Shown: positions 1 through 64,000, counted from the first letter of the stretch. The stretch is DNA of 64,000 nt from a virus (IMGVR_UViG_3300028558_000001:1-64000); one strand, 5' to 3'. Numbers and translations: made by a program. The notes: generated from the sequence alone by a model not told the origin.

Positions 1-99
1 AACCATTAGGAACAGATGAAGATAATTTTTCCTTCGTTTCACTAGCGTCCAAATCAGTTTCCAAAACGGTAGTGGTTGTCGTCCATATCCTATTTTCAT
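1..99 (-). CDS. Partial hypothetical protein (5' end only)
   Basis: An open frame starts at an ATG at 99 on the minus strand, six bases after a good ribosome binding site (AAGGAG), and runs off the left edge, giving 33 residues. The visible part is basic and tryptophan-rich (KLIWTLVKRRKN). It follows the metallophosphoesterase gene closely on the same strand, so it is probably co-transcribed with it. No family is recognised. Confidence 0.5.
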   Translation of the reverse strand, partial: MKIGYGRQPLPFWKLIWTLVKRRKNYLHLFLMV

Positions 100-101
100 A
101 A

Positions 102-761
102 TTACTCCTTAAAATCAATATCAATGAATTCTAGTTCACCTAGACCACGGAACATGGTTCCCTTATATTCATGGGAATAAGAATAGTGCCAATGTCCATG
201 TATCCAAAGCTTTGGTTGGTGTAGATAAAGCATTCCATCAAAAGCCTGTCTAGTTCTAGAATCAATATCAAGTTTACGCCTACCAGAAAGAACCTCAATG
301 ACCTTAGCCATTTCTTCTGGAATCTCATGAGAAACCATAACATCAGGCTTTTCAACTTCATAGAGAGTAATGATTTCCTGTAGCTTATGATAGCTTAGTT
401 CCTCATCAGCCCAATAATCATATCCCTCAGTACGCCAATCACGGTCAATAGAGATACCTCCACCAACATACATGATCTTGGTTCCATTAATTACTTCAAT
501 GGTTCCATCGGGAATCCAGTATGATTGCTGTTGGCAGACATGAGGGTTATCATGATTACCACGAATAAACTTATGATCACCCTTCATGATAGCGTCATAG
601 GGCGGATTGGTAGATGCAATTTTCTTGGCTTCGTGATAATCCCAACGAAAAAAACCAACTCCAAAATCACCAACCTGACGCGAATGCTCTACGTCCTTGA
701 TAAGCTTCTTATATGGTTCAAACTTACCATGAACGTCTCCAATAAATCTTACTTTAGTCAT
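102..761 (-). CDS. Calcineurin-like metallophosphoesterase
   Basis: This 219-residue protein carries the ordered metal-binding motifs of the calcineurin-like phosphoesterase fold: GDVHG near residue 8, a GD pair near residue 31, GNHD near residue 69, SHE near residue 143 and GHWH near residue 189. Such enzymes hydrolyse phosphomonoesters or phosphodiesters with two metal ions; the substrate here cannot be read from sequence. The start has a GGAAG site and overlaps the stop of the upstream gene by four bases (ATGA), so the two are translationally coupled. Transcription probably comes from the consensus promoter at 1049-1077. Confidence 0.85.
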   Translation of the reverse strand: MTKVRFIGDVHGKFEPYKKLIKDVEHSRQVGDFGVGFFRWDYHEAKKIASTNPPYDAIMKGDHKFIRGNHDNPHVCQQQSYWIPDGTIEVINGTKIMYVGGGISIDRDWRTEGYDYWADEELSYHKLQEIITLYEVEKPDVMVSHEIPEEMAKVIEVLSGRRKLDIDSRTRQAFDGMLYLHQPKLWIHGHWHYSYSHEYKGTMFRGLGELEFIDIDFKE

Positions 762-1018
762 TTTACTTCCTTAATAATATCTTCCTCACCATATACGACA
801 GAATATGAAATTCCAAATTCTTTTGTAGGGCCATAACCTTCAACAAAATCATCAATCATTTCCCTAGCTGCTAGTTGCGCTAGGTGTTTTACATGATCTT
901 CAATACAATCAGTATAAAACATATATGATGAAAATTCTTCCATAAATTCGTCTGTGAATTTAGTTTCATCTAATGTTATTTTAATAATTTGCGTTACCTC
1001 GACCTCATATGTTTTCAT
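758..1018 (-). CDS. Hypothetical early protein, 86 aa
   Basis: A small acidic protein of unknown function, with no membrane segment or metal motif. It has a strong ribosome binding site (GGAGGAA) and is the first gene after a perfect sigma70-type promoter. It is coupled by a four-base overlap to the metallophosphoesterase downstream. Confidence 0.8.
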   Translation of the reverse strand: MKTYEVEVTQIIKITLDETKFTDEFMEEFSSYMFYTDCIEDHVKHLAQLAAREMIDDFVEGYGPTKEFGISYSVVYGEEDIIKEVK

Positions 1019-1048
1019 AAAAATTCCTCCATTTCTAAATCTTTTCGG

Positions 1049-1077
1049 ATTATAAATACTTTATCGTTCCCTGTCAA
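1049..1077 (-). promoter_or_regulatory. Consensus sigma70-type promoter
   Basis: On the minus strand TTGACA (1077-1072) and TATAAT (1054-1049) are separated by exactly 17 bases. The promoter reads into the genes at 758-1018 and 102-761. Its -35 box is half of an inverted repeat (CCTGTCAA at 1070-1077 and TTGACAGG at 1085-1092), which may bind a regulator or form a hairpin. Confidence 0.85.
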
Positions 1078-1102
1078 GTCATTTTTGACAGGTGTATTAT
1101 CG

Positions 1103-1110
1103 TATAAATA
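1103..1110 (+). promoter_or_regulatory. T4-type late promoter (TATAAATA)
   Basis: An exact TATAAATA lies 28 bases before the first tail-fibre gene. In T4 this octamer is the whole late promoter, read by RNA polymerase carrying gp55 and gp33 with the sliding clamp. It faces away from the sigma70-type promoter at 1049-1077. A second TATAAATA at 1051-1058 overlaps the -10 box of that promoter and is probably incidental. Confidence 0.8.
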
Positions 1111-1138
1111 GTTATATTACGGTTCATAAAAAGGATTT

Positions 1139-1462
1139 ATGATGGCTCTAAATATAATTATAGGCGATCCATTTATAGCACAAGTTTCAATTAATGATGA
1201 TACGGCTAATACCCTGTTGGATATTTCATCAGGATATAGCGTTGAATTTCTATTAAAACAGAGTCTTACCAATGGTAAGACTCTTTCTGGCGTTAACTAT
1301 AATGTTTCATCTAACAATATAATCACTATACAAATTGCTGATACTGATACGGCAACTTATCAAAGTGGCCTTGGTGCCTTATATATGAAAGTCAATAATT
1401 CTGATAATTCGGTTATTTTACGTCATAGAGAAAATGTAAACTTTATTAAAGAAGAAATTTGA
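1139..1462 (+). CDS. Small virion/tail-fibre-associated protein
   Basis: A 107-residue, beta-strand-rich protein with many Ser, Thr and Asn residues, typical of small phage fibre or baseplate accessory domains. It is the first gene of the late fibre block and has an AAGGA site. ATG codons occur at 1139 and 1142, and either could be used. Its stop overlaps the next start by one base (TGATG). The exact role is unknown. Confidence 0.65.
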   Translation: MMALNIIIGDPFIAQVSINDDTANTLLDISSGYSVEFLLKQSLTNGKTLSGVNYNVSSNNIITIQIADTDTATYQSGLGALYMKVNNSDNSVILRHRENVNFIKEEI

Positions 1463-1815
1463 TGGCAGTATTACCAACCCCAACTACAAATACATATACA
1501 ATTACTTTTACTACATTTGCTGCTACAGTAAACTCTGTAACAGAAGCACCAAATGCGTTTACGGTAGATTTGGGGCAAATTATAAATCTTAATACTGCTG
1601 GTGGCAATCTCAATGCGCCCATCCAATTTACCGCACAAACAAGTTTTTCTAATATTAATGTGACCATGCCAATTACCCCAAATGCTAATTCTACTAATGT
1701 TTATATAAATGGATTACTACAATCTCAATCATCTTTTATCATAAATAGTAATATAATTACTATACCAAATACCCTAAACGTTGTCGCAGGTGATTTGGTC
1801 AGCATAACTTACTAG
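1462..1815 (+). CDS. Tail-fibre-associated beta protein
   Basis: 117 residues, Thr/Asn-rich. The C-terminal part (VYINGLLQS, then GDLVSITY at the very end) matches the common fibre module that ends in a strand-rich 'ingested polymer' type domain. The start is the ATG overlapping the stop of the preceding gene, so translation is coupled. It is probably a virion surface component, inferred from position and composition. Confidence 0.65.
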   Translation: MAVLPTPTTNTYTITFTTFAATVNSVTEAPNAFTVDLGQIINLNTAGGNLNAPIQFTAQTSFSNINVTMPITPNANSTNVYINGLLQSQSSFIINSNIITIPNTLNVVAGDLVSITY

Positions 1816-1826
1816 GAGTTTAAAAA

Positions 1827-3017
1827 TTGGCACAGACACAAATTAACGGCAATACACAGATTCAAGCGGCTACAATTCCGCTTTCTAAGCTTGTGTCTGG
1901 GTATTCAATTCCAACTTCAAATCTTGTAGATGGAGCTAACTTCGTCAAGAAAGACGGCTCAGTTACTATGACTGCCGCCTTAAATTTTGGTGGTTTTACT
2001 GGTCAGAACTCAGGAGCACCAACAAACGCATCTGATCTTGCAACTAAAGCATATGTTGATGCTAAAACTGGTGGTATTGGTGGTTTACATGATGTTAGAA
2101 TTTTATCAGCATCAAACGTTGCTTCTTTATCTGGATTAACAGCAATTGATGGTGTAACTCCAGTTGCTAACGATCTTATTCTTCTAACAGCACAATCAAC
2201 CGCTTCTCAGAACGGGCCTTGGGCTGCTGCTTCTGGTTCATGGACTCGCCCTTCTTGGTGGACTACTGCAACTGTTGTAAATGAAGGTCAATACTTCATG
2301 GTCGCAGAAGGTACTTCTTATAAGGATACTAAGTGGTGGTGTACAAATACTGGTACAATTACTGTTGATACTACTTCAACTACATTCGTTCAAGACAATT
2401 CAGGAACTACATACACTAACGGTACTGGTCTATCATTAGCTGGTGGTACTTTCTCTGTCAACTATGGTACTACTTCAACTACTGCTGCTGTTGGTAACGA
2501 TGCTCGTATCACTGGTGCTCTACAAACATCTTCACTAGGAACTAACGTATTAACTGCTCTTGGAGTAGCTGTTGGTTCTGTTGGTGCATTTGTTACATAT
2601 AATGGTGCATTAGGAACTCCATCAGGCGGTTCTTTAGCTAACTGTTCTGGTCTATCTGCTGCTACTGGTCTAACTGGTACTCTTGCTACTGCCGCTGTAC
2701 CAGCATTTACTGGTGGTGACGTAACCTCTGTTGGTGGCTCACTTTCACTAACAGTAAATAATACGTCTGGTACAGGTTTCGTAAAATACGGTAACTTTAT
2801 TTGGAATGAAACACCAACTGGTCTAGTTAATGGTTCTAACGTTACTTATACTCTAGCACATAGCCCTGCCAATTCTGGTGTTGCATTATCTCTAGAATTG
2901 AATGGTATTACACTAGAACCCGGTTCTGGTAATGACTATACTATTTCTGGTACTACCGTTACCATGTTGTTCACTCCTCAAACAGGCGACAAACTAAGAG
3001 CATATTACCTATACTGA
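1827..3017 (+). CDS. Tail fibre protein, TTG start
   Basis: A 396-residue fibre protein. Near residue 70 it has the phage-fibre signature DLATKAYVDAK, which often marks the join between shaft and variable modules. The C-terminal module (SLELNGITLEPG, ending in LRAYYLY) resembles receptor-proximal fibre domains. The start is TTG at 1827, placed correctly after an AGGAG site; no in-frame ATG explains the conserved N-terminus (AQTQINGNTQI) as well. It probably forms a trimeric fibre with the neighbouring gene products. Confidence 0.8.
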   Translation: MAQTQINGNTQIQAATIPLSKLVSGYSIPTSNLVDGANFVKKDGSVTMTAALNFGGFTGQNSGAPTNASDLATKAYVDAKTGGIGGLHDVRILSASNVASLSGLTAIDGVTPVANDLILLTAQSTASQNGPWAAASGSWTRPSWWTTATVVNEGQYFMVAEGTSYKDTKWWCTNTGTITVDTTSTTFVQDNSGTTYTNGTGLSLAGGTFSVNYGTTSTTAAVGNDARITGALQTSSLGTNVLTALGVAVGSVGAFVTYNGALGTPSGGSLANCSGLSAATGLTGTLATAAVPAFTGGDVTSVGGSLSLTVNNTSGTGFVKYGNFIWNETPTGLVNGSNVTYTLAHSPANSGVALSLELNGITLEPGSGNDYTISGTTVTMLFTPQTGDKLRAYYLY

Positions 3018-3034
3018 TAATTGAAAGGATTTAA

Positions 3035-3310
3035 ATGAGTACAATTGATTTAACTAATGATCTTGCCTTACGTTTAATTGACAGATGTAAGAAAGAATAT
3101 GGTGAAACTTCTATTGCTAACTTTGCACTAGATTTAATTTTAACTGATCTTGCTAATGAAAATGAATTTTTGAAACAAGAACAAGAAGCATTATTGAAAG
3201 AAAAAGAAGTGCTTCTAGAAAAAATTAGACAGCAATCAAATTTAATTGCAGAACTACAAGAACAGGCATTTCCTGAGCGCAAATTCAATAAGAAAGTACG
3301 CGAACATTAA
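3035..3310 (+). CDS. Coiled-coil protein within the fibre locus
   Basis: 91 residues. The second half (about residues 48-80) is a strongly heptad-like coiled coil rich in Glu, Leu and Lys. It lies between two fibre genes, preceded by AAGGA and with its stop overlapping the next ATG (TAATG). A fibre chaperone or trimerisation partner is plausible but not shown. Confidence 0.7.
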   Translation: MSTIDLTNDLALRLIDRCKKEYGETSIANFALDLILTDLANENEFLKQEQEALLKEKEVLLEKIRQQSNLIAELQEQAFPERKFNKKVREH

Positions 3311-4245
3311 TGGCAAGAACGTTAATCAATGGACCAGAGGGAATACTCTCTGGTTCTGTTACTAGAGGACTACTAAATACAGCCACTTCCGGCTCGGCAG
3401 TAATTGCGAAAGTTCTTACTGACGGTACGATAAGCCTTGGTTATACTGGTGCTGACTCTGGTACAGGTGACGTTACCCTATCATTAAATCAAGCATATCA
3501 CTTTACTTTTACAAACACTATTACATTTTCTAATACTGTTACTGTTGGTAACTCTACTGCAAACGTAGTTGTTACTGGAACATCGCTTGTATTAGCTAAT
3601 TCTACTAATTCATTAACCATCAATCCAGCATCTACTCTCGGTGGTACTGGATCAGTTGGTGGTTCTAATACACAAATTCAGTTTAATGATTCTGGTTCAG
3701 CCAATGGTTCTGCTGGATTTGTGTTTGATAAAACTTCAAACAGCGTAACAATTGCCAACAATTTAACTGTTTCTGGTAATACCAATATTACTACTGCTGG
3801 ATTTCTAATCGGAAATTCTACAGTAAATACGTATATAACATCAACGTCTATTGTATTAGCCAATTCCACTAATTCATTAACCATCAATCCAGCATCTACT
3901 CTAGGTGGCGGTGGTGGCGGTGTAGCTGGTTCTAATACACAAATTCAGTTTAATGATTCTGGTTCAGCCAATGCTTCCGCTGCTTTTACATTTAATAAAA
4001 GCACCAATACAGTAAACATTGCTAATAATTTAACTGTTGCTGGTAATACTAATATTACAACTACCAGTTTTTCTATTGGAAATTCTACAGTAAATACTAA
4101 TATTCTACCAACAAGTATTACACTAAGTAACAATTCTAACAGTATTTTTATTGATACTGCCACTTCAAACATTTCAGTTAATGGCGCTATAGTGTGTGTT
4201 CTTGGTAGAGCTTTTGCAATAGCCGCTGGCTTTAGTTTAACATAA
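3310..4245 (+). CDS. Repeat-containing tail fibre protein
   Basis: 311 residues, composed almost entirely of Asn, Thr, Ser and Gly. A module of about 80 residues occurs twice: TNSLTINPASTLGG, then NTQIQFNDSGSAN, then IANNLTV, then GNTNITT. The repeats are also near-identical as DNA (about 3590-3800 and 3845-4060), so unequal recombination could change shaft length. The C-terminus is hydrophobic (AFAIAAGFSLT). This is a phage fibre shaft by composition and locus; no enzymatic domain is seen. Confidence 0.75.
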   Translation: MARTLINGPEGILSGSVTRGLLNTATSGSAVIAKVLTDGTISLGYTGADSGTGDVTLSLNQAYHFTFTNTITFSNTVTVGNSTANVVVTGTSLVLANSTNSLTINPASTLGGTGSVGGSNTQIQFNDSGSANGSAGFVFDKTSNSVTIANNLTVSGNTNITTAGFLIGNSTVNTYITSTSIVLANSTNSLTINPASTLGGGGGGVAGSNTQIQFNDSGSANASAAFTFNKSTNTVNIANNLTVAGNTNITTTSFSIGNSTVNTNILPTSITLSNNSNSIFIDTATSNISVNGAIVCVLGRAFAIAAGFSLT

Positions 4246-4254
4246 GAGGATAAC

Positions 4255-5067
4255 ATGCCTAATATTTCCCCAATCTTTTCTCGCGTAGGTGACGTACAAG
4301 GTTCTGTTCTGTTACAGAATCCAGTTGCTGCTACTGGTACTGGTTATACAGGCGCAGATGCAAACACTGTTGCAATTTATCAGTCAGACGCAACCAATGG
4401 TGGATTCGTTCAGCGTATTCGTATTAAGGCAATGCAAACTCAGCCAGCAAATGTTGTTCGTTTTTGGTTAGCACAACCTTATGGTCAATTAACTACTACA
4501 ACAACTGCCCCACAGACACCTACAGCAACTATTTCTGCTTCTGCTGGAACAATGACTCCCGGTGTATATTATATGAAGGTACAGGCAATTGATGCATTCG
4601 GACAGCCCGGAGCATTTTCTACTGAAATTTCAAATACTGTTCCTTCTACTGGTAATAATATTGTTTGGGGATGGTCTGCCCCTGCAACTGTAACTCAGGG
4701 TGTTTCAAACTACAGACTTGCTATTGGTTTAGCTTCTGGTCAGGAACAGTTTGTTATTGCAAATACAGGTAACGTTCTAACTTATACACAGAACACTTCA
4801 TTTTGGGTAGGTCAGTCAGGAAACCAAGTTGGTTCATTTATCGTAACTGGTAACTCATCTGCATCTTTCACTACTCCATTAACTTTGAATACTACACTTA
4901 TTGGGGAACTTTCAATTCCAGCAATTACTTTATCTGCATCTGCTGCAACTGCTGATTTTGATTATCCAATCAACATCGCTGTTCCTCCCGGTTATCGTAT
5001 TCTTGCTGGTCTAGGTACTGCTTCTGCAAATGGTTTAATTGCTACAGTAATCGGTGGGAAATATTGA
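4255..5067 (+). CDS. Tail fibre/virion structural protein
   Basis: 270 residues starting MPNISPIFSRVGDVQG. The middle (VYYMKVQAIDAFGQPGAFS) looks like a fibronectin/Ig-like beta domain and the C-terminus (PPGYRILAGLGTA) is a recurrent virion-protein ending. The stop codon directly abuts the TTG start of the next gene. A structural role is inferred from context and composition. Confidence 0.7.
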   Translation: MPNISPIFSRVGDVQGSVLLQNPVAATGTGYTGADANTVAIYQSDATNGGFVQRIRIKAMQTQPANVVRFWLAQPYGQLTTTTTAPQTPTATISASAGTMTPGVYYMKVQAIDAFGQPGAFSTEISNTVPSTGNNIVWGWSAPATVTQGVSNYRLAIGLASGQEQFVIANTGNVLTYTQNTSFWVGQSGNQVGSFIVTGNSSASFTTPLTLNTTLIGELSIPAITLSASAATADFDYPINIAVPPGYRILAGLGTASANGLIATVIGGKY

Positions 5068-5988
5068 TTGTTAGACTTTTTTCATGTTCCACAGTTTCCA
5101 AAAGGTGTAGACCAACAGATATTTAATGCTAATTCTCCTACTACTGGAGTTAATTGGGCAACATGGACTAAACCGCGCGGAATCAATTGGGTAGAATTTT
5201 TTGTATGGGGCGGTGGTGGTGCTGGTGGCGCAGGAGCCGTTGGTGCATCAGGTTCCGCCGCTGGTGGTGGTGGTGGCGGATCGGCTGTCCAAATGCATGT
5301 AGTTTATCCAGCTTGGGCGTTACCAGATTTACTTTATATATCTGTAGGTGAAGGTGGATTAGGTGGTTCTGGTGCTGGTGGTAATGGTATTCCTTCATGG
5401 ATTGGACTTTACCCATCTAGCACTTGGCCTCAATGGATATTAGCGAATTGTGCTGGTGGCGGTGGTGGCGGCGCGGCTTCTGCTGGAACTGGTGGCGCTG
5501 CTGGAGGCGGTGGTGGTGCTACTGGTATAGCACAACAATGTATGCTTGGATTATGTATTCCCGGATATATGGGAAGCACTTCTAATAATCTAGGTGGTCA
5601 AGCAGGAATTGTTGGTAGTTCAGGTTCGGCTTCCGCACTTACACTACCAACAACTGGACTGCTTGTTACTGGTGGTTCTGGTGGTGGCGGTTATGCAACG
5701 GGAAATGGCGGTGGAATGAATACTCCGGGCTATCCATTTCCCGGCGGTACGATTGCTTCCGGTGGTCAATCATATCAAAATAATGGTTCTAATGGATTTC
5801 AAGCAATACCAAAACTATTATATTTTTATGGTGGTATGGGTGGTGGTGCAGGTACAGTTAATGGTGGTAATGGTGGTAATGGTTCTTATGGTTGCGGCGG
5901 CGGTGGAGGCGGTGGAGCATTTACTGGTTTTGCCGCTGGAAACGGCGGTAATGGTGGTCCCGGTCTAGTTATAGCAACATCTTGGTAA
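5068..5988 (+). CDS. Glycine-rich adhesin-like fibre protein 1, TTG start
   Basis: 306 residues with about 20 runs of poly-glycine (GGGGAGG, AAGGGGGG and similar). The N-terminal segment is conserved (KGVDQQIFN and WTKPRGI) and the C-terminus is fixed (GGNGGPGLVIATSW). It resembles glycine-rich phage domains such as the polyglycine-II sandwich of T2/S16-type gp38 adhesins; that is family knowledge, not proof. The start is TTG at 5068, immediately after the preceding stop and aligned with the ATG of both paralogues downstream. It is one of three tandem copies. Confidence 0.8.
   Translation: MLDFFHVPQFPKGVDQQIFNANSPTTGVNWATWTKPRGINWVEFFVWGGGGAGGAGAVGASGSAAGGGGGGSAVQMHVVYPAWALPDLLYISVGEGGLGGSGAGGNGIPSWIGLYPSSTWPQWILANCAGGGGGGAASAGTGGAAGGGGGATGIAQQCMLGLCIPGYMGSTSNNLGGQAGIVGSSGSASALTLPTTGLLVTGGSGGGGYATGNGGGMNTPGYPFPGGTIASGGQSYQNNGSNGFQAIPKLLYFYGGMGGGAGTVNGGNGGNGSYGCGGGGGGGAFTGFAAGNGGNGGPGLVIATSW
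5782..5853 (+). repeat. 72-bp direct repeat shared with 6752-6823
   Basis: The segment is base-for-base identical in glycine-rich paralogues 1 and 2, while the flanking loops differ. It gives a ready site for homologous exchange between the two genes. Confidence 0.85.
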
Positions 5989-6001
5989 GGATTTATAATT
6001 A

Positions 6002-6985
6002 ATGTTAGACTTTTTAAATCTTTCAACTAATCAAAAAGGTGTAGACCAACAGATATTTAATTCTACTGGAGGTACGGCTGGTTCTAATTGGTTAGTTTGG
6101 ACTAAACCACGCGGCATTAGTTTTGTTGATGTATTCATGCTTGGTGGAGGCGGTGCTGGTGGTGCTGGTGCTGTTGGTGCAGCATCAACCGCTGGTGGTG
6201 GTGGCGGCGGTGGTTCTGGAGCACAATATCATGCAATATTTCCTGCATGGGCATTACCAGATATTTTATATATTTCCGTTGGTTCTGGTGGATTAGGTGG
6301 TTCTGGTGCTGGTGGTGCTGGTGCTGGTTCATGGATATCATTAACATCAACTGCTAGTTCTGCTAATTATGTATTAGGAGTAACAGCGGGTGGAGGCGGC
6401 GGTGGCGCTGGTGGCGCTGGTACTGCTGGTGGCGCTGGTACTGCTGGTGTCGCACAAGCAGTAAGCGTAGCTAGTTTATATGGTATGTCTATGTCTGGTT
6501 ATACTGGTTCTGCAACTAACTGTTCTTTAGCAGGACAAGCAGGAATTGCTGGCGGAACTACTGGTGGTGCTTCCGCCCTTACTTTACCATTAACTGGTTT
6601 AGTTGTTACTGGTGGAACTGGTGGTGGTGGTCTTGCATCACTTGGTTCTACTGGTGGTGGTGGTGGTCAGTTTACTGTCCCTGCTGGTGGCGTGTTTCCT
6701 GCGCCACCAAATGCTTCCGGTGGCGCAGGACCATCTAATAGTCCCGGAACAAATGGTTCTAATGGATTTCAAGCAATACCAAAACTATTATATTTTTATG
6801 GTGGTATGGGTGGTGGTGCAGGTGGATTAGCATCTGGTGGTGGAGCTACTACTTCTGCTGGAGGCATTGGTGGTAATGGTTCTTATGGTTGCGGTGGAGG
6901 CGGCGGCGGTGGCGGATTCACTGGTGCGACAGTCGCCAATGGCGGTAATGGTGGTCCCGGTCTAGTTATAGTAACAAGTTGGTAA
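6002..6985 (+). CDS. Glycine-rich adhesin-like fibre protein 2
   Basis: 327 residues, paralogous to the genes on either side, with the same start (MLDFLNLSTNQKGVDQQIFN), the same WTKPRGI box and the same GGNGGPGLVI C-terminus. A 72-base stretch (6752-6823) is identical to 5782-5853 in copy 1, which suggests gene conversion or recent duplication. The loops between the glycine runs differ, as expected for receptor-binding tips. Confidence 0.8.
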   Translation: MLDFLNLSTNQKGVDQQIFNSTGGTAGSNWLVWTKPRGISFVDVFMLGGGGAGGAGAVGAASTAGGGGGGGSGAQYHAIFPAWALPDILYISVGSGGLGGSGAGGAGAGSWISLTSTASSANYVLGVTAGGGGGGAGGAGTAGGAGTAGVAQAVSVASLYGMSMSGYTGSATNCSLAGQAGIAGGTTGGASALTLPLTGLVVTGGTGGGGLASLGSTGGGGGQFTVPAGGVFPAPPNASGGAGPSNSPGTNGSNGFQAIPKLLYFYGGMGGGAGGLASGGGATTSAGGIGGNGSYGCGGGGGGGGFTGATVANGGNGGPGLVIVTSW

Positions 6986-6994
6986 GGATTTAAT

Positions 6995-7963
6995 ATGTTA
7001 GATTTATTTCATGTACAACAATTTGGTAAAGGTGTAGACCAACAGATATTTAATGTTAATAGTGGAAGTGCATCAGGATGGGTTACTTGGATAAAACCTA
7101 GAGGAATCAATTGGGTTGATTTCTTCATGCTTGGTGGAGGCGGTGCTGGTGGTGCTGGTGCTGTTGGAGCATCATCAACAGCGGGGGGCGGCGGTGGTGG
7201 CGCTGGTGGCGCTCAATTTCATGCTATTTTTCCTGCATGGCTATTGCCTGATATTTTATATATTTCCGTTGGTTCTGGTGGATTAGGTGGTTCTGGTGCT
7301 GGTGGTGCTGGATTAATTTCATATATATCAATATATCCTGTTGCTACTGCTAATTATTTACTTGGGTCTGCATCTGGTGGTGGTGGTGGTGGGTTAGGAG
7401 GCGCTGGTACTGGTGGTACTGCTGGTGCGTCTGCTGGTTCTTCATCAATAGGAAATGCAAGTCTTTTTGGTTTGTGTATATCTGGATATACTGGTGGTGC
7501 TTCCATTAATTTAGCAGGACAAGCAGGAGTTGTTGGTGGATCAGTTAGTGCTGCTGGAAATATAACTCTACCTACTACTGGTTTAGTAGCTACTGGTGGA
7601 ACTGGCGGCGCAGGAATTGGTGTTGCTTCTTTGGGTGGCTATAGCGGAGGATCATTTAACTCTCCTGCTGGTATTTTTCCGTTTCCTTCTCAAAATGGTG
7701 GAATTGGTGGGGGACATGCTCCAGCAACGGCTGGTTTACCCGGTTCTAATGGATTTCAAGCAATGACAAAAACACTATTCTTTTATGGTGGTACTGGTGG
7801 AGGTTCTTGTGGTCAAGATGCATCGGCAGGTTCTAATGGTGGTAATGGTGGTTTTGGTTCTTATGGTTGTGGCGGTGGAGGTGGAGGCGCAGCATATACA
7901 GGAAATATAGCAGGTATTGGTGGCAATGGTGGTCCCGGTATAGTTATAGCAACAGCTTGGTAA
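6995..7963 (+). CDS. Glycine-rich adhesin-like fibre protein 3
   Basis: 322 residues, the third tandem paralogue. It shares the N-terminal KGVDQQIFN and KPRGI segments and the GGNGGPGIVIATAW C-terminus. It shares a run of about 40 identical bases with copy 2 around 7123-7165. Variable loops lie between the poly-glycine runs. A receptor-binding or fibre-tip role is inferred. Confidence 0.8.
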   Translation: MLDLFHVQQFGKGVDQQIFNVNSGSASGWVTWIKPRGINWVDFFMLGGGGAGGAGAVGASSTAGGGGGGAGGAQFHAIFPAWLLPDILYISVGSGGLGGSGAGGAGLISYISIYPVATANYLLGSASGGGGGGLGGAGTGGTAGASAGSSSIGNASLFGLCISGYTGGASINLAGQAGVVGGSVSAAGNITLPTTGLVATGGTGGAGIGVASLGGYSGGSFNSPAGIFPFPSQNGGIGGGHAPATAGLPGSNGFQAMTKTLFFYGGTGGGSCGQDASAGSNGGNGGFGSYGCGGGGGGAAYTGNIAGIGGNGGPGIVIATAW

Positions 7964-7971
7964 GATAAATA
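7964..7971 (+). promoter_or_regulatory. Probable late promoter variant (GATAAATA)
   Basis: GATAAATA overlaps the end of the third glycine-rich gene and stands 26 bases before the next start. The spacing matches the promoter at 1103. The first base departs from the T4 consensus, so strength is uncertain. Confidence 0.45.
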
Positions 7972-7997
7972 TAGTAATACTATTTGAGGGAATTATA

Positions 7998-8444
7998 ATG
8001 ACTATTACATCAGTATCATATCAGAATGACGGTTCAGTTTTAGTAAATTATAGTGATGGGTCATCACTAATTACTACTGATGCTGATGTGAATGTAAATG
8101 TATGGAAAACATCTGGTGGTATAATATCTCCTTATGTACCTCCTGTACTTCCACTAGACCCAAATACTTCTGTTTCTGATCGTCAATTCTTTCAGGCTGC
8201 TGCTGTTATAGGATTAATAACTGATTCTGATGCACTAGCTATGATGTCAGTTGGAACAATACCAAGTACATTAGCTTCTGCTATTAATATGCTCCCTTTA
8301 GACCAACAATTTTCAGCTAAAATGAAAATAATTGGTGCGCGTACATTTATCCGAAACGATCCATTTGTTGGGGCATTAAGTACGGCAATGGGACAAACAT
8401 CTACCCAAGTAGATGCATTATTTTCTTTGGCTATGTCATTATAA
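7998..8444 (+). CDS. Fibre accessory protein, modular N-terminus
   Basis: 148 residues in two modules. Residues 1-50 (NDGSVLVNYSDGS, TTDAD, PYVPP) match the N-terminus of the protein at 12499-13011. Residues 55-148 form a different module (DRQFFQAAAVIGLITD, ending LFSLAMSL) seen in fibre-assembly type proteins. The same N-terminal module joined to different C-termini shows domain shuffling. Function is probably fibre attachment or assembly. Confidence 0.65.
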   Translation: MTITSVSYQNDGSVLVNYSDGSSLITTDADVNVNVWKTSGGIISPYVPPVLPLDPNTSVSDRQFFQAAAVIGLITDSDALAMMSVGTIPSTLASAINMLPLDQQFSAKMKIIGARTFIRNDPFVGALSTAMGQTSTQVDALFSLAMSL

Positions 8445-8455
8445 GTAGTAATTAA

Positions 8456-9802
8456 ATGGCCTTAGCAATTCGATCAAACTCAACTATTACATATTCAAGT
8501 AGAACAAATACAACTGTTTCTGCACCCTCTGGTATTGTTAATGGTGATATTTTAGTTGCAACCATATTCGTTGCTGCTACTGGTTCAAGTCCTTCTGTTA
8601 CTGCACCAACTGGATTCACAGAAATTTCTATTTCTCCAACTTCTGTAAGTTCTGCTGGTTTCTATGGAAATCTACATGTCTATTGGAAACGTGCTGCATC
8701 AGAAAGTGGAAGCTATACTTTTACGCATACTACAGCATCTACTGAATGTGTAATGATTGCTGTTTCTGGAGCACTTACCTCTGGAAGCCCAATAGACGTA
8801 AGTTCTGCGAATACTGGTATTGCTGGAACAGAAACAAATACTGGACTAACATTAACTTCAACAAATGAATTGGTATTATATCTATCTCAGAATTGGGGTG
8901 ATAGTAATACTGGAACGGCACCAACCGGATATACACAGACTTATAATGGTACTGTTGTATATACTGCATCAAAAAACTTTACATCTTCTGGTGCTACTGG
9001 ATCAACCAGTCGTGCTAATGGAAATAACTCAGGTGATCCTTGGGGAGTTATTCTTGTTGCTATTTTACCAGCAGTTATAATAACAAATCCATCAACTGTT
9101 ACTATAGATGCAACTGGAACGGAAACATTACAAGCAACTTCCGTATACACATTCAATTACACTGGATTAACTAGTACGGCAGCATTGACTGGTGGTTATG
9201 GAGCAATCCTTGTTCTCCTAAACATTCAAGGAACGGGTCTTGATCCTGTGACAGTTGTTTATGATCCGACTGGTGCCAATCAGTCTATGACACAACTTGG
9301 TAAAATTGGCGGTACGGCAGATACTTCTTGTTATCTATTTGGACTATTAAATCCAACTACATATGGGAATAAAACCATTGTACCTACATGGTCAAGTTCT
9401 ATTGCAGAATGTTATATACAAGCAGTTTCATTAATAGGTGTACTTCAAACAAGTATTTCTACTGCATTTACAAATTATAATTCTGCATCAGGAAGTAGTA
9501 CTTCTCCGTCAGTAAACATTACTAGTACATCTAGTGGACTTGTATTTGGTCAAATTGGTGTTGATTCATTCACTCCAAGTTTAAATTCTGTAACAAAAAC
9601 CCAATTATATATTGATAATACTCATGCTGGCTCTGGGGCTGAATATGCAACTGGAACTGGTTCCGCCATATCAATGGGAGGAACATTAAGTACATCTGGT
9701 CCGTGGGTCATACAAGGAATAAATGTAGTTTCATCTACATACATTTCTTTAACTTATAATATCATTTTTGGTAGCAATACAACATTCTCTGGTGGACATT
9801 AA
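8456..9802 (+). CDS. Tail fibre protein, beta-sandwich type
   Basis: 448 residues, Ser/Thr/Gly-rich. The first half (GDILVATIF, APTGFTEIS, HVYWKRAASESGSYTFT) resembles jelly-roll domains found in phage fibres. A second, similar module follows about residue 205 (TGGYGAILVLLNIQG). There is no catalytic motif. A virion surface protein is inferred from locus and composition. Confidence 0.65.
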   Translation: MALAIRSNSTITYSSRTNTTVSAPSGIVNGDILVATIFVAATGSSPSVTAPTGFTEISISPTSVSSAGFYGNLHVYWKRAASESGSYTFTHTTASTECVMIAVSGALTSGSPIDVSSANTGIAGTETNTGLTLTSTNELVLYLSQNWGDSNTGTAPTGYTQTYNGTVVYTASKNFTSSGATGSTSRANGNNSGDPWGVILVAILPAVIITNPSTVTIDATGTETLQATSVYTFNYTGLTSTAALTGGYGAILVLLNIQGTGLDPVTVVYDPTGANQSMTQLGKIGGTADTSCYLFGLLNPTTYGNKTIVPTWSSSIAECYIQAVSLIGVLQTSISTAFTNYNSASGSSTSPSVNITSTSSGLVFGQIGVDSFTPSLNSVTKTQLYIDNTHAGSGAEYATGTGSAISMGGTLSTSGPWVIQGINVVSSTYISLTYNIIFGSNTTFSGGH

Positions 9803-9811
9803 GGATTTTAA

Positions 9812-10624
9812 ATGAGTAGTGCAGCAATTTTTATCGGCGGAACACATTTTAATATACCATCTGTATCTGTGCATTATCCAGATACACGAAATACGGGTGT
9901 TCCTTCTGGCACTTCATTAACATCTTCTGGCAGTTTAACTATCACTACTAGAGGTCAAGTTGTAGCAAATCTTAGCATTGCGAGTGGTAGCATTACTGTT
10001 AATGCTAATGATGTTATTATTCAGAACTGCTATATAGCTGGAGCTACATCAACGGCTGTTGTTTACGTAACATATGGTTATGGAAACTGTACAATTCAAA
10101 ACTGTACAATCAATGGTATTGGAACAACTAATGATGGTTCTAATGGTATTCAATCAACTGGATCAATCATTGGATGTAATATTTACAATGTTGAAAATGG
10201 TATTAACGTATCTGGCGCTGATACAACTCAGCTTATAACTGGCAATTATATACATGGTCTACTTGCATCTGGATCACCTCACTATGACGGTATCCAGATG
10301 GATGGTGGTTGTAAGAACATTACGATTTCTAATAATACTATTATTAATCCAAATCCACAAACTTCATGTATTATGATTGATAACTATTTTGGTTCATGTA
10401 ATAACATTACCGTATCTAATAATGTTCTATCTGGGGCAGGATATTGTATCTATTCTGATGCTAGTCAGGCCAACTCAACTACATATCCAATTACAAACAT
10501 AACTATCACAAATAATCATCTTGGAAATGGTTATTATGGAGATTATACTACCAACCAAAATACACCAACATATACTGGTAATGTTGATGACGCTAATACT
10601 GTATTAGCAACACTATCACTATAA
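9812..10624 (+). CDS. Right-handed beta-helix fibre protein
   Basis: 270 residues with regularly spaced strands typical of a parallel beta-helix: VIIQNCYIAG, CTIQNCTING, GIQSTGSIIGCNIYNV, NITISNNTIINP, NITVSNNVLSG and NITITNNHLGNG. Beta-helices of this type occur in tailspikes and polysaccharide lyases or hydrolases, so a capsule- or LPS-binding (possibly depolymerising) role is plausible. No catalytic residues can be assigned by eye. Confidence 0.75.
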   Translation: MSSAAIFIGGTHFNIPSVSVHYPDTRNTGVPSGTSLTSSGSLTITTRGQVVANLSIASGSITVNANDVIIQNCYIAGATSTAVVYVTYGYGNCTIQNCTINGIGTTNDGSNGIQSTGSIIGCNIYNVENGINVSGADTTQLITGNYIHGLLASGSPHYDGIQMDGGCKNITISNNTIINPNPQTSCIMIDNYFGSCNNITVSNNVLSGAGYCIYSDASQANSTTYPITNITITNNHLGNGYYGDYTTNQNTPTYTGNVDDANTVLATLSL

Positions 10625-10633
10625 GGACAAAGC

Positions 10634-11998
10634 ATGTCAACAATTTCAGTTAACAATATACAAACAACAGATGCTAATACCGACTTAGCAATTTCTACGG
10701 GAACTGCTAATGCTATTGTGGTTGGAGCTAATGGCGAATTAATAATCGGTTCAAATAACCTTGTTTCTAATTCATCATCCATTAGTTTTATGAGTAATAC
10801 ATTCTTTGTTAATACTTCTGTTATTTCTACTAATTTAGCAATTATTTCAAATACAGCTAACATAACAGCAAATAATATTACTGCAAATAATATTACTGCA
10901 AATAATATTACTGCAAATAATATTACTGTTGGAAATACAACTGCAAATACTTTCATTAATTCAACATCTATTTCACTTTCAAATACATCATCTTCACTTA
11001 TCCTAACACCATCTAGTAGTCTTGGTTTTAGAAATAGAATCATTAATGGTCAATTTTGGATAGATCAACATCAGGGTGGAATATTAATTACTCCTACAAA
11101 TGGGGCATTTATGTGTGATCGTTGGAGATATGGAGGTACACAAGCATCAAAATTTAATACCCAAGTAGTAATTAGCGGAGCAACTGGAATTGCTGGATTT
11201 AATAATTGCCTTACCGCAACCGTAGCATCTGCATACTCTGTAACATCAACAGATTATTTTTATATGACACAAGCAATTGAAACTCCTTATTTTGCAGATT
11301 TTGGTTTTGGCACATCAAATGCTAAATCCATTGCTTTATCATTTTGGGTACAATCTTCTATAACAGGTACACATTCTGGTACTTTAAGAAATTATGCTGG
11401 TACTAGAAGTTATCCATTTACTTTCACTATTTCGTCAGCAAATACATGGACGTATATTACTACCATCATACCAGCAGATACAACAGGAACTTGGGTGTCA
11501 TGGGGAGCAACTGGTTGTACACTTCTTACCTTTAATCTTGGTACTGGATCGAGCTATCTAGGTACGGCTGGATCGTGGGTATCAGGAAATTATACAGGTG
11601 CAACTGGTTCTGTTAATATTGTAGGAACAGCAAGTGCTACATTTTCAATTGCTGGGGTACAACTTGAACCAATTACCGTTACGCCATTTGAAAACAGAAT
11701 TTATGGTTTAGAATATATGTTATGTCAAAGATATTATCAAGTACTACAAGGGGCACTTGTAACATGGACAAGTGGCAATGGTACATATGGTGGTGCTCTT
11801 GATTCTAGAACTCTTCAAGTTCAATTGAGAGCTAGTCCAACAGCAACAGTGTCAACAGTGTCATCTGGCGGTGGATGGGTTGGAACTGGTTGGAATTATA
11901 CTGGAGATACTGGATATTACCAAGTTTGGCCTAGTAATGCTAGTATCGTTCAAGGTTCATATGCAGCATACTCAATAAGACTTACAGCGGAATTATAA
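10634..11998 (+). CDS. Large tail fibre with C-terminal carbohydrate-binding-like domain
   Basis: 454 residues. The N-terminal shaft is Asn/Thr/Ile-rich and contains four tandem NNITA pentapeptides. Near residue 133 it switches to RNRIINGQFWIDQHQGG, which begins a globular domain common at phage fibre ends, with FMCDRWRYGG, a jelly-roll region and GVQLEPITVTPFENR. The last 80 residues are a separate module rich in Trp, Gly and Tyr. It is probably a host-recognition fibre. Confidence 0.8.
   Translation: MSTISVNNIQTTDANTDLAISTGTANAIVVGANGELIIGSNNLVSNSSSISFMSNTFFVNTSVISTNLAIISNTANITANNITANNITANNITANNITVGNTTANTFINSTSISLSNTSSSLILTPSSSLGFRNRIINGQFWIDQHQGGILITPTNGAFMCDRWRYGGTQASKFNTQVVISGATGIAGFNNCLTATVASAYSVTSTDYFYMTQAIETPYFADFGFGTSNAKSIALSFWVQSSITGTHSGTLRNYAGTRSYPFTFTISSANTWTYITTIIPADTTGTWVSWGATGCTLLTFNLGTGSSYLGTAGSWVSGNYTGATGSVNIVGTASATFSIAGVQLEPITVTPFENRIYGLEYMLCQRYYQVLQGALVTWTSGNGTYGGALDSRTLQVQLRASPTATVSTVSSGGGWVGTGWNYTGDTGYYQVWPSNASIVQGSYAAYSIRLTAEL
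10871..10930 (+). repeat. 15-bp tandem repeat, 4 units
   Basis: The unit AATAATATTACTGCA is repeated four times in frame, the last copy varying at its end, and encodes repeated NNITA in the fibre shaft. Copy number could change by slippage without a frameshift. Confidence 0.85.
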
Positions 11999-12000
11999 AC

Positions 12001-12489
12001 ATGTCATATACATTAACAACTAATAATACAGTAGTAAGAGATTTAGATGGAGCATTTATTCCAAATGATCCTAATAATCTTGACTGGCAAATATATCAAG
12101 GATGGTTAAATCAAGGTAATACGCCAAATCCAGAACCATCAACTATACCAACTATTCCTAATCTAATTGCTTATGCAGCAAATAAGAGGTATACACTTGA
12201 AACTGGTGGGATTACTTTAAATGGTACATCAGTCAGTACATCTAGGGATAGTCAAGCAATGATTGATGGAGCTTATACATATATTACTACATCAGGTGCT
12301 TCAACTATTTCATATAAATCAGATTCAGGTTGGATCACAATGGATGCTGCTACTGTAAAAGCAGTTGCACTTGCTATTGGTCAACATGTACAGAACTGTT
12401 TTACATCAGAACAAGCAGTAGATGCAGCTATTAATGCAGGAACAATTACAACATTTGCTCAAATTGATTCCTATAACTGGACGACATAA
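12001..12489 (+). CDS. DUF4376-containing fibre protein
   Basis: 162 residues. The N-terminus (GAFIPNDPNNLDWQIYQGWL, then NTPNPEP) resembles the start of phage tail-fibre accessory proteins. Residues 55-162 match DUF4376: YAANKRYTLETGGI, SRDSQAMIDGAY, SGWITMDAATVKA, IGQHVQNCF. The C-terminal module is nearly identical to that of the next gene, so one has duplicated. Confidence 0.75.
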   Translation: MSYTLTTNNTVVRDLDGAFIPNDPNNLDWQIYQGWLNQGNTPNPEPSTIPTIPNLIAYAANKRYTLETGGITLNGTSVSTSRDSQAMIDGAYTYITTSGASTISYKSDSGWITMDAATVKAVALAIGQHVQNCFTSEQAVDAAINAGTITTFAQIDSYNWTT

Positions 12490-12498
12490 AGGGAAACA

Positions 12499-13011
12499 AT
12501 GACAACGATTTCAACAGTAGTTTATATGGAAAATGGATCAGTGTTAGTTACTAACACTGATCAAACACAATTAACAACAACAGATGCAGATTCAAATGTC
12601 GCATCATGGGTAGCGGCAGGGAACGTAATTACGCCTTACATTCCTCCATTAGTTGACGATTCATATCCACCAACTATTCCTAATCTAATTTCTTATGCAG
12701 CAAATAAGAGGTATACACTTGAAACTGGCGGAATAACTATAAATGGTGTATCTGTTGATACCTCTAGAGATAGTCAAGCTATGATTAATGGAGCTTATAT
12801 TTACATAACTACATCTGGAGCACCATCAATTGCCTATAAATCCGATTCAGGATGGATCACAATGGATGCTGCTACCATTAAAGCAATTGCCCTTGCTATT
12901 GGACAGCATGTACAGAACTGCTTTTTATCAGAACAAGCAATAGATATTGCTATTAATGCAGGAACAATTACAACATTCGTTCAAATTGAGTCATATAACT
13001 GGACGACATAA
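12499..13011 (+). CDS. DUF4376-containing fibre protein, second copy
   Basis: 170 residues. It joins the N-terminal module seen at 7998-8444 (ENGSVLVTNTD, TTDAD, PYIPP) to a DUF4376 module almost identical to the upstream gene, ending in SYNWTT. This is the last gene of the fibre block and its stop runs into a strong bidirectional terminator. Confidence 0.75.
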   Translation: MTTISTVVYMENGSVLVTNTDQTQLTTTDADSNVASWVAAGNVITPYIPPLVDDSYPPTIPNLISYAANKRYTLETGGITINGVSVDTSRDSQAMINGAYIYITTSGAPSIAYKSDSGWITMDAATIKAIALAIGQHVQNCFLSEQAIDIAINAGTITTFVQIESYNWTT

Positions 13012-13039
13012 AAAAGAGGGGCTAAATGCCCCTCTTTTT
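13011..13039. terminator. Bidirectional intrinsic terminator
   Basis: A 12-bp perfect stem (AAAAAGAGGGGC and its complement) with a five-base loop is flanked by A and T runs on both sides. It sits between the converging fibre block and the NAD+ salvage gene and would stop transcription from either direction. Confidence 0.9.
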
Positions 13040-14396
13040 ACTGGTTACTTAATTCACGAATATTAGCTAATGTCTGAGTCCGAAGGGTCTTACCATCAAT
13101 CCAAACATCTTCTAATAGGTTCTTGTTCTTCCCTACCTCAATTTCAGGGACGGTCTTAAAGCCGTCTTCATCCTTAATTAGAGCTAGGCGACCTTTCTTT
13201 GAAACCTTATTTGGATCAGTCTTTGGAGCCTTGTAAATATCTCCCCAAAAACCAGAAGCGTCCTTCTTGGCAGATGCTTTCATAGCAAATCCGAGAGTAT
13301 CACGATTCACGGTCTGTAGAAGTTCACCGCCCATACCGAATGTGATATTGTCAGTAGAAAAACCTTCTACATTGATGTTTTCAAGACATTCTTTAATTGA
13401 ACGCTCATTAACACCATCACCCTGAATTACACGAATACAAGATGGCAGAACCTTATAACCCTTATCATTAGTTACTGTACCAAAATCTCTGGCTAATTGT
13501 TCAATAACTTCAAGTGGAATAAGAGTAGGATCACCAGAATCAGGACGAACTACAAGAGTTGCACCAGATTCAAGAATCTTATCCTTAAGAGCATAACCCC
13601 AAATATGCTTAACTGCATACATTAGATCATATGAATCAGAAACTACCGCTACTAAGCGTCCCGGTTTAGCGAACTTGTCTAGCATATTCTCATATGCCTG
13701 AAATTCACTGTTCTTTCCCCATGACGTGATAGTGGAATGTTCGGCTGCTGGAATTGAGAAACCGGCCATTGTTTCACCATAGACTTCTCTAGCAGTTACC
13801 AGAGCGCCTAAAGTGTCAGTTCCCATAAAGTTAACTAGATGGGCTGTTCCACCAATCTTTCCTGATTCCTCAGATGAAACTCCACGGAAACCAAAGTCAT
13901 GTAGTTTGAAATTGATAAGTGAAGGATCACCAGTCTCATATAAGCTCTGTAGAATGATATTCTTAATGAACTTAGAACGAGTTGCAACCGTGATTGGATA
14001 CCAGATACGTAGAAGCATTGTTTCTACGAAAGAAGTTAACCAAGGGAAACGAGGATCAGTATTGATTACCTGTACAAGAACATTGTGATTTGGAACAATT
14101 AGTCCTTCCTTAACAGCCTGAATACGAATTGGAAGATAACCAAGAGCGGCAATATCTAACCAACCCTTGAGGTTGAACTCAAATCCATGAGAAGTTAAGA
14201 TTTCATTGGCCTGAATAACTTCTGGGATAGTTGGACACTTTAACTTATCCAGAATCATTTGAAGACCAAAGAACACTGAATAAGTGTAACTCTTATCAGA
14301 ACGTGCCTCGATGTAACTTGAAATGTATTCAGTTCCATCGGGGTACTGTAAGTAGTGACTCGCCTTATATGAATCTGCGTTTAATAGAATACTCAT
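13038..14396 (-). CDS. nadV: Nicotinamide phosphoribosyltransferase (NAMPT)
   Basis: 452 residues, the usual length for phage and bacterial NadV. The N-terminus (NADSYKASHYLQYPDGTEYISSY, the substrate loop) and motifs such as HDFGFRGVSSEESG, VVRPDSGDP, IQGDGVN and FGMGGELLQ near residue 355 are diagnostic. It makes NMN from nicotinamide and PRPP, the first step of a two-step NAD+ route whose second enzyme is encoded just upstream. The start follows AGGAAGGAG in a leader that is repeated before the partner gene. In related phages such a pair restores NAD+ drained by host defences. Confidence 0.93.
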   Translation of the reverse strand: MSILLNADSYKASHYLQYPDGTEYISSYIEARSDKSYTYSVFFGLQMILDKLKCPTIPEVIQANEILTSHGFEFNLKGWLDIAALGYLPIRIQAVKEGLIVPNHNVLVQVINTDPRFPWLTSFVETMLLRIWYPITVATRSKFIKNIILQSLYETGDPSLINFKLHDFGFRGVSSEESGKIGGTAHLVNFMGTDTLGALVTAREVYGETMAGFSIPAAEHSTITSWGKNSEFQAYENMLDKFAKPGRLVAVVSDSYDLMYAVKHIWGYALKDKILESGATLVVRPDSGDPTLIPLEVIEQLARDFGTVTNDKGYKVLPSCIRVIQGDGVNERSIKECLENINVEGFSTDNITFGMGGELLQTVNRDTLGFAMKASAKKDASGFWGDIYKAPKTDPNKVSKKGRLALIKDEDGFKTVPEIEVGKNKNLLEDVWIDGKTLRTQTLANIRELSNQ

Positions 14397-14443
14397 TAGG
14401 AAACTCCTTCCTGTTTGTGATAATAACTATTCACTCCGAATAG

Positions 14444-14617
14444 TCAGTTTTTTCTTAAGATACGTTCTCTAATACTTAAGAAGTTTTTACTAGTAGAGTA
14501 ATTAATGAAATGTTCAGCTATTTCTCTACTAACATATATTCCTTCAACAAATCCAGTTGAAGTCCATTCAACAACGTATACTCTATCATCAATCATCATA
14601 ACCGTCTGGCATTTCAC
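14444..14617 (-). CDS. Small hypothetical protein between NAD+ genes
   Basis: A 57-residue frame starts with GTG at 14617, overlapping the stop of the NMN adenylyltransferase by four bases (GTGA). An alternative ATG start at 14599 gives 51 residues. The sequence (VYVVEWTSTGFVEGIYVSREIAEHF) looks protein-like and fills the gap between the two NAD+ genes. No family is recognised. Confidence 0.55.
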   Translation of the reverse strand: MKCQTVMMIDDRVYVVEWTSTGFVEGIYVSREIAEHFINYSTSKNFLSIRERILRKN

Positions 14618-15660
14618 TTTCCTAACATAGTTTGAATAATGTGGTAGTGGTCATCATGAAATTCTTCTGGTTTTAGATCACCAAGAGGATACCATTGTGC
14701 TGATTCGGCGTCGTCATCACCCCTGACATGAAACAACTTAGTCCGATTCGGTAGTTCGAAAAGATAGGCCATTGTGATAACTCTTGCACGTAATGAACGA
14801 TTAGGATCATCAAATAGCTTTTCTTTAGTAATGAAGGACTTTAACATAGCTGGTGGTAGTTCACCTTTATCATCAGAAATCCGAGTTTCTTCTTTTAGTT
14901 CTCTGATAGCTGCTGGTTCTAGTCTTTCAGTGATATTAACATGTCCTCCCGGTAGAGCCTTAAGACCCTTCCCCGGATGATCCTTTCTAGTAATGAGAAG
15001 AATATGACCAGATTGGACAACTACTGCATCTACACATACCACAAACACATCAAATGCTTTGGGGTTGTAGTTCTTATTAAACTTATTTGCCGTGACTAGC
15101 CACTTGAAGTTCTCTGTCATAGCAAAGAAGGCCATAAAGTCAATGACTGCTTGAGGACAATGTGCAATATCGGGAATACGGTAGTAATCCGTAAAATATT
15201 CTGCTCTAATATTGGATGAGTTTAGAGTAGAGAATTGAGTTTCAACATTGATTGGTTCCCAATTAGGAAACATCTTTAGGTAATATGAAGTATGATCCTT
15301 GGCATAACCAACTAGACCAACCTTGATATTATCCTTATTAATACCAAGACTCTGATATGAGATTGGTAAAATCGCAGATACCGTCTTCTGCACTTCTGCA
15401 ATCCATTGATTATCATTATATGGATAATCATTAATACTTGCAGTAGTGATACGACCATCAGCATACTCTCTAGATAGAGACTTGATGATCATATTTTCTC
15501 GTTCATCGGCAGTAAATGGATTTCTTGGATTTCTTGCAGAATTGGCAGAACCAATTAAGATGATAACATGTTTAGAAACTTCTAAAGCTTTTCTAATAAC
15601 ATGTACGTGGCCTTGATGTAATGGTGCAAAACGGCCAATAAAAACAGCGTAATCTAACAT
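14614..15660 (-). CDS. natV: Bifunctional NMN adenylyltransferase / Nudix hydrolase
   Basis: 348 residues from the ATG at 15660, which follows AAGGAAGGAG; an upstream ATG would hide this site. Residues 1-180 are a NadM-type adenylyltransferase (FIGRFAPLHQGH with the HxGH-like signature, IGSANSARNPRNPFTADER, the ISTxxR-like region replaced by NSSNIRA). Residues 205-348 carry a Nudix box, G-x5-E-x7-RELKEET, after LPGGHVN. The architecture matches KVP40 NatV and cyanobacterial NadM-Nudix enzymes. It makes NAD+ from NMN and ATP; the Nudix part probably cleaves ADP-ribose. Confidence 0.92.
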   Translation of the reverse strand: MLDYAVFIGRFAPLHQGHVHVIRKALEVSKHVIILIGSANSARNPRNPFTADERENMIIKSLSREYADGRITTASINDYPYNDNQWIAEVQKTVSAILPISYQSLGINKDNIKVGLVGYAKDHTSYYLKMFPNWEPINVETQFSTLNSSNIRAEYFTDYYRIPDIAHCPQAVIDFMAFFAMTENFKWLVTANKFNKNYNPKAFDVFVVCVDAVVVQSGHILLITRKDHPGKGLKALPGGHVNITERLEPAAIRELKEETRISDDKGELPPAMLKSFITKEKLFDDPNRSLRARVITMAYLFELPNRTKLFHVRGDDDAESAQWYPLGDLKPEEFHDDHYHIIQTMLGK

Positions 15661-15709
15661 AGGAAACTCCTTCCTTAACATAAGTACCAGACTCCCTGAT
15701 ACTCTTCTT

Positions 15710-15717
15710 TATTTATC
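15710..15717 (-). promoter_or_regulatory. Possible late promoter variant (GATAAATA)
   Basis: GATAAATA on the minus strand, 50 bases before the NMN adenylyltransferase start and overlapping the end of the zinc-ribbon gene. The spacing is longer than at the other late sites, so this is tentative. Confidence 0.3.
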
Positions 15718-15910
15718 GAATATAATTAGAAGTATTTGTTGTATGAAAATAATTACATAATGGACAGTAGATAGAATAATAATCTCCATCGCGTGTATCT
15801 GAATGGTATGCAGCTTCTTCTGCTTTAAATTCAAATATAGTCCCACAACTACTACATTCTATTTGATACCTTCTTTGTGAAGGTAACTGTCCATACTTAA
15901 TAATTTTCAT
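15713..15910 (-). CDS. Zinc-ribbon protein, 65 aa
   Basis: Two CxxC knuckles (CSSC near residue 19 and CPLC near residue 49) form a putative zinc ribbon. The ribosome binding site is strong (AAGGAGG). It is the first gene after a good sigma70-type promoter and precedes the NAD+ genes on the same strand. Function is unknown. Confidence 0.75.
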   Translation of the reverse strand: MKIIKYGQLPSQRRYQIECSSCGTIFEFKAEEAAYHSDTRDGDYYSIYCPLCNYFHTTNTSNYIR

Positions 15911-15938
15911 ACCAACCTCCTTCTCTCACTATAGGTAG

Positions 15939-15967
15939 ATTCTACCAGACACTTTACTTAGAGTCAA
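15939..15967 (-). promoter_or_regulatory. Sigma70-type promoter
   Basis: Minus strand TTGACT (15967-15962), 17-base spacer, TAGAAT (15944-15939). It overlaps the end of the 15964-16245 gene and reads into the zinc-ribbon and NAD+ salvage genes. Confidence 0.7.
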
Positions 15968-16245
15968 CCCAAAATTTCTTGTTCCTTGGCTAGACGTTCC
16001 TTATCCTTCTTAAGATGTTCATCAAACCAGTTCCTATATTGCTCGATAGTAATTCCTGTTTCTTTGGTATCAACCCATTGATACACTGTTGTTAGTGTAT
16101 TCATATTAAGCAAAGCACTCATGATACCACAAAGCATTGCTTCTACTTTGTCCAATTCTTTCTTTAGTTTTCTGGCTTTCATATCAGAAACTTCTGATTC
16201 TTCCCTATAATGGTCTGCGACTTCACGACTATCATAGCATGGCAT
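15964..16245 (-). CDS. Hypothetical protein with MPCYDSR start
   Basis: 93 residues; the N-terminus MPCYDSREV recurs in phage hypothetical proteins. Residues 15-35 are charged and helical. It has a GGAG site and is the last gene of the lipoprotein cluster. Function is unknown. Confidence 0.75.
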   Translation of the reverse strand: MPCYDSREVADHYREESEVSDMKARKLKKELDKVEAMLCGIMSALLNMNTLTTVYQWVDTKETGITIEQYRNWFDEHLKKDKERLAKEQEILG

Positions 16246-16255
16246 ATCAAATCTC

Positions 16256-16648
16256 CTACTGTACTTGAATATCGGGAATAATTGACGATGGTTTAAACAC
16301 TACCTTATAATGATAAGGATTGGAGGGAACAGAGTCAATCTGTTCCGCAAAATAAGTCACATTATCAGATACTCCAAGATAATGTTTCTTATACTGATCA
16401 GGACCAGTCTTACAAATTACAGAGATTTCTTTTGGTAAGTTAGTACCGGGCTTAATAGAGCATAATCCTTCAATGGTTAGGATATAATCATTAGTAATTC
16501 CATTATAGAATACTACTCTCCTATTAACTTTAAAGCTGTCAGCATCTATTGACAAGTTGTTAGACACTACAACTGAATCAGGACTACAACCAGATAAAGC
16601 AGCAAGTGCAATTACAAAAAACAGAGGTTTAATAATATTAATTTTCAT
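16256..16648 (-). CDS. Phage beta-sandwich lipoprotein
   Basis: 130 residues. The N-terminus is a lipoprotein signal peptide with the lipobox LSGC near residue 20, so the protein should be lipid-anchored after export. The body contains NRRVVFYNGITNDYILTIEG and CKTGPDQYKKHYLG, which I recognise as the family annotated 'beta-sandwich lipoprotein' in many phages. Its role is unproven; membrane-located superinfection exclusion is one guess. The start overlaps the upstream stop by four bases. Confidence 0.8.
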   Translation of the reverse strand: MKINIIKPLFFVIALAALSGCSPDSVVVSNNLSIDADSFKVNRRVVFYNGITNDYILTIEGLCSIKPGTNLPKEISVICKTGPDQYKKHYLGVSDNVTYFAEQIDSVPSNPYHYKVVFKPSSIIPDIQVQ

Positions 16649-16941
16649 AATGATAATTCTCCAACTGTATCTACTCTAGAATCAAATAAAACCAATTCTA
16701 TCTTCCTACGAGTGACTTTATGGGTAGACTCTAGACTATCCGCCACCATTTGTAAAGTGGATAATACAAGGGACTCTGGAATTTTATAGTTGAAATGTCT
16801 AGTGGCATAGCACTTGATACCGTCCCCTAGAGTAGGATCACCATCAATTGCAGAGAACTTCCACTTAAGAGCCTCTACATCAGGTTTAATATCTACGGGA
16901 TTACCTTCCATTGTTACATGGCACTCATAATATTTCGTCAT
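16645..16941 (-). CDS. Hypothetical protein, 98 aa
   Basis: A small protein with an AAGGAAAT site, translationally coupled to the lipoprotein gene. It contains YECHVTMEG at the start and a KCYATRHF segment; the family recurs in phages with unknown function. It lies just left of the regulatory region at 16942-17155. Confidence 0.75.
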   Translation of the reverse strand: MTKYYECHVTMEGNPVDIKPDVEALKWKFSAIDGDPTLGDGIKCYATRHFNYKIPESLVLSTLQMVADSLESTHKVTRRKIELVLFDSRVDTVGELSL

Positions 16942-16969
16942 AATATTTCCTTTTTATTCAAAATAACAC

Positions 16970-16998
16970 TTGACATGGTATAAAATATTTGGTATAAT
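16970..16998 (+). promoter_or_regulatory. Perfect consensus promoter with no downstream gene on its strand
   Basis: TTGACA (16970-16975), 17-base spacer, TATAAT (16993-16998). It points right into a 150-base non-coding gap and then into genes on the opposite strand, so its product is either a small RNA or an interfering/antisense transcript. A matching consensus promoter exists at 43940-43968 beside the same conserved element. Confidence 0.85.
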
Positions 16999-17057
16999 CA
17001 GTATGTTGAAAAGAAATAGTGATTCGTTTGTTACCACTTATTGTTAGACTTTGTTAC

Positions 17058-17085
17058 TAACTAGTGAGTATCAGAATAGAGTCAA
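17058..17085 (-). promoter_or_regulatory. Weak opposing promoter beside conserved element
   Basis: Minus strand TTGACT (17085-17080), 16-base spacer, TAGTTA (17063-17058). It would read left towards the 16645-16941 gene and faces the plus-strand promoter at 16970. The -10 is poor, but the homologous site at 43863-43891 has a good -10, which supports it. Confidence 0.4.
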
Positions 17086-17117
17086 CGAAGTTCTTTCCGA
17101 ATGTAATGAGGAAAGTC
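17073..17117 (-). promoter_or_regulatory. 45-bp conserved element, copy 1
   Basis: 43 of 45 bases are identical, in reverse orientation, to 43831-43875. It contains the inverted repeat CTTTCC-(11 bases)-GGAAAG followed by TTCGTTGACTCT, so the element ends in a -35 box. It could be an operator or the core of a small RNA transcribed from 16970. The only other copy in the window is at the second locus. Confidence 0.8.
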
Positions 17118-17147
17118 ATAGTGATCCAATAATGAACCACTATGACT
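17114..17147. terminator. Hairpin after glycosyltransferase gene
   Basis: AGTCATAGTG (17114-17123) pairs perfectly with CACTATGACT (17138-17147) across a 14-base loop. It lies just after the stop of the minus-strand glycosyltransferase. There is no strong U run, so it may be a weak terminator or the 3' hairpin of the putative RNA started at 16970. Confidence 0.45.
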
Positions 17148-17155
17148 AGATTGTA

Positions 17156-18106
17156 TCAAAGACTATTAATATCTTCGTTACGTGAACGAAGATAACGATC
17201 AAATGCCTGTTCTAGTTCTGGTTTGTTGCCAGCAAACTCTACAACACCATAAGTATTCTTCTTAAGATCAGTATGTGGATTGAATCCATGTTCAAAGAAC
17301 ATTTCCCATCTACCAATATAGTTTCTCTTAATCTTAGTTCCGTGGAATAGATGTTCAATAGTATTATTGACTACACCTAGTTTACCATTGATATGTGTAA
17401 CTGCTCTGGCTTCCCAACGCTTAACAACATCTTTATATTCCTGAGTAATCTTTTCTGGTAGTGACCAGTCAGCTTTACCAGCAATACCTAGTGCCATATG
17501 ATGATCGGCTGAACCCATACCGCCTAGTTCGAATAGTCCACCAAGACGATCTAGAATATCTCTAGTCCAAATCCAAGCATAACCGGAATGAGGATAATCA
17601 TATGGACCCTTATCATGCTTCCAGAAGTTTGAAGAGTTTGGTGCTACTGGTTCACCAGATTTGTAAACATCAGCGAATGAACGATGGACAGCTAGATTTT
17701 CATCATTTGGTCCTAGATCATAAGCATAACGCCAAGGCTGTGCAACTGGATATAGATGAAGTGTATTAATACAATCAGCAGCCCATCCAGACTTACGGAA
17801 AATAATGTCAGCATCAAAAGTACCAATGTACTTTGCTGAGAATGGGAGTCTTGCAATACCAATATTTAGAAGTGATTCTTTATTCCAAACAAGAGTAGAA
17901 GCCTTTACCTTAACTAAGGTTACATTAGGATTTGCTTCTAAATGACCTAATGAAAAGGGACGATCACCAAACTGACATTCAACGATTGTTACATGTACAT
18001 TTGGTTCTAATAGCCAGTTAGCGATAGCTTTCTTTGCTAATTCAATGCGAGAATCCCATTGAACGGGATTGCTCACACAAGTTACTATATGTAGTGTGTT
18101 AGACAT
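17156..18106 (-). CDS. Glycosyltransferase, GT-A type
   Basis: 316 residues. A GT-A fold is indicated by IVTCVSNP at the start and the metal-binding motif FDADIIF near residue 97. Later motifs GYAWIWTRD, GMGSADHHM and HLFHGTKIKRNYIGRW are typical of nucleotide-sugar transferases with a catalytic/HxH region. The acceptor could be modified phage DNA or a host surface glycan; the sequence does not decide. The start has a GGAG site. Confidence 0.8.
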   Translation of the reverse strand: MSNTLHIVTCVSNPVQWDSRIELAKKAIANWLLEPNVHVTIVECQFGDRPFSLGHLEANPNVTLVKVKASTLVWNKESLLNIGIARLPFSAKYIGTFDADIIFRKSGWAADCINTLHLYPVAQPWRYAYDLGPNDENLAVHRSFADVYKSGEPVAPNSSNFWKHDKGPYDYPHSGYAWIWTRDILDRLGGLFELGGMGSADHHMALGIAGKADWSLPEKITQEYKDVVKRWEARAVTHINGKLGVVNNTIEHLFHGTKIKRNYIGRWEMFFEHGFNPHTDLKKNTYGVVEFAGNKPELEQAFDRYLRSRNEDINSL

Positions 18107-18114
18107 TAATTCTC

Positions 18115-18525
18115 CTATACTAGTTCTCTAGTTTCGATTTCGGATTTGTGGAATAGTTCTTGAAGGCGAATCGTAAATTTGTTCGCAAAGTTTTCATTAC
18201 TAAATAAAGCTACTACTTTATTGTCCATGATTGTTACCCATTTAAATTCTTCATTAACGTTAATAGTCTCATCGGGTGTTTTTGGTTTTAATGTTACTGT
18301 ACCAATATTTATTGGATTGCTCTTTTCTGGGACAGGTATTTCTTGTTTTAATTCTACCATTTTAAAAATATTTGATGGCGCTTCTCCAAGATAAGTACCC
18401 TTAAGACTAGTTACAATATAGAAATCTACAAAACATGAAGAAAATTCTACCATATAACTGCAACCACCGTATAAACATGTTGTTGTAGTAGAGTAGTCGA
18501 TTTGACATATTGCCATTTTTTTCAT
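18115..18525 (-). CDS. Hypothetical protein, 136 aa
   Basis: The start is ATG at 18525, overlapping the stop of the upstream gene (TAATG) with GGAG eight bases before. The N-terminal part is cysteine-rich (CQID, TCLYGGC, SSCF). No family is recognised. It is coupled to the putative metallopeptidase. Confidence 0.7.
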   Translation of the reverse strand: MKKMAICQIDYSTTTTCLYGGCSYMVEFSSCFVDFYIVTSLKGTYLGEAPSNIFKMVELKQEIPVPEKSNPINIGTVTLKPKTPDETINVNEEFKWVTIMDNKVVALFSNENFANKFTIRLQELFHKSEIETRELV

Positions 18526-19043
18526 TAGACGCTCCAATTATATTTTAGTTGTTCTTTTAGAAGTGGTGTAAATACGGACGCCACGTTATTGGCTTCCTTT
18601 TCCCAAGGAAGATTGTTATATTCTGCTATAGTAAGATTTTGCATATCCCGCATTCCTATTTTGAAACCATTTTTCCAGCACAGATATGGGCCGTCAGGGA
18701 TAAGATCACCATTGGTATGTTGCTTGGCATGTTGAAGTTCATGAAGAATAACCTCACATACTTCAATATCAGTAATATCATCAAAAGAAAGAAACTTCTC
18801 ATTGATAAGAATGCGTTTCAAATCAAATTCATAATTGGCTGACCAAGAGGAAAGTATTGGCCGTCCAAAAATCAGAGGGACATGGGCGCTGATTTCTAGA
18901 ATATTCTTTGCTTCCCGGTACGCTGTTCTGAAAAAAAGCTCATTATGAACTTGTTTATTAACAACGGCGGGAGTAATGGAAGAAGAATATCCCTTAGCTA
19001 GCTTGGAAAGTTCGGCAAACATATCAGCAAAACTAGAAATCAT
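18525..19043 (-). CDS. Putative zinc metallopeptidase (HExxH)
   Basis: 172 residues from the ATG at 19043, which follows TTGGAG; a TTG 12 bases upstream is less likely. HELQHAKQH near residue 100 is an HExxHxxxH zinc-binding motif, and PWEKEANNV near residue 147 offers the third acidic ligand, as in SprT/ImmA-like gluzincins. The target is unknown. It is driven by the promoter at 19097-19125. Confidence 0.65.
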   Translation of the reverse strand: MISSFADMFAELSKLAKGYSSSITPAVVNKQVHNELFFRTAYREAKNILEISAHVPLIFGRPILSSWSANYEFDLKRILINEKFLSFDDITDIEVCEVILHELQHAKQHTNGDLIPDGPYLCWKNGFKIGMRDMQNLTIAEYNNLPWEKEANNVASVFTPLLKEQLKYNWSV

Positions 19044-19096
19044 CGTTATCTCCAAAAAGTTGTCAAAATAAGTTAAAATCTCCGTACCTAGACTTT

Positions 19097-19125
19097 TTTA
19101 TAAGCCAGATACGGAGACTTGTCAA
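19097..19125 (-). promoter_or_regulatory. Sigma70-type promoter
   Basis: Minus strand TTGACA (19125-19120), 17-base spacer, TATAAA (19102-19097). It reads into the metallopeptidase gene. An inverted repeat (CTCCGTA at 19080-19086 and TACGGAG at 19110-19116) flanks the -10 region and could be an operator. Confidence 0.75.
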
Positions 19126-19132
19126 TGCCTAC

Positions 19133-19450
19133 TCAGAGATTATTATGGACGTGATCTGCTAATTTATCGAAATCATATTTGAAATCATGAAAATCAGCTA
19201 GAAGGTCAGATTGTTTAATATTAATTTGATATAAATCATCATTTAAAACGTTATTAGTAGTAGAAAGATCATTAATATGCTTCTCGACTTGGTCAAATGC
19301 CTCAACAACATGGTCAAAGTTCTCATTGAACTTGACAGTAATCCGGTTAATTTCTGAAACCAGATACTTATATTGAGCATCAGCATACTTAGAAATAGCT
19401 TTATGGGCCAAATATTTCTGTGGAAAGAGAATTTGCTGAAATTTCATCAT
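19133..19450 (-). CDS. Helical/coiled-coil hypothetical protein, 105 aa
   Basis: Mostly helical, with a heptad-like region (residues 35-100: VSEINRITVKF, VEAFDQVEKHINDL). It has a GGAG site and two adjacent ATGs. Function is unknown; it is the last gene before the next promoter. Confidence 0.75.
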   Translation of the reverse strand: MMKFQQILFPQKYLAHKAISKYADAQYKYLVSEINRITVKFNENFDHVVEAFDQVEKHINDLSTTNNVLNDDLYQINIKQSDLLADFHDFKYDFDKLADHVHNNL

Positions 19451-19455
19451 AATTA

Positions 19456-19668
19456 TTACTCCGGTAGAGGGTTTACGTCGTCTTCATATTCACACGGACC
19501 ATATAAATAGGTATCATTGATAGAAGTAATCATAAAACTATCTACATGTAGATAAGTTTGGTCTAATTGTTCTCTAATGAACTCATAAATTTCAGCTTTA
19601 GAAGGATTTGCCTCCCAAAATTCATCCCCTCCTTCTAACATTGTGACTTCAAAGGTAATTGTTTTCAT
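19456..19668 (-). CDS. Hypothetical protein, 70 aa
   Basis: Small acidic protein with a TTGGAG site, ending NPLPE. No motif recognised; tightly packed between neighbours. Confidence 0.75.
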   Translation of the reverse strand: MKTITFEVTMLEGGDEFWEANPSKAEIYEFIREQLDQTYLHVDSFMITSINDTYLYGPCEYEDDVNPLPE

Positions 19669-19669
19669 A

Positions 19670-19975
19670 TTAACTCCAAAAAATATGCCAAACTAAGGAA
19701 CGATCAGCGTTAAAGACAGTATCTAGATACTGTTCAACTGCAAATGAGGAACATAGACTATCATTAATTTCATGACCAGTTCCATAAATGGAGAAATATA
19801 ATACATCTGTTGTATCTTCATCAGAAGTATCATGAATAGTCCATACCACAACTAATCCGTATTGTACGTCAACACGAAGAATCTCAGAATAACGTGGTAC
19901 TTCAATCCGTTTATTATAACCATGATGTAGAATATCTACATGTCCAAGCTCATGTTTGAAAATCTTCTTACTCAT
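19670..19975 (-). CDS. Hypothetical protein, 101 aa
   Basis: A beta-rich protein with HELGHVDILHHG near the start; HELGH matches the HExxH pattern, but there is no other sign of a peptidase fold, so this may be chance. The start overlaps the upstream stop by four bases. Confidence 0.7.
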   Translation of the reverse strand: MSKKIFKHELGHVDILHHGYNKRIEVPRYSEILRVDVQYGLVVVWTIHDTSDEDTTDVLYFSIYGTGHEINDSLCSSFAVEQYLDTVFNADRSLVWHIFWS

Positions 19976-20457
19976 TTCTTTCCCTCTACCTTATATAAGT
20001 CAATAAATTTATCTCTGGACCAGAAATAATTTGAACCATTGTCTCCAGTTACCCAAAGAGTAGTGCCATTAATAGCAATTACAGTTAAATCTCTGACCTT
20101 ATCACCAACCTTTGGTTCATAAGGAGGAACCTTATGTAGGTCATTAAGTGGAAAAACCCCACTAGAACCATCAACATTAGACTTAATCCAGACTTTATTG
20201 GCGTCCCTATCAATACCAAGGATTTTAAATACTAATTCACTGCCAAAAGAATTAACACCAACAGTAACTTCATCGCCAATTTCAAACTGTTCAACTACAT
20301 GAAATACGCGGTTTGCTGGCATATAAGATGCACCTACAAAATAAATCGCATCAACGCCATTCTCTTGTGTCTTGATATAATCAACTTCATGATAATGCTT
20401 TACTCCATTATTTGACTGAATGTAGTAAACCTTGTCACCCTTTTTAAACTTGCTCAT
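19972..20457 (-). CDS. SH3-like repeat protein, 161 aa
   Basis: Three short SH3-like beta modules are marked by FKKGDKVYYI (residue 4), FEIGDEVTVG (about 58) and PKVGDKVRDL (about 116). Similar KVGDRV modules recur in the plus-strand early block (46626, 47187, 51280). Probably a small nucleic-acid- or protein-binding adaptor; function unknown. Confidence 0.75.
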   Translation of the reverse strand: MSKFKKGDKVYYIQSNNGVKHYHEVDYIKTQENGVDAIYFVGASYMPANRVFHVVEQFEIGDEVTVGVNSFGSELVFKILGIDRDANKVWIKSNVDGSSGVFPLNDLHKVPPYEPKVGDKVRDLTVIAINGTTLWVTGDNGSNYFWSRDKFIDLYKVEGKK

Positions 20458-20686
20458 TTTTAGTCTCCTTTTTCTCTTCTAGTTGTTCAATTAATTTATC
20501 AATAATCTCATCATCAGTAAATGGCGAGAATTCTTTAAATGAAAAGTAATGACTTACAATTGGATATGATGCAAGCTTACGAGGATAAACGTTAATATAA
20601 TCCCGTAATCGCCTTGGTAACATATCAAAATAGTAGAAATCCTTTTCTACTGAGGAAGTAAAACTTCCATTAGGTTGATTACTCAT
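20444..20686 (-). CDS. Hypothetical protein, 80 aa
   Basis: The ATG at 20686 overlaps the stop of the upstream gene (TAATG), so this start is preferred to an upstream one without a ribosome binding site. The C-terminus is charged (EEKKETKNEQV). No family recognised. Confidence 0.7.
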   Translation of the reverse strand: MSNQPNGSFTSSVEKDFYYFDMLPRRLRDYINVYPRKLASYPIVSHYFSFKEFSPFTDDEIIDKLIEQLEEKKETKNEQV

Positions 20687-20934
20687 TACTTTTCCTTTGG
20701 AATCCAATGAACGTCAGCTATGAAATCCTTAAGAAGGAATGTATCAATATCTTCTTGGATATTTCTCCAATAGTAACCAGTATGCATATATGACTCTGCA
20801 CTATTGCCACGGTACACTTGACCAGTTTCCGTATCAACTAAGAGATACTTAGTTGGTGCTTTGGTAACTACTTTTAAAGTTACGGCAGCTTCTTCTGTTT
20901 CAATTTCAATTTCTGTAGCCAATACTTTTCTCAT
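20686..20934 (-). CDS. Hypothetical protein, 82 aa
   Basis: Has an AGGAG site. It contains PTKYLLVDTETGQVYRG, a small beta-hairpin type found in phage hypothetical proteins. Function unknown. Confidence 0.75.
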   Translation of the reverse strand: MRKVLATEIEIETEEAAVTLKVVTKAPTKYLLVDTETGQVYRGNSAESYMHTGYYWRNIQEDIDTFLLKDFIADVHWIPKEK

Positions 20935-20943
20935 AATTGCTCC

Positions 20944-21204
20944 TTATAAATCATGTGCTTCAAGAAAATCATTATAACACTTGGAATTTTCATTAATAAC
21001 TTCTGCATGGTCATTAAGAACATCTGTATGCTCTAGTACAGCTTTTTTAAGAATTTGAATATGTTCTTCAAGAATAGTTCCCCTATGAGCATGGTTATTA
21101 ACCACTTTAGCCATGTATTGTAGTCTATCAATGATCCGCTTTTCCATGCTAGGTAAGCCCTTCTGGCGAACCTTAATCTTTGAATTATAATTCTTCATGA
21201 CCAT
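20944..21204 (-). CDS. Hypothetical helical protein, 86 aa
   Basis: Lysine- and His/Asn-rich helices with heptad-like spacing (EEHIQILKKAVLEHTDVLND). ATG codons lie at 21204 and 21198; GGAG precedes both. Function unknown. Confidence 0.7.
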   Translation of the reverse strand: MVMKNYNSKIKVRQKGLPSMEKRIIDRLQYMAKVVNNHAHRGTILEEHIQILKKAVLEHTDVLNDHAEVINENSKCYNDFLEAHDL

Positions 21205-21446
21205 TAATCTCCATTAAAAAGTTCAACATAACCATTATATTTCTGAAATAAATATTCTGCCCATTGCATTGAAATAGTCCCAATCCGATCAAAAGAATTA
21301 TCAGAATATACTAGTATTCCGTTTTTCTCAGAAGTGAATAAAACTATTCTATTCACTGTTTCAGACTCATAAATTCCAAGGTATGGATACTTATTCTCAT
21401 TCTCATTATTTTTTGTTACTTCGTTAATAACTGATTTAATCATCAT
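21204..21446 (-). CDS. Hypothetical protein, 80 aa
   Basis: Has a TTGGAG site and one-base overlaps with both neighbours, so it is part of a coupled string of genes. Contains RIVLFTSEKNGILVYSD. No family recognised. Confidence 0.7.
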   Translation of the reverse strand: MMIKSVINEVTKNNENENKYPYLGIYESETVNRIVLFTSEKNGILVYSDNSFDRIGTISMQWAEYLFQKYNGYVELFNGD

Positions 21447-21772
21447 TAAACTCCAATCTTATAGATAGGAACCGTTCCGTCTCTATATCCAGATTTATTA
21501 TAACAAGACATGGCATAACGCCCGCGATACCTAGAAGGCGGTTTAGGACCAACTATAATGGGTTGAGTATGAGACAGGAGAAAGTTTCCATAAACTTTAA
21601 AGCCAGCTACACAATGCTTCTTGGATAGCCTAAGAGGAAGTTCGCCGCTCTCATACATCTTACGAATTTCAGATGAAATCAATTCCCTGAAAGAACAGGG
21701 ATGATAATCATACTCAGCATAATTAGAAGTAATCCAATTCAACCGATTCTGTAATTGGTGAAGGACGGTCAT
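21446..21772 (-). CDS. Hypothetical basic protein, 108 aa
   Basis: The preferred start is the ATG at 21772, which overlaps the stop of the upstream membrane protein gene (TAATG). The central part is Arg/Lys/Pro-rich (GPKPPSRYRGRYAMSC). Function unknown. Confidence 0.7.
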   Translation of the reverse strand: MTVLHQLQNRLNWITSNYAEYDYHPCSFRELISSEIRKMYESGELPLRLSKKHCVAGFKVYGNFLLSHTQPIIVGPKPPSRYRGRYAMSCYNKSGYRDGTVPIYKIGV

Positions 21773-21984
21773 TACCGCTTCCGTCCCTTGATTACCCAAT
21801 TACCATCTGTAAATATAGCGGCAATAGTTAGAATGGGAGAGATAGGGCCAACAAGGACACAGAAAAACAGCACCAGAACAACATCAGACATTGGAATGTC
21901 TTTACCATTGTTCCAATCAACATATGCAATAACAATAGTAGAAATAATTCCGGGTAAAACCCAATAAAGTAAAAATGTAATCAT
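21772..21984 (-). CDS. Small membrane protein, two TM segments
   Basis: 70 residues with hydrophobic segments at about 3-20 (LLYWVLPGIISTIVIAY) and 34-58 (VVLVLFFCVLVGPISPILTI), then a basic tail (KGRKR). An inner-membrane peptide of unknown role. Confidence 0.7.
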   Translation of the reverse strand: MITFLLYWVLPGIISTIVIAYVDWNNGKDIPMSDVVLVLFFCVLVGPISPILTIAAIFTDGNWVIKGRKR

Positions 21985-22184
21985 TGATCACCTTCCGTCC
22001 AAAAAGCAGTAGTCGTATTAAGGGGATATTCATAAAAGTTTTCTTTGGTAACATTATGCCACCATCCAGTATTAGTTTTGTTTACTTCCTTAAACTTAAT
22101 AAGAGCAGCTTCACGGCTTTCTGCTACACAGACAAACGCCCCAACCCATCCACAATCATACACATAAAGAAACATTTCTTTCAT
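21981..22184 (-). CDS. Hypothetical protein, paralogue of 24774-24980
   Basis: 67 residues. YVYDCGWVGAFVCVAESREAA aligns with YVRDEGYDGAFICFASSPSEA in the protein at 24774-24980, so the two are paralogues, small alpha/beta domains of unknown function. Has an AAGGAAAT site. Confidence 0.75.
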   Translation of the reverse strand: MKEMFLYVYDCGWVGAFVCVAESREAALIKFKEVNKTNTGWWHNVTKENFYEYPLNTTTAFWTEGDQ

Positions 22185-22202
22185 AACTATTTCCTTTTTG
22201 AC

Positions 22203-22430
22203 TCAATCAAGATAACAGTCGTCATCATCAGGAACGTACATCAATGAATGTTCCTTTGCAAGCCCTTTCGCGTACTCACATGCACTTTTTCTGTCAGGGA
22301 AAGCCTTCCTCGACGCCACGGCATAGTCATCTAGTTCATATGAAAGAGCATCCAAAATCTCTACGACATATAGTTTCTTTCTATCTCCAGATGGGAAAAC
22401 AATATGATATGTCGATTCATTCCAACTCAT
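22203..22430 (-). CDS. Hypothetical protein, 75 aa
   Basis: An alpha/beta protein with an acidic tail (PDDDDCYLD). Its ATG overlaps the upstream stop (ATGA). No family recognised. Confidence 0.7.
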   Translation of the reverse strand: MSWNESTYHIVFPSGDRKKLYVVEILDALSYELDDYAVASRKAFPDRKSACEYAKGLAKEHSLMYVPDDDDCYLD

Positions 22431-22774
22431 GGAGCAATCCCTTCATCATAAGTATATTCATACTCTTCTTCTATGGGGTCATAATAACCAAGCATATCCT
22501 TTGCCCAATCCAGATATTCTTTTGAAGGTTCACCTGTTTCTAGATAAAATTCAGTAACACGGCGGCTTTCAAATATCCATTCCTTCATGAATAGTTTAAG
22601 TGGAGTCCCTTTAAGGATGCGAGCAACCTGATCCATAACCCATGCTTTATGGTGCCCTCCTTCAATCTGACCATATCTTCTAATAAAGTACATAGCAAAG
22701 TCTGCTGTGCTATACTCTTTATACTTAGTAGAATCTTCAATATTTATTTCAGTTGCACCTAAATACCCATTCAT
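22427..22774 (-). CDS. Hypothetical protein, 115 aa
   Basis: Helical and acidic at the C-terminus (YDPIEEEYEYTYDEG). The segment GGHHKAWVMDQVARILKG recurs in phage hypothetical proteins. It has a GGAGAAA site and overlaps the upstream gene by four bases. Confidence 0.75.
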   Translation of the reverse strand: MNGYLGATEINIEDSTKYKEYSTADFAMYFIRRYGQIEGGHHKAWVMDQVARILKGTPLKLFMKEWIFESRRVTEFYLETGEPSKEYLDWAKDMLGYYDPIEEEYEYTYDEGIAP

Positions 22775-23007
22775 TTATTTTCTCCATTAAGAGCATTAAC
22801 AACATTAGTGGCCGTATCTTCATCAAAGACGGCCTTGAGAGGATGCGGGAATAGAGAAGTCAGACAATTACCATCTTGAATAGTATAATCCTCGGAAGTA
22901 ATATAATAGAACACTTGCTTGGTTCCATTATCTATAACTTCTCTAGAAGAATATGGACCTTCACATTCAAGTTGATAAGGCATGTTATTGATTTGAATCG
23001 TTTTCAT
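22771..23007 (-). CDS. Hypothetical protein, 78 aa
   Basis: Beta-rich N-terminus (IQINNMPYQLECEGPY) and a helical C-terminus. Has an AGGAAT site. Function unknown. Confidence 0.7.
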   Translation of the reverse strand: MKTIQINNMPYQLECEGPYSSREVIDNGTKQVFYYITSEDYTIQDGNCLTSLFPHPLKAVFDEDTATNVVNALNGENK

Positions 23008-23017
23008 AATTCATTCC

Positions 23018-23086
23018 TTAGTGGTGGATGATGCCAAAGATTATTTGGAGAATGAGCATGAGTCCAGAAATAAAATCCGCTCCCAT
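23018..23086 (-). CDS. 22-aa membrane peptide
   Basis: A very short frame, MGADFISGLMLILQIIFGIIHH, here split as MGADFISGLM and LILQIIFGIIHH, is preceded by a well-placed GGAG site and fills the gap between two genes. It would be a single-span membrane peptide. It is too short for statistics, so confidence is limited. Confidence 0.5.
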   Translation of the reverse strand: MGADFISGLMLILQIIFGIIHH

Positions 23087-23088
23087 AA

Positions 23089-23706
23089 TCAAATCTCCTT
23101 TTTCTTATAGAGTTTATAATGATCCCCTGATGAGTCTCGTTCATGACCAGAAGATACAAACTGTGAATAGTATTTTTTATCTTTTGAATAAACATCATCA
23201 TAACCATATGGTTCAAATCCATAAAGTTTATAGTCTCTATTCAAAATCTTATCCCCTGCGGAAGACCAATAAGGATAGTAAGATTCTATATACTCATAAC
23301 CTTCCGGTACTCCATCATTAGGATCAGGAAACAGTTCCTTCTCCAGTCTTTCAATCTCTTCATTGACCTGAGAATAGTTCTCGTCAAAGAATTTTTGAGA
23401 GACGAACTGACCAGCAATAAACCGATGCTTATACCGGATCAGATCAAACAGATCACGATCAATACTCATTCCAAGCTGTGCGGCTGCATAAGCATAATTC
23501 TCAGCAATACCGGCCATCTTGTTATTAGCCCCATGTCTCACCATAGAACCATCTTCATTTTCATGAGGAAGAGTAACAATGGAGTCAAAGGCCATGAGGC
23601 CCATCTTAAACATTTCCTCAATCTTGTTAACCGCATCATTAACAAAAAGGTTATAAACCTTCTTCTGTTCCTTGGACGGAAAGAATCGTTCAATACAATT
23701 GCTCAT
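23089..23706 (-). CDS. Hypothetical protein, 205 aa
   Basis: The longest unknown protein of this cluster, mainly helical, with several HG and DxxG patches (VRHGANNKMAGIAENYAYAA). Strong AAAGGAG site. No family recognised. Confidence 0.75.
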   Translation of the reverse strand: MSNCIERFFPSKEQKKVYNLFVNDAVNKIEEMFKMGLMAFDSIVTLPHENEDGSMVRHGANNKMAGIAENYAYAAAQLGMSIDRDLFDLIRYKHRFIAGQFVSQKFFDENYSQVNEEIERLEKELFPDPNDGVPEGYEYIESYYPYWSSAGDKILNRDYKLYGFEPYGYDDVYSKDKKYYSQFVSSGHERDSSGDHYKLYKKKEI

Positions 23707-23718
23707 TCTGTTTCTCCT

Positions 23719-23913
23719 TTAATTAGATAATAGATTCCACGGAAAGAAAATGAATAGTAGAAGATGAGCAATGATAAAGGATGGTAAGTACTTTCCCGCT
23801 TCCCATTCCATCATAACCAATAGAGTAGTGATCCATGCAACGCCAATAGAAAAAGCAAGCGCCAACGAACCAGTAAACTTTAACATAAAAATAACAGAAT
23901 CAAAATAAGTCAT
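23719..23913 (-). CDS. Small membrane protein, 64 aa
   Basis: Two hydrophobic segments (about residues 5-35 and 42-60: FIIAHLLLFIFFPWNLL). It has a GGAG site and overlaps the upstream stop. Probably an inner-membrane peptide. Confidence 0.7.
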   Translation of the reverse strand: MTYFDSVIFMLKFTGSLALAFSIGVAWITTLLVMMEWEAGKYLPSFIIAHLLLFIFFPWNLLSN

Positions 23914-24308
23914 TAGTCAATTTCTCCAATTGATTTCTTATATGCAGCGAGACATTCGGAAGGCCAATGAGAAGGGAGAAGATCAGTCATTCCCCAAATC
24001 TCATTACACGCTTTCCATGTAGGTTCATCCATTACCTTCCATGCCTCATGATCCGACAAATCAAAGTGCCTTCCATTAAGGGCAATCTGACCAATTTCAT
24101 GGAGCATTCCCCGAAGCTTCTTAATCTCCCATTGATCCCTAAAGTATTCAGGAACTGAATCAAACTCCATCATATTCTCATGAACCTTCCTAAGTTCCGC
24201 CACAACATTTTCAGGAGTCGCATTTGGCCCTAGAGATACATGAAGTTTTTTCGCGCCGATTTCCTTACGATATTCCTCTACTGCTTCATAAATCTTTTCA
24301 GTATTCAT
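23913..24308 (-). CDS. Hypothetical protein, 131 aa
   Basis: Helical, Glu/His-rich, with a Trp-rich second half (WKVMDEPTWKACNEIWG). Coupled to its neighbours by ATGA-type overlaps. Function unknown. Confidence 0.75.
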   Translation of the reverse strand: MNTEKIYEAVEEYRKEIGAKKLHVSLGPNATPENVVAELRKVHENMMEFDSVPEYFRDQWEIKKLRGMLHEIGQIALNGRHFDLSDHEAWKVMDEPTWKACNEIWGMTDLLPSHWPSECLAAYKKSIGEID

Positions 24309-24547
24309 TCCGAATCCTTCCTTTCAAAATATTTCCCTCGTTCCTTGCATGGAGAAATTGCATTCCTAGAACAAAAAGGCGCATATGTTTCATCAATGCC
24401 AGTAACTAAATTAATTGATCCCCTCCTAAGTTCTGGATGATCACAATAACGACGACCATAATAATATCCACTTTCTTCTTCCCTATGATACTTGCATTCA
24501 GGGCAAGGCGGATTAATTTTCCTTTTAAAGAATTTAAATAAATTCAT
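24305..24547 (-). CDS. Cysteine-rich putative zinc-binding protein
   Basis: 80 residues. CPECKYH near residue 15, CDHP near 35, CSR near 59 and CKE near 67 could bind zinc. Basic N-terminus (FKFFKRKINPP). It has an AAGGGGA site and an overlap with the next gene. Confidence 0.7.
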   Translation of the reverse strand: MNLFKFFKRKINPPCPECKYHREEESGYYYGRRYCDHPELRRGSINLVTGIDETYAPFCSRNAISPCKERGKYFERKDSE

Positions 24548-24771
24548 TCCGAGTCCCCTTCATGAGCTAAGTCCATGAGAGACGTAATACAATCAATATC
24601 ATCATAACTCATATAAATCCGAAACTGCTTGTCATTATCATCAATCTCAGAGACAAGTACAATATCACCTTCCTCGGACGTATAATATCGTGTAATAAAA
24701 CAATCAGAAGTAAGAACTTTATCCTTCCCTTGATCCCCATGCGTAGTAAATTTAGTTTGAATAATTTTCAT
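24544..24771 (-). CDS. Hypothetical acidic protein, 75 aa
   Basis: Acidic beta-rich protein with many Asp residues (VSEIDDNDKQF). Its end overlaps the next gene by four bases. No family recognised. Confidence 0.7.
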   Translation of the reverse strand: MKIIQTKFTTHGDQGKDKVLTSDCFITRYYTSEEGDIVLVSEIDDNDKQFRIYMSYDDIDCITSLMDLAHEGDSE

Positions 24772-24773
24772 AA

Positions 24774-24980
24774 TTAGATTCCCACCATGTCAATAATAGT
24801 ATCCTCGGAAATTTCATATTCATCAAATGAAGACCAATGCGGAGGCCATTTCCTTAGATCAGCAAAGGTATCAGTTGGGTCATAATATTTCTTGACATAC
24901 TTCTCAACTGCCTCAGATGGAGAAGAAGCAAAACAAATAAATGCTCCATCATATCCCTCATCACGTACATAAAGTTTCAT
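24774..24980 (-). CDS. Hypothetical protein, paralogue of 21981-22184
   Basis: 68 residues. The N-terminal half (LYVRDEGYDGAFICFASSPS) is homologous to the protein at 21981-22184, while the C-terminal half diverges (PPHWSSFDEYEISED). Confidence 0.75.
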   Translation of the reverse strand: MKLYVRDEGYDGAFICFASSPSEAVEKYVKKYYDPTDTFADLRKWPPHWSSFDEYEISEDTIIDMVGI

Positions 24981-25241
24981 TTAATCAATCCATTCAATAG
25001 GAGAAAGAACATAGACAATACCAATAAACGAGAAGATACCGATTGCCCCATATCCCCCATAATGAGTAAGGATATAGTCAATACCCATAATAATAGAAGC
25101 AGCGATAAAAAGAGCGAGGAAAGAGAGACATAGAATAACAAGGAAAATACCTAGTCCCATTAGCTTAAAGACAATGGTTTCAAGATAAGTCTTCTTCCGA
25201 GTTAGATTAGAAAGAAACATATAACGTTCAGTGAGGGTCAT
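24981..25241 (-). CDS. Small membrane protein, 86 aa
   Basis: Two long hydrophobic segments at about 26-52 (GLGIFLVILCLSFLALFIAA) and 63-80 (GAIGIFSFIGIVYVL). First gene of the left-going early block, with an AAGGAG site and the promoter at 25306-25334 about 60 bases upstream. Confidence 0.75.
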   Translation of the reverse strand: MTLTERYMFLSNLTRKKTYLETIVFKLMGLGIFLVILCLSFLALFIAASIIMGIDYILTHYGGYGAIGIFSFIGIVYVLSPIEWID

Positions 25242-25305
25242 AGTGAATCTCCTTAGTATTTTTCATAACGAATCCTTTTTGTCCTTATTTCCACGTACTC
25301 GCCCT

Positions 25306-25334
25306 TTTATAAGGGGATACGAAATCCGAGTCAA
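25306..25334 (-). promoter_or_regulatory. Sigma70-type early promoter of the left-going block
   Basis: Minus strand TTGACT (25334-25329), 17-base spacer, TATAAA (25311-25306). The 15-base sequence around the -35 (GAAATCCGAGTCAAG on the plus strand) is repeated at 25672-25686. Confidence 0.8.
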
Positions 25335-25349
25335 GCGAAAAATTTCATC

Positions 25350-25478
25350 TTAAATTTCCCATATATCAGGTTCCAGAGAATAGAGAGCAATCAGACATTT
25401 CCATTCTCCCGAGCCAAGCATTTTTTCAAATACCCAAAACTCATTAGTCCATTCAAACAGTTCATATATCATATACAT
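25350..25478 (-). CDS. Possible 42-aa acidic protein
   Basis: A protein-like frame (MYMIYELFEW, then EKMLGSGEWKCL) without a Shine-Dalgarno site; its ATG overlaps a TATAAT-like sequence. It could be leaderless or spurious. Confidence 0.35.
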   Translation of the reverse strand: MYMIYELFEWTNEFWVFEKMLGSGEWKCLIALYSLEPDIWEI

Positions 25479-25502
25479 TATAGTGCGCGTCCTTTGCCTT
25501 GA

Positions 25503-25590
25503 TACTTCGTAGGTACTTCGTAGGTACTTCGTAGGTACTTCGTAGGTACTTCGTAGGTACTTCGTAGGTACTTCGTAGGTACTTCGTACT
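25503..25590 (+). repeat. 11-bp iterons (seven copies plus a partial)
   Basis: TACTTCGTAGG is repeated head-to-tail seven times from 25503 to 25579 with no mismatch, followed by TACTTCGTACT. The period is close to one helical turn, so a bound protein would sit on one DNA face. Such iterons are typical of replication origins and partition sites. Confidence 0.9.
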
Positions 25591-25611
25591 TTTGATCATA
25601 AAAATTTGGGC

Positions 25612-25744
25612 GAAAAAATTTTTAGGCGGTAGCCCTCAGTGGGTATGACGTGGCTTTTTATTATACATAGAGAAATCCGAGTCAAGTACTTTTCGGTTAA
25701 TTTTTTGGGCGGAAAAATTTTAGGCGGTAGCCCTCAGTGGGTAT
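25612..25744 (+). repeat. Direct repeat pair, about 33 bp each
   Basis: Copies at 25612-25646 and 25711-25744 share TAGCCCTCAGTGGGTAT and the A/T-rich stretch before it, about 98 bases apart. The promoter-like GAAATCCGAGTCAAG lies between them at 25672-25686. Confidence 0.85.
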
Positions 25745-25879
25745 AGTCCTCTAAATTTTTGTGAGAAATATTTTGAGTGACCTATGGTCGAGTAAAAAAT
25801 TATCGAAAATATTTTGATCGCTTTTCGGAACCACCCCCACGATCATGATTCGCGCCAAATGTCAATGGTCGAAAGTCAC

Positions 25880-25888
25880 TTATCCACA
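25880..25888 (+). promoter_or_regulatory. DnaA box (TTATCCACA)
   Basis: Exact match to the bacterial DnaA consensus. A single 9-mer could be chance, but its position inside the iteron region makes it notable. Confidence 0.5.
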
Positions 25889-27226
25889 ACTTTTTCAGCC
25901 TCAAAAAGCCGCCTCCCAAAAACCGACGACTCGCGATTGCCTAACCCATTGATTCGACTAGCTTTTCGACTCGGATTCATGCTCTCCAGCTAGGCTTTTT
26001 CGCCCTGTTTTTTACCAGCTAGAAAGCCCTTATGCGACTAAAGGCTATGCCCATTTCCTGCCCTAGGCGTCGTCTCACAAGGACAAGCCCTGACTCGCCC
26101 TAGGCTATCCCCTGACGCTGTTTAGACGGGGTTCTAGACTCGAATCTGGCTTGCCCTGACATGCCCCTATCGTGGCGAGTCCTATCGTCAGGGCATGATC
26201 TAACGCCCCTGACATGGGCTATCCCCTGACTCTCTTTCAAAGCGATTTGGAGCGGCGAGCAAGGGCGACTTTGCCCCTACTCGGCTACTATGCTAGCGGC
26301 CTATGTATTCAAGCCCTGTCCTTGCCCTTCTAATGGCGTTCTAGAGCCTATCTAACGAGTCATCCTTGACCTAGTTCTACCATGCCAATGGAATCGCCTA
26401 TCGAATCCCTTTCAAAGCCATTTCAAACGGGGCGAATCCCTATCGCTTATGCCATAACCTGTTGTTTTCTAATGGGCTTCGAATGCGCGATTCCCTTCCT
26501 ATTGCCTCGTTTTTGCCTGAATCACGATCTCCTAACCCATTGTTTTCTAACGTGTTTTTTTAGGGCTTTGGATCATACCGAATTCGGTTATTCTAATTTC
26601 AGTTCAACGGCCCCGGCGGAACGCCCCGGCCACAAGCCAAGAGGCAAATGGAAGCTAACGCGCTAAGCGCCTTGTCACTCGCAAGTAAAAACAGAGTCGC
26701 AACCTGACCTAGCAGGCAATTGCGTTAGTATTGTGCGATATAGCATAAGCACAATTTGCAACCATATGTTCTAGCGGGCTATCCCTAGCTAAACACTTGA
26801 GAGGATAGACGGCGAGTGCAGTATATCGCATTGCGCCTAGTGGCTAAGACCACAAGTCGAAAGTATCATTTCGCGGGAATAGCGCCACAAGAGTCCCTTA
26901 TAATTCGCTGATATTAGGCGAAAGGGATTGAAAGACTTAAGACGCTGAAATGGGTTAGCTAATCGCCAAAATGGCCTAAGCATTGCTTAGAATAGGGTTA
27001 GTTAATACGTGAGAAAGCTTAAAGTCTTTCCAGTATCAAGAAATGTATCTCTTGCGCGTTGCCATACGTGAATAAGCTTTGTTGTGAAACAATCCTTATA
27101 TGGCAAGCTAACTCATAAGCTTCTAATTTGTGAGTCTCCAAACTACTAACTATGCCCTAGCAAAGCCTAGCCTAATTGCCATATGGCCGGATAATCGCAA
27201 GATTGTTTGGTTATGAGGCAAGATAA

Positions 27227-27240
27227 AGCAAAGCTTTGCT
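27227..27240. repeat. 14-bp perfect palindrome
   Basis: AGCAAAGCTTTGCT reads the same on both strands. It lies in a stretch rich in AAGCTT, TAGCTT and GCAAAG words just before the first right-going gene. Confidence 0.8.
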
Positions 27241-27316
27241 AGGCTTTTCCTATGCTTAGCTTTCATTAGCTTGGCATTGGCAAAGCAAACTAAGCTTTGG
27301 AAATAGGAGAAAAACA

Positions 27317-27469
27317 ATGCGAAACTTTCTGAATAGCCTGCGATTGGCAATTTTCGGCAAATCTCCTCTTATTGGCGAAATAATGCCTGAGCGGATTTAC
27401 TTAGCCGTTACGCCGCGTCAGGAGCGGATTATTTGCGGCCGCTGGAATTCAGACCGATATTTCCGATAG
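27317..27469 (+). CDS. Small basic protein, 50 aa
   Basis: The first gene of the right-going block, with a clear AGGAG site seven bases before ATG. The sequence (NFLNSLRLAIFGKSPLIGE, then RQERIICGRW) is basic and not recognised. It is short but well initiated. Confidence 0.6.
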   Translation: MRNFLNSLRLAIFGKSPLIGEIMPERIYLAVTPRQERIICGRWNSDRYFR

Positions 27470-27621
27470 GAAATTAGATAAGTTCTAGCATTGGCAAGAA
27501 TTAAACTTGCCAATTGTAGAGCCTATTTAGACGACTAATAAATAGTCGCTTATTGCTCTAATATAGACACTTAACGAAATTAGGAAAACATATCGTTTCC
27601 TAATTGATAGGAGCAAATAAC
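27470..27621 (+). promoter_or_regulatory. Triple-hairpin leader
   Basis: Three hairpins lie in the gap: TTGGCAAG/CTTGCCAA (about 27491-27513), CGACTA/TAGTCG (about 27532-27549) and AATTAGGAAA/TTTCCTAATT (about 27580-27607). The last ends just before the AGGAG site of the next gene. They precede the hairpin cassette array and may be variants of the same element. Confidence 0.65.
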
Positions 27622-27783
27622 ATGAAAAATGCGAGCAAAGCTAAGAAGGTTTCGCGCTCCTCTGCTTCCACTAAGAAGCAAAAGCCCCTGCCCTTCTTTG
27701 GCTTTCAAGATGAAATGGAAGAGATTCTTTCGGTTCATCTGGAAACGCGAGACTTTAACAAGTTTTGCGAGAATTATTATTGA
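27622..27783 (+). CDS. Small Lys/Ser-rich protein, 53 aa
   Basis: An ATG after ATAGGAG. The N-terminal half is basic (KNASKAKKVSRSSASTKKQK), the C-terminal half acidic (EMEEILSVHLETRDF). First gene inside the hairpin cassette array. Function unknown. Confidence 0.65.
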   Translation: MKNASKAKKVSRSSASTKKQKPLPFFGFQDEMEEILSVHLETRDFNKFCENYY

Positions 27784-27784
27784 T

Positions 27785-27825
27785 TTAGTTCTAGGCAATG
27801 AAAGACTTGCCTAGGCATGAACCAA
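27785..27825 (+). repeat. Intergenic hairpin element 1
   Basis: CTAGGCAA (27791-27798) pairs with TTGCCTAG (27807-27814), inside flanking TTAGTT and AACCAA. It stands between adjacent small genes, as do the others in the array. Confidence 0.8.
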
Positions 27826-27846
27826 TAAGACAATGGAGAAAAGAAA

Positions 27847-28041
27847 ATGTATATCTGCGAAGTGATAGACTTGGGCGACTTTTGCGCTCTCAAGTCTTCG
27901 GCGGTCTTTTTCTCTGAATCCAAAGCTTATACTTGGGGCGAAGAGAAAAAGAAAGAATTCCAAGATAAAGAGGAAGATGAATACTTCAAGAATTGTTTTG
28001 AAGTGAAAGTCTATCCTATCAACTGCCCTGAAATTGATTAG
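27847..28041 (+). CDS. Hypothetical protein, 64 aa
   Basis: Acidic middle (KKKEFQDKEEDEYFKN) and a GGAGAAAAG site. No family recognised. Lies in the cassette array. Confidence 0.7.
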   Translation: MYICEVIDLGDFCALKSSAVFFSESKAYTWGEEKKKEFQDKEEDEYFKNCFEVKVYPINCPEID

Positions 28042-28094
28042 TTTAAACCTAGGCATTAGTAGCGCAAGCTGAATAGTGCCTAGTATTGAACTAA
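28038..28094 (+). repeat. Intergenic hairpin element 2 (GCAA-capped)
   Basis: Outer arms TTAGTTTAA and TTGAACTAA enclose CTAGGCATTA/TAGTGCCTAG (T-G wobble), with an inner AGC-GCAA-GCT tetraloop hairpin. Confidence 0.85.
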
Positions 28095-28117
28095 TAAGTT
28101 CTAAGAGGAGAAAAGAA

Positions 28118-28276
28118 ATGGAAAGCAAAGCGACTAAGGAAATGAACATCCTTTACATGCTTGCGGCAATTTTCTTCTTGTCGGTCATGCTGATTTGCAT
28201 GGTCAATGAGGAAGATCGGTCGGCTTGTGAGAAAATATATTCTCACGATACTTGCGTTGCACTAATCGACAGGTAA
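28118..28276 (+). CDS. Small single-span membrane protein, 52 aa
   Basis: The start is the ATG at 28118 after GAGGAG; upstream in-frame codons run through the hairpin and are not used. It has a hydrophobic span at about residues 11-27 (LYMLAAIFFLSVMLICMV) and a Cys-containing C-terminal part. Confidence 0.7.
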   Translation: MESKATKEMNILYMLAAIFFLSVMLICMVNEEDRSACEKIYSHDTCVALIDR

Positions 28277-28279
28277 AGA

Positions 28280-28327
28280 TTAGTTTAGTTCTAGGCATAT
28301 GATTGAATATGCCTAGGCATGAACTAA
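28280..28327 (+). repeat. Intergenic hairpin element 3
   Basis: A ten-base-pair stem CTAGGCATAT/ATATGCCTAG with a six-base loop, inside TTAGTT and AACTAA. Confidence 0.85.
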
Positions 28328-28351
28328 TAAGTTCTAAGAGGAGAAAGTAAA

Positions 28352-28618
28352 ATGAGCAATTTTCGTCAGACTTCTAAGCTTACCAAAGAACAATCTTTGG
28401 CTTTGCTTAAGGTTTATCATCGCGATTTGATGCGCGTTGCATCAAATTGTTCATATGAAGTCGAAAAGAAAGTAAATCTTGGGATTGATATGAAGACTCC
28501 AAGATGGAAAAGCTTTCTTGATTGTCGGCGGAAAGTTTCCCTTGGTTATGATTGCATCATGATACAGGTTGGAAACTACTGGCTTGGCATTGAAAAGGAC
28601 GGTTATTCGCATTCGTAA
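28352..28618 (+). CDS. Hypothetical basic protein, 88 aa
   Basis: Lys-rich with several Cys and Tyr residues (KLTKEQSLALLKVYHRDL). GGAG site. Function unknown. Confidence 0.7.
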   Translation: MSNFRQTSKLTKEQSLALLKVYHRDLMRVASNCSYEVEKKVNLGIDMKTPRWKSFLDCRRKVSLGYDCIMIQVGNYWLGIEKDGYSHS

Positions 28619-28663
28619 GTTTAAACCTAGGCAATGGTCAAACGTTGCCTAGTATTGAACTTA
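28616..28663 (+). repeat. Intergenic hairpin element 4 (compensatory outer arm)
   Basis: CTAGGCAA/TTGCCTAG inside outer arms TAAGTT and AACTTA. The outer pair differs from TTAGTT/AACTAA elsewhere by matching changes on both sides, evidence for RNA pairing. Confidence 0.85.
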
Positions 28664-28689
28664 TAATGAAAGTAAAAGGAGAAAAGAAA

Positions 28690-28878
28690 ATGAAAGATGC
28701 AAATAAAACTGTTGCCGTTGCAATAGAGCCGGAAGATTTTCGGCGGCTTTCTGCAATTGCAATAAGGTTATATGACGGGAAAACTATGTCATATGACGAC
28801 CGGCGAGAATTAGCGGCACAAATCTCGGCTATTCTCGGAAGAGCGGAAGAATTACAGGCTGGCGATGTTATCTTATAA
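28690..28878 (+). CDS. Hypothetical protein, 62 aa
   Basis: The start is the ATG at 28690 after AAGGAG. Amphipathic helices (DFRRLSAIAIRLYDG and RRELAAQISAILGR). No family recognised. Confidence 0.7.
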   Translation: MKDANKTVAVAIEPEDFRRLSAIAIRLYDGKTMSYDDRRELAAQISAILGRAEELQAGDVIL

Positions 28879-28882
28879 CTGA

Positions 28883-28930
28883 TTAGTTTGGTCATAGGCT
28901 AGGATAAAACTTAGCCTATGTATGAACTAA
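28883..28930 (+). repeat. Intergenic hairpin element 5
   Basis: CATAGGCTA (28893-28901) pairs with TAGCCTATG (28912-28920), inside TTAGTT and AACTAA. Confidence 0.8.
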
Positions 28931-28949
28931 TAAGTAAAGGAGAAATAAA

Positions 28950-29159
28950 ATGGCAATGTCTATGCAGAATGCTTGGCAAGTTCTTAGTTCTATTGGTCTT
29001 TCTGGTAAGGAAGATTGGTATGAATTAAGTATTTCAAAGAAAAGCGAAGTATTTGAACTAGCAAAGAAGTGGAATTATACTTATCAATCGCCTTTAGGGC
29101 GGTCAGTTGGTTATTCTTTCTACCTTCATTTGCAGCGTAAACAAGGAAGGAAAGATTAG
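28950..29159 (+). CDS. Hypothetical protein, 69 aa
   Basis: Ser/Lys-rich with AAGGAG before ATG (WQVLSSIGLSGKEDWYELS). Function unknown. Confidence 0.7.
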   Translation: MAMSMQNAWQVLSSIGLSGKEDWYELSISKKSEVFELAKKWNYTYQSPLGRSVGYSFYLHLQRKQGRKD

Positions 29160-29170
29160 TCTGATTTGTT

Positions 29171-29205
29171 TTGCCTAATCGTGGCGCAAGCTAAAGGTTA
29201 GGCAA
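29171..29205 (+). repeat. Intergenic hairpin element 6
   Basis: TTGCCTAA pairs with TTAGGCAA; the loop carries GGCGCAAGC, so it has an inner GCAA-like hairpin as in element 2. Confidence 0.7.
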
Positions 29206-29252
29206 GGCAAACTAGATTAGAACTCTAGTTTAATAAGCAACGGAGAAAGCAA

Positions 29253-29579
29253 ATGGCTATCGAAATCAAGCATCGTCCGACCTATAAGAATGTTTTTCAT
29301 AACTATTGGTCGGCGGAAACGATTGTTAAGTTTGAAAACAATCGGGAAATGCGTATTTCGACGCATAAAACATCTTCCGGCCAAATAGTTTCGTCGGCAA
29401 ATGTTGGAATTAATGAAAATGGCGGATGGCTTTGGGCGCCATTTTCTGACTTTGGAAAAAGGTTGCTTGTCACAAAAGGAAAAGCGACTGAAAAATATGT
29501 GACAAACCAACATAATGAAGCAATCAAAGATTTGGATACTTTGATTGCTCAAGCAAGAGCTTTCTATAAAAGCGAATAA
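29253..29579 (+). CDS. Hypothetical protein, 108 aa
   Basis: Beta-rich first part (VFHNYWSAETIVKFENN) and a helical C-terminus. Site CGGAG. No family recognised. Confidence 0.7.
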   Translation: MAIEIKHRPTYKNVFHNYWSAETIVKFENNREMRISTHKTSSGQIVSSANVGINENGGWLWAPFSDFGKRLLVTKGKATEKYVTNQHNEAIKDLDTLIAQARAFYKSE

Positions 29580-29591
29580 GTCTGATTTAAC

Positions 29592-29623
29592 TTGCTCAAC
29601 TAGGTTTAGGCTTAGTTGAGCAA
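29592..29623 (+). repeat. Intergenic hairpin element 7
   Basis: An 11-bp perfect stem TTGCTCAACTA/TAGTTGAGCAA with a ten-base loop. Confidence 0.8.
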
Positions 29624-29666
29624 TGTAAACTAGATTTGTTTCTAGTGAATATAAAGGAGAAAAGAA

Positions 29667-29915
29667 ATGGCAACTCGTTATCTTGTTGCGAATATTGAAA
29701 ACATTCGCAAAGTCAAGGCTGAGTGTACAGCCGCAAGGTTTAAATGGGCTTCTGAAAAGAAGTCTGTACTTTGTGACTTGTTTACGGCGTCTGCAATTAT
29801 TGCAGTATATGACGCCTTGAACGATGAAAACAAAGCAAAGGTTGAAAGAATGGTAGCAGCCTCACCAATGCTGTTTAGCAAGGTTGCTGGGTTTTGCTTT
29901 GAACATGTGAAGTAA
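29667..29915 (+). CDS. Hypothetical helical protein, 82 aa
   Basis: Ala/Lys-rich helices (VFHVK and AVYDALNDENKAKVERM-type segments). Site AAGGAG. Function unknown. Confidence 0.7.
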   Translation: MATRYLVANIENIRKVKAECTAARFKWASEKKSVLCDLFTASAIIAVYDALNDENKAKVERMVAASPMLFSKVAGFCFEHVK

Positions 29916-29920
29916 AAGTA

Positions 29921-29968
29921 TTGGTTTGGTCAATAGCATTTAGAAATAGATGCTATTGCATGAACTAA
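29921..29968 (+). repeat. Intergenic hairpin element 8 (GAAA-capped)
   Basis: A 12-bp stem CAATAGCATTTA/TAGATGCTATTG capped by GAAA, with TTGGTT and AACTAA flanks. Confidence 0.85.
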
Positions 29969-29991
29969 TAGTAAAACAAAGGAGAAATACA

Positions 29992-30228
29992 ATGGATGCG
30001 AAGCATTTGTGCGATTATATCGTCAATACTGGCGAGTTTTATCATATCCATGTTGATATGGCGAAAGGTAAAGCTTCCATTATTGAATGGCGCAATCGTG
30101 TTTTTGTTGGTCTTTCCAAGTATAGGATAGAATTTCATGAATATCATGAAGGTCTATCAACGTCCAACATTGAAAAATGCACTGATATGCTCAAAGAATA
30201 CTATGAAGAGCATATCAAAGAGTTGTAA
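29992..30228 (+). CDS. Hypothetical protein, 78 aa
   Basis: The ATG at 29992 follows AAGGAG. Alpha/beta type (GEFYHIHVDMAKGKASIIEW). Function unknown. Confidence 0.7.
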   Translation: MDAKHLCDYIVNTGEFYHIHVDMAKGKASIIEWRNRVFVGLSKYRIEFHEYHEGLSTSNIEKCTDMLKEYYEEHIKEL

Positions 30229-30231
30229 TTG

Positions 30232-30277
30232 TTAGTTTAAACCTAGGCATTAGAAATAGTGCCTAGTATTGAACTAA
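30232..30277 (+). repeat. Intergenic hairpin element 9 (GAAA-capped)
   Basis: The clearest form: TTAGTTTAA / CTAGGCATTA / GAAA / TAGTGCCTAG / TTGAACTAA, giving about 19 base pairs with one small internal loop. Confidence 0.9.
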
Positions 30278-30301
30278 TAAGGTTCAACATGGAGAAAAGA
30301 A

Positions 30302-30511
30302 ATGGCAAATTATAACTTCATCGTTTACTTCACGCCTTATAAGTTTGAAGGTGACGATACTAATTGTTACTATAATGCCATAGGTTATGGATTCAAATGG
30401 AGATATATTCATAATATTGATCCTTACGAATATTATTATGATATAGTCTTCCGGCCTTCTGAAAGTATATTCATGGTCCCTAAAGCAATAGGCGATTGGG
30501 ATTGTGAATAA
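30302..30511 (+). CDS. Hypothetical protein with PSES..MVPK..GDWDC ending
   Basis: 69 residues, aromatic-rich. Its C-terminus (FRPSESIFMVPKAIGDWDCE) matches that of the protein at 36618-36815, so the two are distant paralogues. Function unknown. Confidence 0.75.
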   Translation: MANYNFIVYFTPYKFEGDDTNCYYNAIGYGFKWRYIHNIDPYEYYYDIVFRPSESIFMVPKAIGDWDCE

Positions 30512-30514
30512 AAA

Positions 30515-30560
30515 TTAGTTTAAGCCTAGCCATTAGAAATAGTGGCTAGTAGTGAACTAA
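30515..30560 (+). repeat. Intergenic hairpin element 10 (GAAA-capped, compensatory)
   Basis: CTAGCCATTA/TAGTGGCTAG with GAAA cap. The G-to-C change in the left arm relative to element 9 is matched by C-to-G in the right arm. Confidence 0.9.
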
Positions 30561-30585
30561 TAATGTTCAATAAAGGAGAAAGAAA

Positions 30586-30789
30586 ATGTGCAAGGTTTAC
30601 TCTTTTCCTGCTTTGCAGACTCGCAAGGTTGTTAACGAATGCTTGCATATGCAAATGAAGGAACGCGCAACCTATGAAGAAATCGCGTTTATTCTTCTTA
30701 GGTTAAATGATACTGGCGAAAAGGTTTCGCTAGATGACTTCATTGCATGTATTGAATACATGCGGGAAGCAACTAAGACTGTTCATTAG
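30586..30789 (+). CDS. Hypothetical protein, 67 aa
   Basis: Helical (NECLHMQMKERATYEEIAF), with an AAGGAG site. No family recognised. Confidence 0.7.
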   Translation: MCKVYSFPALQTRKVVNECLHMQMKERATYEEIAFILLRLNDTGEKVSLDDFIACIEYMREATKTVH

Positions 30790-30834
30790 TTTAGTTCTAG
30801 GCATATCTAAACAATATGCCTAGGCATGAACTAA
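30786..30834 (+). repeat. Intergenic hairpin element 11
   Basis: CTAGGCATAT/ATATGCCTAG inside TTAGTT and AACTAA; it overlaps the stop of the preceding gene. Confidence 0.85.
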
Positions 30835-30854
30835 TAAACAATGGAGAAAAGAAA

Positions 30855-31088
30855 ATGCGTTATGTTCAATATTATACTTCTGAAAATATGGAAGCTTTGG
30901 CAACTGATGGTTATTGTCCATTAGATGCAAGGTTTTCATTGTATAATGCAATGGCGCAAGCGCGGGAACATGGTTTGAAACTGAATAAAGACCTGAATAA
31001 AGGTTTCACTCACTTTCAAATTAGAAGGGCAGGAGGAAATAATATATTTTCCTCGTGGAGACCAGAAACGAAACTAATGAGACTGTAA
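30855..31088 (+). CDS. Hypothetical protein, 77 aa
   Basis: The ATG at 30855 follows TGGAG. Contains ALYNAMAQAREHGLKLN-like helix and RRAGGNNIF. Function unknown. Confidence 0.7.
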   Translation: MRYVQYYTSENMEALATDGYCPLDARFSLYNAMAQAREHGLKLNKDLNKGFTHFQIRRAGGNNIFSSWRPETKLMRL

Positions 31089-31138
31089 CTAGTCTTTATA
31101 AGTAGCATTAGAAATAGTGCTACTCAATAAACACTAGT
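31088..31138 (+). repeat. Intergenic hairpin element 12 (GAAA-capped)
   Basis: GTAGCATTA/TAGTGCTAC capped by GAAA, with outer ACTAGT on both sides. Confidence 0.85.
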
Positions 31139-31158
31139 AAAACAAAGGAGAAAAGAAA

Positions 31159-31440
31159 ATGCTTTATCATCTTCACTTGTCGCGACATGTAAAAGGTATG
31201 GTTAAAGGGCCGGTTCATGCGGTTCCGCGCGGTATTGGATACGTTTGCGACTATGACGAAAATGGGGATGCGGTATGGCCGGATAATAAAGCGGTAAGGG
31301 AATGCTTACCAGCTTGTTATAGAAAGGCTTTCGATAGGTCATCCCCGTCAATGTATTCTAACTCTAAAGGAATACATTTCACGCTGTACGATACGCGGAA
31401 CAAGTATATTAATACAATATATTGTATTCCGAATATCTGA
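31159..31440 (+). CDS. Hypothetical protein, 93 aa
   Basis: His/Arg-rich N-terminus (YHLHLSRHVKGMVKG), then a Pro/Tyr-rich body. Site AAGGAG. No family recognised. Confidence 0.7.
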   Translation: MLYHLHLSRHVKGMVKGPVHAVPRGIGYVCDYDENGDAVWPDNKAVRECLPACYRKAFDRSSPSMYSNSKGIHFTLYDTRNKYINTIYCIPNI

Positions 31441-31486
31441 TTAGTTTAGTGAAGTACATTGGCAACAGTGTACTTCCATGAACTAA
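31441..31486 (+). repeat. Intergenic hairpin element 13
   Basis: GAAGTACATT/AGTGTACTTC with loop GGCAAC, inside TTAGTT and AACTAA; precedes the helicase gene. Confidence 0.85.
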
Positions 31487-31510
31487 TATAGTTCACAATG
31501 GAGAGAGAAA

Positions 31511-33046
31511 ATGAAAAGAGTTTGGTCGCCACAACAGAAGGCGTTTCTTGAATTCATCATGAACTCTACTAGTTCATGTGTTCTGATCGCTGTTGCTGGC
31601 GCTGGAAAGACTACGGTTATTCTTGCCGCTTGTGAGGATATTGCTGGTTCTTCTGCAATTCTTGCCTTTTCTAAGGCTATTGCCGAAGAGCTTAAAGCAA
31701 AACTCATTGCGATGGGAATTGACTGGAAAAAGGCTTTGGCCGGAACGGTTCATTCCTTTGGTTTTTCTGCGCTTCGCAAAGCTTTCCCGAATGTCAAGGT
31801 TGATAACTATAAGGTTGCCAATATCATTGGTGACTTTGTTAAGCTTGGCATATTCACAGAAGCGACGGCGGCCTATGCAGGAACTATTGGCAAGATTGTA
31901 AGCATGGCAAAGCAACGCGCTATTGGTGTGCTGGCTCGGCTCGATGATGTTAATCAATACTATGACATTATCGAGCATTTCGACGTTCTTGCTAATGACA
32001 ACGATTATCCTGAGCATGATGTTCTGGAAAATATTGTTCAGGCTGCTATCCGTGTACTGAAATCTTCGAATAGTCAGACTTCTATCGTCGATTATGACGA
32101 TATGGTTTACTTGCCGTTGATCCATCGTTGCCGGTTTTGGCAGTATGACAATGTATTCGTTGATGAGGCGCAAGATACTAATCCTGCGCGTCGTGCATTG
32201 GTTGCTGCATTGGTCAAGAAAGGCGGTCGAGTTATTGCTGTTGGTGATCCTTCGCAAGCAATCTTCGGATTTACTGGCGCGGATGCTGACTCGCTTGACT
32301 TGATTGCTAAAGACTTCAATGCTGAAAGACTTCCTCTGACGGTAACGTATCGTTGCCCGAAGGCGGTTGTTGCTTTCGCCCATCAATGGGTTGACCATAT
32401 TCAGGCACATGAAAGTGCGCCCGAAGGTTCTGTTACTGAAACCACTAAAGAAGCTTTCCTAGAGCGGAAAGATTTGGATGGCGAAGCGGCTGTACTTTGT
32501 AGAAATACAAAGCCTATTGTCGCCCTTGCCTTCGAATTGATCCGCCGCAAGGTCGCTTGCAAGGTGGAAGGGCGCGACATTGGTAACGGGCTAGTAAAGC
32601 TTGCTACTAAATGGTCGCGTATCAAAACATTGTCTGCCCTTCATGATAAGCTTACTGATTATTATGAAAGGGAGAAAGCTAAGCTTCTGCCTAAGAAGCA
32701 GGAGAACAAGCTTCAAGACATTGAAGACAGGGTTGAAACCTTGAAGGTTATTATTGAAGAGTGCCGCTCAAAGAATCAGGACAAGGTTTCCGATCTTGTC
32801 GTGGCAATTGAAGGTATCTTTGATGATAAAGTGAAAGGTATCCTTGTTCTTTCTACCATTCACAAGTCGAAAGGACGTGAATGGAAGCGAGTGTTCTGGC
32901 TTGACCGCAAGAATACTTGCCCTTCTAAATGGGCTAGGCAAGCGTGGCAAGTAGAACAGGAAAATAACCTGTGCTATGTTGCTGCTACTCGCTCAATGTC
33001 GGAACTGATTGAAATCATTGTTCCGGCCCTGCCCAAGGCCAAGTAA
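31511..33046 (+). CDS. SF1 (UvrD/Rep-like) DNA helicase
   Basis: 511 residues with all SF1A helicase motifs in order: Q-region SPQQ near 6, Walker A GAGKTT near 30, DEAQD (motif II) near 218, GDPSQAIFG (motif III) near 248, TYRCP (IV) near 277, TIHKSKGREW (V) near 444 and YVAATRS (VI) near 492. It unwinds DNA using ATP, by analogy with T4 Dda/UvrD-type enzymes in replication start or recombination. It lies inside the cassette array, preceded by hairpin element 13. Confidence 0.92.
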   Translation: MKRVWSPQQKAFLEFIMNSTSSCVLIAVAGAGKTTVILAACEDIAGSSAILAFSKAIAEELKAKLIAMGIDWKKALAGTVHSFGFSALRKAFPNVKVDNYKVANIIGDFVKLGIFTEATAAYAGTIGKIVSMAKQRAIGVLARLDDVNQYYDIIEHFDVLANDNDYPEHDVLENIVQAAIRVLKSSNSQTSIVDYDDMVYLPLIHRCRFWQYDNVFVDEAQDTNPARRALVAALVKKGGRVIAVGDPSQAIFGFTGADADSLDLIAKDFNAERLPLTVTYRCPKAVVAFAHQWVDHIQAHESAPEGSVTETTKEAFLERKDLDGEAAVLCRNTKPIVALAFELIRRKVACKVEGRDIGNGLVKLATKWSRIKTLSALHDKLTDYYEREKAKLLPKKQENKLQDIEDRVETLKVIIEECRSKNQDKVSDLVVAIEGIFDDKVKGILVLSTIHKSKGREWKRVFWLDRKNTCPSKWARQAWQVEQENNLCYVAATRSMSELIEIIVPALPKAK

Positions 33047-33048
33047 TA

Positions 33049-33096
33049 TTGGTTTAGTCATTACCATAGGTCAAACTGTGGTAATGCATGAACTAA
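33049..33096 (+). repeat. Intergenic hairpin element 14
   Basis: CATTACCATA/TGTGGTAATG with a T-G pair, inside TTGGTT and AACTAA. Confidence 0.8.
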
Positions 33097-33112
33097 TATA
33101 ATGGAGGGTACA

Positions 33113-33334
33113 ATGCAGAAAGCAAACTTTCTTGATAAGGTCGCTTCTCTCTATCGTTGTGGTAATCGTTCTGACCATGATGAGAAATTGAATAATGCGC
33201 CAGATGAGACTTGGACTAAGCCTGAAATGGCTGGAAAGGCTTGTTGTGCATTGCTTGATGAAATGCTTCAAGCAATGATTAAGTGCAATGCCCTGACTTC
33301 GGAAGATGTTCAGGAAATGTATGATAATCTATGA
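33113..33334 (+). CDS. Hypothetical protein, 73 aa
   Basis: Starts MQKANFLDKVASLYR, after TGGAGGG. Helical, with Cys and Met residues. Function unknown. Confidence 0.7.
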   Translation: MQKANFLDKVASLYRCGNRSDHDEKLNNAPDETWTKPEMAGKACCALLDEMLQAMIKCNALTSEDVQEMYDNL

Positions 33335-33380
33335 TTAGTTAATAGTTGCTCATTAGAAATAGTGAGCAATCATGAACTAA
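33335..33380 (+). repeat. Intergenic hairpin element 15 (GAAA-capped)
   Basis: TTGCTCATTA/TAGTGAGCAA with GAAA cap, inside TTAGTT and AACTAA; a near-copy recurs at element 17. Confidence 0.85.
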
Positions 33381-33404
33381 TGTAGTTCACAGTGGAGAAA
33401 ACAA

Positions 33405-33563
33405 ATGAGCATGTCTTTTAATGAAGAGTCTGGCTATTACATTGCTAATCATAACAATGGTTATGCAATCTTTAGTTATGAAACCGAAGAAATGGTTTTC
33501 TTCCATGAAAACTTTCGGAAGGTTCTGACTCGCAAGAACAAACTCATGAAGAAGGTCAAGTAA
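33405..33563 (+). CDS. Hypothetical protein, 52 aa
   Basis: A short frame (MSMSFNEESGYYIAN, ending RKNKLMKKVK) after GTGGAG. Basic C-terminus. Immediately followed by the next gene. Confidence 0.6.
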   Translation: MSMSFNEESGYYIANHNNGYAIFSYETEEMVFFHENFRKVLTRKNKLMKKVK

Positions 33564-33564
33564 A

Positions 33565-33768
33565 ATGGTTCTTACTTCTGAAATCGTGAGAGACTATATA
33601 GTATCACTCTATGGTAATATCGAAATCTGTGATATTATTCATGGTGACGATCAAGAACCTAATCGAGACTTCTGGCAAGTCTTCTGTAATATCAATAATA
33701 CAGGTACTCGACTCGTTGTTTGGGTTGAAACCTCAGAAGACGGAGAGAAGTATATTGAGGTCGCTTGA
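33565..33768 (+). CDS. Hypothetical protein, 67 aa
   Basis: ATG two bases after the preceding stop, with AAGGTC as a weak site. Acidic alpha/beta protein (IEICDIIHGDDQEP). No family recognised. Confidence 0.65.
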   Translation: MVLTSEIVRDYIVSLYGNIEICDIIHGDDQEPNRDFWQVFCNINNTGTRLVVWVETSEDGEKYIEVA

Positions 33769-33825
33769 TTAGTTTAAGCCTAGCCATTAGTAGCGCAAGC
33801 TGTATAGTGGCTAGTAGTGAACTAA
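33769..33825 (+). repeat. Intergenic hairpin element 16 (GCAA-capped)
   Basis: CTAGCCATTA/TAGTGGCTAG with an inner AGC-GCAA-GCT hairpin, combining the arm of element 10 with the cap of element 2. Confidence 0.9.
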
Positions 33826-33845
33826 TAAAACTAAGGAGAAAGCAA

Positions 33846-34319
33846 ATGAATATTGTCAAGCAAACGGCAGAAGGTAAGACTGTCAAGCAGCTTCCTACTT
33901 ACTTTGAAGTTGTCGGCAATGACATTTATCTTGGTTCTCACAAGATCGGTACTCTCAATACTGAAATGTGGTCAACCATGACTGATCTTGTTGTTGAGAT
34001 GCTTGAGAATGATACTACTCAGCTTGAGAAAGATCATGAAGAAGCTTTGAAAGAAGCAGAAGATGATTATGCTCAGAAGCTTGAAGAGTGGGAAGATAAA
34101 GTAGAAGACCTGAAAGAAGAAGTTTCAGGTCTTGAGGCTCTCAATAGAGAGCAAGAGGAAATTCTGAATAGACTTGAACTTGCCGAAGGTGTACTTGGCA
34201 GGATCAAGGAACTTGAAGAAGAAAACGATGAATGGCGCGAGAAAGTCTCTGAGTTGTCACGTAAAGTCAGAGAGTTGACTCCTAAGCCCAAGAGAAACTA
34301 CAATAGGCGAGTTGCCTGA
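33846..34319 (+). CDS. Coiled-coil protein, 157 aa
   Basis: The ATG at 33846 follows AAGGAG. Residues 60-145 form a long Glu/Lys/Leu coiled coil (EALKEAEDDYAQKLEEWEDK and beyond), ending in a basic tail (PKPKRNYNRRVA). An oligomeric scaffold or nucleic-acid-binding adaptor is possible. Confidence 0.75.
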   Translation: MNIVKQTAEGKTVKQLPTYFEVVGNDIYLGSHKIGTLNTEMWSTMTDLVVEMLENDTTQLEKDHEEALKEAEDDYAQKLEEWEDKVEDLKEEVSGLEALNREQEEILNRLELAEGVLGRIKELEEENDEWREKVSELSRKVRELTPKPKRNYNRRVA

Positions 34320-34365
34320 TTAGTTAATAGTTGCTCATTAGAAATAGTGAGCAATCATGAACTAA
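34320..34365 (+). repeat. Intergenic hairpin element 17 (GAAA-capped)
   Basis: TTGCTCATTA/TAGTGAGCAA with GAAA cap inside TTAGTT and AACTAA, almost identical to element 15. Confidence 0.85.
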
Positions 34366-34388
34366 TAGCAATGAAAAGGAGAAAGCAA

Positions 34389-34643
34389 ATGCGTCCGTAT
34401 AAAATGACGGATAACAAAGGTCTACAGCCTGATATGACGGTTGATCTTTGGGCTAAACGTGACAATACTACATCAGGCCGGGGCAAATGGCGCTTGGCGT
34501 GGTGGAAACGTGGTAAGGATAGCTTTGTATATGCCGAAGGCGAATGCTCAGCTAACTATTTTAATACTGCCAAAGATGCATTGGCATATGGATTGCGAAG
34601 GTATGATGAAAAAGGAAAGATTTGGCCTCGCAATGAATACTGA
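34389..34643 (+). CDS. Hypothetical basic protein, 84 aa
   Basis: Starts MRPYKMTDNKGLQPDM after AAGGAG. Trp- and Lys-rich (GRGKWRLAWWKRGK). Function unknown. Confidence 0.7.
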   Translation: MRPYKMTDNKGLQPDMTVDLWAKRDNTTSGRGKWRLAWWKRGKDSFVYAEGECSANYFNTAKDALAYGLRRYDEKGKIWPRNEY

Positions 34644-34659
34644 TTAGACAGTTTTATTG

Positions 34660-34692
34660 TGTCAACTAGTTTAGTAAAAAGACTAGTTGACA
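34660..34692 (+). repeat. Intergenic hairpin element 18, promoter-linked
   Basis: TGTCAACTAGT pairs with ACTAGTTGACA over 11 bases. Its right arm supplies the -35 box of the promoter at 34687-34715. Confidence 0.8.
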
Positions 34693-34715
34693 TAAGTAAA
34701 CCTATCTGATATGAG
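34687..34715 (+). promoter_or_regulatory. Sigma70-type promoter joined to a hairpin
   Basis: TTGACA (34687-34692), 17-base spacer, TATGAG (34710-34715). The hairpin/promoter combination resembles the promoter-stem-loop cassettes described in T4-type phages. Confidence 0.55.
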
Positions 34716-34739
34716 GATTGGTTTAGTAAGGAGAAAACA

Positions 34740-34958
34740 ATGATCCAAGTTTATAGAGTGACAATAACCGTCCCTGATAATCATCCTGATAATAAGGATG
34801 GTTTCGCCCTCCGTCGTCAGTTTATTATCGGTCAGCCGGTTATAGACATTATCAGGGATAAGGTGGAAGCAAAGGGTTATGAATTCAGTTGGGCTATTGA
34901 CCATATCATGACGCCGACTGAAATCATGAACGAGATTGCCAAGGAGTTTGAACGATGA
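34740..34958 (+). CDS. Hypothetical protein, 72 aa
   Basis: Beta-rich start (IQVYRVTITVPDNHPDN). Site AAGGAG. Coupled to the next gene by ATGA. Confidence 0.7.
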   Translation: MIQVYRVTITVPDNHPDNKDGFALRRQFIIGQPVIDIIRDKVEAKGYEFSWAIDHIMTPTEIMNEIAKEFER

Positions 34959-35167
34959 ATTTCAGGGTCTATTACCCTGATCTTGGCTTCTATCTTTCTT
35001 CTGCATATCATACACTAGATGATGCTGTACAAGCAGGGAAGAAAATTAGAAACGATTACATCGTGAAGCACATGGGCGGCGAGTCAATTGCCTTTCATGG
35101 AAAATTCGTCGGTTTGGTTGTGGTTCCTGAAAAAAGTTCCAAAACCATGTTGACAAAGCCAAAATGA
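34955..35167 (+). CDS. Hypothetical protein, 70 aa
   Basis: Alpha/beta protein (FRVYYPDLGFYLSSAYHTL) starting on the ATGA overlap. Its 3' end contains the -35 box of the next promoter. Confidence 0.7.
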   Translation: MNFRVYYPDLGFYLSSAYHTLDDAVQAGKKIRNDYIVKHMGGESIAFHGKFVGLVVVPEKSSKTMLTKPK

Positions 35168-35178
35168 GTCTTTAGGTT
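35150..35178 (+). promoter_or_regulatory. Probable sigma70-type promoter
   Basis: TTGACA (35150-35155), 17-base spacer, TAGGTT (35173-35178). It would start a long leader for the gene at 35368. Confidence 0.5.
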
Positions 35179-35253
35179 GTGGTCATGCTCAAGAAAAGGA
35201 GCGACGGCGAAAACGGAATGAAAAAAAGTAGCGATTGAGTGGTTTTTTATTGT

Positions 35254-35317
35254 TGCATTATCTCTAGTACCGTGCTACTGATAATGCAACAGCATGAAAC
35301 CAAACAAAAGACGGTTT
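35254..35317 (+). promoter_or_regulatory. Structured 5' leader
   Basis: Two strong hairpins lie in the 200-base gap before the next gene: GTTGCATTATC/GATAATGCAAC (about 35254-35290) and GAAACC/GGTTTC (about 35296-35317). They may stabilise the message. Confidence 0.65.
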
Positions 35318-35367
35318 CAAGTGTGGTAAGTGAAGTTAACAATTAACCCAAACTAGGAGAATGTAAC

Positions 35368-36069
35368 ATGACCAATACCAACGAAAACGCCGCTGTTGTC
35401 GCCGCTCCTGTTTCCAAGGGCCGTGGCAATCCGACCGCGATCAAGTATGGTGCGATCACTTTCAAGTCGATCCGTGCCGCTTCGAACTTCGTCGCCAAGA
35501 AGACTGGCGAGAACCCGAAACTGGTTTACTCCCGCGTTTATCAGCGCGTGAAGGCCGGTCATCCGGTTTCCGAAGCCCTTCGTGCTGCGCCCCTCAAGAA
35601 GGGCAAGGCTGGCATGACTGTTACCATTGGCGCGAAGACTTTCAATTCGCTCATGGATGCTCTCAAGCACAAGTTCAAGAAGGCGACTGCCGAAGAGTTG
35701 TCGGTTCTTTATACTCGCACTCTCGCGCGTATGAAGTCCGGTCTGTCCTTCGATGAGGCGATTGTTTCGCGTGACCTTCGTGGCAAGGCTAACTGCAACG
35801 AAATCACGGTCAATGAAGTGACCTATCCTTCGCTCATTGACGCTATCCGCGCTCTCTACACTGGCTTGACTACCAAGAATCAGGCGGCGGTCTACAATCG
35901 CTTCTCCACTGGCCTCAAGAGCGGCAAGAGCTTCATGGAAATCCTTGAGACTCCTGTTCGCGTCTATCAGAAGTCCAATACTCCGCTCTCCGCTCAGGAG
36001 TCGGTTGAGGCGCTTCTGGAAATGTATCCTGACGCTGATGAAGATGTTGACAACTCTGCTGCGGCCTGA
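35368..36069 (+). CDS. Three-repeat basic protein, 233 aa
   Basis: Three related units of about 50 residues are seen: GAITFKSIRAASNFVAKKTG, then VYSRVYQRVKAGHPVSEAL; GAKTFNSLMDALKHKFKK, then LYTRTLARMKSGLSFDEAI; and NEVTYPSLIDAIRALYTG, then VYNRFSTGLKSGKSFMEIL. The pattern 'F/Y-x-S-(I/L)-x-x-A ... V-x-x-R-x-x-x-G' resembles NUMOD/IENR-type DNA-binding repeats of homing endonucleases, without a nuclease domain. Codons end in C or G far more often than in its neighbours, suggesting high expression or a different origin. Has an AGGAG site and a long structured leader. Confidence 0.75.
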   Translation: MTNTNENAAVVAAPVSKGRGNPTAIKYGAITFKSIRAASNFVAKKTGENPKLVYSRVYQRVKAGHPVSEALRAAPLKKGKAGMTVTIGAKTFNSLMDALKHKFKKATAEELSVLYTRTLARMKSGLSFDEAIVSRDLRGKANCNEITVNEVTYPSLIDAIRALYTGLTTKNQAAVYNRFSTGLKSGKSFMEILETPVRVYQKSNTPLSAQESVEALLEMYPDADEDVDNSAAA

Positions 36070-36184
36070 TACGGAATAAGAGGGAAGGAAATCACTCCTT
36101 CCCTCTGCCCCTTGCAATAATTTCTATGAAAGGAATTTCATGATGAGCAAGGAATTTATGGGAATTGAGATTTTAAATGCCTTG

Positions 36185-36224
36185 AAAGCCATTACTGAAT
36201 TAATTTTTGGTAGTGGCTTTCTTT
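36185..36224 (+). terminator. Probable intrinsic terminator
   Basis: AAAGCCATTAC (36185-36195) pairs with GTAGTGGCTTT (36210-36220) over 11 bases with one T-G, followed by CTTTT. It lies after the three-repeat gene. Confidence 0.65.
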
Positions 36225-36283
36225 TACCTTGTTTTCTATGATTGCATATGCTAGATCATATGTGATTATACAAACCAAGTTAT

Positions 36284-36375
36284 GGGGAAGGCTAGTAGCC
36301 GATTGACAGGTAGCAACTGTACATTACGCTCTCGCTAAGCAGATGAATTTGTTGGTGCAATTCCAACGTTCCCCT
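36284..36375 (+). ncRNA. tRNA-like structured element (candidate)
   Basis: A 92-base stretch can fold as a closed multi-branch structure. Terminal stem GGGGAA (36284-36289) pairs with TTCCCC (36369-36374). Internal hairpins are GGCT/AGCC, ACAG/CTGT with a seven-base loop, a short GCT/AGC, and GTTGG/CCAAC with the seven-base loop TGCAATT. The last hairpin, its loop size and its distance to the terminal stem match a tRNA T-arm, but the D-arm loop is only three bases and no ordinary anticodon arm is clear. It could be a degenerate tRNA or another structured RNA. Confidence 0.4.
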
Positions 36376-36397
36376 TCTCTTTCTAATGGGTGATCCA

Positions 36398-36616
36398 ATG
36401 TCTATGGATATGAGCAAGCTGAATAAGAATATCGTGAATGATGTAATTGCGTTTCACGATTGGGATAACGAGGAGTCCGGCGAAAGGGCTGCTCGTTATT
36501 TCCTCCTTGCCTCTCCAATTGACGTGCTGCTGGATTATCTGAATTATAATGGTATTCTTGGATATGATACCGATATTAAGAATATCCTGTCCTCTGGTAT
36601 CCATAAGGGAGAATGA
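36398..36616 (+). CDS. Hypothetical protein, 72 aa
   Basis: Acidic protein (FHDWDNEESGERAARYF). The ribosome binding site is weak; ATG codons at 36386, 36398 and 36404 are all possible and 36398 is chosen because GGTGA precedes it. Function unknown. Confidence 0.6.
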   Translation: MSMDMSKLNKNIVNDVIAFHDWDNEESGERAARYFLLASPIDVLLDYLNYNGILGYDTDIKNILSSGIHKGE

Positions 36617-36617
36617 A

Positions 36618-36815
36618 ATGTTGGTATTTGACAATCTATACGGTCAGCCACTTAATTGTATCTGTTATATTTCTCCAACTAAACTTGGATATGAGATACA
36701 GCATAGAGGATTTAATGACTATTATAATCAGGAGGTAACAGAAGGAGATTGGCTATATTATCCTTCTGAAAGCCTCATGATGGTTCCCAAGGAAGTTGGT
36801 GATTGGGATTGTTAA
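36618..36815 (+). CDS. Hypothetical protein, paralogue of 30302-30511
   Basis: 65 residues from the ATG at 36618 (AGGGAG upstream). YPSESLMMVPKEVGDWDC matches the end of the protein at 30302-30511. Aromatic-rich; function unknown. Confidence 0.75.
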   Translation: MLVFDNLYGQPLNCICYISPTKLGYEIQHRGFNDYYNQEVTEGDWLYYPSESLMMVPKEVGDWDC

Positions 36816-36819
36816 TCAG

Positions 36820-36848
36820 TTGACAGGGTAGCTATAGGAGCATATCTT
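36820..36848 (+). promoter_or_regulatory. Sigma70-type promoter overlapping a hairpin
   Basis: TTGACA (36820-36825), 17-base spacer, TATCTT (36843-36848). The spacer and -10 lie inside a hairpin, GGTAGCTATA (36827-36836) paired with TATAGCTACC (about 36848-36857). Confidence 0.5.
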
Positions 36849-36899
36849 ATAGCTACCTCAGTGAACTTGTTATCATAGAATACTCAAAGGAGAATAAAC

Positions 36900-37445
36900 A
36901 TGGCTATTCCTACCATTACCGTCAAGGTTCCTCACTCGCAGTATGATGGTTCTGTTATTGAACCTGATTCTTTTGCTTATGACATTACCGCTAAGAAGTG
37001 GAAGCATAAGCTTACCATCGCAAGGGAAGTGATTGAAAGCTATACCAAGTCTGTCATCACTCAGGACAACTTGGTTTCTCTTGGTGTTCCCCTGCTCCAA
37101 GAGAAGAATTTCGTGACTCATGATGTTGAGCGGGCTAATCTCCTGCGGGCCTCTGAGATTGCCCCGGAACAGCTTGTGGATGGCAGCATTAGCGGTATCC
37201 GTACTGTCTGCTCCAATGAGCTTACCAAGCTTCCTGAGACTTCTTCTGATACCGATTCCGAATCCTCTGAGAAGAAGGGCAGGGGACGCCGCTCGCGCTA
37301 TCCCTACGCCACCTGTGCGATTGGTGAAAGCTTTGAGATTGACGCTGGCTCTCCTGCGATCACTCTCAATCACAGCCTCATTGGTAATCGTGCCTTTCAG
37401 GTGGAAATCAAGAACGGTCGCTTCCTCATCACTCGCACCAAATAG
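36900..37445 (+). CDS. Hypothetical protein, 181 aa, GC-rich codons
   Basis: A Ser/Glu/Asp-rich linker (ETSSDTDSESSEKKGRGRRS, residues about 118-137) separates an N-terminal domain from a small C-terminal beta domain (SFEIDAGSPAITLNHSLIG). Codon use is richer in C/G than nearby genes, like 35368 and 44798. AAGGAG site. Probably an abundant early protein of unknown function. Confidence 0.75.
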   Translation: MAIPTITVKVPHSQYDGSVIEPDSFAYDITAKKWKHKLTIAREVIESYTKSVITQDNLVSLGVPLLQEKNFVTHDVERANLLRASEIAPEQLVDGSISGIRTVCSNELTKLPETSSDTDSESSEKKGRGRRSRYPYATCAIGESFEIDAGSPAITLNHSLIGNRAFQVEIKNGRFLITRTK

Positions 37446-37454
37446 GAGCCTATT

Positions 37455-37727
37455 ATGGCAACTAATTCTCTTGAATATGGTATCGTTACTTCTGCAACAC
37501 CAGAAATCAGGTTGTTTGATAGAAACGACGATAATGTTCATATGAACCCAATGCCCGGTAAAGGTTTCAGGTTCTATCGTAACTCTCCTGAGACTTGCGC
37601 CTTGCAAATCAGGGGAGAAAAGCGTTACGCTCATATCTCACTAAACGTTCCTGAACTGGAACTGTTGAGGGAAGCAATCAATAATGAGATTGATTATCTT
37701 CGTCCTCCTATGGGAACCAAACGATAA
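37455..37727 (+). CDS. Hypothetical protein, 90 aa
   Basis: Beta-rich with MNPMPGKGFRFYRN near residue 32. AGGAG site. The N-terminus (EYGIVTSATPEIRLFDRNDD) suggests a small beta-barrel. Function unknown. Confidence 0.75.
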   Translation: MATNSLEYGIVTSATPEIRLFDRNDDNVHMNPMPGKGFRFYRNSPETCALQIRGEKRYAHISLNVPELELLREAINNEIDYLRPPMGTKR

Positions 37728-37737
37728 GGAGTTAATC

Positions 37738-37941
37738 ATGAAGTACATGACTCGCAATATCTTCTCTAACAAACAATGGAATTGTCAAGCGGTAATCATG
37801 GAGGTTATGGATTCTGTTAGTCCATATGTTGTCATGATCCATCCTATGTATGGTCCCAACAGGATTCAACAGGAGCCTAGGGAATTCAAAACAGAGGAAG
37901 AGGCAATTGAATTTGCCAAGAAGGTGATTGGCGTTAACTAA
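37738..37941 (+). CDS. Hypothetical protein, 67 aa
   Basis: The ATG at 37738 follows AAGGAG. Contains VVMIHPMYGPNRI and a helical C-terminus. Function unknown. Confidence 0.7.
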   Translation: MKYMTRNIFSNKQWNCQAVIMEVMDSVSPYVVMIHPMYGPNRIQQEPREFKTEEEAIEFAKKVIGVN

Positions 37942-38041
37942 ACTTTGGAGGTTTGACTAATATCTAATTAGGATATGGTTGTTGGGATATAATGATCGTC
38001 AGAATAAAGAGTGTTTGATATAAAGGTTGACTAACCAGAAT

Positions 38042-38069
38042 CCATATGGTTTTATAGCTATATGGATTC
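38042..38069 (+). repeat. Intergenic hairpin
   Basis: GAATCCATAT pairs with ATATGGATTC in the 160-base gap before the next gene. It resembles the cassette hairpins in position but lacks the tetraloop cap and the TTAGTT/AACTAA arms. Confidence 0.7.
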
Positions 38070-38102
38070 GAGTGAGTTTACTTCTTATGAAAGGAAATCA
38101 AA

Positions 38103-38552
38103 ATGGACAAGGACATTAAGACGCTTGAGCAAGAGATTGCGACTCAAGAAGCCTTCTTGTTTAACCTCAAGAAGATTAAGAAAGAGAAAGAGGATGCAAT
38201 TCGAGAGAATGTCAAGCCTATCTTTAAATGGGTTGCTGTGAGGCGTCATCCTCGCCAGCATGATTCCTTTGACTTCATGTATGATACTTCAATTGTAAAG
38301 TATTACATATATCGTGAGTGCATGAACAAGGATGAAATGAGGGCTGCTAAGATTTCTGATTGGAATTGGTCTACTGGTGGCATGGATTACCTGTTTAATA
38401 CTGGTAATGGAATGCTAATCACTGGTATTTCTGGGGGGACTCTTATCTTTAATGCAGAAGAAAAGGATCGTCATCTTTGGCTAGAGGTATCGGAATTCCT
38501 TTGCAAGAATCCTGATGGCGGTGATCTTACTCATATCTTTGTGGGAGAATGA
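38103..38552 (+). CDS. Hypothetical protein, 149 aa
   Basis: An N-terminal coiled coil (residues 1-35, KTLEQEIATQEAFLFNLKKI) followed by a globular beta-rich domain. AAAGGAAAT site. No family recognised. Confidence 0.75.
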   Translation: MDKDIKTLEQEIATQEAFLFNLKKIKKEKEDAIRENVKPIFKWVAVRRHPRQHDSFDFMYDTSIVKYYIYRECMNKDEMRAAKISDWNWSTGGMDYLFNTGNGMLITGISGGTLIFNAEEKDRHLWLEVSEFLCKNPDGGDLTHIFVGE

Positions 38553-38556
38553 AACT

Positions 38557-38805
38557 ATGGCCGACTTCATTCCAAAAAATATTCCTGCATCTGTAAAGAA
38601 AAGGCTCGTTGATTGGAGTGATGAGCGGAGAACAGAGGGCAGATACTTTCTAGCAACTGCCTATGGATGGGCATTTGAACCATCAGATAATGAAGATATT
38701 GCTCTTCATTGTAAATCATTTGGCACTAGAAAAGAAGCATTTGACTATGTTATGAAATATGTTAAGCCCTGCTCATGCGGAAGATGCATTCGTGGAAAGG
38801 AATGA
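38557..38805 (+). CDS. Hypothetical protein with Cys cluster, 82 aa
   Basis: The ATG at 38557 follows GGGAG in the end of the preceding gene. The C-terminus has CSCGRCIRG, a possible metal-binding cluster. Function unknown. Confidence 0.7.
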   Translation: MADFIPKNIPASVKKRLVDWSDERRTEGRYFLATAYGWAFEPSDNEDIALHCKSFGTRKEAFDYVMKYVKPCSCGRCIRGKE

Positions 38806-38810
38806 AACTA

Positions 38811-38984
38811 ATGATTAAGTATGTACAGATCAATGACTTTATCTATCAAGTTATTCTTGATGGGCAAGTCATTGGCAAGATCAATAGGAAAAATGAGGGA
38901 TGGCAATATACTCCGACAGGATCGAAGATAAGCGGGGGTTATTTTCCTACTCTTCGATCCTGTAAACAATCATTGGGGTGTTAA
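38811..38984 (+). CDS. Small beta protein, 57 aa
   Basis: The ATG at 38811 follows AAAGGAATG. Beta-hairpin-like (YQVILDGQVIGKINRKNEGW). Function unknown. Confidence 0.65.
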   Translation: MIKYVQINDFIYQVILDGQVIGKINRKNEGWQYTPTGSKISGGYFPTLRSCKQSLGC

Positions 38985-38985
38985 C

Positions 38986-39360
38986 ATGACATATACTGAT
39001 AGATTCCTTGGTCAAGATCATACAGTAGTTCAATATATAATTGAAGGACAATATAACCTAAACTGTTCAGATTCCTATGCTGGTAAATGGTCTTATCTAG
39101 GAGATAATATCTTCCCTGAACATTTTGGGGAACGCCATGCAAAGTATGGTGAAAAATGGGTTGATGTATGCCCATTTTTCCTTGCATATAAAGATGGGTG
39201 GCAAGTAACAGGCCATTCGGGATATGCTAAAGAAGAACTGGCGAAGGAAGCATTCTTGCGCTTTATCCAGAATTACCCGCGTGATGGATATTACATAAAT
39301 TTCCGCTTGACAAAGAGAATCGTGACGGTTAAAAACGAGACTGTAGATTCACTGTATTGA
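38986..39360 (+). CDS. Hypothetical protein, 124 aa
   Basis: Aromatic-rich alpha/beta protein (YAGKWSYLGDNIFPEHFGE). Starts one base after the preceding stop. Function unknown. Confidence 0.7.
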   Translation: MTYTDRFLGQDHTVVQYIIEGQYNLNCSDSYAGKWSYLGDNIFPEHFGERHAKYGEKWVDVCPFFLAYKDGWQVTGHSGYAKEELAKEAFLRFIQNYPRDGYYINFRLTKRIVTVKNETVDSLY

Positions 39361-39383
39361 CGAAATAATTTTGATAAGGAGTT

Positions 39384-40862
39384 ATGGCTAGCATGTTCAA
39401 GTTAATTGATTATGATACTAAAGAAGATTATTTAGATTCATCGGACAATCTTTTCTTATTCGATACTGGAGCCGAAGCCTCTAAGAAGGCCAAGGAAGTA
39501 GAATTTTGGTTTGGTATTAAAGTAGTTGTCAAACCATATATTGTTCCCACGGATGAATGGAAAGATCGTGAACAAGGGCGATTAGATTCGGGTGAGTATA
39601 CTAAGGTCATCCCCGAACTACAAAAGCATTGCTTACCAGAACATTTTGTTCATGTCTCTAAAAAGAACCCAAGTCTCATTGCATATACTGCTAATCCTGA
39701 CAAGGGCGTGGCAGATAAACAGACTCAATCTTCTGTCATGGGCTATCTAGAGCGTTTTGCTCCTACGTTATCTTATAAAGAACGAGAAGAAATTCATCAT
39801 ACTCATATGGATATGTATTGTGCCGTTGAATTAAAGTGGGCGCGTACTCCTGATGAAATTGAGTATGTATATACTCATTATAGTGAAGATGCTTGTTCTG
39901 TATCAGAATCATGTATGAGATATGCTGCTGATGAATTCACGTCTCAATTCCATCCTGTTCGGGTCTATGGCGACTCTGATCTTTCAGTTGCTTATCTAAC
40001 AGATGAATTTGGTTATACTGTTGCTAGGGCGTTAGTATGGGAGGAGAAATTAATCTATTCTCGCGTCTACGGTGGGAATGATGATGGTAATAAACTTCAT
40101 CATCTTCTTAGGAAGAAGGGCTTTAAGAAGTCCTGTGGTTATTATGATGATGGTGAAGAAGATGAGTATACATCTGACAAATCTTTTGATGGCGCATTGC
40201 TTCCTGCCTTCCTTTATGAAGGCGAGTTAGATAATCAGGTTGATGCTCATGTCATGCCATATATTGATGAGGGATCATTCGTTGATCTAATTAAAGTTGA
40301 TGGGAAGAAGAAGTTCAAACTCAATGCTAATTCTTCTTCTGAAAAGTATTATTGCCAGCATACTAATGGTTTAACTCATGATTGTGAAGAATTAGGCGAA
40401 AGGTATCAATGTTATCATTGCACTGATAGATATACCACTACCGATAGTATGCACTATGTTAAGGTAGATCATTGGAGCACAGAATTATTCTGTACCTACT
40501 GTTATAATAACAGAACCTTTTTCTGTGAGGGAACACAAAGGGACTATTATTCTGATAGTTTTGACTGTGTTATCGTTGATGGTAATATGTATGAAGAGTC
40601 ATATGCCGAAAAGCACTTCCGTAAGTGTGAAGACTGCGATGAGTATTCTAAAGAACCATTAATCACAGTAGAGAATAAAGATGACAAAGTAGAAATTTGT
40701 CATGATTGTTTTTGTAACATTTCTTCTACTCTATTCTATGATAGGAAAGATCATCGTCTATACTCAAATGATCTGAGGGAAGAATTTTCAGCAACGGGTG
40801 AAGTTATTCCTGTTAGGGGTATTGACATTACGGTTGCAACGTGTTTCCATGCTCATACGTAA
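39384..40862 (+). CDS. Large protein with C-terminal Cys-rich (zinc) domain, 492 aa
   Basis: Residues 1-300 are homologous to the protein at 42750-43832 (shared REQGRLDSG, PELQKHCLPEHFVHV, SLIAYTANP, TQSSVMGYLERFAP). Residues 330-465 are extra and Cys-rich: CQHTNG, CEEL, CYHCTD, CTYCYNN, CEGTQ, CEDCDEY, CHDCFCN. These could form several zinc-binding treble-clef or LIM-like units. The function of the shared domain is unknown. Confidence 0.8.
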   Translation: MASMFKLIDYDTKEDYLDSSDNLFLFDTGAEASKKAKEVEFWFGIKVVVKPYIVPTDEWKDREQGRLDSGEYTKVIPELQKHCLPEHFVHVSKKNPSLIAYTANPDKGVADKQTQSSVMGYLERFAPTLSYKEREEIHHTHMDMYCAVELKWARTPDEIEYVYTHYSEDACSVSESCMRYAADEFTSQFHPVRVYGDSDLSVAYLTDEFGYTVARALVWEEKLIYSRVYGGNDDGNKLHHLLRKKGFKKSCGYYDDGEEDEYTSDKSFDGALLPAFLYEGELDNQVDAHVMPYIDEGSFVDLIKVDGKKKFKLNANSSSEKYYCQHTNGLTHDCEELGERYQCYHCTDRYTTTDSMHYVKVDHWSTELFCTYCYNNRTFFCEGTQRDYYSDSFDCVIVDGNMYEESYAEKHFRKCEDCDEYSKEPLITVENKDDKVEICHDCFCNISSTLFYDRKDHRLYSNDLREEFSATGEVIPVRGIDITVATCFHAHT

Positions 40863-40888
40863 TCGTTAATCAAAAGGAAATAGTTTTA

Positions 40889-41989
40889 ATGTCATTTTCA
40901 CCTGTTCCCACTGTTAGAAAGACATATGATTTGTCTACAATTGATGTACAATCATTGTTAGAAATGATTATCATTCGTCGCCCTGCTCGTTATGAGGGCG
41001 ACGAAGAACTGATTGAACGTTTTCTTGACCCTATTGACGGGATGCAAGAAGATGAGCATGGCAATCGTATTCTAAAGATTGGCGATGCTCCTGTCATGTG
41101 GTCATGCCATACTGATACGGTTCATTCATCTAAGAGCTTCGACAAGTATCAGCGAATTCGTTTTGATAAGGGAATCATTTCCCTTGCGAAGGATGAGAAG
41201 TCGAATTGTTTAGGAGCCGATTGTACTGCTGGTATCTGGATCATGCTCGAAATGATTAAGGGCGGCGTAGAGGGCTTGTATATCTTTCATAGGGATGAGG
41301 AAGTCGGCGGTTATGGCTCTAGCTATGTCGCCAAGCATCATCTTGATTTGATTAAAGATATTAAGTATGCGATTGCCTTTGATAGAAAAGGAAACAGTTC
41401 TATCATCACGCATCAGGCAATGGAACGCTGTGCATCAGATGCATTTGCGGAGTCACTGTCCAAGCTTCTACCTGTTGGTTATCTTAAGGATGATGGAGGA
41501 ACGTTTACTGATACAGCTAACTATACTTCAATCATTCCAGAATGTACCAATATTTCAGTTGGGTATGATGATGCTCATTCATCAAAAGAGTCATTGAATG
41601 TATATGATCTTTTGAGACTTAGGGAAGCAATGCTTAAGTTTGATCATACACAACTTGTTTGTGAGCGTGATCCATCTATCACTGAATATTCAGAAGACTT
41701 CATGCGATATTCTACAAGAACTTCTGCATATCGTTCTTCTTATGGTTTAGATGATTGGGAAGATCGTGATGCTATTTGGAGAAAGCCAGAAGGAAAAAAG
41801 GTTTTCGATCTGACTCCTCATATTGAGGGTATTGATTATGAAGATTATGATCCAGATGAATATCCAAATATGGCATGTAGGACTCTTAAGGAATTCATTA
41901 CCACCTATCCAGATGTTGCTGCTGATTATCTAGAACAACAAGGATATGCGGTAGAGGATTTCTATGAACAATTTCCTTGGCTCGCTTAG
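40889..41989 (+). CDS. M20/M28-like zinc peptidase, 366 aa
   Basis: The ATG at 40889 follows AAAGGAAAT; an earlier in-frame ATG would overlap the upstream gene without a site. Metal ligands of the M20/M28/M42 superfamily appear in order: SCHTDTVH (about 84), LGADCTAG (about 120), HRDEEVGG (about 147), AFDRKG (about 173) and DDAHSSKES (about 235). Such enzymes cleave di- or tripeptides or act as deacylases. It lies between the two paralogues at 39384 and 42750, whose target may be related. Confidence 0.82.
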   Translation: MSFSPVPTVRKTYDLSTIDVQSLLEMIIIRRPARYEGDEELIERFLDPIDGMQEDEHGNRILKIGDAPVMWSCHTDTVHSSKSFDKYQRIRFDKGIISLAKDEKSNCLGADCTAGIWIMLEMIKGGVEGLYIFHRDEEVGGYGSSYVAKHHLDLIKDIKYAIAFDRKGNSSIITHQAMERCASDAFAESLSKLLPVGYLKDDGGTFTDTANYTSIIPECTNISVGYDDAHSSKESLNVYDLLRLREAMLKFDHTQLVCERDPSITEYSEDFMRYSTRTSAYRSSYGLDDWEDRDAIWRKPEGKKVFDLTPHIEGIDYEDYDPDEYPNMACRTLKEFITTYPDVAADYLEQQGYAVEDFYEQFPWLA

Positions 41990-42000
41990 GACATTACGGA

Positions 42001-42030
42001 TTGACAGGGAGGATGCAGTCTAGTTAGGAT
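42001..42030 (+). promoter_or_regulatory. Probable sigma70-type promoter
   Basis: TTGACA (42001-42006), 18-base spacer, TAGGAT (42025-42030). A TGTCAA at 42075-42080 forms an inverted pair with the -35. It lies in the 160-base gap before the next genes. Confidence 0.5.
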
Positions 42031-42150
42031 ACGAAATGGGCGGCGATTCCAACTGACGGATAGCCTTAAAAGAATGTCAAGTCAGTTATGGTTTATCCCC
42101 CACGGCCATAGATGGACATGAAGCCCAAACAAAATAGAGGGGTTAGAGCA

Positions 42151-42459
42151 ATGATTTGTTTTGCTTCTGCTGACTTTATTACCAAGTTCAATAAAAGAAA
42201 AGGAGTTAGGACATATTGTAATCCTTATTGTTATGATTGCAGAAACAATTGTTTCTCAATTGAAGGACCAAGCCTGTTCATGATCATTCATGATATTATT
42301 CTTTTTCTTGATGAAGAAAATAGGAATTATTCTTGTAGATCAGCACAATATGCTTTTGAAGATTTGATTGGTTTTAGGCTACATGCAAGTGAAAACAAAG
42401 TTATCTTGTATTGGCCTATGATACCGTTTTGTGAAGAAAAAAGAGGAGTATATAACTAG
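42151..42459 (+). CDS. Cysteine-rich hypothetical protein, 102 aa
   Basis: The ATG at 42151 follows GAGGGG and is preferred to the ATG at 42112, which lacks a site. Contains CNPYCYDCRNNCFS, a possible metal cluster, and a helical C-terminus. Function unknown. Confidence 0.65.
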   Translation: MICFASADFITKFNKRKGVRTYCNPYCYDCRNNCFSIEGPSLFMIIHDIILFLDEENRNYSCRSAQYAFEDLIGFRLHASENKVILYWPMIPFCEEKRGVYN

Positions 42460-42461
42460 AT

Positions 42462-42737
42462 ATGTCAAACATGTATACTAAATCCGGTCAGTTAAGCGCC
42501 GCTGCTCTCAGGAAGGGCTATCAGCATAAAGCCGATGTAAATTATAAAGATCATAAGTTTTCAACAGTTCTTGAATTTGTTGATCACTATAATATGTATC
42601 GCGTCAGACTTGTTCAGAATGATTATAATAACCTTAATTCATGGCATTTTTATTCTGTAAGTGAAACTCGAAAACAGTTTGAAACCGTTTTGGAAGCAGT
42701 TGTTGATGCTGCTGAAAAAGAATATTTACTTGTATAA
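42462..42737 (+). CDS. Hypothetical protein, 91 aa
   Basis: Has GAGGAG upstream. The segment RKGYQHKADVNYKDHKF is basic; the C-terminus is helical and acidic. Function unknown. Confidence 0.75.
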   Translation: MSNMYTKSGQLSAAALRKGYQHKADVNYKDHKFSTVLEFVDHYNMYRVRLVQNDYNNLNSWHFYSVSETRKQFETVLEAVVDAAEKEYLLV

Positions 42738-42749
42738 TTGGAGTGAAAT

Positions 42750-43832
42750 ATGTTTAAGTTAATTTCTTCATATGCCAAAGCTGACTTCTTAGTTAATGAT
42801 GAATTAAAGTTATTTAGTAAGGGAAAGGACGCGGCAAGGGCTGCTGCCAATCTCCAACTCATCTATGCTATGAGCTATAAGGTTGCTCCTTATGTTAAGC
42901 CATCTAATGAATGGAAGGAACGTGAGCAAGAGAGATTAGATTCTGGTTATCATAAGAAGGTACTGCCAGAACTACAAAAGTATTGCTTACCAGAACATTT
43001 CGTCCATGTCTGTAAGAAGTCTCCTTCTCTCATTGCATATACTGCTAATGATTATAAGGGTGCGAATGACCTACAGACTCAATCCTCAATCTCTGGTTAT
43101 CTAGAGCGGTTTGCTCCATCTGTAAAAGCACAAGAAGTAGAAGTCCTACAAGAAGCACATGATACTGCTTTTGCTTTCACTGATTTAATGTGGGCAAAGA
43201 CTCCAGATGAAATCGTTGAGTGCTATACCAATTTCGATCCTGATACCAAGGGTGTGTCTGACTCCTGTATGAGGTATGAAAACTTTTACGATGAAGGTTT
43301 TGATGGAGATGATGAAGAAAGAGGATGGATCACTCAGGTTCATCCAGTCTATGTATATGGTGACTCTGATATTTCTATTGCCCATCTAAAGAATCTAGAT
43401 GGAAAGGTAGTGGCAAGGGCTGCTGTCTTTGAAAAGAAGAAAGTATATTCTCGCGTCTATGGCTCCAAGGAAACAACCAATAGGCTTCATCAAATTCTAA
43501 AGAAGAAGGGATATAACAAGTCTTCTGGATACTTTAGTGATGCTGGACTAACAGAGTCTTTATATGGTGCTATGCTTCCAGCTATTAAATGGGATACTAA
43601 GTGTAGGTATTATAGGGATCATTATAATTATAGGCATTCTGATGTTTATTATGTAATGCCATATATTGATGAAGAAGATATTGTTACCCTAGTTAAAGGA
43701 GAGACTGAGAAGGATGATTACTTCTTACTTGGTGATCAGTCAATCAAGATTGCTAAAGAAGGAAAGAAGTATTATCTACTAGGCGCTCAAAGTGCTGATG
43801 GAATTACTTCCTATCATGACTTCTCTAAGTGA
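42750..43832 (+). CDS. Paralogue of 39384-40862 without the Cys domain, 360 aa
   Basis: Homologous over nearly its whole length to residues 1-300 of the gene at 39384 (FKLISSYAKADF, REQERLDSG, PELQKYCLPEHFVHV, SLIAYTAND). It lacks the Cys-rich C-terminus. TTGGAG site. Its stop overlaps the conserved element at 43831-43875. Confidence 0.8.
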   Translation: MFKLISSYAKADFLVNDELKLFSKGKDAARAAANLQLIYAMSYKVAPYVKPSNEWKEREQERLDSGYHKKVLPELQKYCLPEHFVHVCKKSPSLIAYTANDYKGANDLQTQSSISGYLERFAPSVKAQEVEVLQEAHDTAFAFTDLMWAKTPDEIVECYTNFDPDTKGVSDSCMRYENFYDEGFDGDDEERGWITQVHPVYVYGDSDISIAHLKNLDGKVVARAAVFEKKKVYSRVYGSKETTNRLHQILKKKGYNKSSGYFSDAGLTESLYGAMLPAIKWDTKCRYYRDHYNYRHSDVYYVMPYIDEEDIVTLVKGETEKDDYFLLGDQSIKIAKEGKKYYLLGAQSADGITSYHDFSK

Positions 43833-43875
43833 CTTTCCTCATTGCATTCGGAAAGAACTTCGTTGACTCTGTTCT
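43831..43875 (+). promoter_or_regulatory. 45-bp conserved element, copy 2
   Basis: 43 of 45 bases match the reverse complement of 17073-17117. It holds the inverted repeat CTTTCC-(11 bases)-GGAAAG and ends in the -35 box of the rightward promoter at 43863. Confidence 0.85.
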
Positions 43876-43891
43876 AGTTATTTGCTATAAA
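43863..43891 (+). promoter_or_regulatory. Sigma70-type promoter at end of conserved element
   Basis: TTGACT (43863-43868), 17-base spacer, TATAAA (43886-43891). It reads right to the gene at 43997 and faces the consensus promoter at 43940-43968. Confidence 0.7.
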
Positions 43892-43939
43892 ACTTAGTAG
43901 GTGACTAGAAACAGTTACTATCTTTCTGAAGACATATGG

Positions 43940-43968
43940 ATTATAACAAGTTTTTAAAAGTGTGTCAA
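43940..43968 (-). promoter_or_regulatory. Perfect consensus promoter facing the conserved element
   Basis: Minus strand TTGACA (43968-43963), 17-base spacer, TATAAT (43945-43940). It points left into the conserved element and against the rightward promoter; no minus-strand gene follows. The arrangement mirrors 16970-17117. Confidence 0.85.
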
Positions 43969-43996
43969 GTGTAAAAATCAATTATAGGAGAGAAAA

Positions 43997-44656
43997 ATGC
44001 TAGTAAAGTGTATTGATGTTGGAGATTTTCCTTCGGTACTTACTAAAGGTATGGTATATGAAGCAGAGGATTATCTATACAACAAAAAGTGTTATATGAT
44101 TCGAAATGATAATGGAATGAACGCTCCATATTATAAGTCACGTTTTGAAGAAGTAGATGTTAAGGAAACTAAAGTGCAAGTAAAGTGTATTAAAGTTGAA
44201 GAGTGGGGAACCCATCTTACTCATGGGAAAGTATATACTGCAACCATTGATGGTAAATATTATAAAATTACTAATGACCTTGGTAGAGACAACGCCGGGT
44301 ATTCTAAAGACAGATTTGAAGTAGTGAAGGAGAATGAAATGAAGTTTGAAGTGGGAAAGATTTATGTTACTAATAATGCAACTAAGTATAAAGTTGTATG
44401 TATTGATAAACCCGGTAATGATCCAATTCTTGCCTACGATGTAAAAGAAGGCTATGTATATACCTTTGATAAGGATGGATACAACTATTATCGTGGGACA
44501 CTCAAGGCGTATATTGAACCCAAGAAGTGGTATACTTATGTTTATCTGAATGATAATGGAACTCCTTTTTCTGTTACTTCTGAAACTAGACCTACAGGAC
44601 CATATTATGATGATCGGAAGGTAATTCATACCTTTGAGTTTGAGCTAGGGGGATAA
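43997..44656 (+). CDS. Tandem SH3-like module protein, 219 aa
   Basis: Two similar units open with VKCIDVGDFPSVLTKGMVY (residue 3) and VKCIKVEEWGTHLTHGKVY (about 62), each about 55 residues, followed by a third FEVGKIYVTNNATKYKVV unit. These look like small SH3-type barrels. GGAGAG site. Function unknown; it may bind nucleic acid or protein. Confidence 0.75.
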   Translation: MLVKCIDVGDFPSVLTKGMVYEAEDYLYNKKCYMIRNDNGMNAPYYKSRFEEVDVKETKVQVKCIKVEEWGTHLTHGKVYTATIDGKYYKITNDLGRDNAGYSKDRFEVVKENEMKFEVGKIYVTNNATKYKVVCIDKPGNDPILAYDVKEGYVYTFDKDGYNYYRGTLKAYIEPKKWYTYVYLNDNGTPFSVTSETRPTGPYYDDRKVIHTFEFELGG

Positions 44657-44704
44657 TCCTTCAAAAATAATTTGGGCCATAATCGCTTTTTTTGAAAATA
44701 AGTG

Positions 44705-44732
44705 TTGACGCGAAATTGGATTCATATATAGT
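44705..44732 (+). promoter_or_regulatory. Sigma70-type promoter
   Basis: TTGACG (44705-44710), 16-base spacer, TATAGT (44727-44732), in a 140-base gap upstream of the DUF932 gene. Confidence 0.65.
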
Positions 44733-44797
44733 GAGGACATGGGGAACGAGATACCCCTACGAAATTCTAGTCAAAACTAACTCAGGAGAAATTGATT

Positions 44798-45769
44798 ATG
44801 GCCCATGAAATTGAAAACCTTAACGGTAAAGACTGCTTCGTTTTCGCTGGTCAGCCCGCTTGGCATGGCCTTGGAACGGAAGTTCCTTCCGACCTTACGC
44901 CACTCGAAATGCTCAAGATTGCTGGTCTTGACTGGAATGTGCTTGAAGTGCCGGATACTTATGAATGGCATGGCAAGCAGATTCCGAATGGAAAGAAGTC
45001 TCTCATTCGTGACATTGACGGCAAGTTCCTTACGTCTGTTTCGGATGCATGGAAGCCCAATCAGAACATCGAAGCTTTCAAGTTCTTTAACGAATTTGTG
45101 GAAGCTGGCGATATGACGATGGAAACGGCTGGCTCTCTCAAGGAAGGCAAGCTTATTTGGGCGCTTGCGAAGGTGAAGGATACCTTTGAACTTTTCAATG
45201 GGGATACTGTTGAAAGCCATCTGCTTTTCTCCAATCCTCATGAATATGGCAAGAGCATCAATATTCGCTTCTGTGCTGAGCGTGTTGTTTGCGCTAACAC
45301 GATGGCGATTGCTCTTTCTGAAAAGGCCAAGAGCTTCATTCGCTTCTCTCATCGTCGTGAGTTTGATCCTGATCTTGCGAAAGAACTGCTTGGCATTTCT
45401 CACGAATATATGAACAAGTACAAGGAAGCGGCTGCTTTCATTGGTTCCAAGTTCTACACTCCCGATTCGGTCAAGGATTACATCACTGAATTGTTCCCTG
45501 TTGTTCAAGCTGCCAATGCCAACGGCAAGCCCCGCAAGGAAATCTCCAAGACTGCTCGCCAGATCATGGAAGAAGTGATTGACTCTCAGCCCGGACGTGA
45601 GTTTGCTCGCGGCACCTTCTGGAATGCTTTCAATGCGGTTACGTTCTACACCAACCATCTTGCTGGTCGGACTCAGGACAATCGCGTGAACTCCCTCTGG
45701 TTTGGTGAAGCTGCCAATATCAATATCAAGGCTCTTGATCTTGCTGTTGAGTATGCTAAAGCAGCGTAA
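44798..45769 (+). CDS. DUF932 / TIGR03299 phage-plasmid-like protein
   Basis: 323 residues from the ATG at 44798 (AGGAG upstream). MAHEIENLNGKDCFVFAG, then PAWHGLG, and motifs HLLFSNPHEYGKS and CANTMAIAL identify the DUF932 family found in phages and plasmids, whose function is not established. Codons are C/G-rich compared with neighbours, suggesting strong expression, in keeping with its own promoter. Confidence 0.85.
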   Translation: MAHEIENLNGKDCFVFAGQPAWHGLGTEVPSDLTPLEMLKIAGLDWNVLEVPDTYEWHGKQIPNGKKSLIRDIDGKFLTSVSDAWKPNQNIEAFKFFNEFVEAGDMTMETAGSLKEGKLIWALAKVKDTFELFNGDTVESHLLFSNPHEYGKSINIRFCAERVVCANTMAIALSEKAKSFIRFSHRREFDPDLAKELLGISHEYMNKYKEAAAFIGSKFYTPDSVKDYITELFPVVQAANANGKPRKEISKTARQIMEEVIDSQPGREFARGTFWNAFNAVTFYTNHLAGRTQDNRVNSLWFGEAANINIKALDLAVEYAKAA

Positions 45770-45772
45770 AGA

Positions 45773-45818
45773 TTAGCTTTACAGGAGGCATCAGAAATGG
45801 TGCCTCTCATAAAGTTAA
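45773..45818 (+). repeat. Hairpin element 19 (GAAA-capped), distant copy
   Basis: TTAGCTTTA and TAAAGTTAA flank GAGGCATCA/TGGTGCCTC with a GAAA cap, the same design as the cassette array 11 kb upstream. Confidence 0.8.
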
Positions 45819-45832
45819 TATAGGAGGATATT

Positions 45833-46033
45833 ATGAAGCTTACTGATTTTTGGTTTAACCTTGGTAAAGCAGAATCCGTTTATTATGTGTTCCCTGATGG
45901 AAAGGGAGGAGAAATTCAATTCTATTGTTCTGATAGATATAATCCTCTCCAAGGAACCATGAAGCTAAACGCTGATGATGAAATTGCGGCGGCTATGCGT
46001 GGAAATTGTCTTTATATTGGCGTGAAGGAATAA
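45833..46033 (+). CDS. Hypothetical protein, 66 aa
   Basis: Strong AGGAGG site. Beta-rich (YYVFPDGKGGEIQFYCS). Preceded by hairpin element 19. Confidence 0.7.
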   Translation: MKLTDFWFNLGKAESVYYVFPDGKGGEIQFYCSDRYNPLQGTMKLNADDEIAAAMRGNCLYIGVKE

Positions 46034-46036
46034 ATC

Positions 46037-46252
46037 ATGAATGTTCTCTATGATACTGTTCACAAGAGAGCACAAGATACTTTTGATAGAAACATTGCTC
46101 TAACAAAAGATAACTATAAAGTTTATGTCGATCATTGGTTTAAAACTGCCAATGATCTTCGAGAAGAAATGATTTCTGAGGGTCTACTCAATACAGTTAA
46201 AGAACTTGATGAGTGGATCGAATGGAATAAGAAGTGGAGTATCACAAAATGA
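46037..46252 (+). CDS. Hypothetical helical protein, 71 aa
   Basis: Helical and Trp-rich C-terminus (ELDEWIEWNKKW). Its end overlaps the next start. Function unknown. Confidence 0.7.
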   Translation: MNVLYDTVHKRAQDTFDRNIALTKDNYKVYVDHWFKTANDLREEMISEGLLNTVKELDEWIEWNKKWSITK

Positions 46253-46413
46253 CCGAGAAAGAATTGAACGAAACGCTTGACTCCATGTGGGAATGGGTTA
46301 TAAAGGATGAAGAAGTTTCCTTGATCCTAGCGCGTGAGCACTTTGTTAGGGTTAACCGTTTGATCATGGAGGAAATACTTATGGAAGGAATTTATGGATG
46401 TTTGATCCATTGA
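46249..46413 (+). CDS. Hypothetical helical protein, 54 aa
   Basis: Starts on the ATGA overlap with the preceding stop (MTEKELNETLDSMWEWV). No family recognised. Confidence 0.6.
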   Translation: MTEKELNETLDSMWEWVIKDEEVSLILAREHFVRVNRLIMEEILMEGIYGCLIH

Positions 46414-46517
46414 GTCTTGTCGTTGGTATTGTTTTGGGTGTTCTGGGCTGCATCATTATTGCTGCTATCGGAATTTTCTATATTCTAAATGGCTTTGATG
46501 GAGATAGACGTGATTGA
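46398..46517 (+). CDS. 39-aa membrane peptide
   Basis: ATG after AAGGAA, overlapping the preceding gene. One hydrophobic span (LSLVVGIVLGVLGCIIIAAI) and an acidic tail (DGDRRD). Confidence 0.55.
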   Translation: MFDPLSLVVGIVLGVLGCIIIAAIGIFYILNGFDGDRRD

Positions 46518-46614
46518 TATTGCTTTTCTTGTCCTTGGCATTCTTGTAGGTATCGTCTTGGGTGCCTCTCTAATTATTAGAGGAATTGTGAATTTCTTTA
46601 ATAACAACGGTTAA
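46510..46614 (+). CDS. 34-aa membrane peptide, GTG start
   Basis: GTG at 46510 follows GGAG with the same spacing as the ATG of the next gene, so it is preferred to ATG 46498. Hydrophobic span (AFLVLGILVGIVLGASLII). Tandem with the previous membrane peptide and similar in design. Confidence 0.5.
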   Translation: MIDIAFLVLGILVGIVLGASLIIRGIVNFFNNNG

Positions 46615-46625
46615 TGGAGATTGAT

Positions 46626-46991
46626 ATGAAAGTTGGTGATCGTGTCAAGCTGATCCGTGATGGCGGATATGATGATGTAGATGAAGGCGCAGAAGGTACG
46701 CTTGTCGAGATTGATGAGAACCAATACGCGAAGCCTTTCAATTATATGGTTGAGTTTGATTGTCAGAAGAACCTTGACCCGTTCCCCTGTATGAAGAATG
46801 AAATCAAGCTGGTTAAGGAAGGGAAGGCTATCAAGCCAGATCATTCTGCTTCTGCTTATGTTAAAGCAATGAATGATGTTCTCAATATGCTCAATAAGCA
46901 AGACAGAACTAATACTTCTGTTAATGCTGTTCTGTTTGATCTTGAATCAGAAATCACTGGCCTGATTCGTGAAGCCAAGAAGTGGGGCTAA
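46626..46991 (+). CDS. SH3-like domain protein, 121 aa
   Basis: The ATG at 46626 follows GGAG and begins MKVGDRVKLIRDG; an ATG at 46614 is the end of the membrane peptide overlap. The N-terminal SH3-like module is shared with the protein at 47187; the C-terminus is helical. Confidence 0.7.
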   Translation: MKVGDRVKLIRDGGYDDVDEGAEGTLVEIDENQYAKPFNYMVEFDCQKNLDPFPCMKNEIKLVKEGKAIKPDHSASAYVKAMNDVLNMLNKQDRTNTSVNAVLFDLESEITGLIREAKKWG

Positions 46992-46993
46992 TC

Positions 46994-47194
46994 ATGGCAC
47001 AGTCAATCGGTAAACATAAGATTCTTTGTGTTACTCCAAACATAACAATTTGGTCCAATCCAACTACCATTTACCAACGTAAGAACGGTACTTATTATGT
47101 GAATTGGGACAAACGTGTTACTATCACAAAAGAAAAAGATCACTTTCTTTTTTCCCCTAAGTATGGAATTAAACAAGGATATTATAATGAATAA
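46994..47194 (+). CDS. Hypothetical protein, 66 aa
   Basis: ATG at 46994, two bases after the preceding stop. Beta-rich (HKILCVTPNITIWSNPTTIY). Function unknown. Confidence 0.65.
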   Translation: MAQSIGKHKILCVTPNITIWSNPTTIYQRKNGTYYVNWDKRVTITKEKDHFLFSPKYGIKQGYYNE

Positions 47195-47639
47195 GTTTAA
47201 AGTTAAGGATCGTGTCAAGCTGATTGTTAATTATGGTAGTGATGACTACCTTAAGAAGGGTACAGAAGGGGAGGTTACAGACAACAGTGCTTCCACTATG
47301 TACCCTTATCGTGTCAGGTTTAAGGACATGACTACTTCTATTCTTTGTGCAGAAGAGGAACTTGAATTGGTGAAGGCTAACGTCAATATTCCTTATATTG
47401 ACAATGTTATTGCTCATCTAGAAAATGAAGCTAAGCAGCTTGAGATTGGCGCGGCTTATGGCGGTTCATGGGGAGACGGCGGCGCATCTGAAATCCGCAA
47501 GGCTATCTATTATTACAAATGTGGTATGAATGGAACTATCCCTGTGAAGTGGGTGCCACTCCATGATCATTTTGTTAAGGTTGGGATTGATCCTGATTAC
47601 CAGAAATATATGGAACTAAAAGATAAGTATGGAGATTGA
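47187..47639 (+). CDS. SH3-like domain protein, 150 aa
   Basis: ATG at 47187 with MNKFKVKDRVKLIVNYG. The N-terminal module is paralogous to 46626; residues 80-150 contain GAAYGGSWGDGGASEIRKAI. Function unknown. Confidence 0.75.
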   Translation: MNKFKVKDRVKLIVNYGSDDYLKKGTEGEVTDNSASTMYPYRVRFKDMTTSILCAEEELELVKANVNIPYIDNVIAHLENEAKQLEIGAAYGGSWGDGGASEIRKAIYYYKCGMNGTIPVKWVPLHDHFVKVGIDPDYQKYMELKDKYGD

Positions 47640-47640
47640 T

Positions 47641-47949
47641 ATGGCACAAGAAAAGAAAATGGTCGATAGACGAGTAAGGGAATTTGATCCAGATTGTTGT
47701 ACTCTGAAACAAGTCAAGGATGAGATTGAACGTCTAATCAAAGATTATGGTTATGATGCTATGATTAAGGAATATGAGGATGATTACTCTGATCATCGGT
47801 ATCTTGGTATCTATATCAAAGAACTAGAAACTGATAAAGAGTTTAATACTCGTCTTCTTCAAGAAGAACAATATAAGGCAAGACAAGAACAACGTGATCG
47901 TGAGACTTTTGAACGTCTCAAGAAACAATTTGAACAGAAAGGAAAATGA
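47641..47949 (+). CDS. Hypothetical charged protein, 102 aa
   Basis: The ATG at 47641 follows GGAG (the preceding ATG overlaps the upstream stop). Charged helical C-terminus (QYKARQEQRDRETFERLKKQ). Function unknown. Confidence 0.7.
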   Translation: MAQEKKMVDRRVREFDPDCCTLKQVKDEIERLIKDYGYDAMIKEYEDDYSDHRYLGIYIKELETDKEFNTRLLQEEQYKARQEQRDRETFERLKKQFEQKGK

Positions 47950-47951
47950 TT

Positions 47952-48401
47952 ATGGATAATGATACAGAACAGAAGGTTCGGAGCAAGGTACTGAACATTG
48001 TTACGTTTGGTACTTGTATCGCAGGATTTGTCTTAGGGGCTTGGCTTGGTTGGTTTGGGATTTTTCTCTCATTACTTTTCGGACTAGCTATTGGAACGTT
48101 TATTTCTCTTGTTCCTATCTCTGACTCATGTAAGTTTATTGAAGATAAGGAACCTCTAATTCCAGAGATTACTTTTAGTGGTTTTGGTTACAAGACTTCT
48201 ATTGGAGCGATTTATCTTACTCAGCCAAACCAGCCACAAGAAGGCGGTCGGAGAGGCTTCTATATTGAAGCTGTTCGGGATGATAAGCGTCAGGAAAAGA
48301 GAATGTATATTTCTAGGGAAGCTATGTTCCGCCTAATGGAAATATATCTCTATTCTTTTAATGAAGAAGATCGTAAATTTGAAACAGTGGAGAATGATTA
48401 A
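47952..48401 (+). CDS. Membrane protein, 149 aa
   Basis: ATG at 47952 (six bases after an alternative ATG) with AAAGGA at better distance. Hydrophobic segments at about residues 18-50 (GTCIAGFVLGAWLGWFGIFL, then SLLFGLAIGTFISLV), then a soluble domain. Confidence 0.7.
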   Translation: MDNDTEQKVRSKVLNIVTFGTCIAGFVLGAWLGWFGIFLSLLFGLAIGTFISLVPISDSCKFIEDKEPLIPEITFSGFGYKTSIGAIYLTQPNQPQEGGRRGFYIEAVRDDKRQEKRMYISREAMFRLMEIYLYSFNEEDRKFETVEND

Positions 48402-48628
48402 TGTTTATTATTGTTGATGTTAGTTCAGAAGAATTTATTTGTTCTGCTGATACTCTTGAAGACTTACAGAAGACCTTCAATGATCTTGTTGTTTGTGGAG
48501 ACTATGACGATCCATACTCAACATTTAGTATCTTTGAACAGAAGTTTGATATTAGGATCGCCAGAACTGCTACTTATATTCCTACCGCCGAAAGCGTAGA
48601 AGCCCTAATTACCAAGAAGAGGAAGTGA
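48401..48628 (+). CDS. Hypothetical acidic protein, 75 aa
   Basis: One-base overlap with the preceding gene (TAATG). Alpha/beta type (EDLQKTFNDLVVCGDYDD). No family recognised. Confidence 0.75.
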   Translation: MFIIVDVSSEEFICSADTLEDLQKTFNDLVVCGDYDDPYSTFSIFEQKFDIRIARTATYIPTAESVEALITKKRK

Positions 48629-48629
48629 A

Positions 48630-48884
48630 ATGTCTGAGATTGCAAGCCGAATTGAAATTGAAATTCCCGTCATTACTAAGGAAACTAGAATCCAGTTAAC
48701 CTTGACTGAGCGACAGGCCGAAGTTCTAAAGGCCATTCTTGGTTCTGTTACTGGTCCATCTAGTGGCCCGCGCGGTCAGACCGACGCTATTTACTATTCC
48801 CTAGAGAAACTTAATATTGGGCCAGTGGGACTATACAAGGATATTGTTATTGATGGTAATATGTCATTAAAGGGAAGCAAATGA
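48630..48884 (+). CDS. Hypothetical protein, 84 aa
   Basis: AGAGGAAG site. Helical middle (LTERQAEVLKAILGSV), then a Gly/Ser turn. Function unknown. Confidence 0.75.
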   Translation: MSEIASRIEIEIPVITKETRIQLTLTERQAEVLKAILGSVTGPSSGPRGQTDAIYYSLEKLNIGPVGLYKDIVIDGNMSLKGSK

Positions 48885-49192
48885 AATTTGTTATCACAAT
48901 TAATTATTCAATTGAATGGGTTGGTTCATGGACGGAATATGTTCCCGTTGAATATGAATCCATTGAAGCTTTATATATTGATTTAAATACATCAATTGTA
49001 GCAGCAAAGAGACTACAGAATCAGTATTGGTTAGAGGATTGGAGCACTCGCGGTAAGGCTCCACCAGATACAATTACTTTTGCTGGAAAGAAATTTGATT
49101 TAGATTGGTTTGAATGGGATGATCCAGAGCCAATTCGTGAATATGAGATTAATACTCTGGATCATTGGTTTGATAATACTTACTTGGGCTGA
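48881..49192 (+). CDS. Hypothetical protein, 103 aa
   Basis: Starts on an ATGA overlap. Trp/Asp-rich C-terminus (LDWFEWDDPEPIREYEI). Converges with the secreted nuclease gene by 13 bases. Confidence 0.75.
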   Translation: MKFVITINYSIEWVGSWTEYVPVEYESIEALYIDLNTSIVAAKRLQNQYWLEDWSTRGKAPPDTITFAGKKFDLDWFEWDDPEPIREYEINTLDHWFDNTYLG

Positions 49193-49671
49193 TTATACTT
49201 GTCGCAATCATCTTTCTTATCGGAATAGATATTGCAATAAGTTTTGATCCAGTCTTTAGAAATCTGTTCCTGCGCCTGTTCCTTGGTAATGATACCGTCA
49301 CAGATCATTCTATGTAACTTGTTTTCAAGTTTATCTTTGACGTGAGCATTCCAAGGCATGGTCGTATAAGACTGAGGCCATAGATTTGTAATATCATTCT
49401 TTCCACCAATCTCTAGTGAGATTAGATGATCAATTTCAAATTTATCTGCTTTGGGATCAATAGAATATTCTGCAAATACTTTCTTCTTGGTTGAAGCAGA
49501 GACATTTCTAACAGAACCAGTATAGCCAGCTAGGCATAGCTGTTCATTGGTGACGGCAGTATCAATAACTCCCGGCGTTAGATTATGATCTGGAAGGATA
49601 GGAAAATCCTTGGCTGCTACTGGTGATACAAATAGTAATGAAAGCAATAACGCGGATAAAAATTTTGTCAT
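49180..49671 (-). CDS. Secreted HNH-type nuclease
   Basis: 163 residues from the ATG at 49671 (AGAGGA upstream). Residues 1-20 are a signal peptide (KFLSALLLSLLFVSPVAA, then KDFP). The HNH-like core is FEIDHLISLEIGG with downstream NLWPQ and WNAHVKDKLENKLH. Similar exported HNH proteins occur in alphaproteobacteria. It is the only minus-strand gene within a 31-kb plus-strand block and has a CATAAATA late-type promoter, so it is probably an acquired late gene acting in the periplasm or outside the cell. Confidence 0.8.
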   Translation of the reverse strand: MTKFLSALLLSLLFVSPVAAKDFPILPDHNLTPGVIDTAVTNEQLCLAGYTGSVRNVSASTKKKVFAEYSIDPKADKFEIDHLISLEIGGKNDITNLWPQSYTTMPWNAHVKDKLENKLHRMICDGIITKEQAQEQISKDWIKTYCNIYSDKKDDCDKYNQPK

Positions 49672-49702
49672 AATTCCTCTTGACTTTGAAATGGGCATGT
49701 AG

Positions 49703-49710
49703 TATTTATG
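49703..49710 (-). promoter_or_regulatory. Late promoter variant (CATAAATA)
   Basis: CATAAATA on the minus strand, 31 bases before the nuclease start. The same octamer precedes the homing endonuclease at an almost identical distance (63175-63182). Confidence 0.6.
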
Positions 49711-49736
49711 GGACAGTGAATAGGGGAGAAATTGGT

Positions 49737-49949
49737 ATGAAATGTGTTTTCGCAGTTTGGTGTAGAGACGATTATGATTATACGGATTATGTATGGAAAC
49801 TTTTCTCTACTAGAGACAAGGCAGAAACATTCATTACCGAATGGAGAAAAAAGAATCCATCAGGTTCTGAACCACTTCCAAATTCCACTATCTATAATAG
49901 ATATGGTCTTTTCATTCATGAATTTAACCTAGACGAAACAGAGGATTAA
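49737..49949 (+). CDS. Hypothetical protein, 70 aa
   Basis: ATG at 49737 after GGGGAG. Cys/Trp-containing start (MKCVFAVWCRDDYDYTDYVW). Function unknown. Confidence 0.7.
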   Translation: MKCVFAVWCRDDYDYTDYVWKLFSTRDKAETFITEWRKKNPSGSEPLPNSTIYNRYGLFIHEFNLDETED

Positions 49950-49954
49950 TTATA

Positions 49955-50458
49955 ATGAGAACAACTGACACACATGTATTTTTTTGGGGATCATTCTTAT
50001 CTAACTTTTATTATGCCCCATTTGATGTAGCATTTGAAGGTGAAACACTTCATTTTAAATCTTCTGAGCAAGCCTATATGGCTTCAAAAGCTCTGTTCTT
50101 TGGTGATAGCGCGGCCTTTAGGAAGATTCTAGACGCCTTCGATGCTAGAGAAGCCAAGGCCATTGGGCGAACTGTAAACAATTTCGATGCTATCGCATGG
50201 GATGAAGTCTCATATGAAGCGATGTTTTCAGCCTGTGTCGCCAAGTTCGCCAACAATATCATCATCCGCGAAAAGCTTATTGAGACTGGCGATCTAATTC
50301 TTGTGGAAGCAAGTCCCCTAGATTGCATCTGGGGTGTTGGCCTTCATGAAGATGATGATCTAATTCTTAATGAAAAGAACTGGAAAGGCGAGAACCGCCT
50401 AGGGAAGGTTCTTATGGAAGTCCGTTCATTTATGAAAGAAAGTTTTCCCAATGAGTGA
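49955..50458 (+). CDS. NADAR/YbiA-like N-glycosidase
   Basis: 167 residues. Family marks are FFWGSFLSNFYYAPFD at the start, FKSSEQAYMASKALFFGD near residue 34, and GDLILVEASPLDCIWGVGL near 112. YbiA/NADAR proteins cleave N-glycosidic bonds of riboflavin intermediates, NAD/ADP-ribose derivatives or ADP-ribosylated guanine in DNA; which one applies here is not known. In this phage, with its NAD+ salvage pair, an anti-defence role is attractive. The end overlaps the next gene by eight bases. Confidence 0.82.
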   Translation: MRTTDTHVFFWGSFLSNFYYAPFDVAFEGETLHFKSSEQAYMASKALFFGDSAAFRKILDAFDAREAKAIGRTVNNFDAIAWDEVSYEAMFSACVAKFANNIIIREKLIETGDLILVEASPLDCIWGVGLHEDDDLILNEKNWKGENRLGKVLMEVRSFMKESFPNE

Positions 50459-50624
50459 TGAGAAATACAATACTATGACGCTAACAATTGTTATTATTAC
50501 TTTCATTATTGCATTGGTTGTTGGCGCAAGCTATTCCAATAACCAGAGCCGACAGGTTGGCATTGAATGTATCAAAGCTGGTTTTGAATGGAAGTTTGGT
50601 AATTGTATTAAAGGGGAGAAATAA
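50451..50624 (+). CDS. Single-span membrane protein, 57 aa
   Basis: ATG at 50451, overlapping the end of the preceding gene. Hydrophobic span (TLTIVIITFIIALVVGA), then a Cys-containing C-terminus. Confidence 0.6.
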   Translation: MSDEKYNTMTLTIVIITFIIALVVGASYSNNQSRQVGIECIKAGFEWKFGNCIKGEK

Positions 50625-50625
50625 A

Positions 50626-50826
50626 ATGGCAGTTCGAATTGGTAAGTATATTTCATTTGATGATGAAAGTCGTTCTGAGACTACTACGTTTAGTCCAACG
50701 ATTGGTAAGGAAATACTGGTTTCTTTTAAGGATAATGATGGAGAAACAGGTTCACGAATTATCTTGAGGAAAGACATTCCTAAGTTAATTACTTATTTAC
50801 AGGATTTTGTGGATGATTACTCATGA
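50626..50826 (+). CDS. Hypothetical protein, 66 aa
   Basis: ATG at 50626 after GGGGAG; a longer frame exists but runs through the preceding gene. Beta-rich (VRIGKYISFDDESRS). Function unknown. Confidence 0.7.
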   Translation: MAVRIGKYISFDDESRSETTTFSPTIGKEILVSFKDNDGETGSRIILRKDIPKLITYLQDFVDDYS

Positions 50827-51287
50827 AGTTAAATGTTAATATTGATCATACCTGTACTTATTCAAAACGTTCTAAGGAAGCTTATGGAGATTGGCGAAGT
50901 GACTACTCTAATGATTTAGAGTCAGTTACTATTTCAGAAGATGGTTATGGAGAACCAATTGACTTTGAAGTTGAAAATGGTGAAGAAGTCTTTGTGGTTT
51001 GGGCTGAGTATTCTACTGGTGACTCTTTCGGGCGTTCTTCTGGCTCTTTTGATGTTGTTACCGTCTACAAGAGTGAAGACAAAGCTAATAAAGCTGCTAA
51101 GATTTTAACTAGTCCTGTATCTGATGGTAAAGATTATTATGAGTCATGGACAGTTGAATTAACTACAGAAGGCGGTAGCCTTCTAAAGTATAATCGTCCT
51201 TGGATGGGATACTTTGAACATTTAGAAGGGGTTAATGTAACCCCTGCTATCATTGGTTCTGGAAGAAAGGGACGGAGATATGTCTGA
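50823..51287 (+). CDS. Hypothetical protein, 154 aa
   Basis: Starts on an ATGA overlap. Contains VFVVWAEYSTGDSFGRSSG, a motif pattern seen in phage hypothetical proteins. Function unknown. Confidence 0.75.
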   Translation: MKLNVNIDHTCTYSKRSKEAYGDWRSDYSNDLESVTISEDGYGEPIDFEVENGEEVFVVWAEYSTGDSFGRSSGSFDVVTVYKSEDKANKAAKILTSPVSDGKDYYESWTVELTTEGGSLLKYNRPWMGYFEHLEGVNVTPAIIGSGRKGRRYV

Positions 51288-51501
51288 TTTTAAAGTTGGT
51301 GATAAGGTAACGATGTATGGCTACCACCCTGTTGCAAATGACCTTGATGAAGCTTACAATGGTGAAGTAGGAACAATTGTTGATATTGGTTCATACATTG
51401 AAGTTCAATTTGAAGTAGAAATTGATGGATTAGATAATTATCTTCTATTTGCAAATGAAATTGAATTAATTGAACCTTTTGAATTTAAGGAGGCACTTTA
51501 A
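51280..51501 (+). CDS. SH3-like domain protein, 73 aa
   Basis: ATG at 51280 (GGAG upstream) inside the end of the preceding gene. Opens MSDFKVGDKVTMYG, the recurring SH3-like motif. Function unknown. Confidence 0.7.
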   Translation: MSDFKVGDKVTMYGYHPVANDLDEAYNGEVGTIVDIGSYIEVQFEVEIDGLDNYLLFANEIELIEPFEFKEAL

Positions 51502-51707
51502 TGTCTAAGAAAATTGAATTTGATTTAACTGGTCTTGAAGTTTTAAAGATCATGAATTTTTTTAATAAGTGTAATATCGACACTGATACTGTTTGTGTTT
51601 CTGTTGATATTAATGCGTCAGATAATACTTATGTCTGGCCCATGATTTTTACTGAGATTGCGACTGGCAAAGCAGTAGATGTTACTGATTACCGGGAGGA
51701 AGTTTAA
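51501..51707 (+). CDS. Hypothetical protein, 68 aa
   Basis: AAGGAGG site and one-base overlaps at both ends. Acidic alpha/beta protein. Function unknown. Confidence 0.75.
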   Translation: MSKKIEFDLTGLEVLKIMNFFNKCNIDTDTVCVSVDINASDNTYVWPMIFTEIATGKAVDVTDYREEV

Positions 51708-52714
51708 TGAAGCACTTATCATTTCCATCTATTGAACAGTTTCGTAATGTAGTAAAGTCTGTTTCTGATCGTACATATCATAATGGACATGTTCGTAAGC
51801 CAGTCATTATGTTTCGTGGTACTGTAAAGAGTCATGGAACCAATGCATCTATTGTATATGATCGAGAAGAGAATGTATTCTATGCTCAATCTCGTTCCAA
51901 TGTTCTTTCCCTAACTTCTGATAATGCTGGTTTCTGTCAGTATTTTGAGACTAATAGGGAATTTTTTGAGACGTGGTTAAGAAACACTGTGTCGGATGGG
52001 GAACGCTATTACTCTATCTATGGTGAATGGTGTGGTGGAAACATTCAGAAGGGTGTTGCTATCTCAGGTCTTCCTAAGATGTTTCTTATTTTCGCTCTTA
52101 GACTATCTAATTTAGATGAGGATAACAATCCAGTTTCTAACTGGTATTTTGATAATCTTGAAGTCCCAAAGAATGAAATTGGTTGTTATTCAATCGCTTC
52201 ATTTGGAACCTATGAGATTGCCATTGACTTTAACAATCCTGAACTATCTCAGAATCAGTTAGTAGAGTGGACAGAAGGTGTAGAAGAAGTCTGTCCAATT
52301 GGTAAGTTCTTTGGTAATGAAGGTGTTGGTGAAGGAATCGTTTATCATCCAGTGAGTGCCGATATTCCTAATTTTCATCTTTCAGAACTATTTTTCAAGG
52401 TAAAGGGTGAAAAGCACTCTGTTTCAAAGGTGAAGACCCTTGCGGCAGTTGACGTAGAAGTTATTAATTCTATTAATGAATTAGTTGCCTCTCTTGCTAC
52501 TGACAATCGCTTTAACCAAGGAATTCAGGTTCTAACGGAACGTGGCATTGACGTAAATGACTCCAAGAACACCAGAGACTTTATTACATGGGTCAAGGAC
52601 GATGTTATCAAGGAAGATCGGGATACAATCCTTGTTTCTGGCCTTGACTTCGGCAAGGTAATTGGTAATATCACGTCAATGGCCGGTAAGTGGTTTAATA
52701 GTCGGCCAATTTGA
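51707..52714 (+). CDS. rnlB: RNA ligase, Rnl2 family
   Basis: 335 residues, the same length as T4 Rnl2. Nucleotidyltransferase motifs are visible: motif I with catalytic lysine VKSHGTN near residue 44, motif III/IIIa SIYGEWCGGNIQKGVA near 105, motif IV EGIVYHP near 204 and motif V KVKGEKHS near 226. The C-terminal part (about 240-335) corresponds to the Rnl2 accessory domain. It seals nicked RNA, for example tRNA cut by host anticodon nucleases. No kinase/phosphatase (Pnkp) partner was recognised in the window. Confidence 0.88.
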   Translation: MKHLSFPSIEQFRNVVKSVSDRTYHNGHVRKPVIMFRGTVKSHGTNASIVYDREENVFYAQSRSNVLSLTSDNAGFCQYFETNREFFETWLRNTVSDGERYYSIYGEWCGGNIQKGVAISGLPKMFLIFALRLSNLDEDNNPVSNWYFDNLEVPKNEIGCYSIASFGTYEIAIDFNNPELSQNQLVEWTEGVEEVCPIGKFFGNEGVGEGIVYHPVSADIPNFHLSELFFKVKGEKHSVSKVKTLAAVDVEVINSINELVASLATDNRFNQGIQVLTERGIDVNDSKNTRDFITWVKDDVIKEDRDTILVSGLDFGKVIGNITSMAGKWFNSRPI

Positions 52715-52738
52715 AATAATTATGAAAGGAAATAATGA

Positions 52739-53248
52739 ATGTCAAGTTACCATGAGTTAAAGAACGCTGCATTTATCACCGTTCTAAACAGTTATCTAAA
52801 TCTACATAACGTTCCTTCTGATATTGCCCTAATCATTAATGAATATATCATTGCTGATAAGATCAATTTCAAGCCACATGCTCACAATCCTTATTCTGTA
52901 GAAGATGGTCTTGGTATCATCGAGCAATTTTCTGGTCCAGTTGATGTTGCTGATCCAGTTTATGTTGAATATGTCAACACTCTACGGACTTCAATCAACT
53001 CTCTTGCTTCAATCATTAAGGTACTCAATCGGTATATTAATGATTGTGAGTTTAATAAGTGGATTGAACTTAATGCCAATATTGACTCTCCATACCGCCA
53101 TAACTTTCATAAGTTAATTGCAGCAGTTCGCCATGATCTTGTTTTTGATTATAATGAACTAATTGCTCTGCGTGTTTACTGGAAGGGTATGTATAAGGCT
53201 GTCCGTTCATACAATCAGAGTAATCTATCCCCATCAACAGTACATTAA
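52739..53248 (+). CDS. Hypothetical protein, 169 aa
   Basis: Helical Asn- and Tyr-rich protein (NSYLNLHNVPSDIALIINEY). Site AAAGGAAAT. Function unknown. Confidence 0.75.
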   Translation: MSSYHELKNAAFITVLNSYLNLHNVPSDIALIINEYIIADKINFKPHAHNPYSVEDGLGIIEQFSGPVDVADPVYVEYVNTLRTSINSLASIIKVLNRYINDCEFNKWIELNANIDSPYRHNFHKLIAAVRHDLVFDYNELIALRVYWKGMYKAVRSYNQSNLSPSTVH

Positions 53249-53263
53249 GGGGAGCTTATAATA

Positions 53264-53446
53264 ATGAATAAGAATAAGCTCACCAAGGAAGTATTTGAGG
53301 AAATTTTAGAAGTCGCTATTGATGCTTTTGGTTTCTCCTATGTTTGGGATACTATTAAGGATTTCAATAGAGAACTAAATTTTGATGATGATTGTTTAAC
53401 CGATCCTGATGAGGATTTCTATTGGACAGGAGAAGAGGATGAGTGA
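53264..53446 (+). CDS. Hypothetical acidic protein, 60 aa
   Basis: GGGGAG site. Acidic C-terminus (DCLTDPDEDFYWTGEEDE). Overlaps the first gene of the SSSxC array by eight bases. Confidence 0.7.
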   Translation: MNKNKLTKEVFEEILEVAIDAFGFSYVWDTIKDFNRELNFDDDCLTDPDEDFYWTGEEDE

Positions 53447-53804
53447 ATATACTACTAAAGATTTATCTGAACTAGTTTCCAAGATTAATTCAGATGTTGA
53501 ACTTGCCATTAAGATTTCTAATGAAGTTAGGACAGGTTTCGCTATTCGATACTCAGGAACTTGGTACGTTCCTGAGACAAGTCGTCTAACATATGAGGAA
53601 GTCCTAGAAGGCATTGAAAAGAATGCCTTTAGGGATGAATTACTTCCTTCTCTGTGTGAGGCACTAGATAACTATAAAAGGTTAGTAGAGACGTATGGTG
53701 AATCATATGTTTTCCATATTGATGATGATCATTGCTTTGTAGAAGAAGACTATGGTTATGACGGACAGTATACGGGTTGGCTAAATTCATCATCTAATTG
53801 TTAA
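53439..53804 (+). CDS. SSSxC-tailed paralogue 1, 121 aa
   Basis: The ATG at 53439 follows GAGGATG. It contains TWYVPETSRLTYEEVLEGIE near residue 40, the F/L-S helical region of the family, and ends TGWLNSSSNC with a C-terminal cysteine. First of five tandem paralogues (53439-55142). Confidence 0.75.
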   Translation: MSEYTTKDLSELVSKINSDVELAIKISNEVRTGFAIRYSGTWYVPETSRLTYEEVLEGIEKNAFRDELLPSLCEALDNYKRLVETYGESYVFHIDDDHCFVEEDYGYDGQYTGWLNSSSNC

Positions 53805-53829
53805 TAATTATCAAGAAAGGATTTATATT

Positions 53830-54198
53830 ATGAGTTATACTAATGAAGATTTAGACTCGGCTGTTAAGGAAATCTATGCGGCAGTAGCAAAGGCAGAAAC
53901 GATTTCAGAGGAACTTCGTGAGGGGTTTACTCTTGAGATTGCCTATGGTATGGGTGGCTGGTACGTTCCCAAGTCATCACGCCTTGATTATGAAACCATT
54001 CTGGCTAAGATCGAGGAAAATAGCTTTTCTGATGATGATCTAGAACTTGTCAAGGAACTTCTAGAGGAATATGCGGAAATGAAGGAAAAGAATCCAACCC
54101 GTAACTATGTGTTTGACTTAGAAGAAGGCGTACTATATCGTAAGTCTTTATATGAGGATGATTCGACTGGTTGGCGTTCATCTTCTTCCTCTTGCTGA
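53830..54198 (+). CDS. SSSxC-tailed paralogue 2, 122 aa
   Basis: GGWYVPKSSRLDYETILAKI aligns with copy 1; FSDDDLELVKELLEEY follows; the tail is TGWRSSSSSC. AAAGGA site. Function unknown. Confidence 0.75.
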   Translation: MSYTNEDLDSAVKEIYAAVAKAETISEELREGFTLEIAYGMGGWYVPKSSRLDYETILAKIEENSFSDDDLELVKELLEEYAEMKEKNPTRNYVFDLEEGVLYRKSLYEDDSTGWRSSSSSC

Positions 54199-54211
54199 AA
54201 AAGGTTTAATA

Positions 54212-54466
54212 ATGAGTGATCTGTTAACTTTCAAAGAGATTATTGATATTATTGCATCTTCTGATGATGTTTCTTCGGAAGATCGCCTTAAGATCAAGAC
54301 CCTTCTTAATCTTTATTATGATAAGAAGCGTTTTTATGAAACCGATTACAAGTTTGATATTGTTAATTGGAAGCTAGTTCCTGTTGATAAGTATGAATCC
54401 ACTTGGGATTCATCTTCTTGTTCTGGTTATGACGAAGATTGGAGTTCTTCTGATGCTGAATGTTGA
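54212..54466 (+). CDS. SSSxC-tailed paralogue 3, 84 aa
   Basis: The ATG at 54212 starts the short copy, which lacks the GWYVP segment but keeps the helical core (LTFKEIIDIIAS, LLNLYYDKK) and two tail motifs (WDSSSCSG and WSSSDAEC). Confidence 0.7.
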   Translation: MSDLLTFKEIIDIIASSDDVSSEDRLKIKTLLNLYYDKKRFYETDYKFDIVNWKLVPVDKYESTWDSSSCSGYDEDWSSSDAEC

Positions 54467-54812
54467 ACAGGCAAAGGATGCCCTAGATAAGGCAGTTAAA
54501 GATTTACAGGACGCCTCTGATCGCGAGGGCGTACCAGTTAGATATGTCTTTGGTGACTCAGATTATGGTGGCTTCACATATGTTCCTGATTCACTAAATC
54601 TTCTCACATTTGATCAGGTACTTGAAGCTATTGAATATGAGAAGTTCTCATCATATGAGCTTTCAACTGTTTCTCGTCTTATTAAAGAATATAACGAGAA
54701 GACTAAGAATAGCAAGTATGCTAAATTTAAGTTCAATCTAACTAAAGGAACACTTGACGAATCAGAATATGATGATACTGGTCGTTGGTATTCCTCATCA
54801 GAACGTTGTTAA
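54453..54812 (+). CDS. SSSxC-tailed paralogue 4, 119 aa
   Basis: The ATG at 54453 lies inside the end of copy 3, using a GGAG read from the Trp-Ser codons of copy 3's tail. It has GFTYVPDSLNLLTFDQVLEAIE and ends GRWYSSSERC. Confidence 0.75.
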   Translation: MLNVEQAKDALDKAVKDLQDASDREGVPVRYVFGDSDYGGFTYVPDSLNLLTFDQVLEAIEYEKFSSYELSTVSRLIKEYNEKTKNSKYAKFKFNLTKGTLDESEYDDTGRWYSSSERC

Positions 54813-54824
54813 GGAGAAATTGTT

Positions 54825-55142
54825 ATGAAGCCTATTTCATTTTCTGAGTTATTAGATAAGATCACTGAGGGAGAGATTTCCAAGGAACAGATGGTGGCTA
54901 TCCGTCCACTCATTGATGATTATATGAGGATGAATACTTCTGTTACATCTGAGATTAAGTTTGTTCTAGAAACAAACCAACTATATTTAGATCAGTATTC
55001 AGAAAATCCTTATATGGATGACTGGATGGCTTCAACTGCAAGTTGTTCTGGTTATGAAACCGTTTATAATTATGACAAGTGGGCCAATCAGCGTATTGAT
55101 CCTGAATGGGGTGAGAAAGAGTTTTATCGCTTCGATGATTGA
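54825..55142 (+). CDS. SSSxC-related paralogue 5, 105 aa
   Basis: Core SFSELLDKITEGEISKEQMV aligns with the others. The tail motif (DWMASTASCSG) is internal and followed by 23 more residues (to EKEFYRFDD), so it is the diverged member. AAGGAG site. Confidence 0.7.
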   Translation: MKPISFSELLDKITEGEISKEQMVAIRPLIDDYMRMNTSVTSEIKFVLETNQLYLDQYSENPYMDDWMASTASCSGYETVYNYDKWANQRIDPEWGEKEFYRFDD

Positions 55143-55212
55143 TCCTAATGTTGGTTGTATCCTATTAGGATTAGTAATTATAAGCATCTATCTGTACGTA
55201 ACTACTAGATAA
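55135..55212 (+). CDS. Possible 25-aa membrane peptide
   Basis: A short frame (MIDPNVGCILLGLVIISIYLY) overlapping the end of the preceding gene by eight bases. It has no clear ribosome binding site and may be spurious. Confidence 0.35.
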   Translation: MIDPNVGCILLGLVIISIYLYVTTR

Positions 55213-55223
55213 AGGAATATAAG

Positions 55224-56132
55224 ATGATTCTGACTGGTTCTCATGCACTTGCCAAATATATTGATATTGGTCGTGAACCCAAGGACATTGATTATCTTTG
55301 CTCATATGATGAATATGAAGCCTTCGTTTATTTTAATGAAAGCAAGATTGTTCATAAAGGCGATACCAAGTTTGGGCATTTCGTTATCATGCTCGGCTCC
55401 AAGCCAATTGAGTTTGATATTGCTGAGAAGTCAGAATCATCTAAAATTCTTTATGATGCATATAAGGGAAGGGAAGCACTTCCTCTCCATGTTCTATATG
55501 CCATGAAAATGTCTCATCGTTATCTTAGGAATTCTCCTCATTTTCTCAAGACGATGAACGACATTATTCTTATGCGTGATGAAGGAGCAGGAATTACCTC
55601 AAAAATGGCTGAGTGGATTAAGCTCCGTGAGAAGGAAACTTATGTTTACAAGCATCCTGACCTTACCGTTGATAAGGTGAACTTCTTTGTGGATAATTTC
55701 TATAAATTTGATCATGACGACGTTCATGAAGCTATCAAGGTAGGCGATGCTCCTGCTTATCAGGCTATCAAGATTCCCGGAGAAGATGTGAAGTGTTCCA
55801 AGGAACTATTTGATGCCCTTCCATATGAGAAGAAGCTTCTTTGCACCTATGAAGAGTCTTGCGTCCTTGCACTAGAGCGCCACCAGATTCCAAATAACTA
55901 CAATCCTGATCCTCTCAAGTCTTTCCAGATTGCTCTACAGAAGGTTTGTTCTTCTATTACTTCTGGATGGTTTCGTGAATGGTCATGGGAAAATTACTAT
56001 CAGGTACTTGACTTCTATGCTCAGAAAGGGCATAATGACTATGTTGATCGTCTCAGGAAGGCAGATGATGAAGGTCGTCTACGTCTTTGGGATGACGTTA
56101 AGCAAAAACTAATGAATAATAAAGCAGCTTAA
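55224..56132 (+). CDS. Nucleotidyltransferase-like protein, 302 aa
   Basis: The N-terminus has TGSHALAKY and PKDIDYLCSYDEYE, resembling the GS..D(I)D pattern of the minimal nucleotidyltransferase (Pol-beta) superfamily; further FEIDIAEK-like residues (IEFDIAEKS, about 71) would supply the third carboxylate. The rest is helical. The partner molecule is unknown. AAAGGAAT site. Confidence 0.65.
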   Translation: MILTGSHALAKYIDIGREPKDIDYLCSYDEYEAFVYFNESKIVHKGDTKFGHFVIMLGSKPIEFDIAEKSESSKILYDAYKGREALPLHVLYAMKMSHRYLRNSPHFLKTMNDIILMRDEGAGITSKMAEWIKLREKETYVYKHPDLTVDKVNFFVDNFYKFDHDDVHEAIKVGDAPAYQAIKIPGEDVKCSKELFDALPYEKKLLCTYEESCVLALERHQIPNNYNPDPLKSFQIALQKVCSSITSGWFREWSWENYYQVLDFYAQKGHNDYVDRLRKADDEGRLRLWDDVKQKLMNNKAA

Positions 56133-56133
56133 T

Positions 56134-57132
56134 ATGAAAGGAAATTCCCTCTTGGTTGATATTAACCTAAATTATAATGATTCTCTATATTCGTCTGTAG
56201 AAGGTAAGTTTGTTTTAAAGCATTTACATGAGAATGTAGATATTGTTTGTGAAGAATTTGATTCTTCCAATACTCTACAGGAAATCATGGCGATTACCAA
56301 ACAAGTTATCAAAAATATTGTCATCATCCAACATTCTGTTCATACTGTTTATATGTTATCTGATAACTATCATATCCGTATGTTTAAGAATAATAAGATT
56401 GTTTCCCTATCCGTTAAAGGTTCACAAAAGAACGTTGACTATTTTAAGGGAATCATTAATGTAGCAGAAGAAGAACCTGTTGTGCATTGGTTCCATAAGG
56501 AAGGTTCCTCTTTCGCTCAGGAGAGCTTTCCTCTCAAGAATAACAATATGCCTATTGATGAAATGTATCCATTCATCAAGGATGGATTGACAGATTATTA
56601 TGATAGATATATGAAGTCTTCTGCATCTATCCTCCTACTCATTGGTCCTCCCGGCTGTGGTAAGACAACATTCCTTCGTGGTCTTCTCCATTATACCTCA
56701 TCTGATTCTATGATGACTTATGATGAACTTCTACTACAGGATGACCACTTCTTCATTCGGTTCATTAAGTCAGATGATCTATTCCTAATTATCGAAGATG
56801 CTGATACAATGATTAGACCAAGAGACGAAGGTAATAAGCTAGTTGCTCGTTTCCTAAACCTATCAGATGGTATCATGGATATTCAGAACAAGAAAATCGT
56901 TTTCACAACCAATCTTGATTCTCTTGCTAATGTCGATCCAGCACTTACCCGCGAAGGCCGTTGTTTTGATGTTCTTCACTTCCGTCATCTTAATTTTGAT
57001 GAGGCAACAAAACTAGCAGATAAGTGTGAGATTGATTTCAATCCAGCAAGACGCTCTGATGAGTTTCCAGTATCAGAAGTCTTTAATAACAAGCGCAACA
57101 ATGATCGCAAAACAAAGTTAGGATTCTTTTAA
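56134..57132 (+). CDS. AAA+ ATPase, 332 aa
   Basis: Walker A (GPPGCGKTTF near residue 169), Walker B (FLIIEDADT near 213), sensor 1 (VFTTN near 249) and an Arg-containing end (ALTREGRCFD) identify an AAA+ (BCS1-like) ATPase. The ATG at 56134 sits inside the sequence TATGAAAGGAAAT, which serves as a ribosome binding region elsewhere in this genome, so translation may really start at TTG 56152. The partner complex is unknown. Confidence 0.8.
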   Translation: MKGNSLLVDINLNYNDSLYSSVEGKFVLKHLHENVDIVCEEFDSSNTLQEIMAITKQVIKNIVIIQHSVHTVYMLSDNYHIRMFKNNKIVSLSVKGSQKNVDYFKGIINVAEEEPVVHWFHKEGSSFAQESFPLKNNNMPIDEMYPFIKDGLTDYYDRYMKSSASILLLIGPPGCGKTTFLRGLLHYTSSDSMMTYDELLLQDDHFFIRFIKSDDLFLIIEDADTMIRPRDEGNKLVARFLNLSDGIMDIQNKKIVFTTNLDSLANVDPALTREGRCFDVLHFRHLNFDEATKLADKCEIDFNPARRSDEFPVSEVFNNKRNNDRKTKLGFF

Positions 57133-57341
57133 TGAAAGCATATGAAATTCTAGTAGACTCACAGATTGAACCAGAAGCCAAGGTCGGAACACTTTGTTAT
57201 GAACTAAAGGGAATTGATTTTGGTGCTGCCGAACATGACTCTCATGTTCTAGGCGTCGAATGTGTTGCCGTCTCTCTTAAGGAGTCCGGCGACTATCCAT
57301 TCTTCTGTATTCCTGCGGCCCATCTAAAGGAACTTAAATGA
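57132..57341 (+). CDS. Hypothetical protein, 69 aa
   Basis: One-base overlap with the preceding stop. Hydrophilic alpha/beta domain (AYEILVDSQIEPEAKVGTL). Function unknown. Confidence 0.75.
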   Translation: MKAYEILVDSQIEPEAKVGTLCYELKGIDFGAAEHDSHVLGVECVAVSLKESGDYPFFCIPAAHLKELK

Positions 57342-57544
57342 CTCCTAAAGAATTGGAACAGTTGGATGAAGCACTCCATAATGCCAGAGTGTTTCTCAAC
57401 GTGTATATGTCTGAATTTGATTCCATTACTCCTGTAATGATGAAGCAAATGGATGATGCAATTGCTTTAGTTAAATCAAAGTTAGGGGAGAGTGAGAATG
57501 TCAAAGATATTTACAAACAACTGCCACACCAGATTATGCCCTAA
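57338..57544 (+). CDS. Hypothetical helical protein, 68 aa
   Basis: Starts on an ATGA overlap. Helical (LEQLDEALHNARVFLNVYM). Function unknown. Confidence 0.7.
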   Translation: MTPKELEQLDEALHNARVFLNVYMSEFDSITPVMMKQMDDAIALVKSKLGESENVKDIYKQLPHQIMP

Positions 57545-57689
57545 TATCTTCGCTGGTTATCTAACAACCTCTAATAATTATCTAATCGAATTAAATTGGT
57601 GGGATAAGATTTTATTATGTCTGCGGCTAACTAATACAAAGAAGTTAGATATTAAGTATGTAGCCAATATTAATAAGATGAGGAAGTGA
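57498..57689 (+). CDS. Hypothetical protein, 63 aa
   Basis: The ATG at 57498 follows GGGGAG and overlaps the preceding gene by 47 bases in another frame. Trp/Leu-rich (YLIELNWWDKILLCLRL). The overlap is large but the ribosome binding site is good. Confidence 0.55.
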   Translation: MSKIFTNNCHTRLCPNIFAGYLTTSNNYLIELNWWDKILLCLRLTNTKKLDIKYVANINKMRK

Positions 57690-58144
57690 TGAGTAGAACA
57701 GAAAAGGTATATGGCTATACAACAAAAGATTTGTTAGTAGGAACTACACCACGAAAAGTACAAGTATTTGATAATGGTGCTGCTCGTTGGGTAACTCAAA
57801 GGGATGGTAAACTCACAATGATTTCAGGAAAAGCTACCGATTCAACATTCATTGCCAATAAGGATTCTGATAATGAATGGATTCGTAATAATTTCAAGGC
57901 TAAGCGTGATCGTGTGAATGTCCCTCAGTCACGCGAAGAACTTGCTGAGAAGCAGAAAGCCCTTCGTGAAGATATTAGGGCTACCTGTATTGCCAAGTAT
58001 GGTGAAAATGTAGAATATGAAGGCGAAATCCGTAAAATGGATTATTATAGGGTTGACGGCTTTGGTGCAATCAGTTATAAAAGCAATAGGATCACTGGTT
58101 GGAACCGTGGTGGACTTTTTATCAAATCAACTGCCGCTGATTAA
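57689..58144 (+). CDS. Hypothetical protein, 151 aa
   Basis: The ATG at 57689 overlaps the preceding stop (TGATG). Basic middle (FKAKRDRVNVPQSREELAEK). Function unknown. Confidence 0.75.
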   Translation: MSRTEKVYGYTTKDLLVGTTPRKVQVFDNGAARWVTQRDGKLTMISGKATDSTFIANKDSDNEWIRNNFKAKRDRVNVPQSREELAEKQKALREDIRATCIAKYGENVEYEGEIRKMDYYRVDGFGAISYKSNRITGWNRGGLFIKSTAAD

Positions 58145-58172
58145 TTGTTAAATAGTGGCAAAGGAGAGAGAA

Positions 58173-58328
58173 ATGAAACATATTAAAAATCCTATTGCCA
58201 AAGACCTTCGTACTCCGAAGTACCGACTCAGGGTCGTGAAGGACAAGAAATCATATGACCGCAAGGCACAGAAAAGGGAGGATCAAAAATCCTCCCTTTC
58301 TGACGTTTATTATCCTGCAATAGTGTAA
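58173..58328 (+). CDS. ArfA-like ribosome-rescue protein with terminator in its frame
   Basis: 51 residues after a strong AGGAG site. Residues 6-31 contain NPIAKDLRTPKYRLRV, then VKDKKSYDRKAQK. The pattern P-x-(F/Y)-R-x-R-V, K-x-K-K, S-Y-x-R-K matches E. coli ArfA (LFRQRVEKNKKGKGSYMRK), which rescues stalled ribosomes with RF2. A nine-base-pair terminator hairpin (58275-58297) lies inside the frame before the stop codon. This is the known arfA design, in which termination gives a non-stop message whose product is degraded unless trans-translation is overloaded. The frame then overlaps the converging gene by 19 bases. Confidence 0.65.
   Translation: MKHIKNPIAKDLRTPKYRLRVVKDKKSYDRKAQKREDQKSSLSDVYYPAIV
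58275..58297. terminator. Bidirectional terminator inside the ArfA-like frame
   Basis: AGGGAGGAT pairs with ATCCTCCCT across loop CAAAA. TTTCT follows on the plus strand and TTTTCT on the minus strand, so it also ends the converging winged-helix gene. Confidence 0.85.
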
Positions 58329-58717
58329 CTGATTTCTTCTCTTGAGAATTTCTTGCGACCGTCATTTGGTGAGACTTTCGTAAGCTTCCCTGCTTTCACC
58401 ATTTTTGAAAGAACAGGTGAAAGACTGTTCTTAACCACCTTCGTTTCCTGCATGATCTGATCGAAATTACAGGCTTTCATCTTCTGAATAGCATGGAGAA
58501 TTTTCTTCTCCGCCGTATCGAGGATGATTGGTTTTTCTTTTTCTGGCTTCACCATAGAAACAACATTGTCGGTGTTGTCCTTCTCTATGGTCATAGTGAA
58601 CTCAATCTTCTTCAATATGCCAAGGTCTTCAAGGGCTGCTAGAGCGCCCGTTACCTTGGCTTGGTTCTTGAGGGAAAGATTGTTAATGTCCACAACTCCA
58701 TGATATTTCCAAGCCAT
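58310..58717 (-). CDS. Winged-helix DNA-binding protein
   Basis: 135 residues from the ATG at 58717 (GGAGGTT upstream). Residues 70-130 look like a winged helix-turn-helix: AEKKILHAIQKMKACNFDQI, recognition helix KNSLSPVLSKMVKAGK, and wing VSPNDGRKKF. Probably a transcriptional regulator or replication adaptor; its own sigma70-type promoter lies upstream. Confidence 0.7.
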   Translation of the reverse strand: MAWKYHGVVDINNLSLKNQAKVTGALAALEDLGILKKIEFTMTIEKDNTDNVVSMVKPEKEKPIILDTAEKKILHAIQKMKACNFDQIMQETKVVKNSLSPVLSKMVKAGKLTKVSPNDGRKKFSREEISYTIAG

Positions 58718-58748
58718 ATGAACCTCCATCATGTACTAACGATTCGGG

Positions 58749-58777
58749 ATCATACCTGACTCATACCTACCCGTCAA
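58749..58777 (-). promoter_or_regulatory. Sigma70-type promoter in a hairpin
   Basis: Minus strand TTGACG (58777-58772), 17-base spacer, TATGAT (58754-58749). The -35 lies in the hairpin ACCCGTC/GACGGGT (58769-58786), which also follows the terminase stop and may act in termination. Confidence 0.7.
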
Positions 58778-58790
58778 GCGACGGGTATCT

Positions 58791-60464
58791 TTAGAAATCG
58801 TAGAGGTCGCGTAGTCCTTCGTAAGTAGCCCATTCACCTTCGACAGGTTGTCTTGACGCCTTTTCATACATTCCTAGGCTTTCATACTCAGAAGTGAAGC
58901 CAAATGGAACTAGATCGGCCATGATTTCTTCCTCTGTTCTATCTCTTAGGTTTTGTAGTGTATAATTATCAGAGAATTCTTTAAAGTATCCCTGATCGGA
59001 TAGCCAAGCGAACAGTACCAGACCCATAACCAAATCGTCAGTGCTTCCAGTTTCCGCTTCATATGAATTGTTTTTTCTGGAGAATGTTGATAATTCATGG
59101 ATAGTATCAAAATCATTAACGATAAACTGGTTTTGTTCCACTAATAGTTTTAGAAGAGAACAACCAATGTTCTTGACCTGACGAGTCGTTCTGATGCCGC
59201 GATCCTGAGAAGATTGCTGGCCGAATCCAGAAGAAACCGTCTTGCCGCCGCGACCATTGTTAATGGTATAGATGATGTTTTCATATTCAAAATCGAATAG
59301 AACAGATGATGATACCTGTTCTCCAATATCATTGATTTCAACTAGGACATATGCGTTATGATAAATCTTAGCCATATTGTAGATGATCTGAGCGTAATCA
59401 AGGGGTGTAGTTAAATTAGAACGATAGACGCATACCTGTTGATATGGCATGTCCGTAACGTCAATTATAGAAAACGCTGAGTAATCTAAGCCCTTGCCTC
59501 TGGATACGTCAGCTACTAGGACGTATGAATGATCCTCTTGAGGAATAACATATTGTTTAATTCCAAGCTTTTCCTCAAGAACTCTTCCTTGAACAAGTTC
59601 CTTGAGCTTCCAACCGGCGATTAGTGTTCCTGATGAACCCATGAATTCACAATTGAATTCCTGATCAAACTTCTCAATATCATTATTCATTGATTGGAGA
59701 GTCATTGCTCTCCAAGCTTCGTCTCTACCGGGAACGTCTGACCAAATAGCTTCAATACGATTATATGGGTTGCGCCCTTCCTCTGCATCTTTCCAAATCT
59801 TATAGAAATGGTTAAGACCGCATGGAGTAGAAATCATGATGACTTTAGTTCTCTTACCTTCTGAAACGGTAGGATAAACAGATGCGAAGAATTCATCGAA
59901 GTTCTCAATGAAGGCTGTTTCGTCAAGTACTAGACACTGGAAAGTATAACCACGAACAGCATCAGATGAAGTCGCGGCGGCAATAACACGACAACCATTT
60001 TCAAGAACGAATGAGTTTTTATTAAACTCTTTTACGCCTTGCTGGAGCCATTTAGGTAGATGCTGGTAAGATGTTTGAAGCTTACCAAGAATTTCTTTGG
60101 CAGTATCGCCCTTGTTGGCTAGTAGACCTACAGTTTTTTGATCATTAAAGATAATATAATGAAGGAGGAATCCACGAACAGCTTCGGTCTTTCCACTCTG
60201 TCTAGCCATCTTGGCAATCGTATAACGATTATCAATCATTGACTCTACAAGATCAACCTGATAGTCTCTGAGTTTAAATGATGATAAACCATCTTCTGTA
60301 ATAATCTTTACATACTTCTCAATGAAATAGATAGGATCATTCTTACATTTAATTCTTTCCTGAATCATTTCAGGAGTGAAGTTAATCTGAACGCCTTCTT
60401 TCTTGAGAAGCGGATTACCGTTATATGGTTTATCTTCGATGATATAATTGTCGTCATCAATCAT
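58791..60464 (-). CDS. 17: Terminase large subunit (T4 gp17)
   Basis: 557 residues. ATPase domain: Walker A ARQSGKT near 90, Walker B CLVLDETAF near 178, and the coupling motif MISTPCGLNHFYKIW near 210, closely like T4 gp17. Nuclease domain begins near residue 315 with the acidic ligand in VADVSRGKGLDYSAF and later EINDIGEQV and GSTDDLVMGL. It cuts concatemeric DNA and pumps it into the prohead with gp16. Start overlaps gp16 stop by four bases. Confidence 0.95.
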   Translation of the reverse strand: MIDDDNYIIEDKPYNGNPLLKKEGVQINFTPEMIQERIKCKNDPIYFIEKYVKIITEDGLSSFKLRDYQVDLVESMIDNRYTIAKMARQSGKTEAVRGFLLHYIIFNDQKTVGLLANKGDTAKEILGKLQTSYQHLPKWLQQGVKEFNKNSFVLENGCRVIAAATSSDAVRGYTFQCLVLDETAFIENFDEFFASVYPTVSEGKRTKVIMISTPCGLNHFYKIWKDAEEGRNPYNRIEAIWSDVPGRDEAWRAMTLQSMNNDIEKFDQEFNCEFMGSSGTLIAGWKLKELVQGRVLEEKLGIKQYVIPQEDHSYVLVADVSRGKGLDYSAFSIIDVTDMPYQQVCVYRSNLTTPLDYAQIIYNMAKIYHNAYVLVEINDIGEQVSSSVLFDFEYENIIYTINNGRGGKTVSSGFGQQSSQDRGIRTTRQVKNIGCSLLKLLVEQNQFIVNDFDTIHELSTFSRKNNSYEAETGSTDDLVMGLVLFAWLSDQGYFKEFSDNYTLQNLRDRTEEEIMADLVPFGFTSEYESLGMYEKASRQPVEGEWATYEGLRDLYDF

Positions 60465-60901
60465 TCTTTATTCTTTCTTAGTGTTTCTAGTGCTTCGTCT
60501 AGGTCTTTTGTAGTACCAACAAATAGATTGTTAGTTACTGTCTTTGGTCCTTGCTGACTTGTTGACTGACCCATTTGTTTCTTTAGATCAATAGTCTTCT
60601 TTTGAAGGTCCATTAAATCTTGGTTGGCTTTAAGCATAGTAGCAAAAATAGTTCCTAATACTTCATATGCTCTGGGATTCTGGCTTTGTTCTGCGATCTG
60701 TGATAGCTGATCAATTGCATCGTTGCCATCTTCGATTAGCTTCTTGATATTTCCTCTGGCATATTCGAAGTCTGCTTTAACTGAGTCATCATTAGCATCA
60801 TCAATTATTTTTGATACTGCCGTAGATGGTTCAGCAGTAAAGATAGAATTTAGAGGCGAGAGGCCAAGTTTCTTGCCGATTGGATCGTTATTAGCGGTCA
60901 T
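60461..60901 (-). CDS. 16: Terminase small subunit (T4 gp16)
   Basis: 146 residues, close to T4 gp16 (164). Helical centre (ARGNIKKLIEDGNDAIDQ, then GTIFATMLKANQDLMDLQKK) and the C-terminal NLFVGTTKDLDEAL motif shared with gp16 proteins. It recognises DNA and stimulates gp17. Overlaps gp15 by four bases. Confidence 0.9.
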   Translation of the reverse strand: MTANNDPIGKKLGLSPLNSIFTAEPSTAVSKIIDDANDDSVKADFEYARGNIKKLIEDGNDAIDQLSQIAEQSQNPRAYEVLGTIFATMLKANQDLMDLQKKTIDLKKQMGQSTSQQGPKTVTNNLFVGTTKDLDEALETLRKNKE

Positions 60902-61692
60902 AGGTCACTCATAATTGTTATAATACCAAAATTATCCGTCGCTTTGATATTTGCTTGTGGAATAGAATTTGCAACTAAAGTAGTTGGATTGCCATTAGCA
61001 TCCAATCCGGGTTCAGTTGTCATAGTGAATACTTCTGAATTATCATCAGCTAGATATACATTAGATTCAATGAACTTGATAATCTTCTGTGTTCTTACTG
61101 GCCCATAGAGTGCCGCCTTAAGAGTAAAGTTTAGGGTCCAAATGATAACCTGTTTATCAGAAAACACTTCTGATGTTGTATTCTCTAATTCAATACCATC
61201 ATAGATGATTGGAACATCTACCGTAACACCCATTTCTGGAATAAGATTACATGTGACTGTATATTCTGGTTCAAAGAATGGCAGAATTTGTTCTACAATT
61301 TTAGTACCGTCACTCATATTCTTTACATAAACATAGAGTTTTAATCGTATGTTATATGGAACAGGAGAAAACTGATAGCTCATTGAATTAGGATCAGCGG
61401 TCATAATGGCGCGTCTATTGGTTGAAACGCCTTTGCGATCACCATCATAAGCTATTGAAACTATTTCGTAGGACATTCTTGGGAGAGTAATTGCCGCCTG
61501 TCTATCTAGGTTGGGGTCTTGCTCGTCTCTAACCAACATCTTTTCTTTGTTGGCAAAAGATAATGGAACAGTAATAGCTTGTGTTTCAGTATTAGAAATA
61601 CTTCTAGTAATTTGAATATCAGAAAACAATGCTCCGAAAAGAGACATGTATTTTCTTAAAAGATCGAAACCAAATGGTGCGTTGCTTAACAT
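60898..61692 (-). CDS. 15: Tail sheath stabiliser / completion protein (T4 gp15)
   Basis: 264 residues (T4 272). Shared segments: YMSLFGALFSDIQITR, VPLSFANKEKML, ITLPRMSYEI and VEQILPFFEPEY. It caps the tail and joins it to the head through gp13/gp14. One-base overlap with gp14. Confidence 0.92.
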   Translation of the reverse strand: MLSNAPFGFDLLRKYMSLFGALFSDIQITRSISNTETQAITVPLSFANKEKMLVRDEQDPNLDRQAAITLPRMSYEIVSIAYDGDRKGVSTNRRAIMTADPNSMSYQFSPVPYNIRLKLYVYVKNMSDGTKIVEQILPFFEPEYTVTCNLIPEMGVTVDVPIIYDGIELENTTSEVFSDKQVIIWTLNFTLKAALYGPVRTQKIIKFIESNVYLADDNSEVFTMTTEPGLDANGNPTTLVANSIPQANIKATDNFGIITIMSDL

Positions 61693-62420
61693 TAGTGTTC
61701 AATTTCTCCAAATGGATTATCTTCTGTGAATACAACAAACGTATCTGCTTCTTTAAGTAATTCTTCATTATCTGCAAGTGGATCAATATGGATAAGATCA
61801 TATAGTTCGGAGATAATATAGTTTCCATCTTCGTCAGTCATTAGACCTCCGACTTCGTTTTCAACGGCATAAGCTAGCTCATCAGTTGTAAACTTCTGTT
61901 CAAGAATATCAATAGCAGGAATACCAGTATTGAAAGTTTCATTTGAATATTCAAATAATTCACATGTAAGTCTATATGAATATAGAGTACCTAGTTCATA
62001 GAAGATTTCTCTGTTATCAGTAAATTTGATCTGAAATAACTTCTGGTGAATTGGAAGGAAGATTAAATCTCCTTCCATTGGTCTAGAGATAGAATAAGGT
62101 GTACCGATAACTGTTTTGAATCTATCAATGGATACTGCTAGTGTAATCTGTGATCTAACTTGCATACCAAACTTGGAATAGATCGTATCTTGTGGAGCGT
62201 TATTGAAACCTGAAATAGATTCGATAAGCATTTCAATTGTGATTGGCGTATCATAGACTGACTGATCATCTGTAAAATAGATTTGATCGAAATTCTGTAG
62301 GTTTCTAGGAATATAGATTACATCTTGTCCGTAAATTTGAATCATTTCATCTACAAGGCTTTGGACCAAGCCTTGTTCAGAAGCATATGTAGTTTGATTA
62401 AAGTACGGATTAACTGTCAT
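61692..62420 (-). CDS. 14: Neck protein (T4 gp14)
   Basis: 242 residues (T4 256). Recognised by SLVDEMIQIYGQDVIYIPRN near the start, SKFGMQVRSQITL near 88 and GDLIFLPIHQKLFQIKF near 116. Head-completion component. The start is the ATG overlapping the stop of the homing endonuclease. Confidence 0.92.
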   Translation of the reverse strand: MTVNPYFNQTTYASEQGLVQSLVDEMIQIYGQDVIYIPRNLQNFDQIYFTDDQSVYDTPITIEMLIESISGFNNAPQDTIYSKFGMQVRSQITLAVSIDRFKTVIGTPYSISRPMEGDLIFLPIHQKLFQIKFTDNREIFYELGTLYSYRLTCELFEYSNETFNTGIPAIDILEQKFTTDELAYAVENEVGGLMTDEDGNYIISELYDLIHIDPLADNEELLKEADTFVVFTEDNPFGEIEH

Positions 62421-63142
62421 TAAATATATTTCCAGTTTTTAAATCGTTCTGTTTTACTATTTAACCTACACGTAATGGTTCTAGGAGTAACATTATATAC
62501 TTTGGCTGCATCAATAAGTAGTTGATATTCTACTTCATCAATAATAAATGGCTTTGATTTAATTACTTTATTTCTATACTCTGGATTTTCCCATAACTTT
62601 TTAGTATTATTACGGTGAACTTCTTTTAACTCACTTGAATCTTTATCAAGCCAAGTTTGTCTGTTTTCAACTGGAGATTTTTCTTCCCAATATTTGATCA
62701 TAGCTTCTCTATGGCTGCGAGCGCCATCATCCGACTTTTTATAAATCCTAGTTTTAAGACCTTCTTTATATTTTTCTTTTACTTCTGGCCTTTGCATGGC
62801 TTCCTTCGTTTTTTTAGAAATCTTTTCTTTAATAGTTAGAGCTTTATTTTCATCAGTAGTCCAACGTGCTACAGTTGTGTGTAAATTGTAGTATCTTACT
62901 TTTATCTCTTCTTTTTTAACCATATTAAGGTAATATTGTTCTTTTTCAAACAGGTCTTTTTTATTAGTATATATTCTAATAATAATACGTCTTTTAAAAT
63001 CATCTGGTCTTCTTTTATAGGAAGCTTTCATCCATCTAGAAGAACAAATATATCCATCATCTTCTGTTCCCCAATGACAACCTACATAATATCTCTTATG
63101 TTTTCGGTCGAACCAGATGTAAACGAAACCATATTTTTCCAT
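62420..63142 (-). CDS. GIY-YIG homing endonuclease
   Basis: 240 residues. GFVYIWFDRKHKRYYVGCHW at the start is the GIY-YIG signature (YIW...YYVG), with RIYTNKKDLFEKEQYYLN completing the nuclease. NUMOD3-like repeats (KISKKTKEAMQRPEVKEK, WENPEYRNKV) and a C-terminal IENR1/NUMOD1-like segment (AAKVYNVTPRTITCRLNS) bind DNA. It is inserted between genes 14 and 13, with its own late-type promoter, and is a typical freestanding mobile endonuclease. Confidence 0.92.
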   Translation of the reverse strand: MEKYGFVYIWFDRKHKRYYVGCHWGTEDDGYICSSRWMKASYKRRPDDFKRRIIIRIYTNKKDLFEKEQYYLNMVKKEEIKVRYYNLHTTVARWTTDENKALTIKEKISKKTKEAMQRPEVKEKYKEGLKTRIYKKSDDGARSHREAMIKYWEEKSPVENRQTWLDKDSSELKEVHRNNTKKLWENPEYRNKVIKSKPFIIDEVEYQLLIDAAKVYNVTPRTITCRLNSKTERFKNWKYI

Positions 63143-63174
63143 AAAATTTTCTCCTGTAATTGTTTCTACAGAAG

Positions 63175-63182
63175 TATTTATG
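63175..63182 (-). promoter_or_regulatory. Late promoter variant (CATAAATA)
   Basis: CATAAATA on the minus strand, 32 bases before the homing endonuclease start. The same octamer and spacing precede the secreted nuclease (49703-49710). Confidence 0.55.
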
Positions 63183-63197
63183 GTAAAAGTGTACCCC

Positions 63198-63956
63198 TCA
63201 GCCTATATAAACACCCATAGGAGCAAAGTATGTTTCTCTCATTTCCTTTTCAAGCTTTTCCTGTTCAATAACAGCTTCATCATAAATCTGCTTACCATTG
63301 AAAGTAATACCAGAAGGAAGAGTCATTGGACCGTACTTAGATGTATTAGTTCCGTATTGCTTTTTGATTAGAGCCGTGGCATACTTCTGTAGCCAACGAT
63401 TACCCCAAATTCTAGGATATTCATCTGGATCAATAACGTTATATGCTTCAACCATAATGAAGATACCGGGATTGATACCTGTCCAATCCATATCAATATA
63501 TAGAGTATTCTTAAATCTATTGTATCTTACTGGCTTCTCACCAACTAGAATCTGTTCTAGGAATTCTAGTCTTGATAGAGCCATGTAATATGGAACCATT
63601 GAGACAGATGTTAGATTATGAAGATCGTTTAACATGATCTGATAATGTAGGGAGAACATGTTATTAGTACTCATTTCCAAATCAATTGGGAAAATGCGTA
63701 CTGCCCCGACAAAGTTATCAGGGAGAGTAATGTACTTGTTATCAATATCTTGTTGTGTTAGACAATATGCATAATACGTCTGTTCTGTACCATCATAATG
63801 AAAGTCAGTGAAGTAATTTAGGGCTTCGTCAATTCTATCATCCAACTGATTAGCCAAATCAACTGTATCACCTTGAATGTTGATTTGTAGAACTGGCGCA
63901 CCTAATGCTCTTAGGCAATATGCTGCAAATTCATCCCTTGAGGTAGGTACTGCCAT
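63198..63956 (-). CDS. 13: Neck protein (T4 gp13)
   Basis: 252 residues, somewhat shorter than T4 gp13 (309). Family segments: RDEFAAYCLRALGAPVLQIN, DRIDEALNYFTDFHYDGTE, and the C-terminal NRWLQKYATALIKKQYG with LPSGITFNGKQIYDEA. It joins the completed head to the tail with gp14. Site AAGGAA. Confidence 0.92.
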   Translation of the reverse strand: MAVPTSRDEFAAYCLRALGAPVLQINIQGDTVDLANQLDDRIDEALNYFTDFHYDGTEQTYYAYCLTQQDIDNKYITLPDNFVGAVRIFPIDLEMSTNNMFSLHYQIMLNDLHNLTSVSMVPYYMALSRLEFLEQILVGEKPVRYNRFKNTLYIDMDWTGINPGIFIMVEAYNVIDPDEYPRIWGNRWLQKYATALIKKQYGTNTSKYGPMTLPSGITFNGKQIYDEAVIEQEKLEKEMRETYFAPMGVYIG

Positions 63957-63959
63957 GTC

Positions 63960-64000
63960 TTATTCCTTACTTAATGATGAGCACATAATTGGAAATGCAT
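63960..64000 (-). CDS. Partial 3' end of upstream late gene
   Basis: The most likely frame ends AFPIMCSSLSKE with a stop six bases before the gp13 start. Another frame stops slightly earlier, so the identity is open. Confidence 0.35.
   Translation of the reverse strand, partial: AFPIMCSSLSKE

What the first reader, a model, noticed from the sequence alone, without database searches (positions are those of the whole stretch)
27785..34692. A cassette array of GNRA-capped hairpins between small early genes
Eighteen intergenic spaces in 7 kb each carry a hairpin of the same design, and a distant copy lies at 45773. Outer arms TTAGTT and AACTAA enclose a 7-12-bp stem, often closed by a GAAA or GCAA tetraloop, followed by a GGAG-type ribosome binding site. 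Compensatory changes are visible directly: CTAGGCA/TGCCTAG versus CTAGCCA/TGGCTAG, and TTAGTT/AACTAA versus TAAGTT/AACTTA. This argues for a selected RNA structure rather than repeated DNA alone. Arms and caps recombine (element 16 has the arm of element 10 and the cap of element 2). T4-type phages have promoter-stem-loop (PeSL) cassettes linked to gene shuffling, but most copies here lack a clear promoter, so these may be processing, stability or translation elements and recombination sites for gene exchange.
Basis: partly seen in the sequence, partly recalled or inferred. Interest (0 to 1): 0.86.

Follow-up and report, generated by a model that had tools for sequence, protein, structure and literature searches.

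The report
RNA hairpins between phage early genes
A T4-related phage has placed about twenty copies of a covarying RNA hairpin, one in each gap between small genes of one gene block; they look like cutting sites that split a long phage message into single-gene messages, and their repeats could also let genes be swapped.

Summary
All 18 intergenic spaces longer than 40 nt between 27784 and 34739 carry a strong hairpin (mean folding z -5.5; coding controls -1.3). Further copies lie at 36813, 38024 and 45772, all on the + strand. Fourteen of 20 stem pairs have compensatory changes (0/500 shuffles). The + strand RNA is the more stable one in 20 of 21 copies (60 G-U pairs versus 11 on the other strand), so transcript RNA, not only inverted-repeat DNA, is selected. 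The typical copy is 9-10 bp, a symmetric ~2x2 mismatch, then 10-11 bp: about 22 positions, two A-form turns. The central mismatch is unpaired in 14/14 aligned copies although its bases vary. The upstream stop codon touches or overlaps the hairpin base, and a Shine-Dalgarno follows. There is no U-tract and no promoter enrichment, so these are neither terminators nor promoter-stem-loop (PeSL) cassettes as defined. Best reading: RNase III-type processing signals, like those between T7 early genes, multiplied to ~20 copies in a T4-superfamily phage related to Sinorhizobium phages. Caps and stems occur in all four combinations, so elements have exchanged parts. No Rfam match, and no homologue in the relatives searched. 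Cleavage itself is untested.

The parts
27779..27826 (+). hairpin IG1
   Evidence: weakest copy, dG -14.7, CM 57.7 bits
28037..28095 (+). hairpin IG2, long GCAA cap
   Evidence: CM 67.3 bits; 10+2x2+10 bp plus 4-bp cap stem
28279..28328 (+). hairpin IG3
   Evidence: CM 67.1 bits; 9+2x2+11 bp
28615..28664 (+). hairpin IG4 (TAAGTT/AACTTA arm variant)
   Evidence: CM 65.0 bits; 10+2x2+10 bp
28882..28931 (+). hairpin IG5
   Evidence: CM 66.8 bits; 9+2x2+11 bp
29157..29219 (+). hairpin IG6, second arm type, long GCAA cap
   Evidence: dG -32.1, z -5.4
29577..29638 (+). hairpin IG7, second arm type
   Evidence: dG -26.8, z -4.9
29920..29969 (+). hairpin IG8, GAAA cap
   Evidence: CM 55.8 bits; 9+2x2+12 bp
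30231..30278 (+). hairpin IG9, GAAA cap
   Evidence: CM 70.6 bits, best copy
30514..30561 (+). hairpin IG10, GAAA cap
   Evidence: CM 68.4 bits
30785..30835 (+). hairpin IG11
   Evidence: CM 64.1 bits
31089..31139 (+). hairpin IG12, third arm type, GAAA cap
   Evidence: CM 34.2 bits although not in the model; dG -19.0
31440..31487 (+). hairpin IG13, GCAA cap, upstream of UvrD/Rep-like helicase gene
   Evidence: CM 63.9 bits; helicase phrog_1967 E 5e-109
33048..33097 (+). hairpin IG14
   Evidence: CM 67.2 bits
33334..33381 (+). hairpin IG15, GAAA cap
   Evidence: CM 58.6 bits; sequence identical to IG18
33768..33826 (+). hairpin IG17: stem of IG10 with cap of IG2
   Evidence: CM 61.0 bits
34319..34366 (+). 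hairpin IG18, identical to IG15
   Evidence: CM 60.2 bits
34650..34703 (+). hairpin IG19, different arms: 4 bp + 2x2 + 16 bp
   Evidence: dG -23.6; z of the space -4.8
36813..36872 (+). outlying hairpin before the 181-aa ORF at 36900
   Evidence: dG -27.1 versus -19.1 on the other strand
38024..38083 (+). outlying hairpin before the ORF at 38103
   Evidence: dG -25.5 versus -16.5 on the other strand
45772..45819 (+). outlying hairpin, GAAA cap, before the 66-aa ORF at 45833
   Evidence: CM 56.9 bits; 10+2x2+10 bp
27847..34958 (+). about 20 co-directional genes separated by the hairpins, mostly 52-108 aa, plus a helicase (31511-33046) and a 157-aa coiled-coil-like ORF
   Evidence: ORFs with GGAG-type SD; no paralogy among them; nearly all without family

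Best explanation
The hairpins are intergenic RNA processing signals cut by a double-strand-specific endoribonuclease, most likely host RNase III, working like the R sites of the T7 early region. A long polycistronic transcript from upstream of 27.3 kb folds at each gene boundary into an about 22-position, two-turn stem with a central mismatch. A single cut at the mismatch would leave the upper 10-11-bp, often GNRA-capped hairpin as a 3' end on the upstream mRNA, and free the downstream mRNA with its own Shine-Dalgarno about 20 nt from the new 5' end. Shown: the structure, its + strand RNA-level conservation, the constant central mismatch, its position at every wide gene gap, the absence of promoter and terminator signals, and exchange of parts between copies. 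Inferred: transcription as one unit, the enzyme, the cut position and the effect on expression. The shared arms make the array a natural substrate for homologous recombination, so gene-plus-hairpin cassettes could be gained, lost or swapped as a by-product.
For: 14 of 20 pairs have double-sided changes, 96.4% of cells paired versus 77.2% shuffled, 0/500. Column pair 12-50 is unpaired in 14/14 copies while both columns vary. 20 of 21 copies are more stable on the + strand, and 60 of 444 pairs are G-U versus 11 of 375 on the other strand; the CM scores type-A copies 56-71 bits on + against at most 39 on -. Hairpin pairs keep mean probability 0.94 in about 290-nt context. Copies sit only in the + block 27.8-45.8 kb, at every gap over 40 nt. 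[quoted passage not shown] R1.1 is a 60-nt structure with an internal loop, from between genes 1.0 and 1.1 (PMC6121014). Folding the T7 gaps here gave 9-13-bp upper stems, some with GCAA caps, before the next gene. S. meliloti RNase III digests a 30-bp dsRNA and not a 16-bp one (PMC6121014); the host is probably alphaproteobacterial.
Against: No RNA data exist. The T7 R1.1 internal loop is asymmetric (4/5 nt); here it is mostly symmetric 2x2. E. coli RNase III sequence determinants were not scored. S. meliloti RNase III cuts R1.1 incompletely in Mg2+ and at atypical places, so host preference is uncertain. No phage RNase III is encoded, so a host enzyme must be assumed. The strong sequence identity of arms and caps exceeds what a dsRNA nuclease needs, though recent copying could explain it. 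Copies are paralogues, so the covariation and strand counts are not independent events.
Confidence: 0.5

Rival explanations
1. Uncut stability or translation elements: the hairpin stops 3' exonucleases or shields 5' ends, and separates a terminating ribosome from the next start, so each small gene is translated independently.
For: The stop codon lies within -7..+4 nt of the hairpin base and the start codon 13-34 nt after it; GNRA caps in 11 of 21.
Against: The SD is not notably open in the predicted context (mean unpaired probability 0.43). A conserved central mismatch is not needed for a stability clamp.
Confidence: 0.22
2. Binding sites for a phage or host RNA-binding regulator that controls the whole gene block at once.
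For: Conserved arm and cap sequences beyond pairing (CATTAGAAATAGTG in several copies) and fixed geometry.
Against: Stem sequence and caps vary between copies; no candidate regulator identified.
Confidence: 0.12
3. DNA repeats whose main role or origin is recombination: hairpins mark cassette borders for gene exchange, with RNA folding secondary.
For: All four cap/stem combinations exist (IG2, IG9, IG10, IG17). IG15 and IG18 are identical over 48 nt. Neighbouring genes are unrelated.
Against: G-U pairs favour the + strand RNA in 20 of 21 copies, which a DNA-level role does not predict. No tyrosine recombinase gene in the record.
Confidence: 0.1
4. T4-type PeSL cassettes: early promoter plus terminator stem-loop.
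For: T4-superfamily phage, small ORFans, modular array.
Against: Promoter-like sites at shuffle level, only one + strand site overlapping a hairpin (33781-33808, 9/12), and no terminator-like site at any array hairpin.
Confidence: 0.04

Closest known systems
T7 early-region RNase III sites (R0.3, R0.5, R1, R1.1, R1.3)
   Same: Hairpins at gene boundaries of a polycistronic block, before the next gene, a related set of copies with variable caps, 9-13-bp upper stem and internal loop
   Different: About 20 copies instead of 5 early sites, mostly symmetric 2x2 mismatch, other sequence, T4-superfamily phage; cleavage not shown
PeSL cassettes of T4-type phages (Arbiol 2010; Comeau 2014, titles seen only as citations)
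   Same: Repeated stem-loops between small genes of T4-superfamily phages with suspected modular shuffling
   Different: No promoter and no terminator tract here
T4 RegB target sites (GG*AGRAYARAA in RBSs, PMC3014915)
   Same: GGAGAAAAGAAA-like SDs follow the hairpins
   Different: RegB sites are defined by the SD sequence, not by such a hairpin, and no RegB match in this record

Membership tests
T7-type RNase III processing sites | Stable double-stranded hairpin with internal loop at gene borders of a co-directional gene block | tested here: met
   transcription as one unit itself not tested
T7-type RNase III processing sites | Cleavage by RNase III giving mono- or dicistronic mRNAs | not testable with these tools
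   Needs RNA end-mapping or in vitro cleavage
T7-type RNase III processing sites | R1.1-like asymmetric internal loop | tested here: not met
   Mostly symmetric 2x2 versus 4/5 nt in R1.1; this feature belongs to R1.1, not to all RNase III substrates
PeSL cassettes | Early promoter in each cassette | tested here: not met
   23 sigma70-like sites versus 23.4 in shuffles; phage-specific early promoters cannot be excluded
PeSL cassettes | Stem-loop acting as intrinsic terminator | tested here: not met
   No U-tract after any hairpin
Rho-independent terminators | G+C-rich stem followed by U-tract | tested here: not met
   by contrast the phage has U-tract terminators elsewhere, e.g. 12996-13047
Integron attC sites | Cassettes recombined by a tyrosine integrase | tested here: not met
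   No PF00589 match in the record
Known Rfam RNA families | Match above gathering score | tested here: not met
   0 matches in the window

The most novel reading that the evidence does not exclude
A self-propagating hairpin-cassette system without promoters: one RNA element serves as the message-cutting site and, through its repeats, as the exchange point by which a phage adds, drops and swaps small accessory genes that are expressed at once in any slot.
Probability: 0.2. Interest if true: 0.75.

Novelty: new variant of a known kind. Interest (0 to 1): 0.58.

Why it matters
If these are RNase III-type sites, a T4-superfamily phage has arrived at the T7 solution and taken it to one site per gene, which would explain how a long array of tiny genes is expressed as separate messages without a promoter each. 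A common plug-in module would also offer a direct mechanism for the rapid turnover of small phage ORFans. The set of ~20 natural variants is a ready test series for the substrate rules of alphaproteobacterial RNase III.

Tried and rejected
Terminators and sigma70 promoters: not at the hairpins. Rfam: none. Integron-like system: no tyrosine recombinase. Phage-encoded RNase III or RegB: none. Homologous arrays: CM R1 finds nothing at E<=1 in phiM12, phiN3, RHph_I1_18, BDU-MI-1, two other phages and four contigs, and one stray 19-bit hit in 50 further records. Array proteins had no relatives in viral contigs. A generic hairpin-before-RBS scan of 267 loci (3.5 Mb) found no other array; L251/L264, which carry the same sequence in opposite orientation, have two strong hairpins only. 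A looser version of that scan was too noisy to use. Distant blastn matched only the helicase gene. A terminase scan of bacterial genomes found no relative. The databases may leave out near relatives, so absence elsewhere is weak evidence.

Full report
What the window is. The window is the first 64 kb of a 176,660-bp IMG/VR virus record, G+C 37%. Its terminase is nearest to the Sinorhizobium phages phiN3, phiM7, phiM19 and phiM12 (50-51% identity), so it is a T4-superfamily phage. The helicase within the array is nearest to Bradyrhizobium phage BDU-MI-1 (50%), and one array protein (31159-31440) has a distant relative near the left end of an Autographiviridae phage of Sinorhizobium americanum. 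An alphaproteobacterial host is therefore likely. 'Early' is inferred from gene size, position after a roughly 2-kb stretch without convincing genes, and that relative; no expression data exist.

Observation. Genes were placed by ORF and GGAG-type Shine-Dalgarno. Each of the 18 spaces wider than 40 nt between 27784 and 34739 folds into a dominant hairpin. Against 200 dinucleotide shuffles the mean z is -5.5, versus -1.3 for 69 coding windows. Only gene pairs that touch or overlap (33563/33565, 34955/34958) lack one. A genome-wide scan for compact hairpins followed by SD and ORF puts most such sites in the + block between 27.8 and 45.8 kb and adds copies at 36813 and 38024 to the known 45772. 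A covariance model from 14 copies finds 15 full-length copies on the + strand at 56-71 bits, IG12 at 34 bits, a doubtful one at 27477 at 23 bits, and, apart from the reverse strands of these same sites, nothing convincing elsewhere in the record.

Anatomy. Most copies read 9-10 bp, 2x2 mismatch, 10-11 bp, loop; copies with long caps add a 4-bp GCAA-capped stem. The 22 positions equal two turns of A-form helix. The central mismatch is not a degenerate spot: column pair 12-50 is unpaired in all 14 aligned copies although both columns vary, while the stem columns as a whole pair in 96% of cells. The last base of the upstream stop codon lies between 7 nt before and 4 nt after the first hairpin base in all 18 array copies, and the start codon follows 13-34 nt after the hairpin. 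Hairpin pairs keep mean probability 0.94 in about 290 nt of context.

RNA or DNA. Covariation alone would also be expected of a maintained DNA palindrome. The strand test separates the two: folding both strands, the + strand is more stable in 20 of 21 copies, with 60 G-U pairs of 444 against 11 of 375 on the other strand. G-U pairs on one strand are A-C mismatches on the other, so the + transcript is what is conserved. Copies share ancestry, so this is not 21 independent trials; however, copies with unrelated arms (29157, 29577, 34650, 36813, 38024) show the same direction.

Exchange of parts. The stems CCTAGG and CCTAGCC each occur with the GAAA cap (IG9, IG10) and with the long GCGCAAGC cap (IG2, IG17), the four-combination sign of exchange. 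The cap around CATTAGAAATAGTG is shared by five copies with different stems or arms. IG15 and IG18 are identical. The proteins between them are not related to one another. Whether this reflects selected cassette exchange or simple copying cannot be told from one genome.

Function. No U-tract follows any hairpin and promoter-like sites are at the shuffled level, which argues against terminators and against PeSL cassettes as their authors define them (definition from my own knowledge and from cited titles; the papers were not held). The closest functional parallel is the T7 early region, where RNase III cuts a ~7,000-nt transcript at five sites (PMC4858673), one of them the R1.1 hairpin with its internal loop (PMC6121014). 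Folding the T7 gaps here shows upper stems of 9-13 bp, some with GCAA caps (which T7 gap holds which R site is from my own knowledge). The present elements share that plan and position. A two-turn helix with an internal mismatch suits a dsRNA nuclease expected to make one cut; S. meliloti RNase III digested a 30-bp duplex but not a 16-bp one. Cleavage remains an inference, held at 0.5. Rivals are uncut stability or translation elements, a regulator's binding sites, and recombination repeats.

Loose end. In 9 of 21 copies the 3' outer arm can instead pair with a complement a few bases downstream (5 bp or more; 2.0 expected), with total pairing 94 against 69.5 expected and a shuffle maximum of 82. 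After a cut in the internal loop this would give the downstream mRNA a small 5' hairpin. It is unexplained, and copies are not independent.

Novelty. No Rfam family matches and no homologous array was found, though near relatives may be left out of the collections. I file it as a new variant of a known kind, RNase III-like intergenic processing hairpins, with membership open until cleavage is tested.

Noticed in passing
window 25300-27300: About 2 kb without convincing genes before the array, with an 11-bp tandem repeat TACTTCGTAGG (7.8 copies, 25503-25588) and several G+C-rich inverted repeats; possibly a promoter or origin region.
   Followed up: partly
window 27475-27529: A further hairpin (TTGGCAAG..CTTGCCAA with outer arms) in the space before the array; weak CM score 23 bits.
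   Followed up: no
window 29219-29250, 30278-30300, 31487-31500, 33381-33395: Alternative pairing of the 3' outer arm with a downstream complement (e.g. TGAACTA-ATA-TAGTTCA), in 9 of 21 copies.
   Followed up: partly
window 13038-14396 (-): Nicotinamide phosphoribosyltransferase gene (phrog_448, E 2e-147), suggesting phage NAD metabolism.
   Followed up: no
L251 565-622 and 1262-1322 (and L264): An unrelated phage contig has two strong hairpins just before Shine-Dalgarno sites of small genes near one end; possibly another set of processing sites.
   Followed up: no
window 5200-7900: Long glycine-rich coding stretches, probably tail-fibre or adhesin-like proteins.
   Followed up: no
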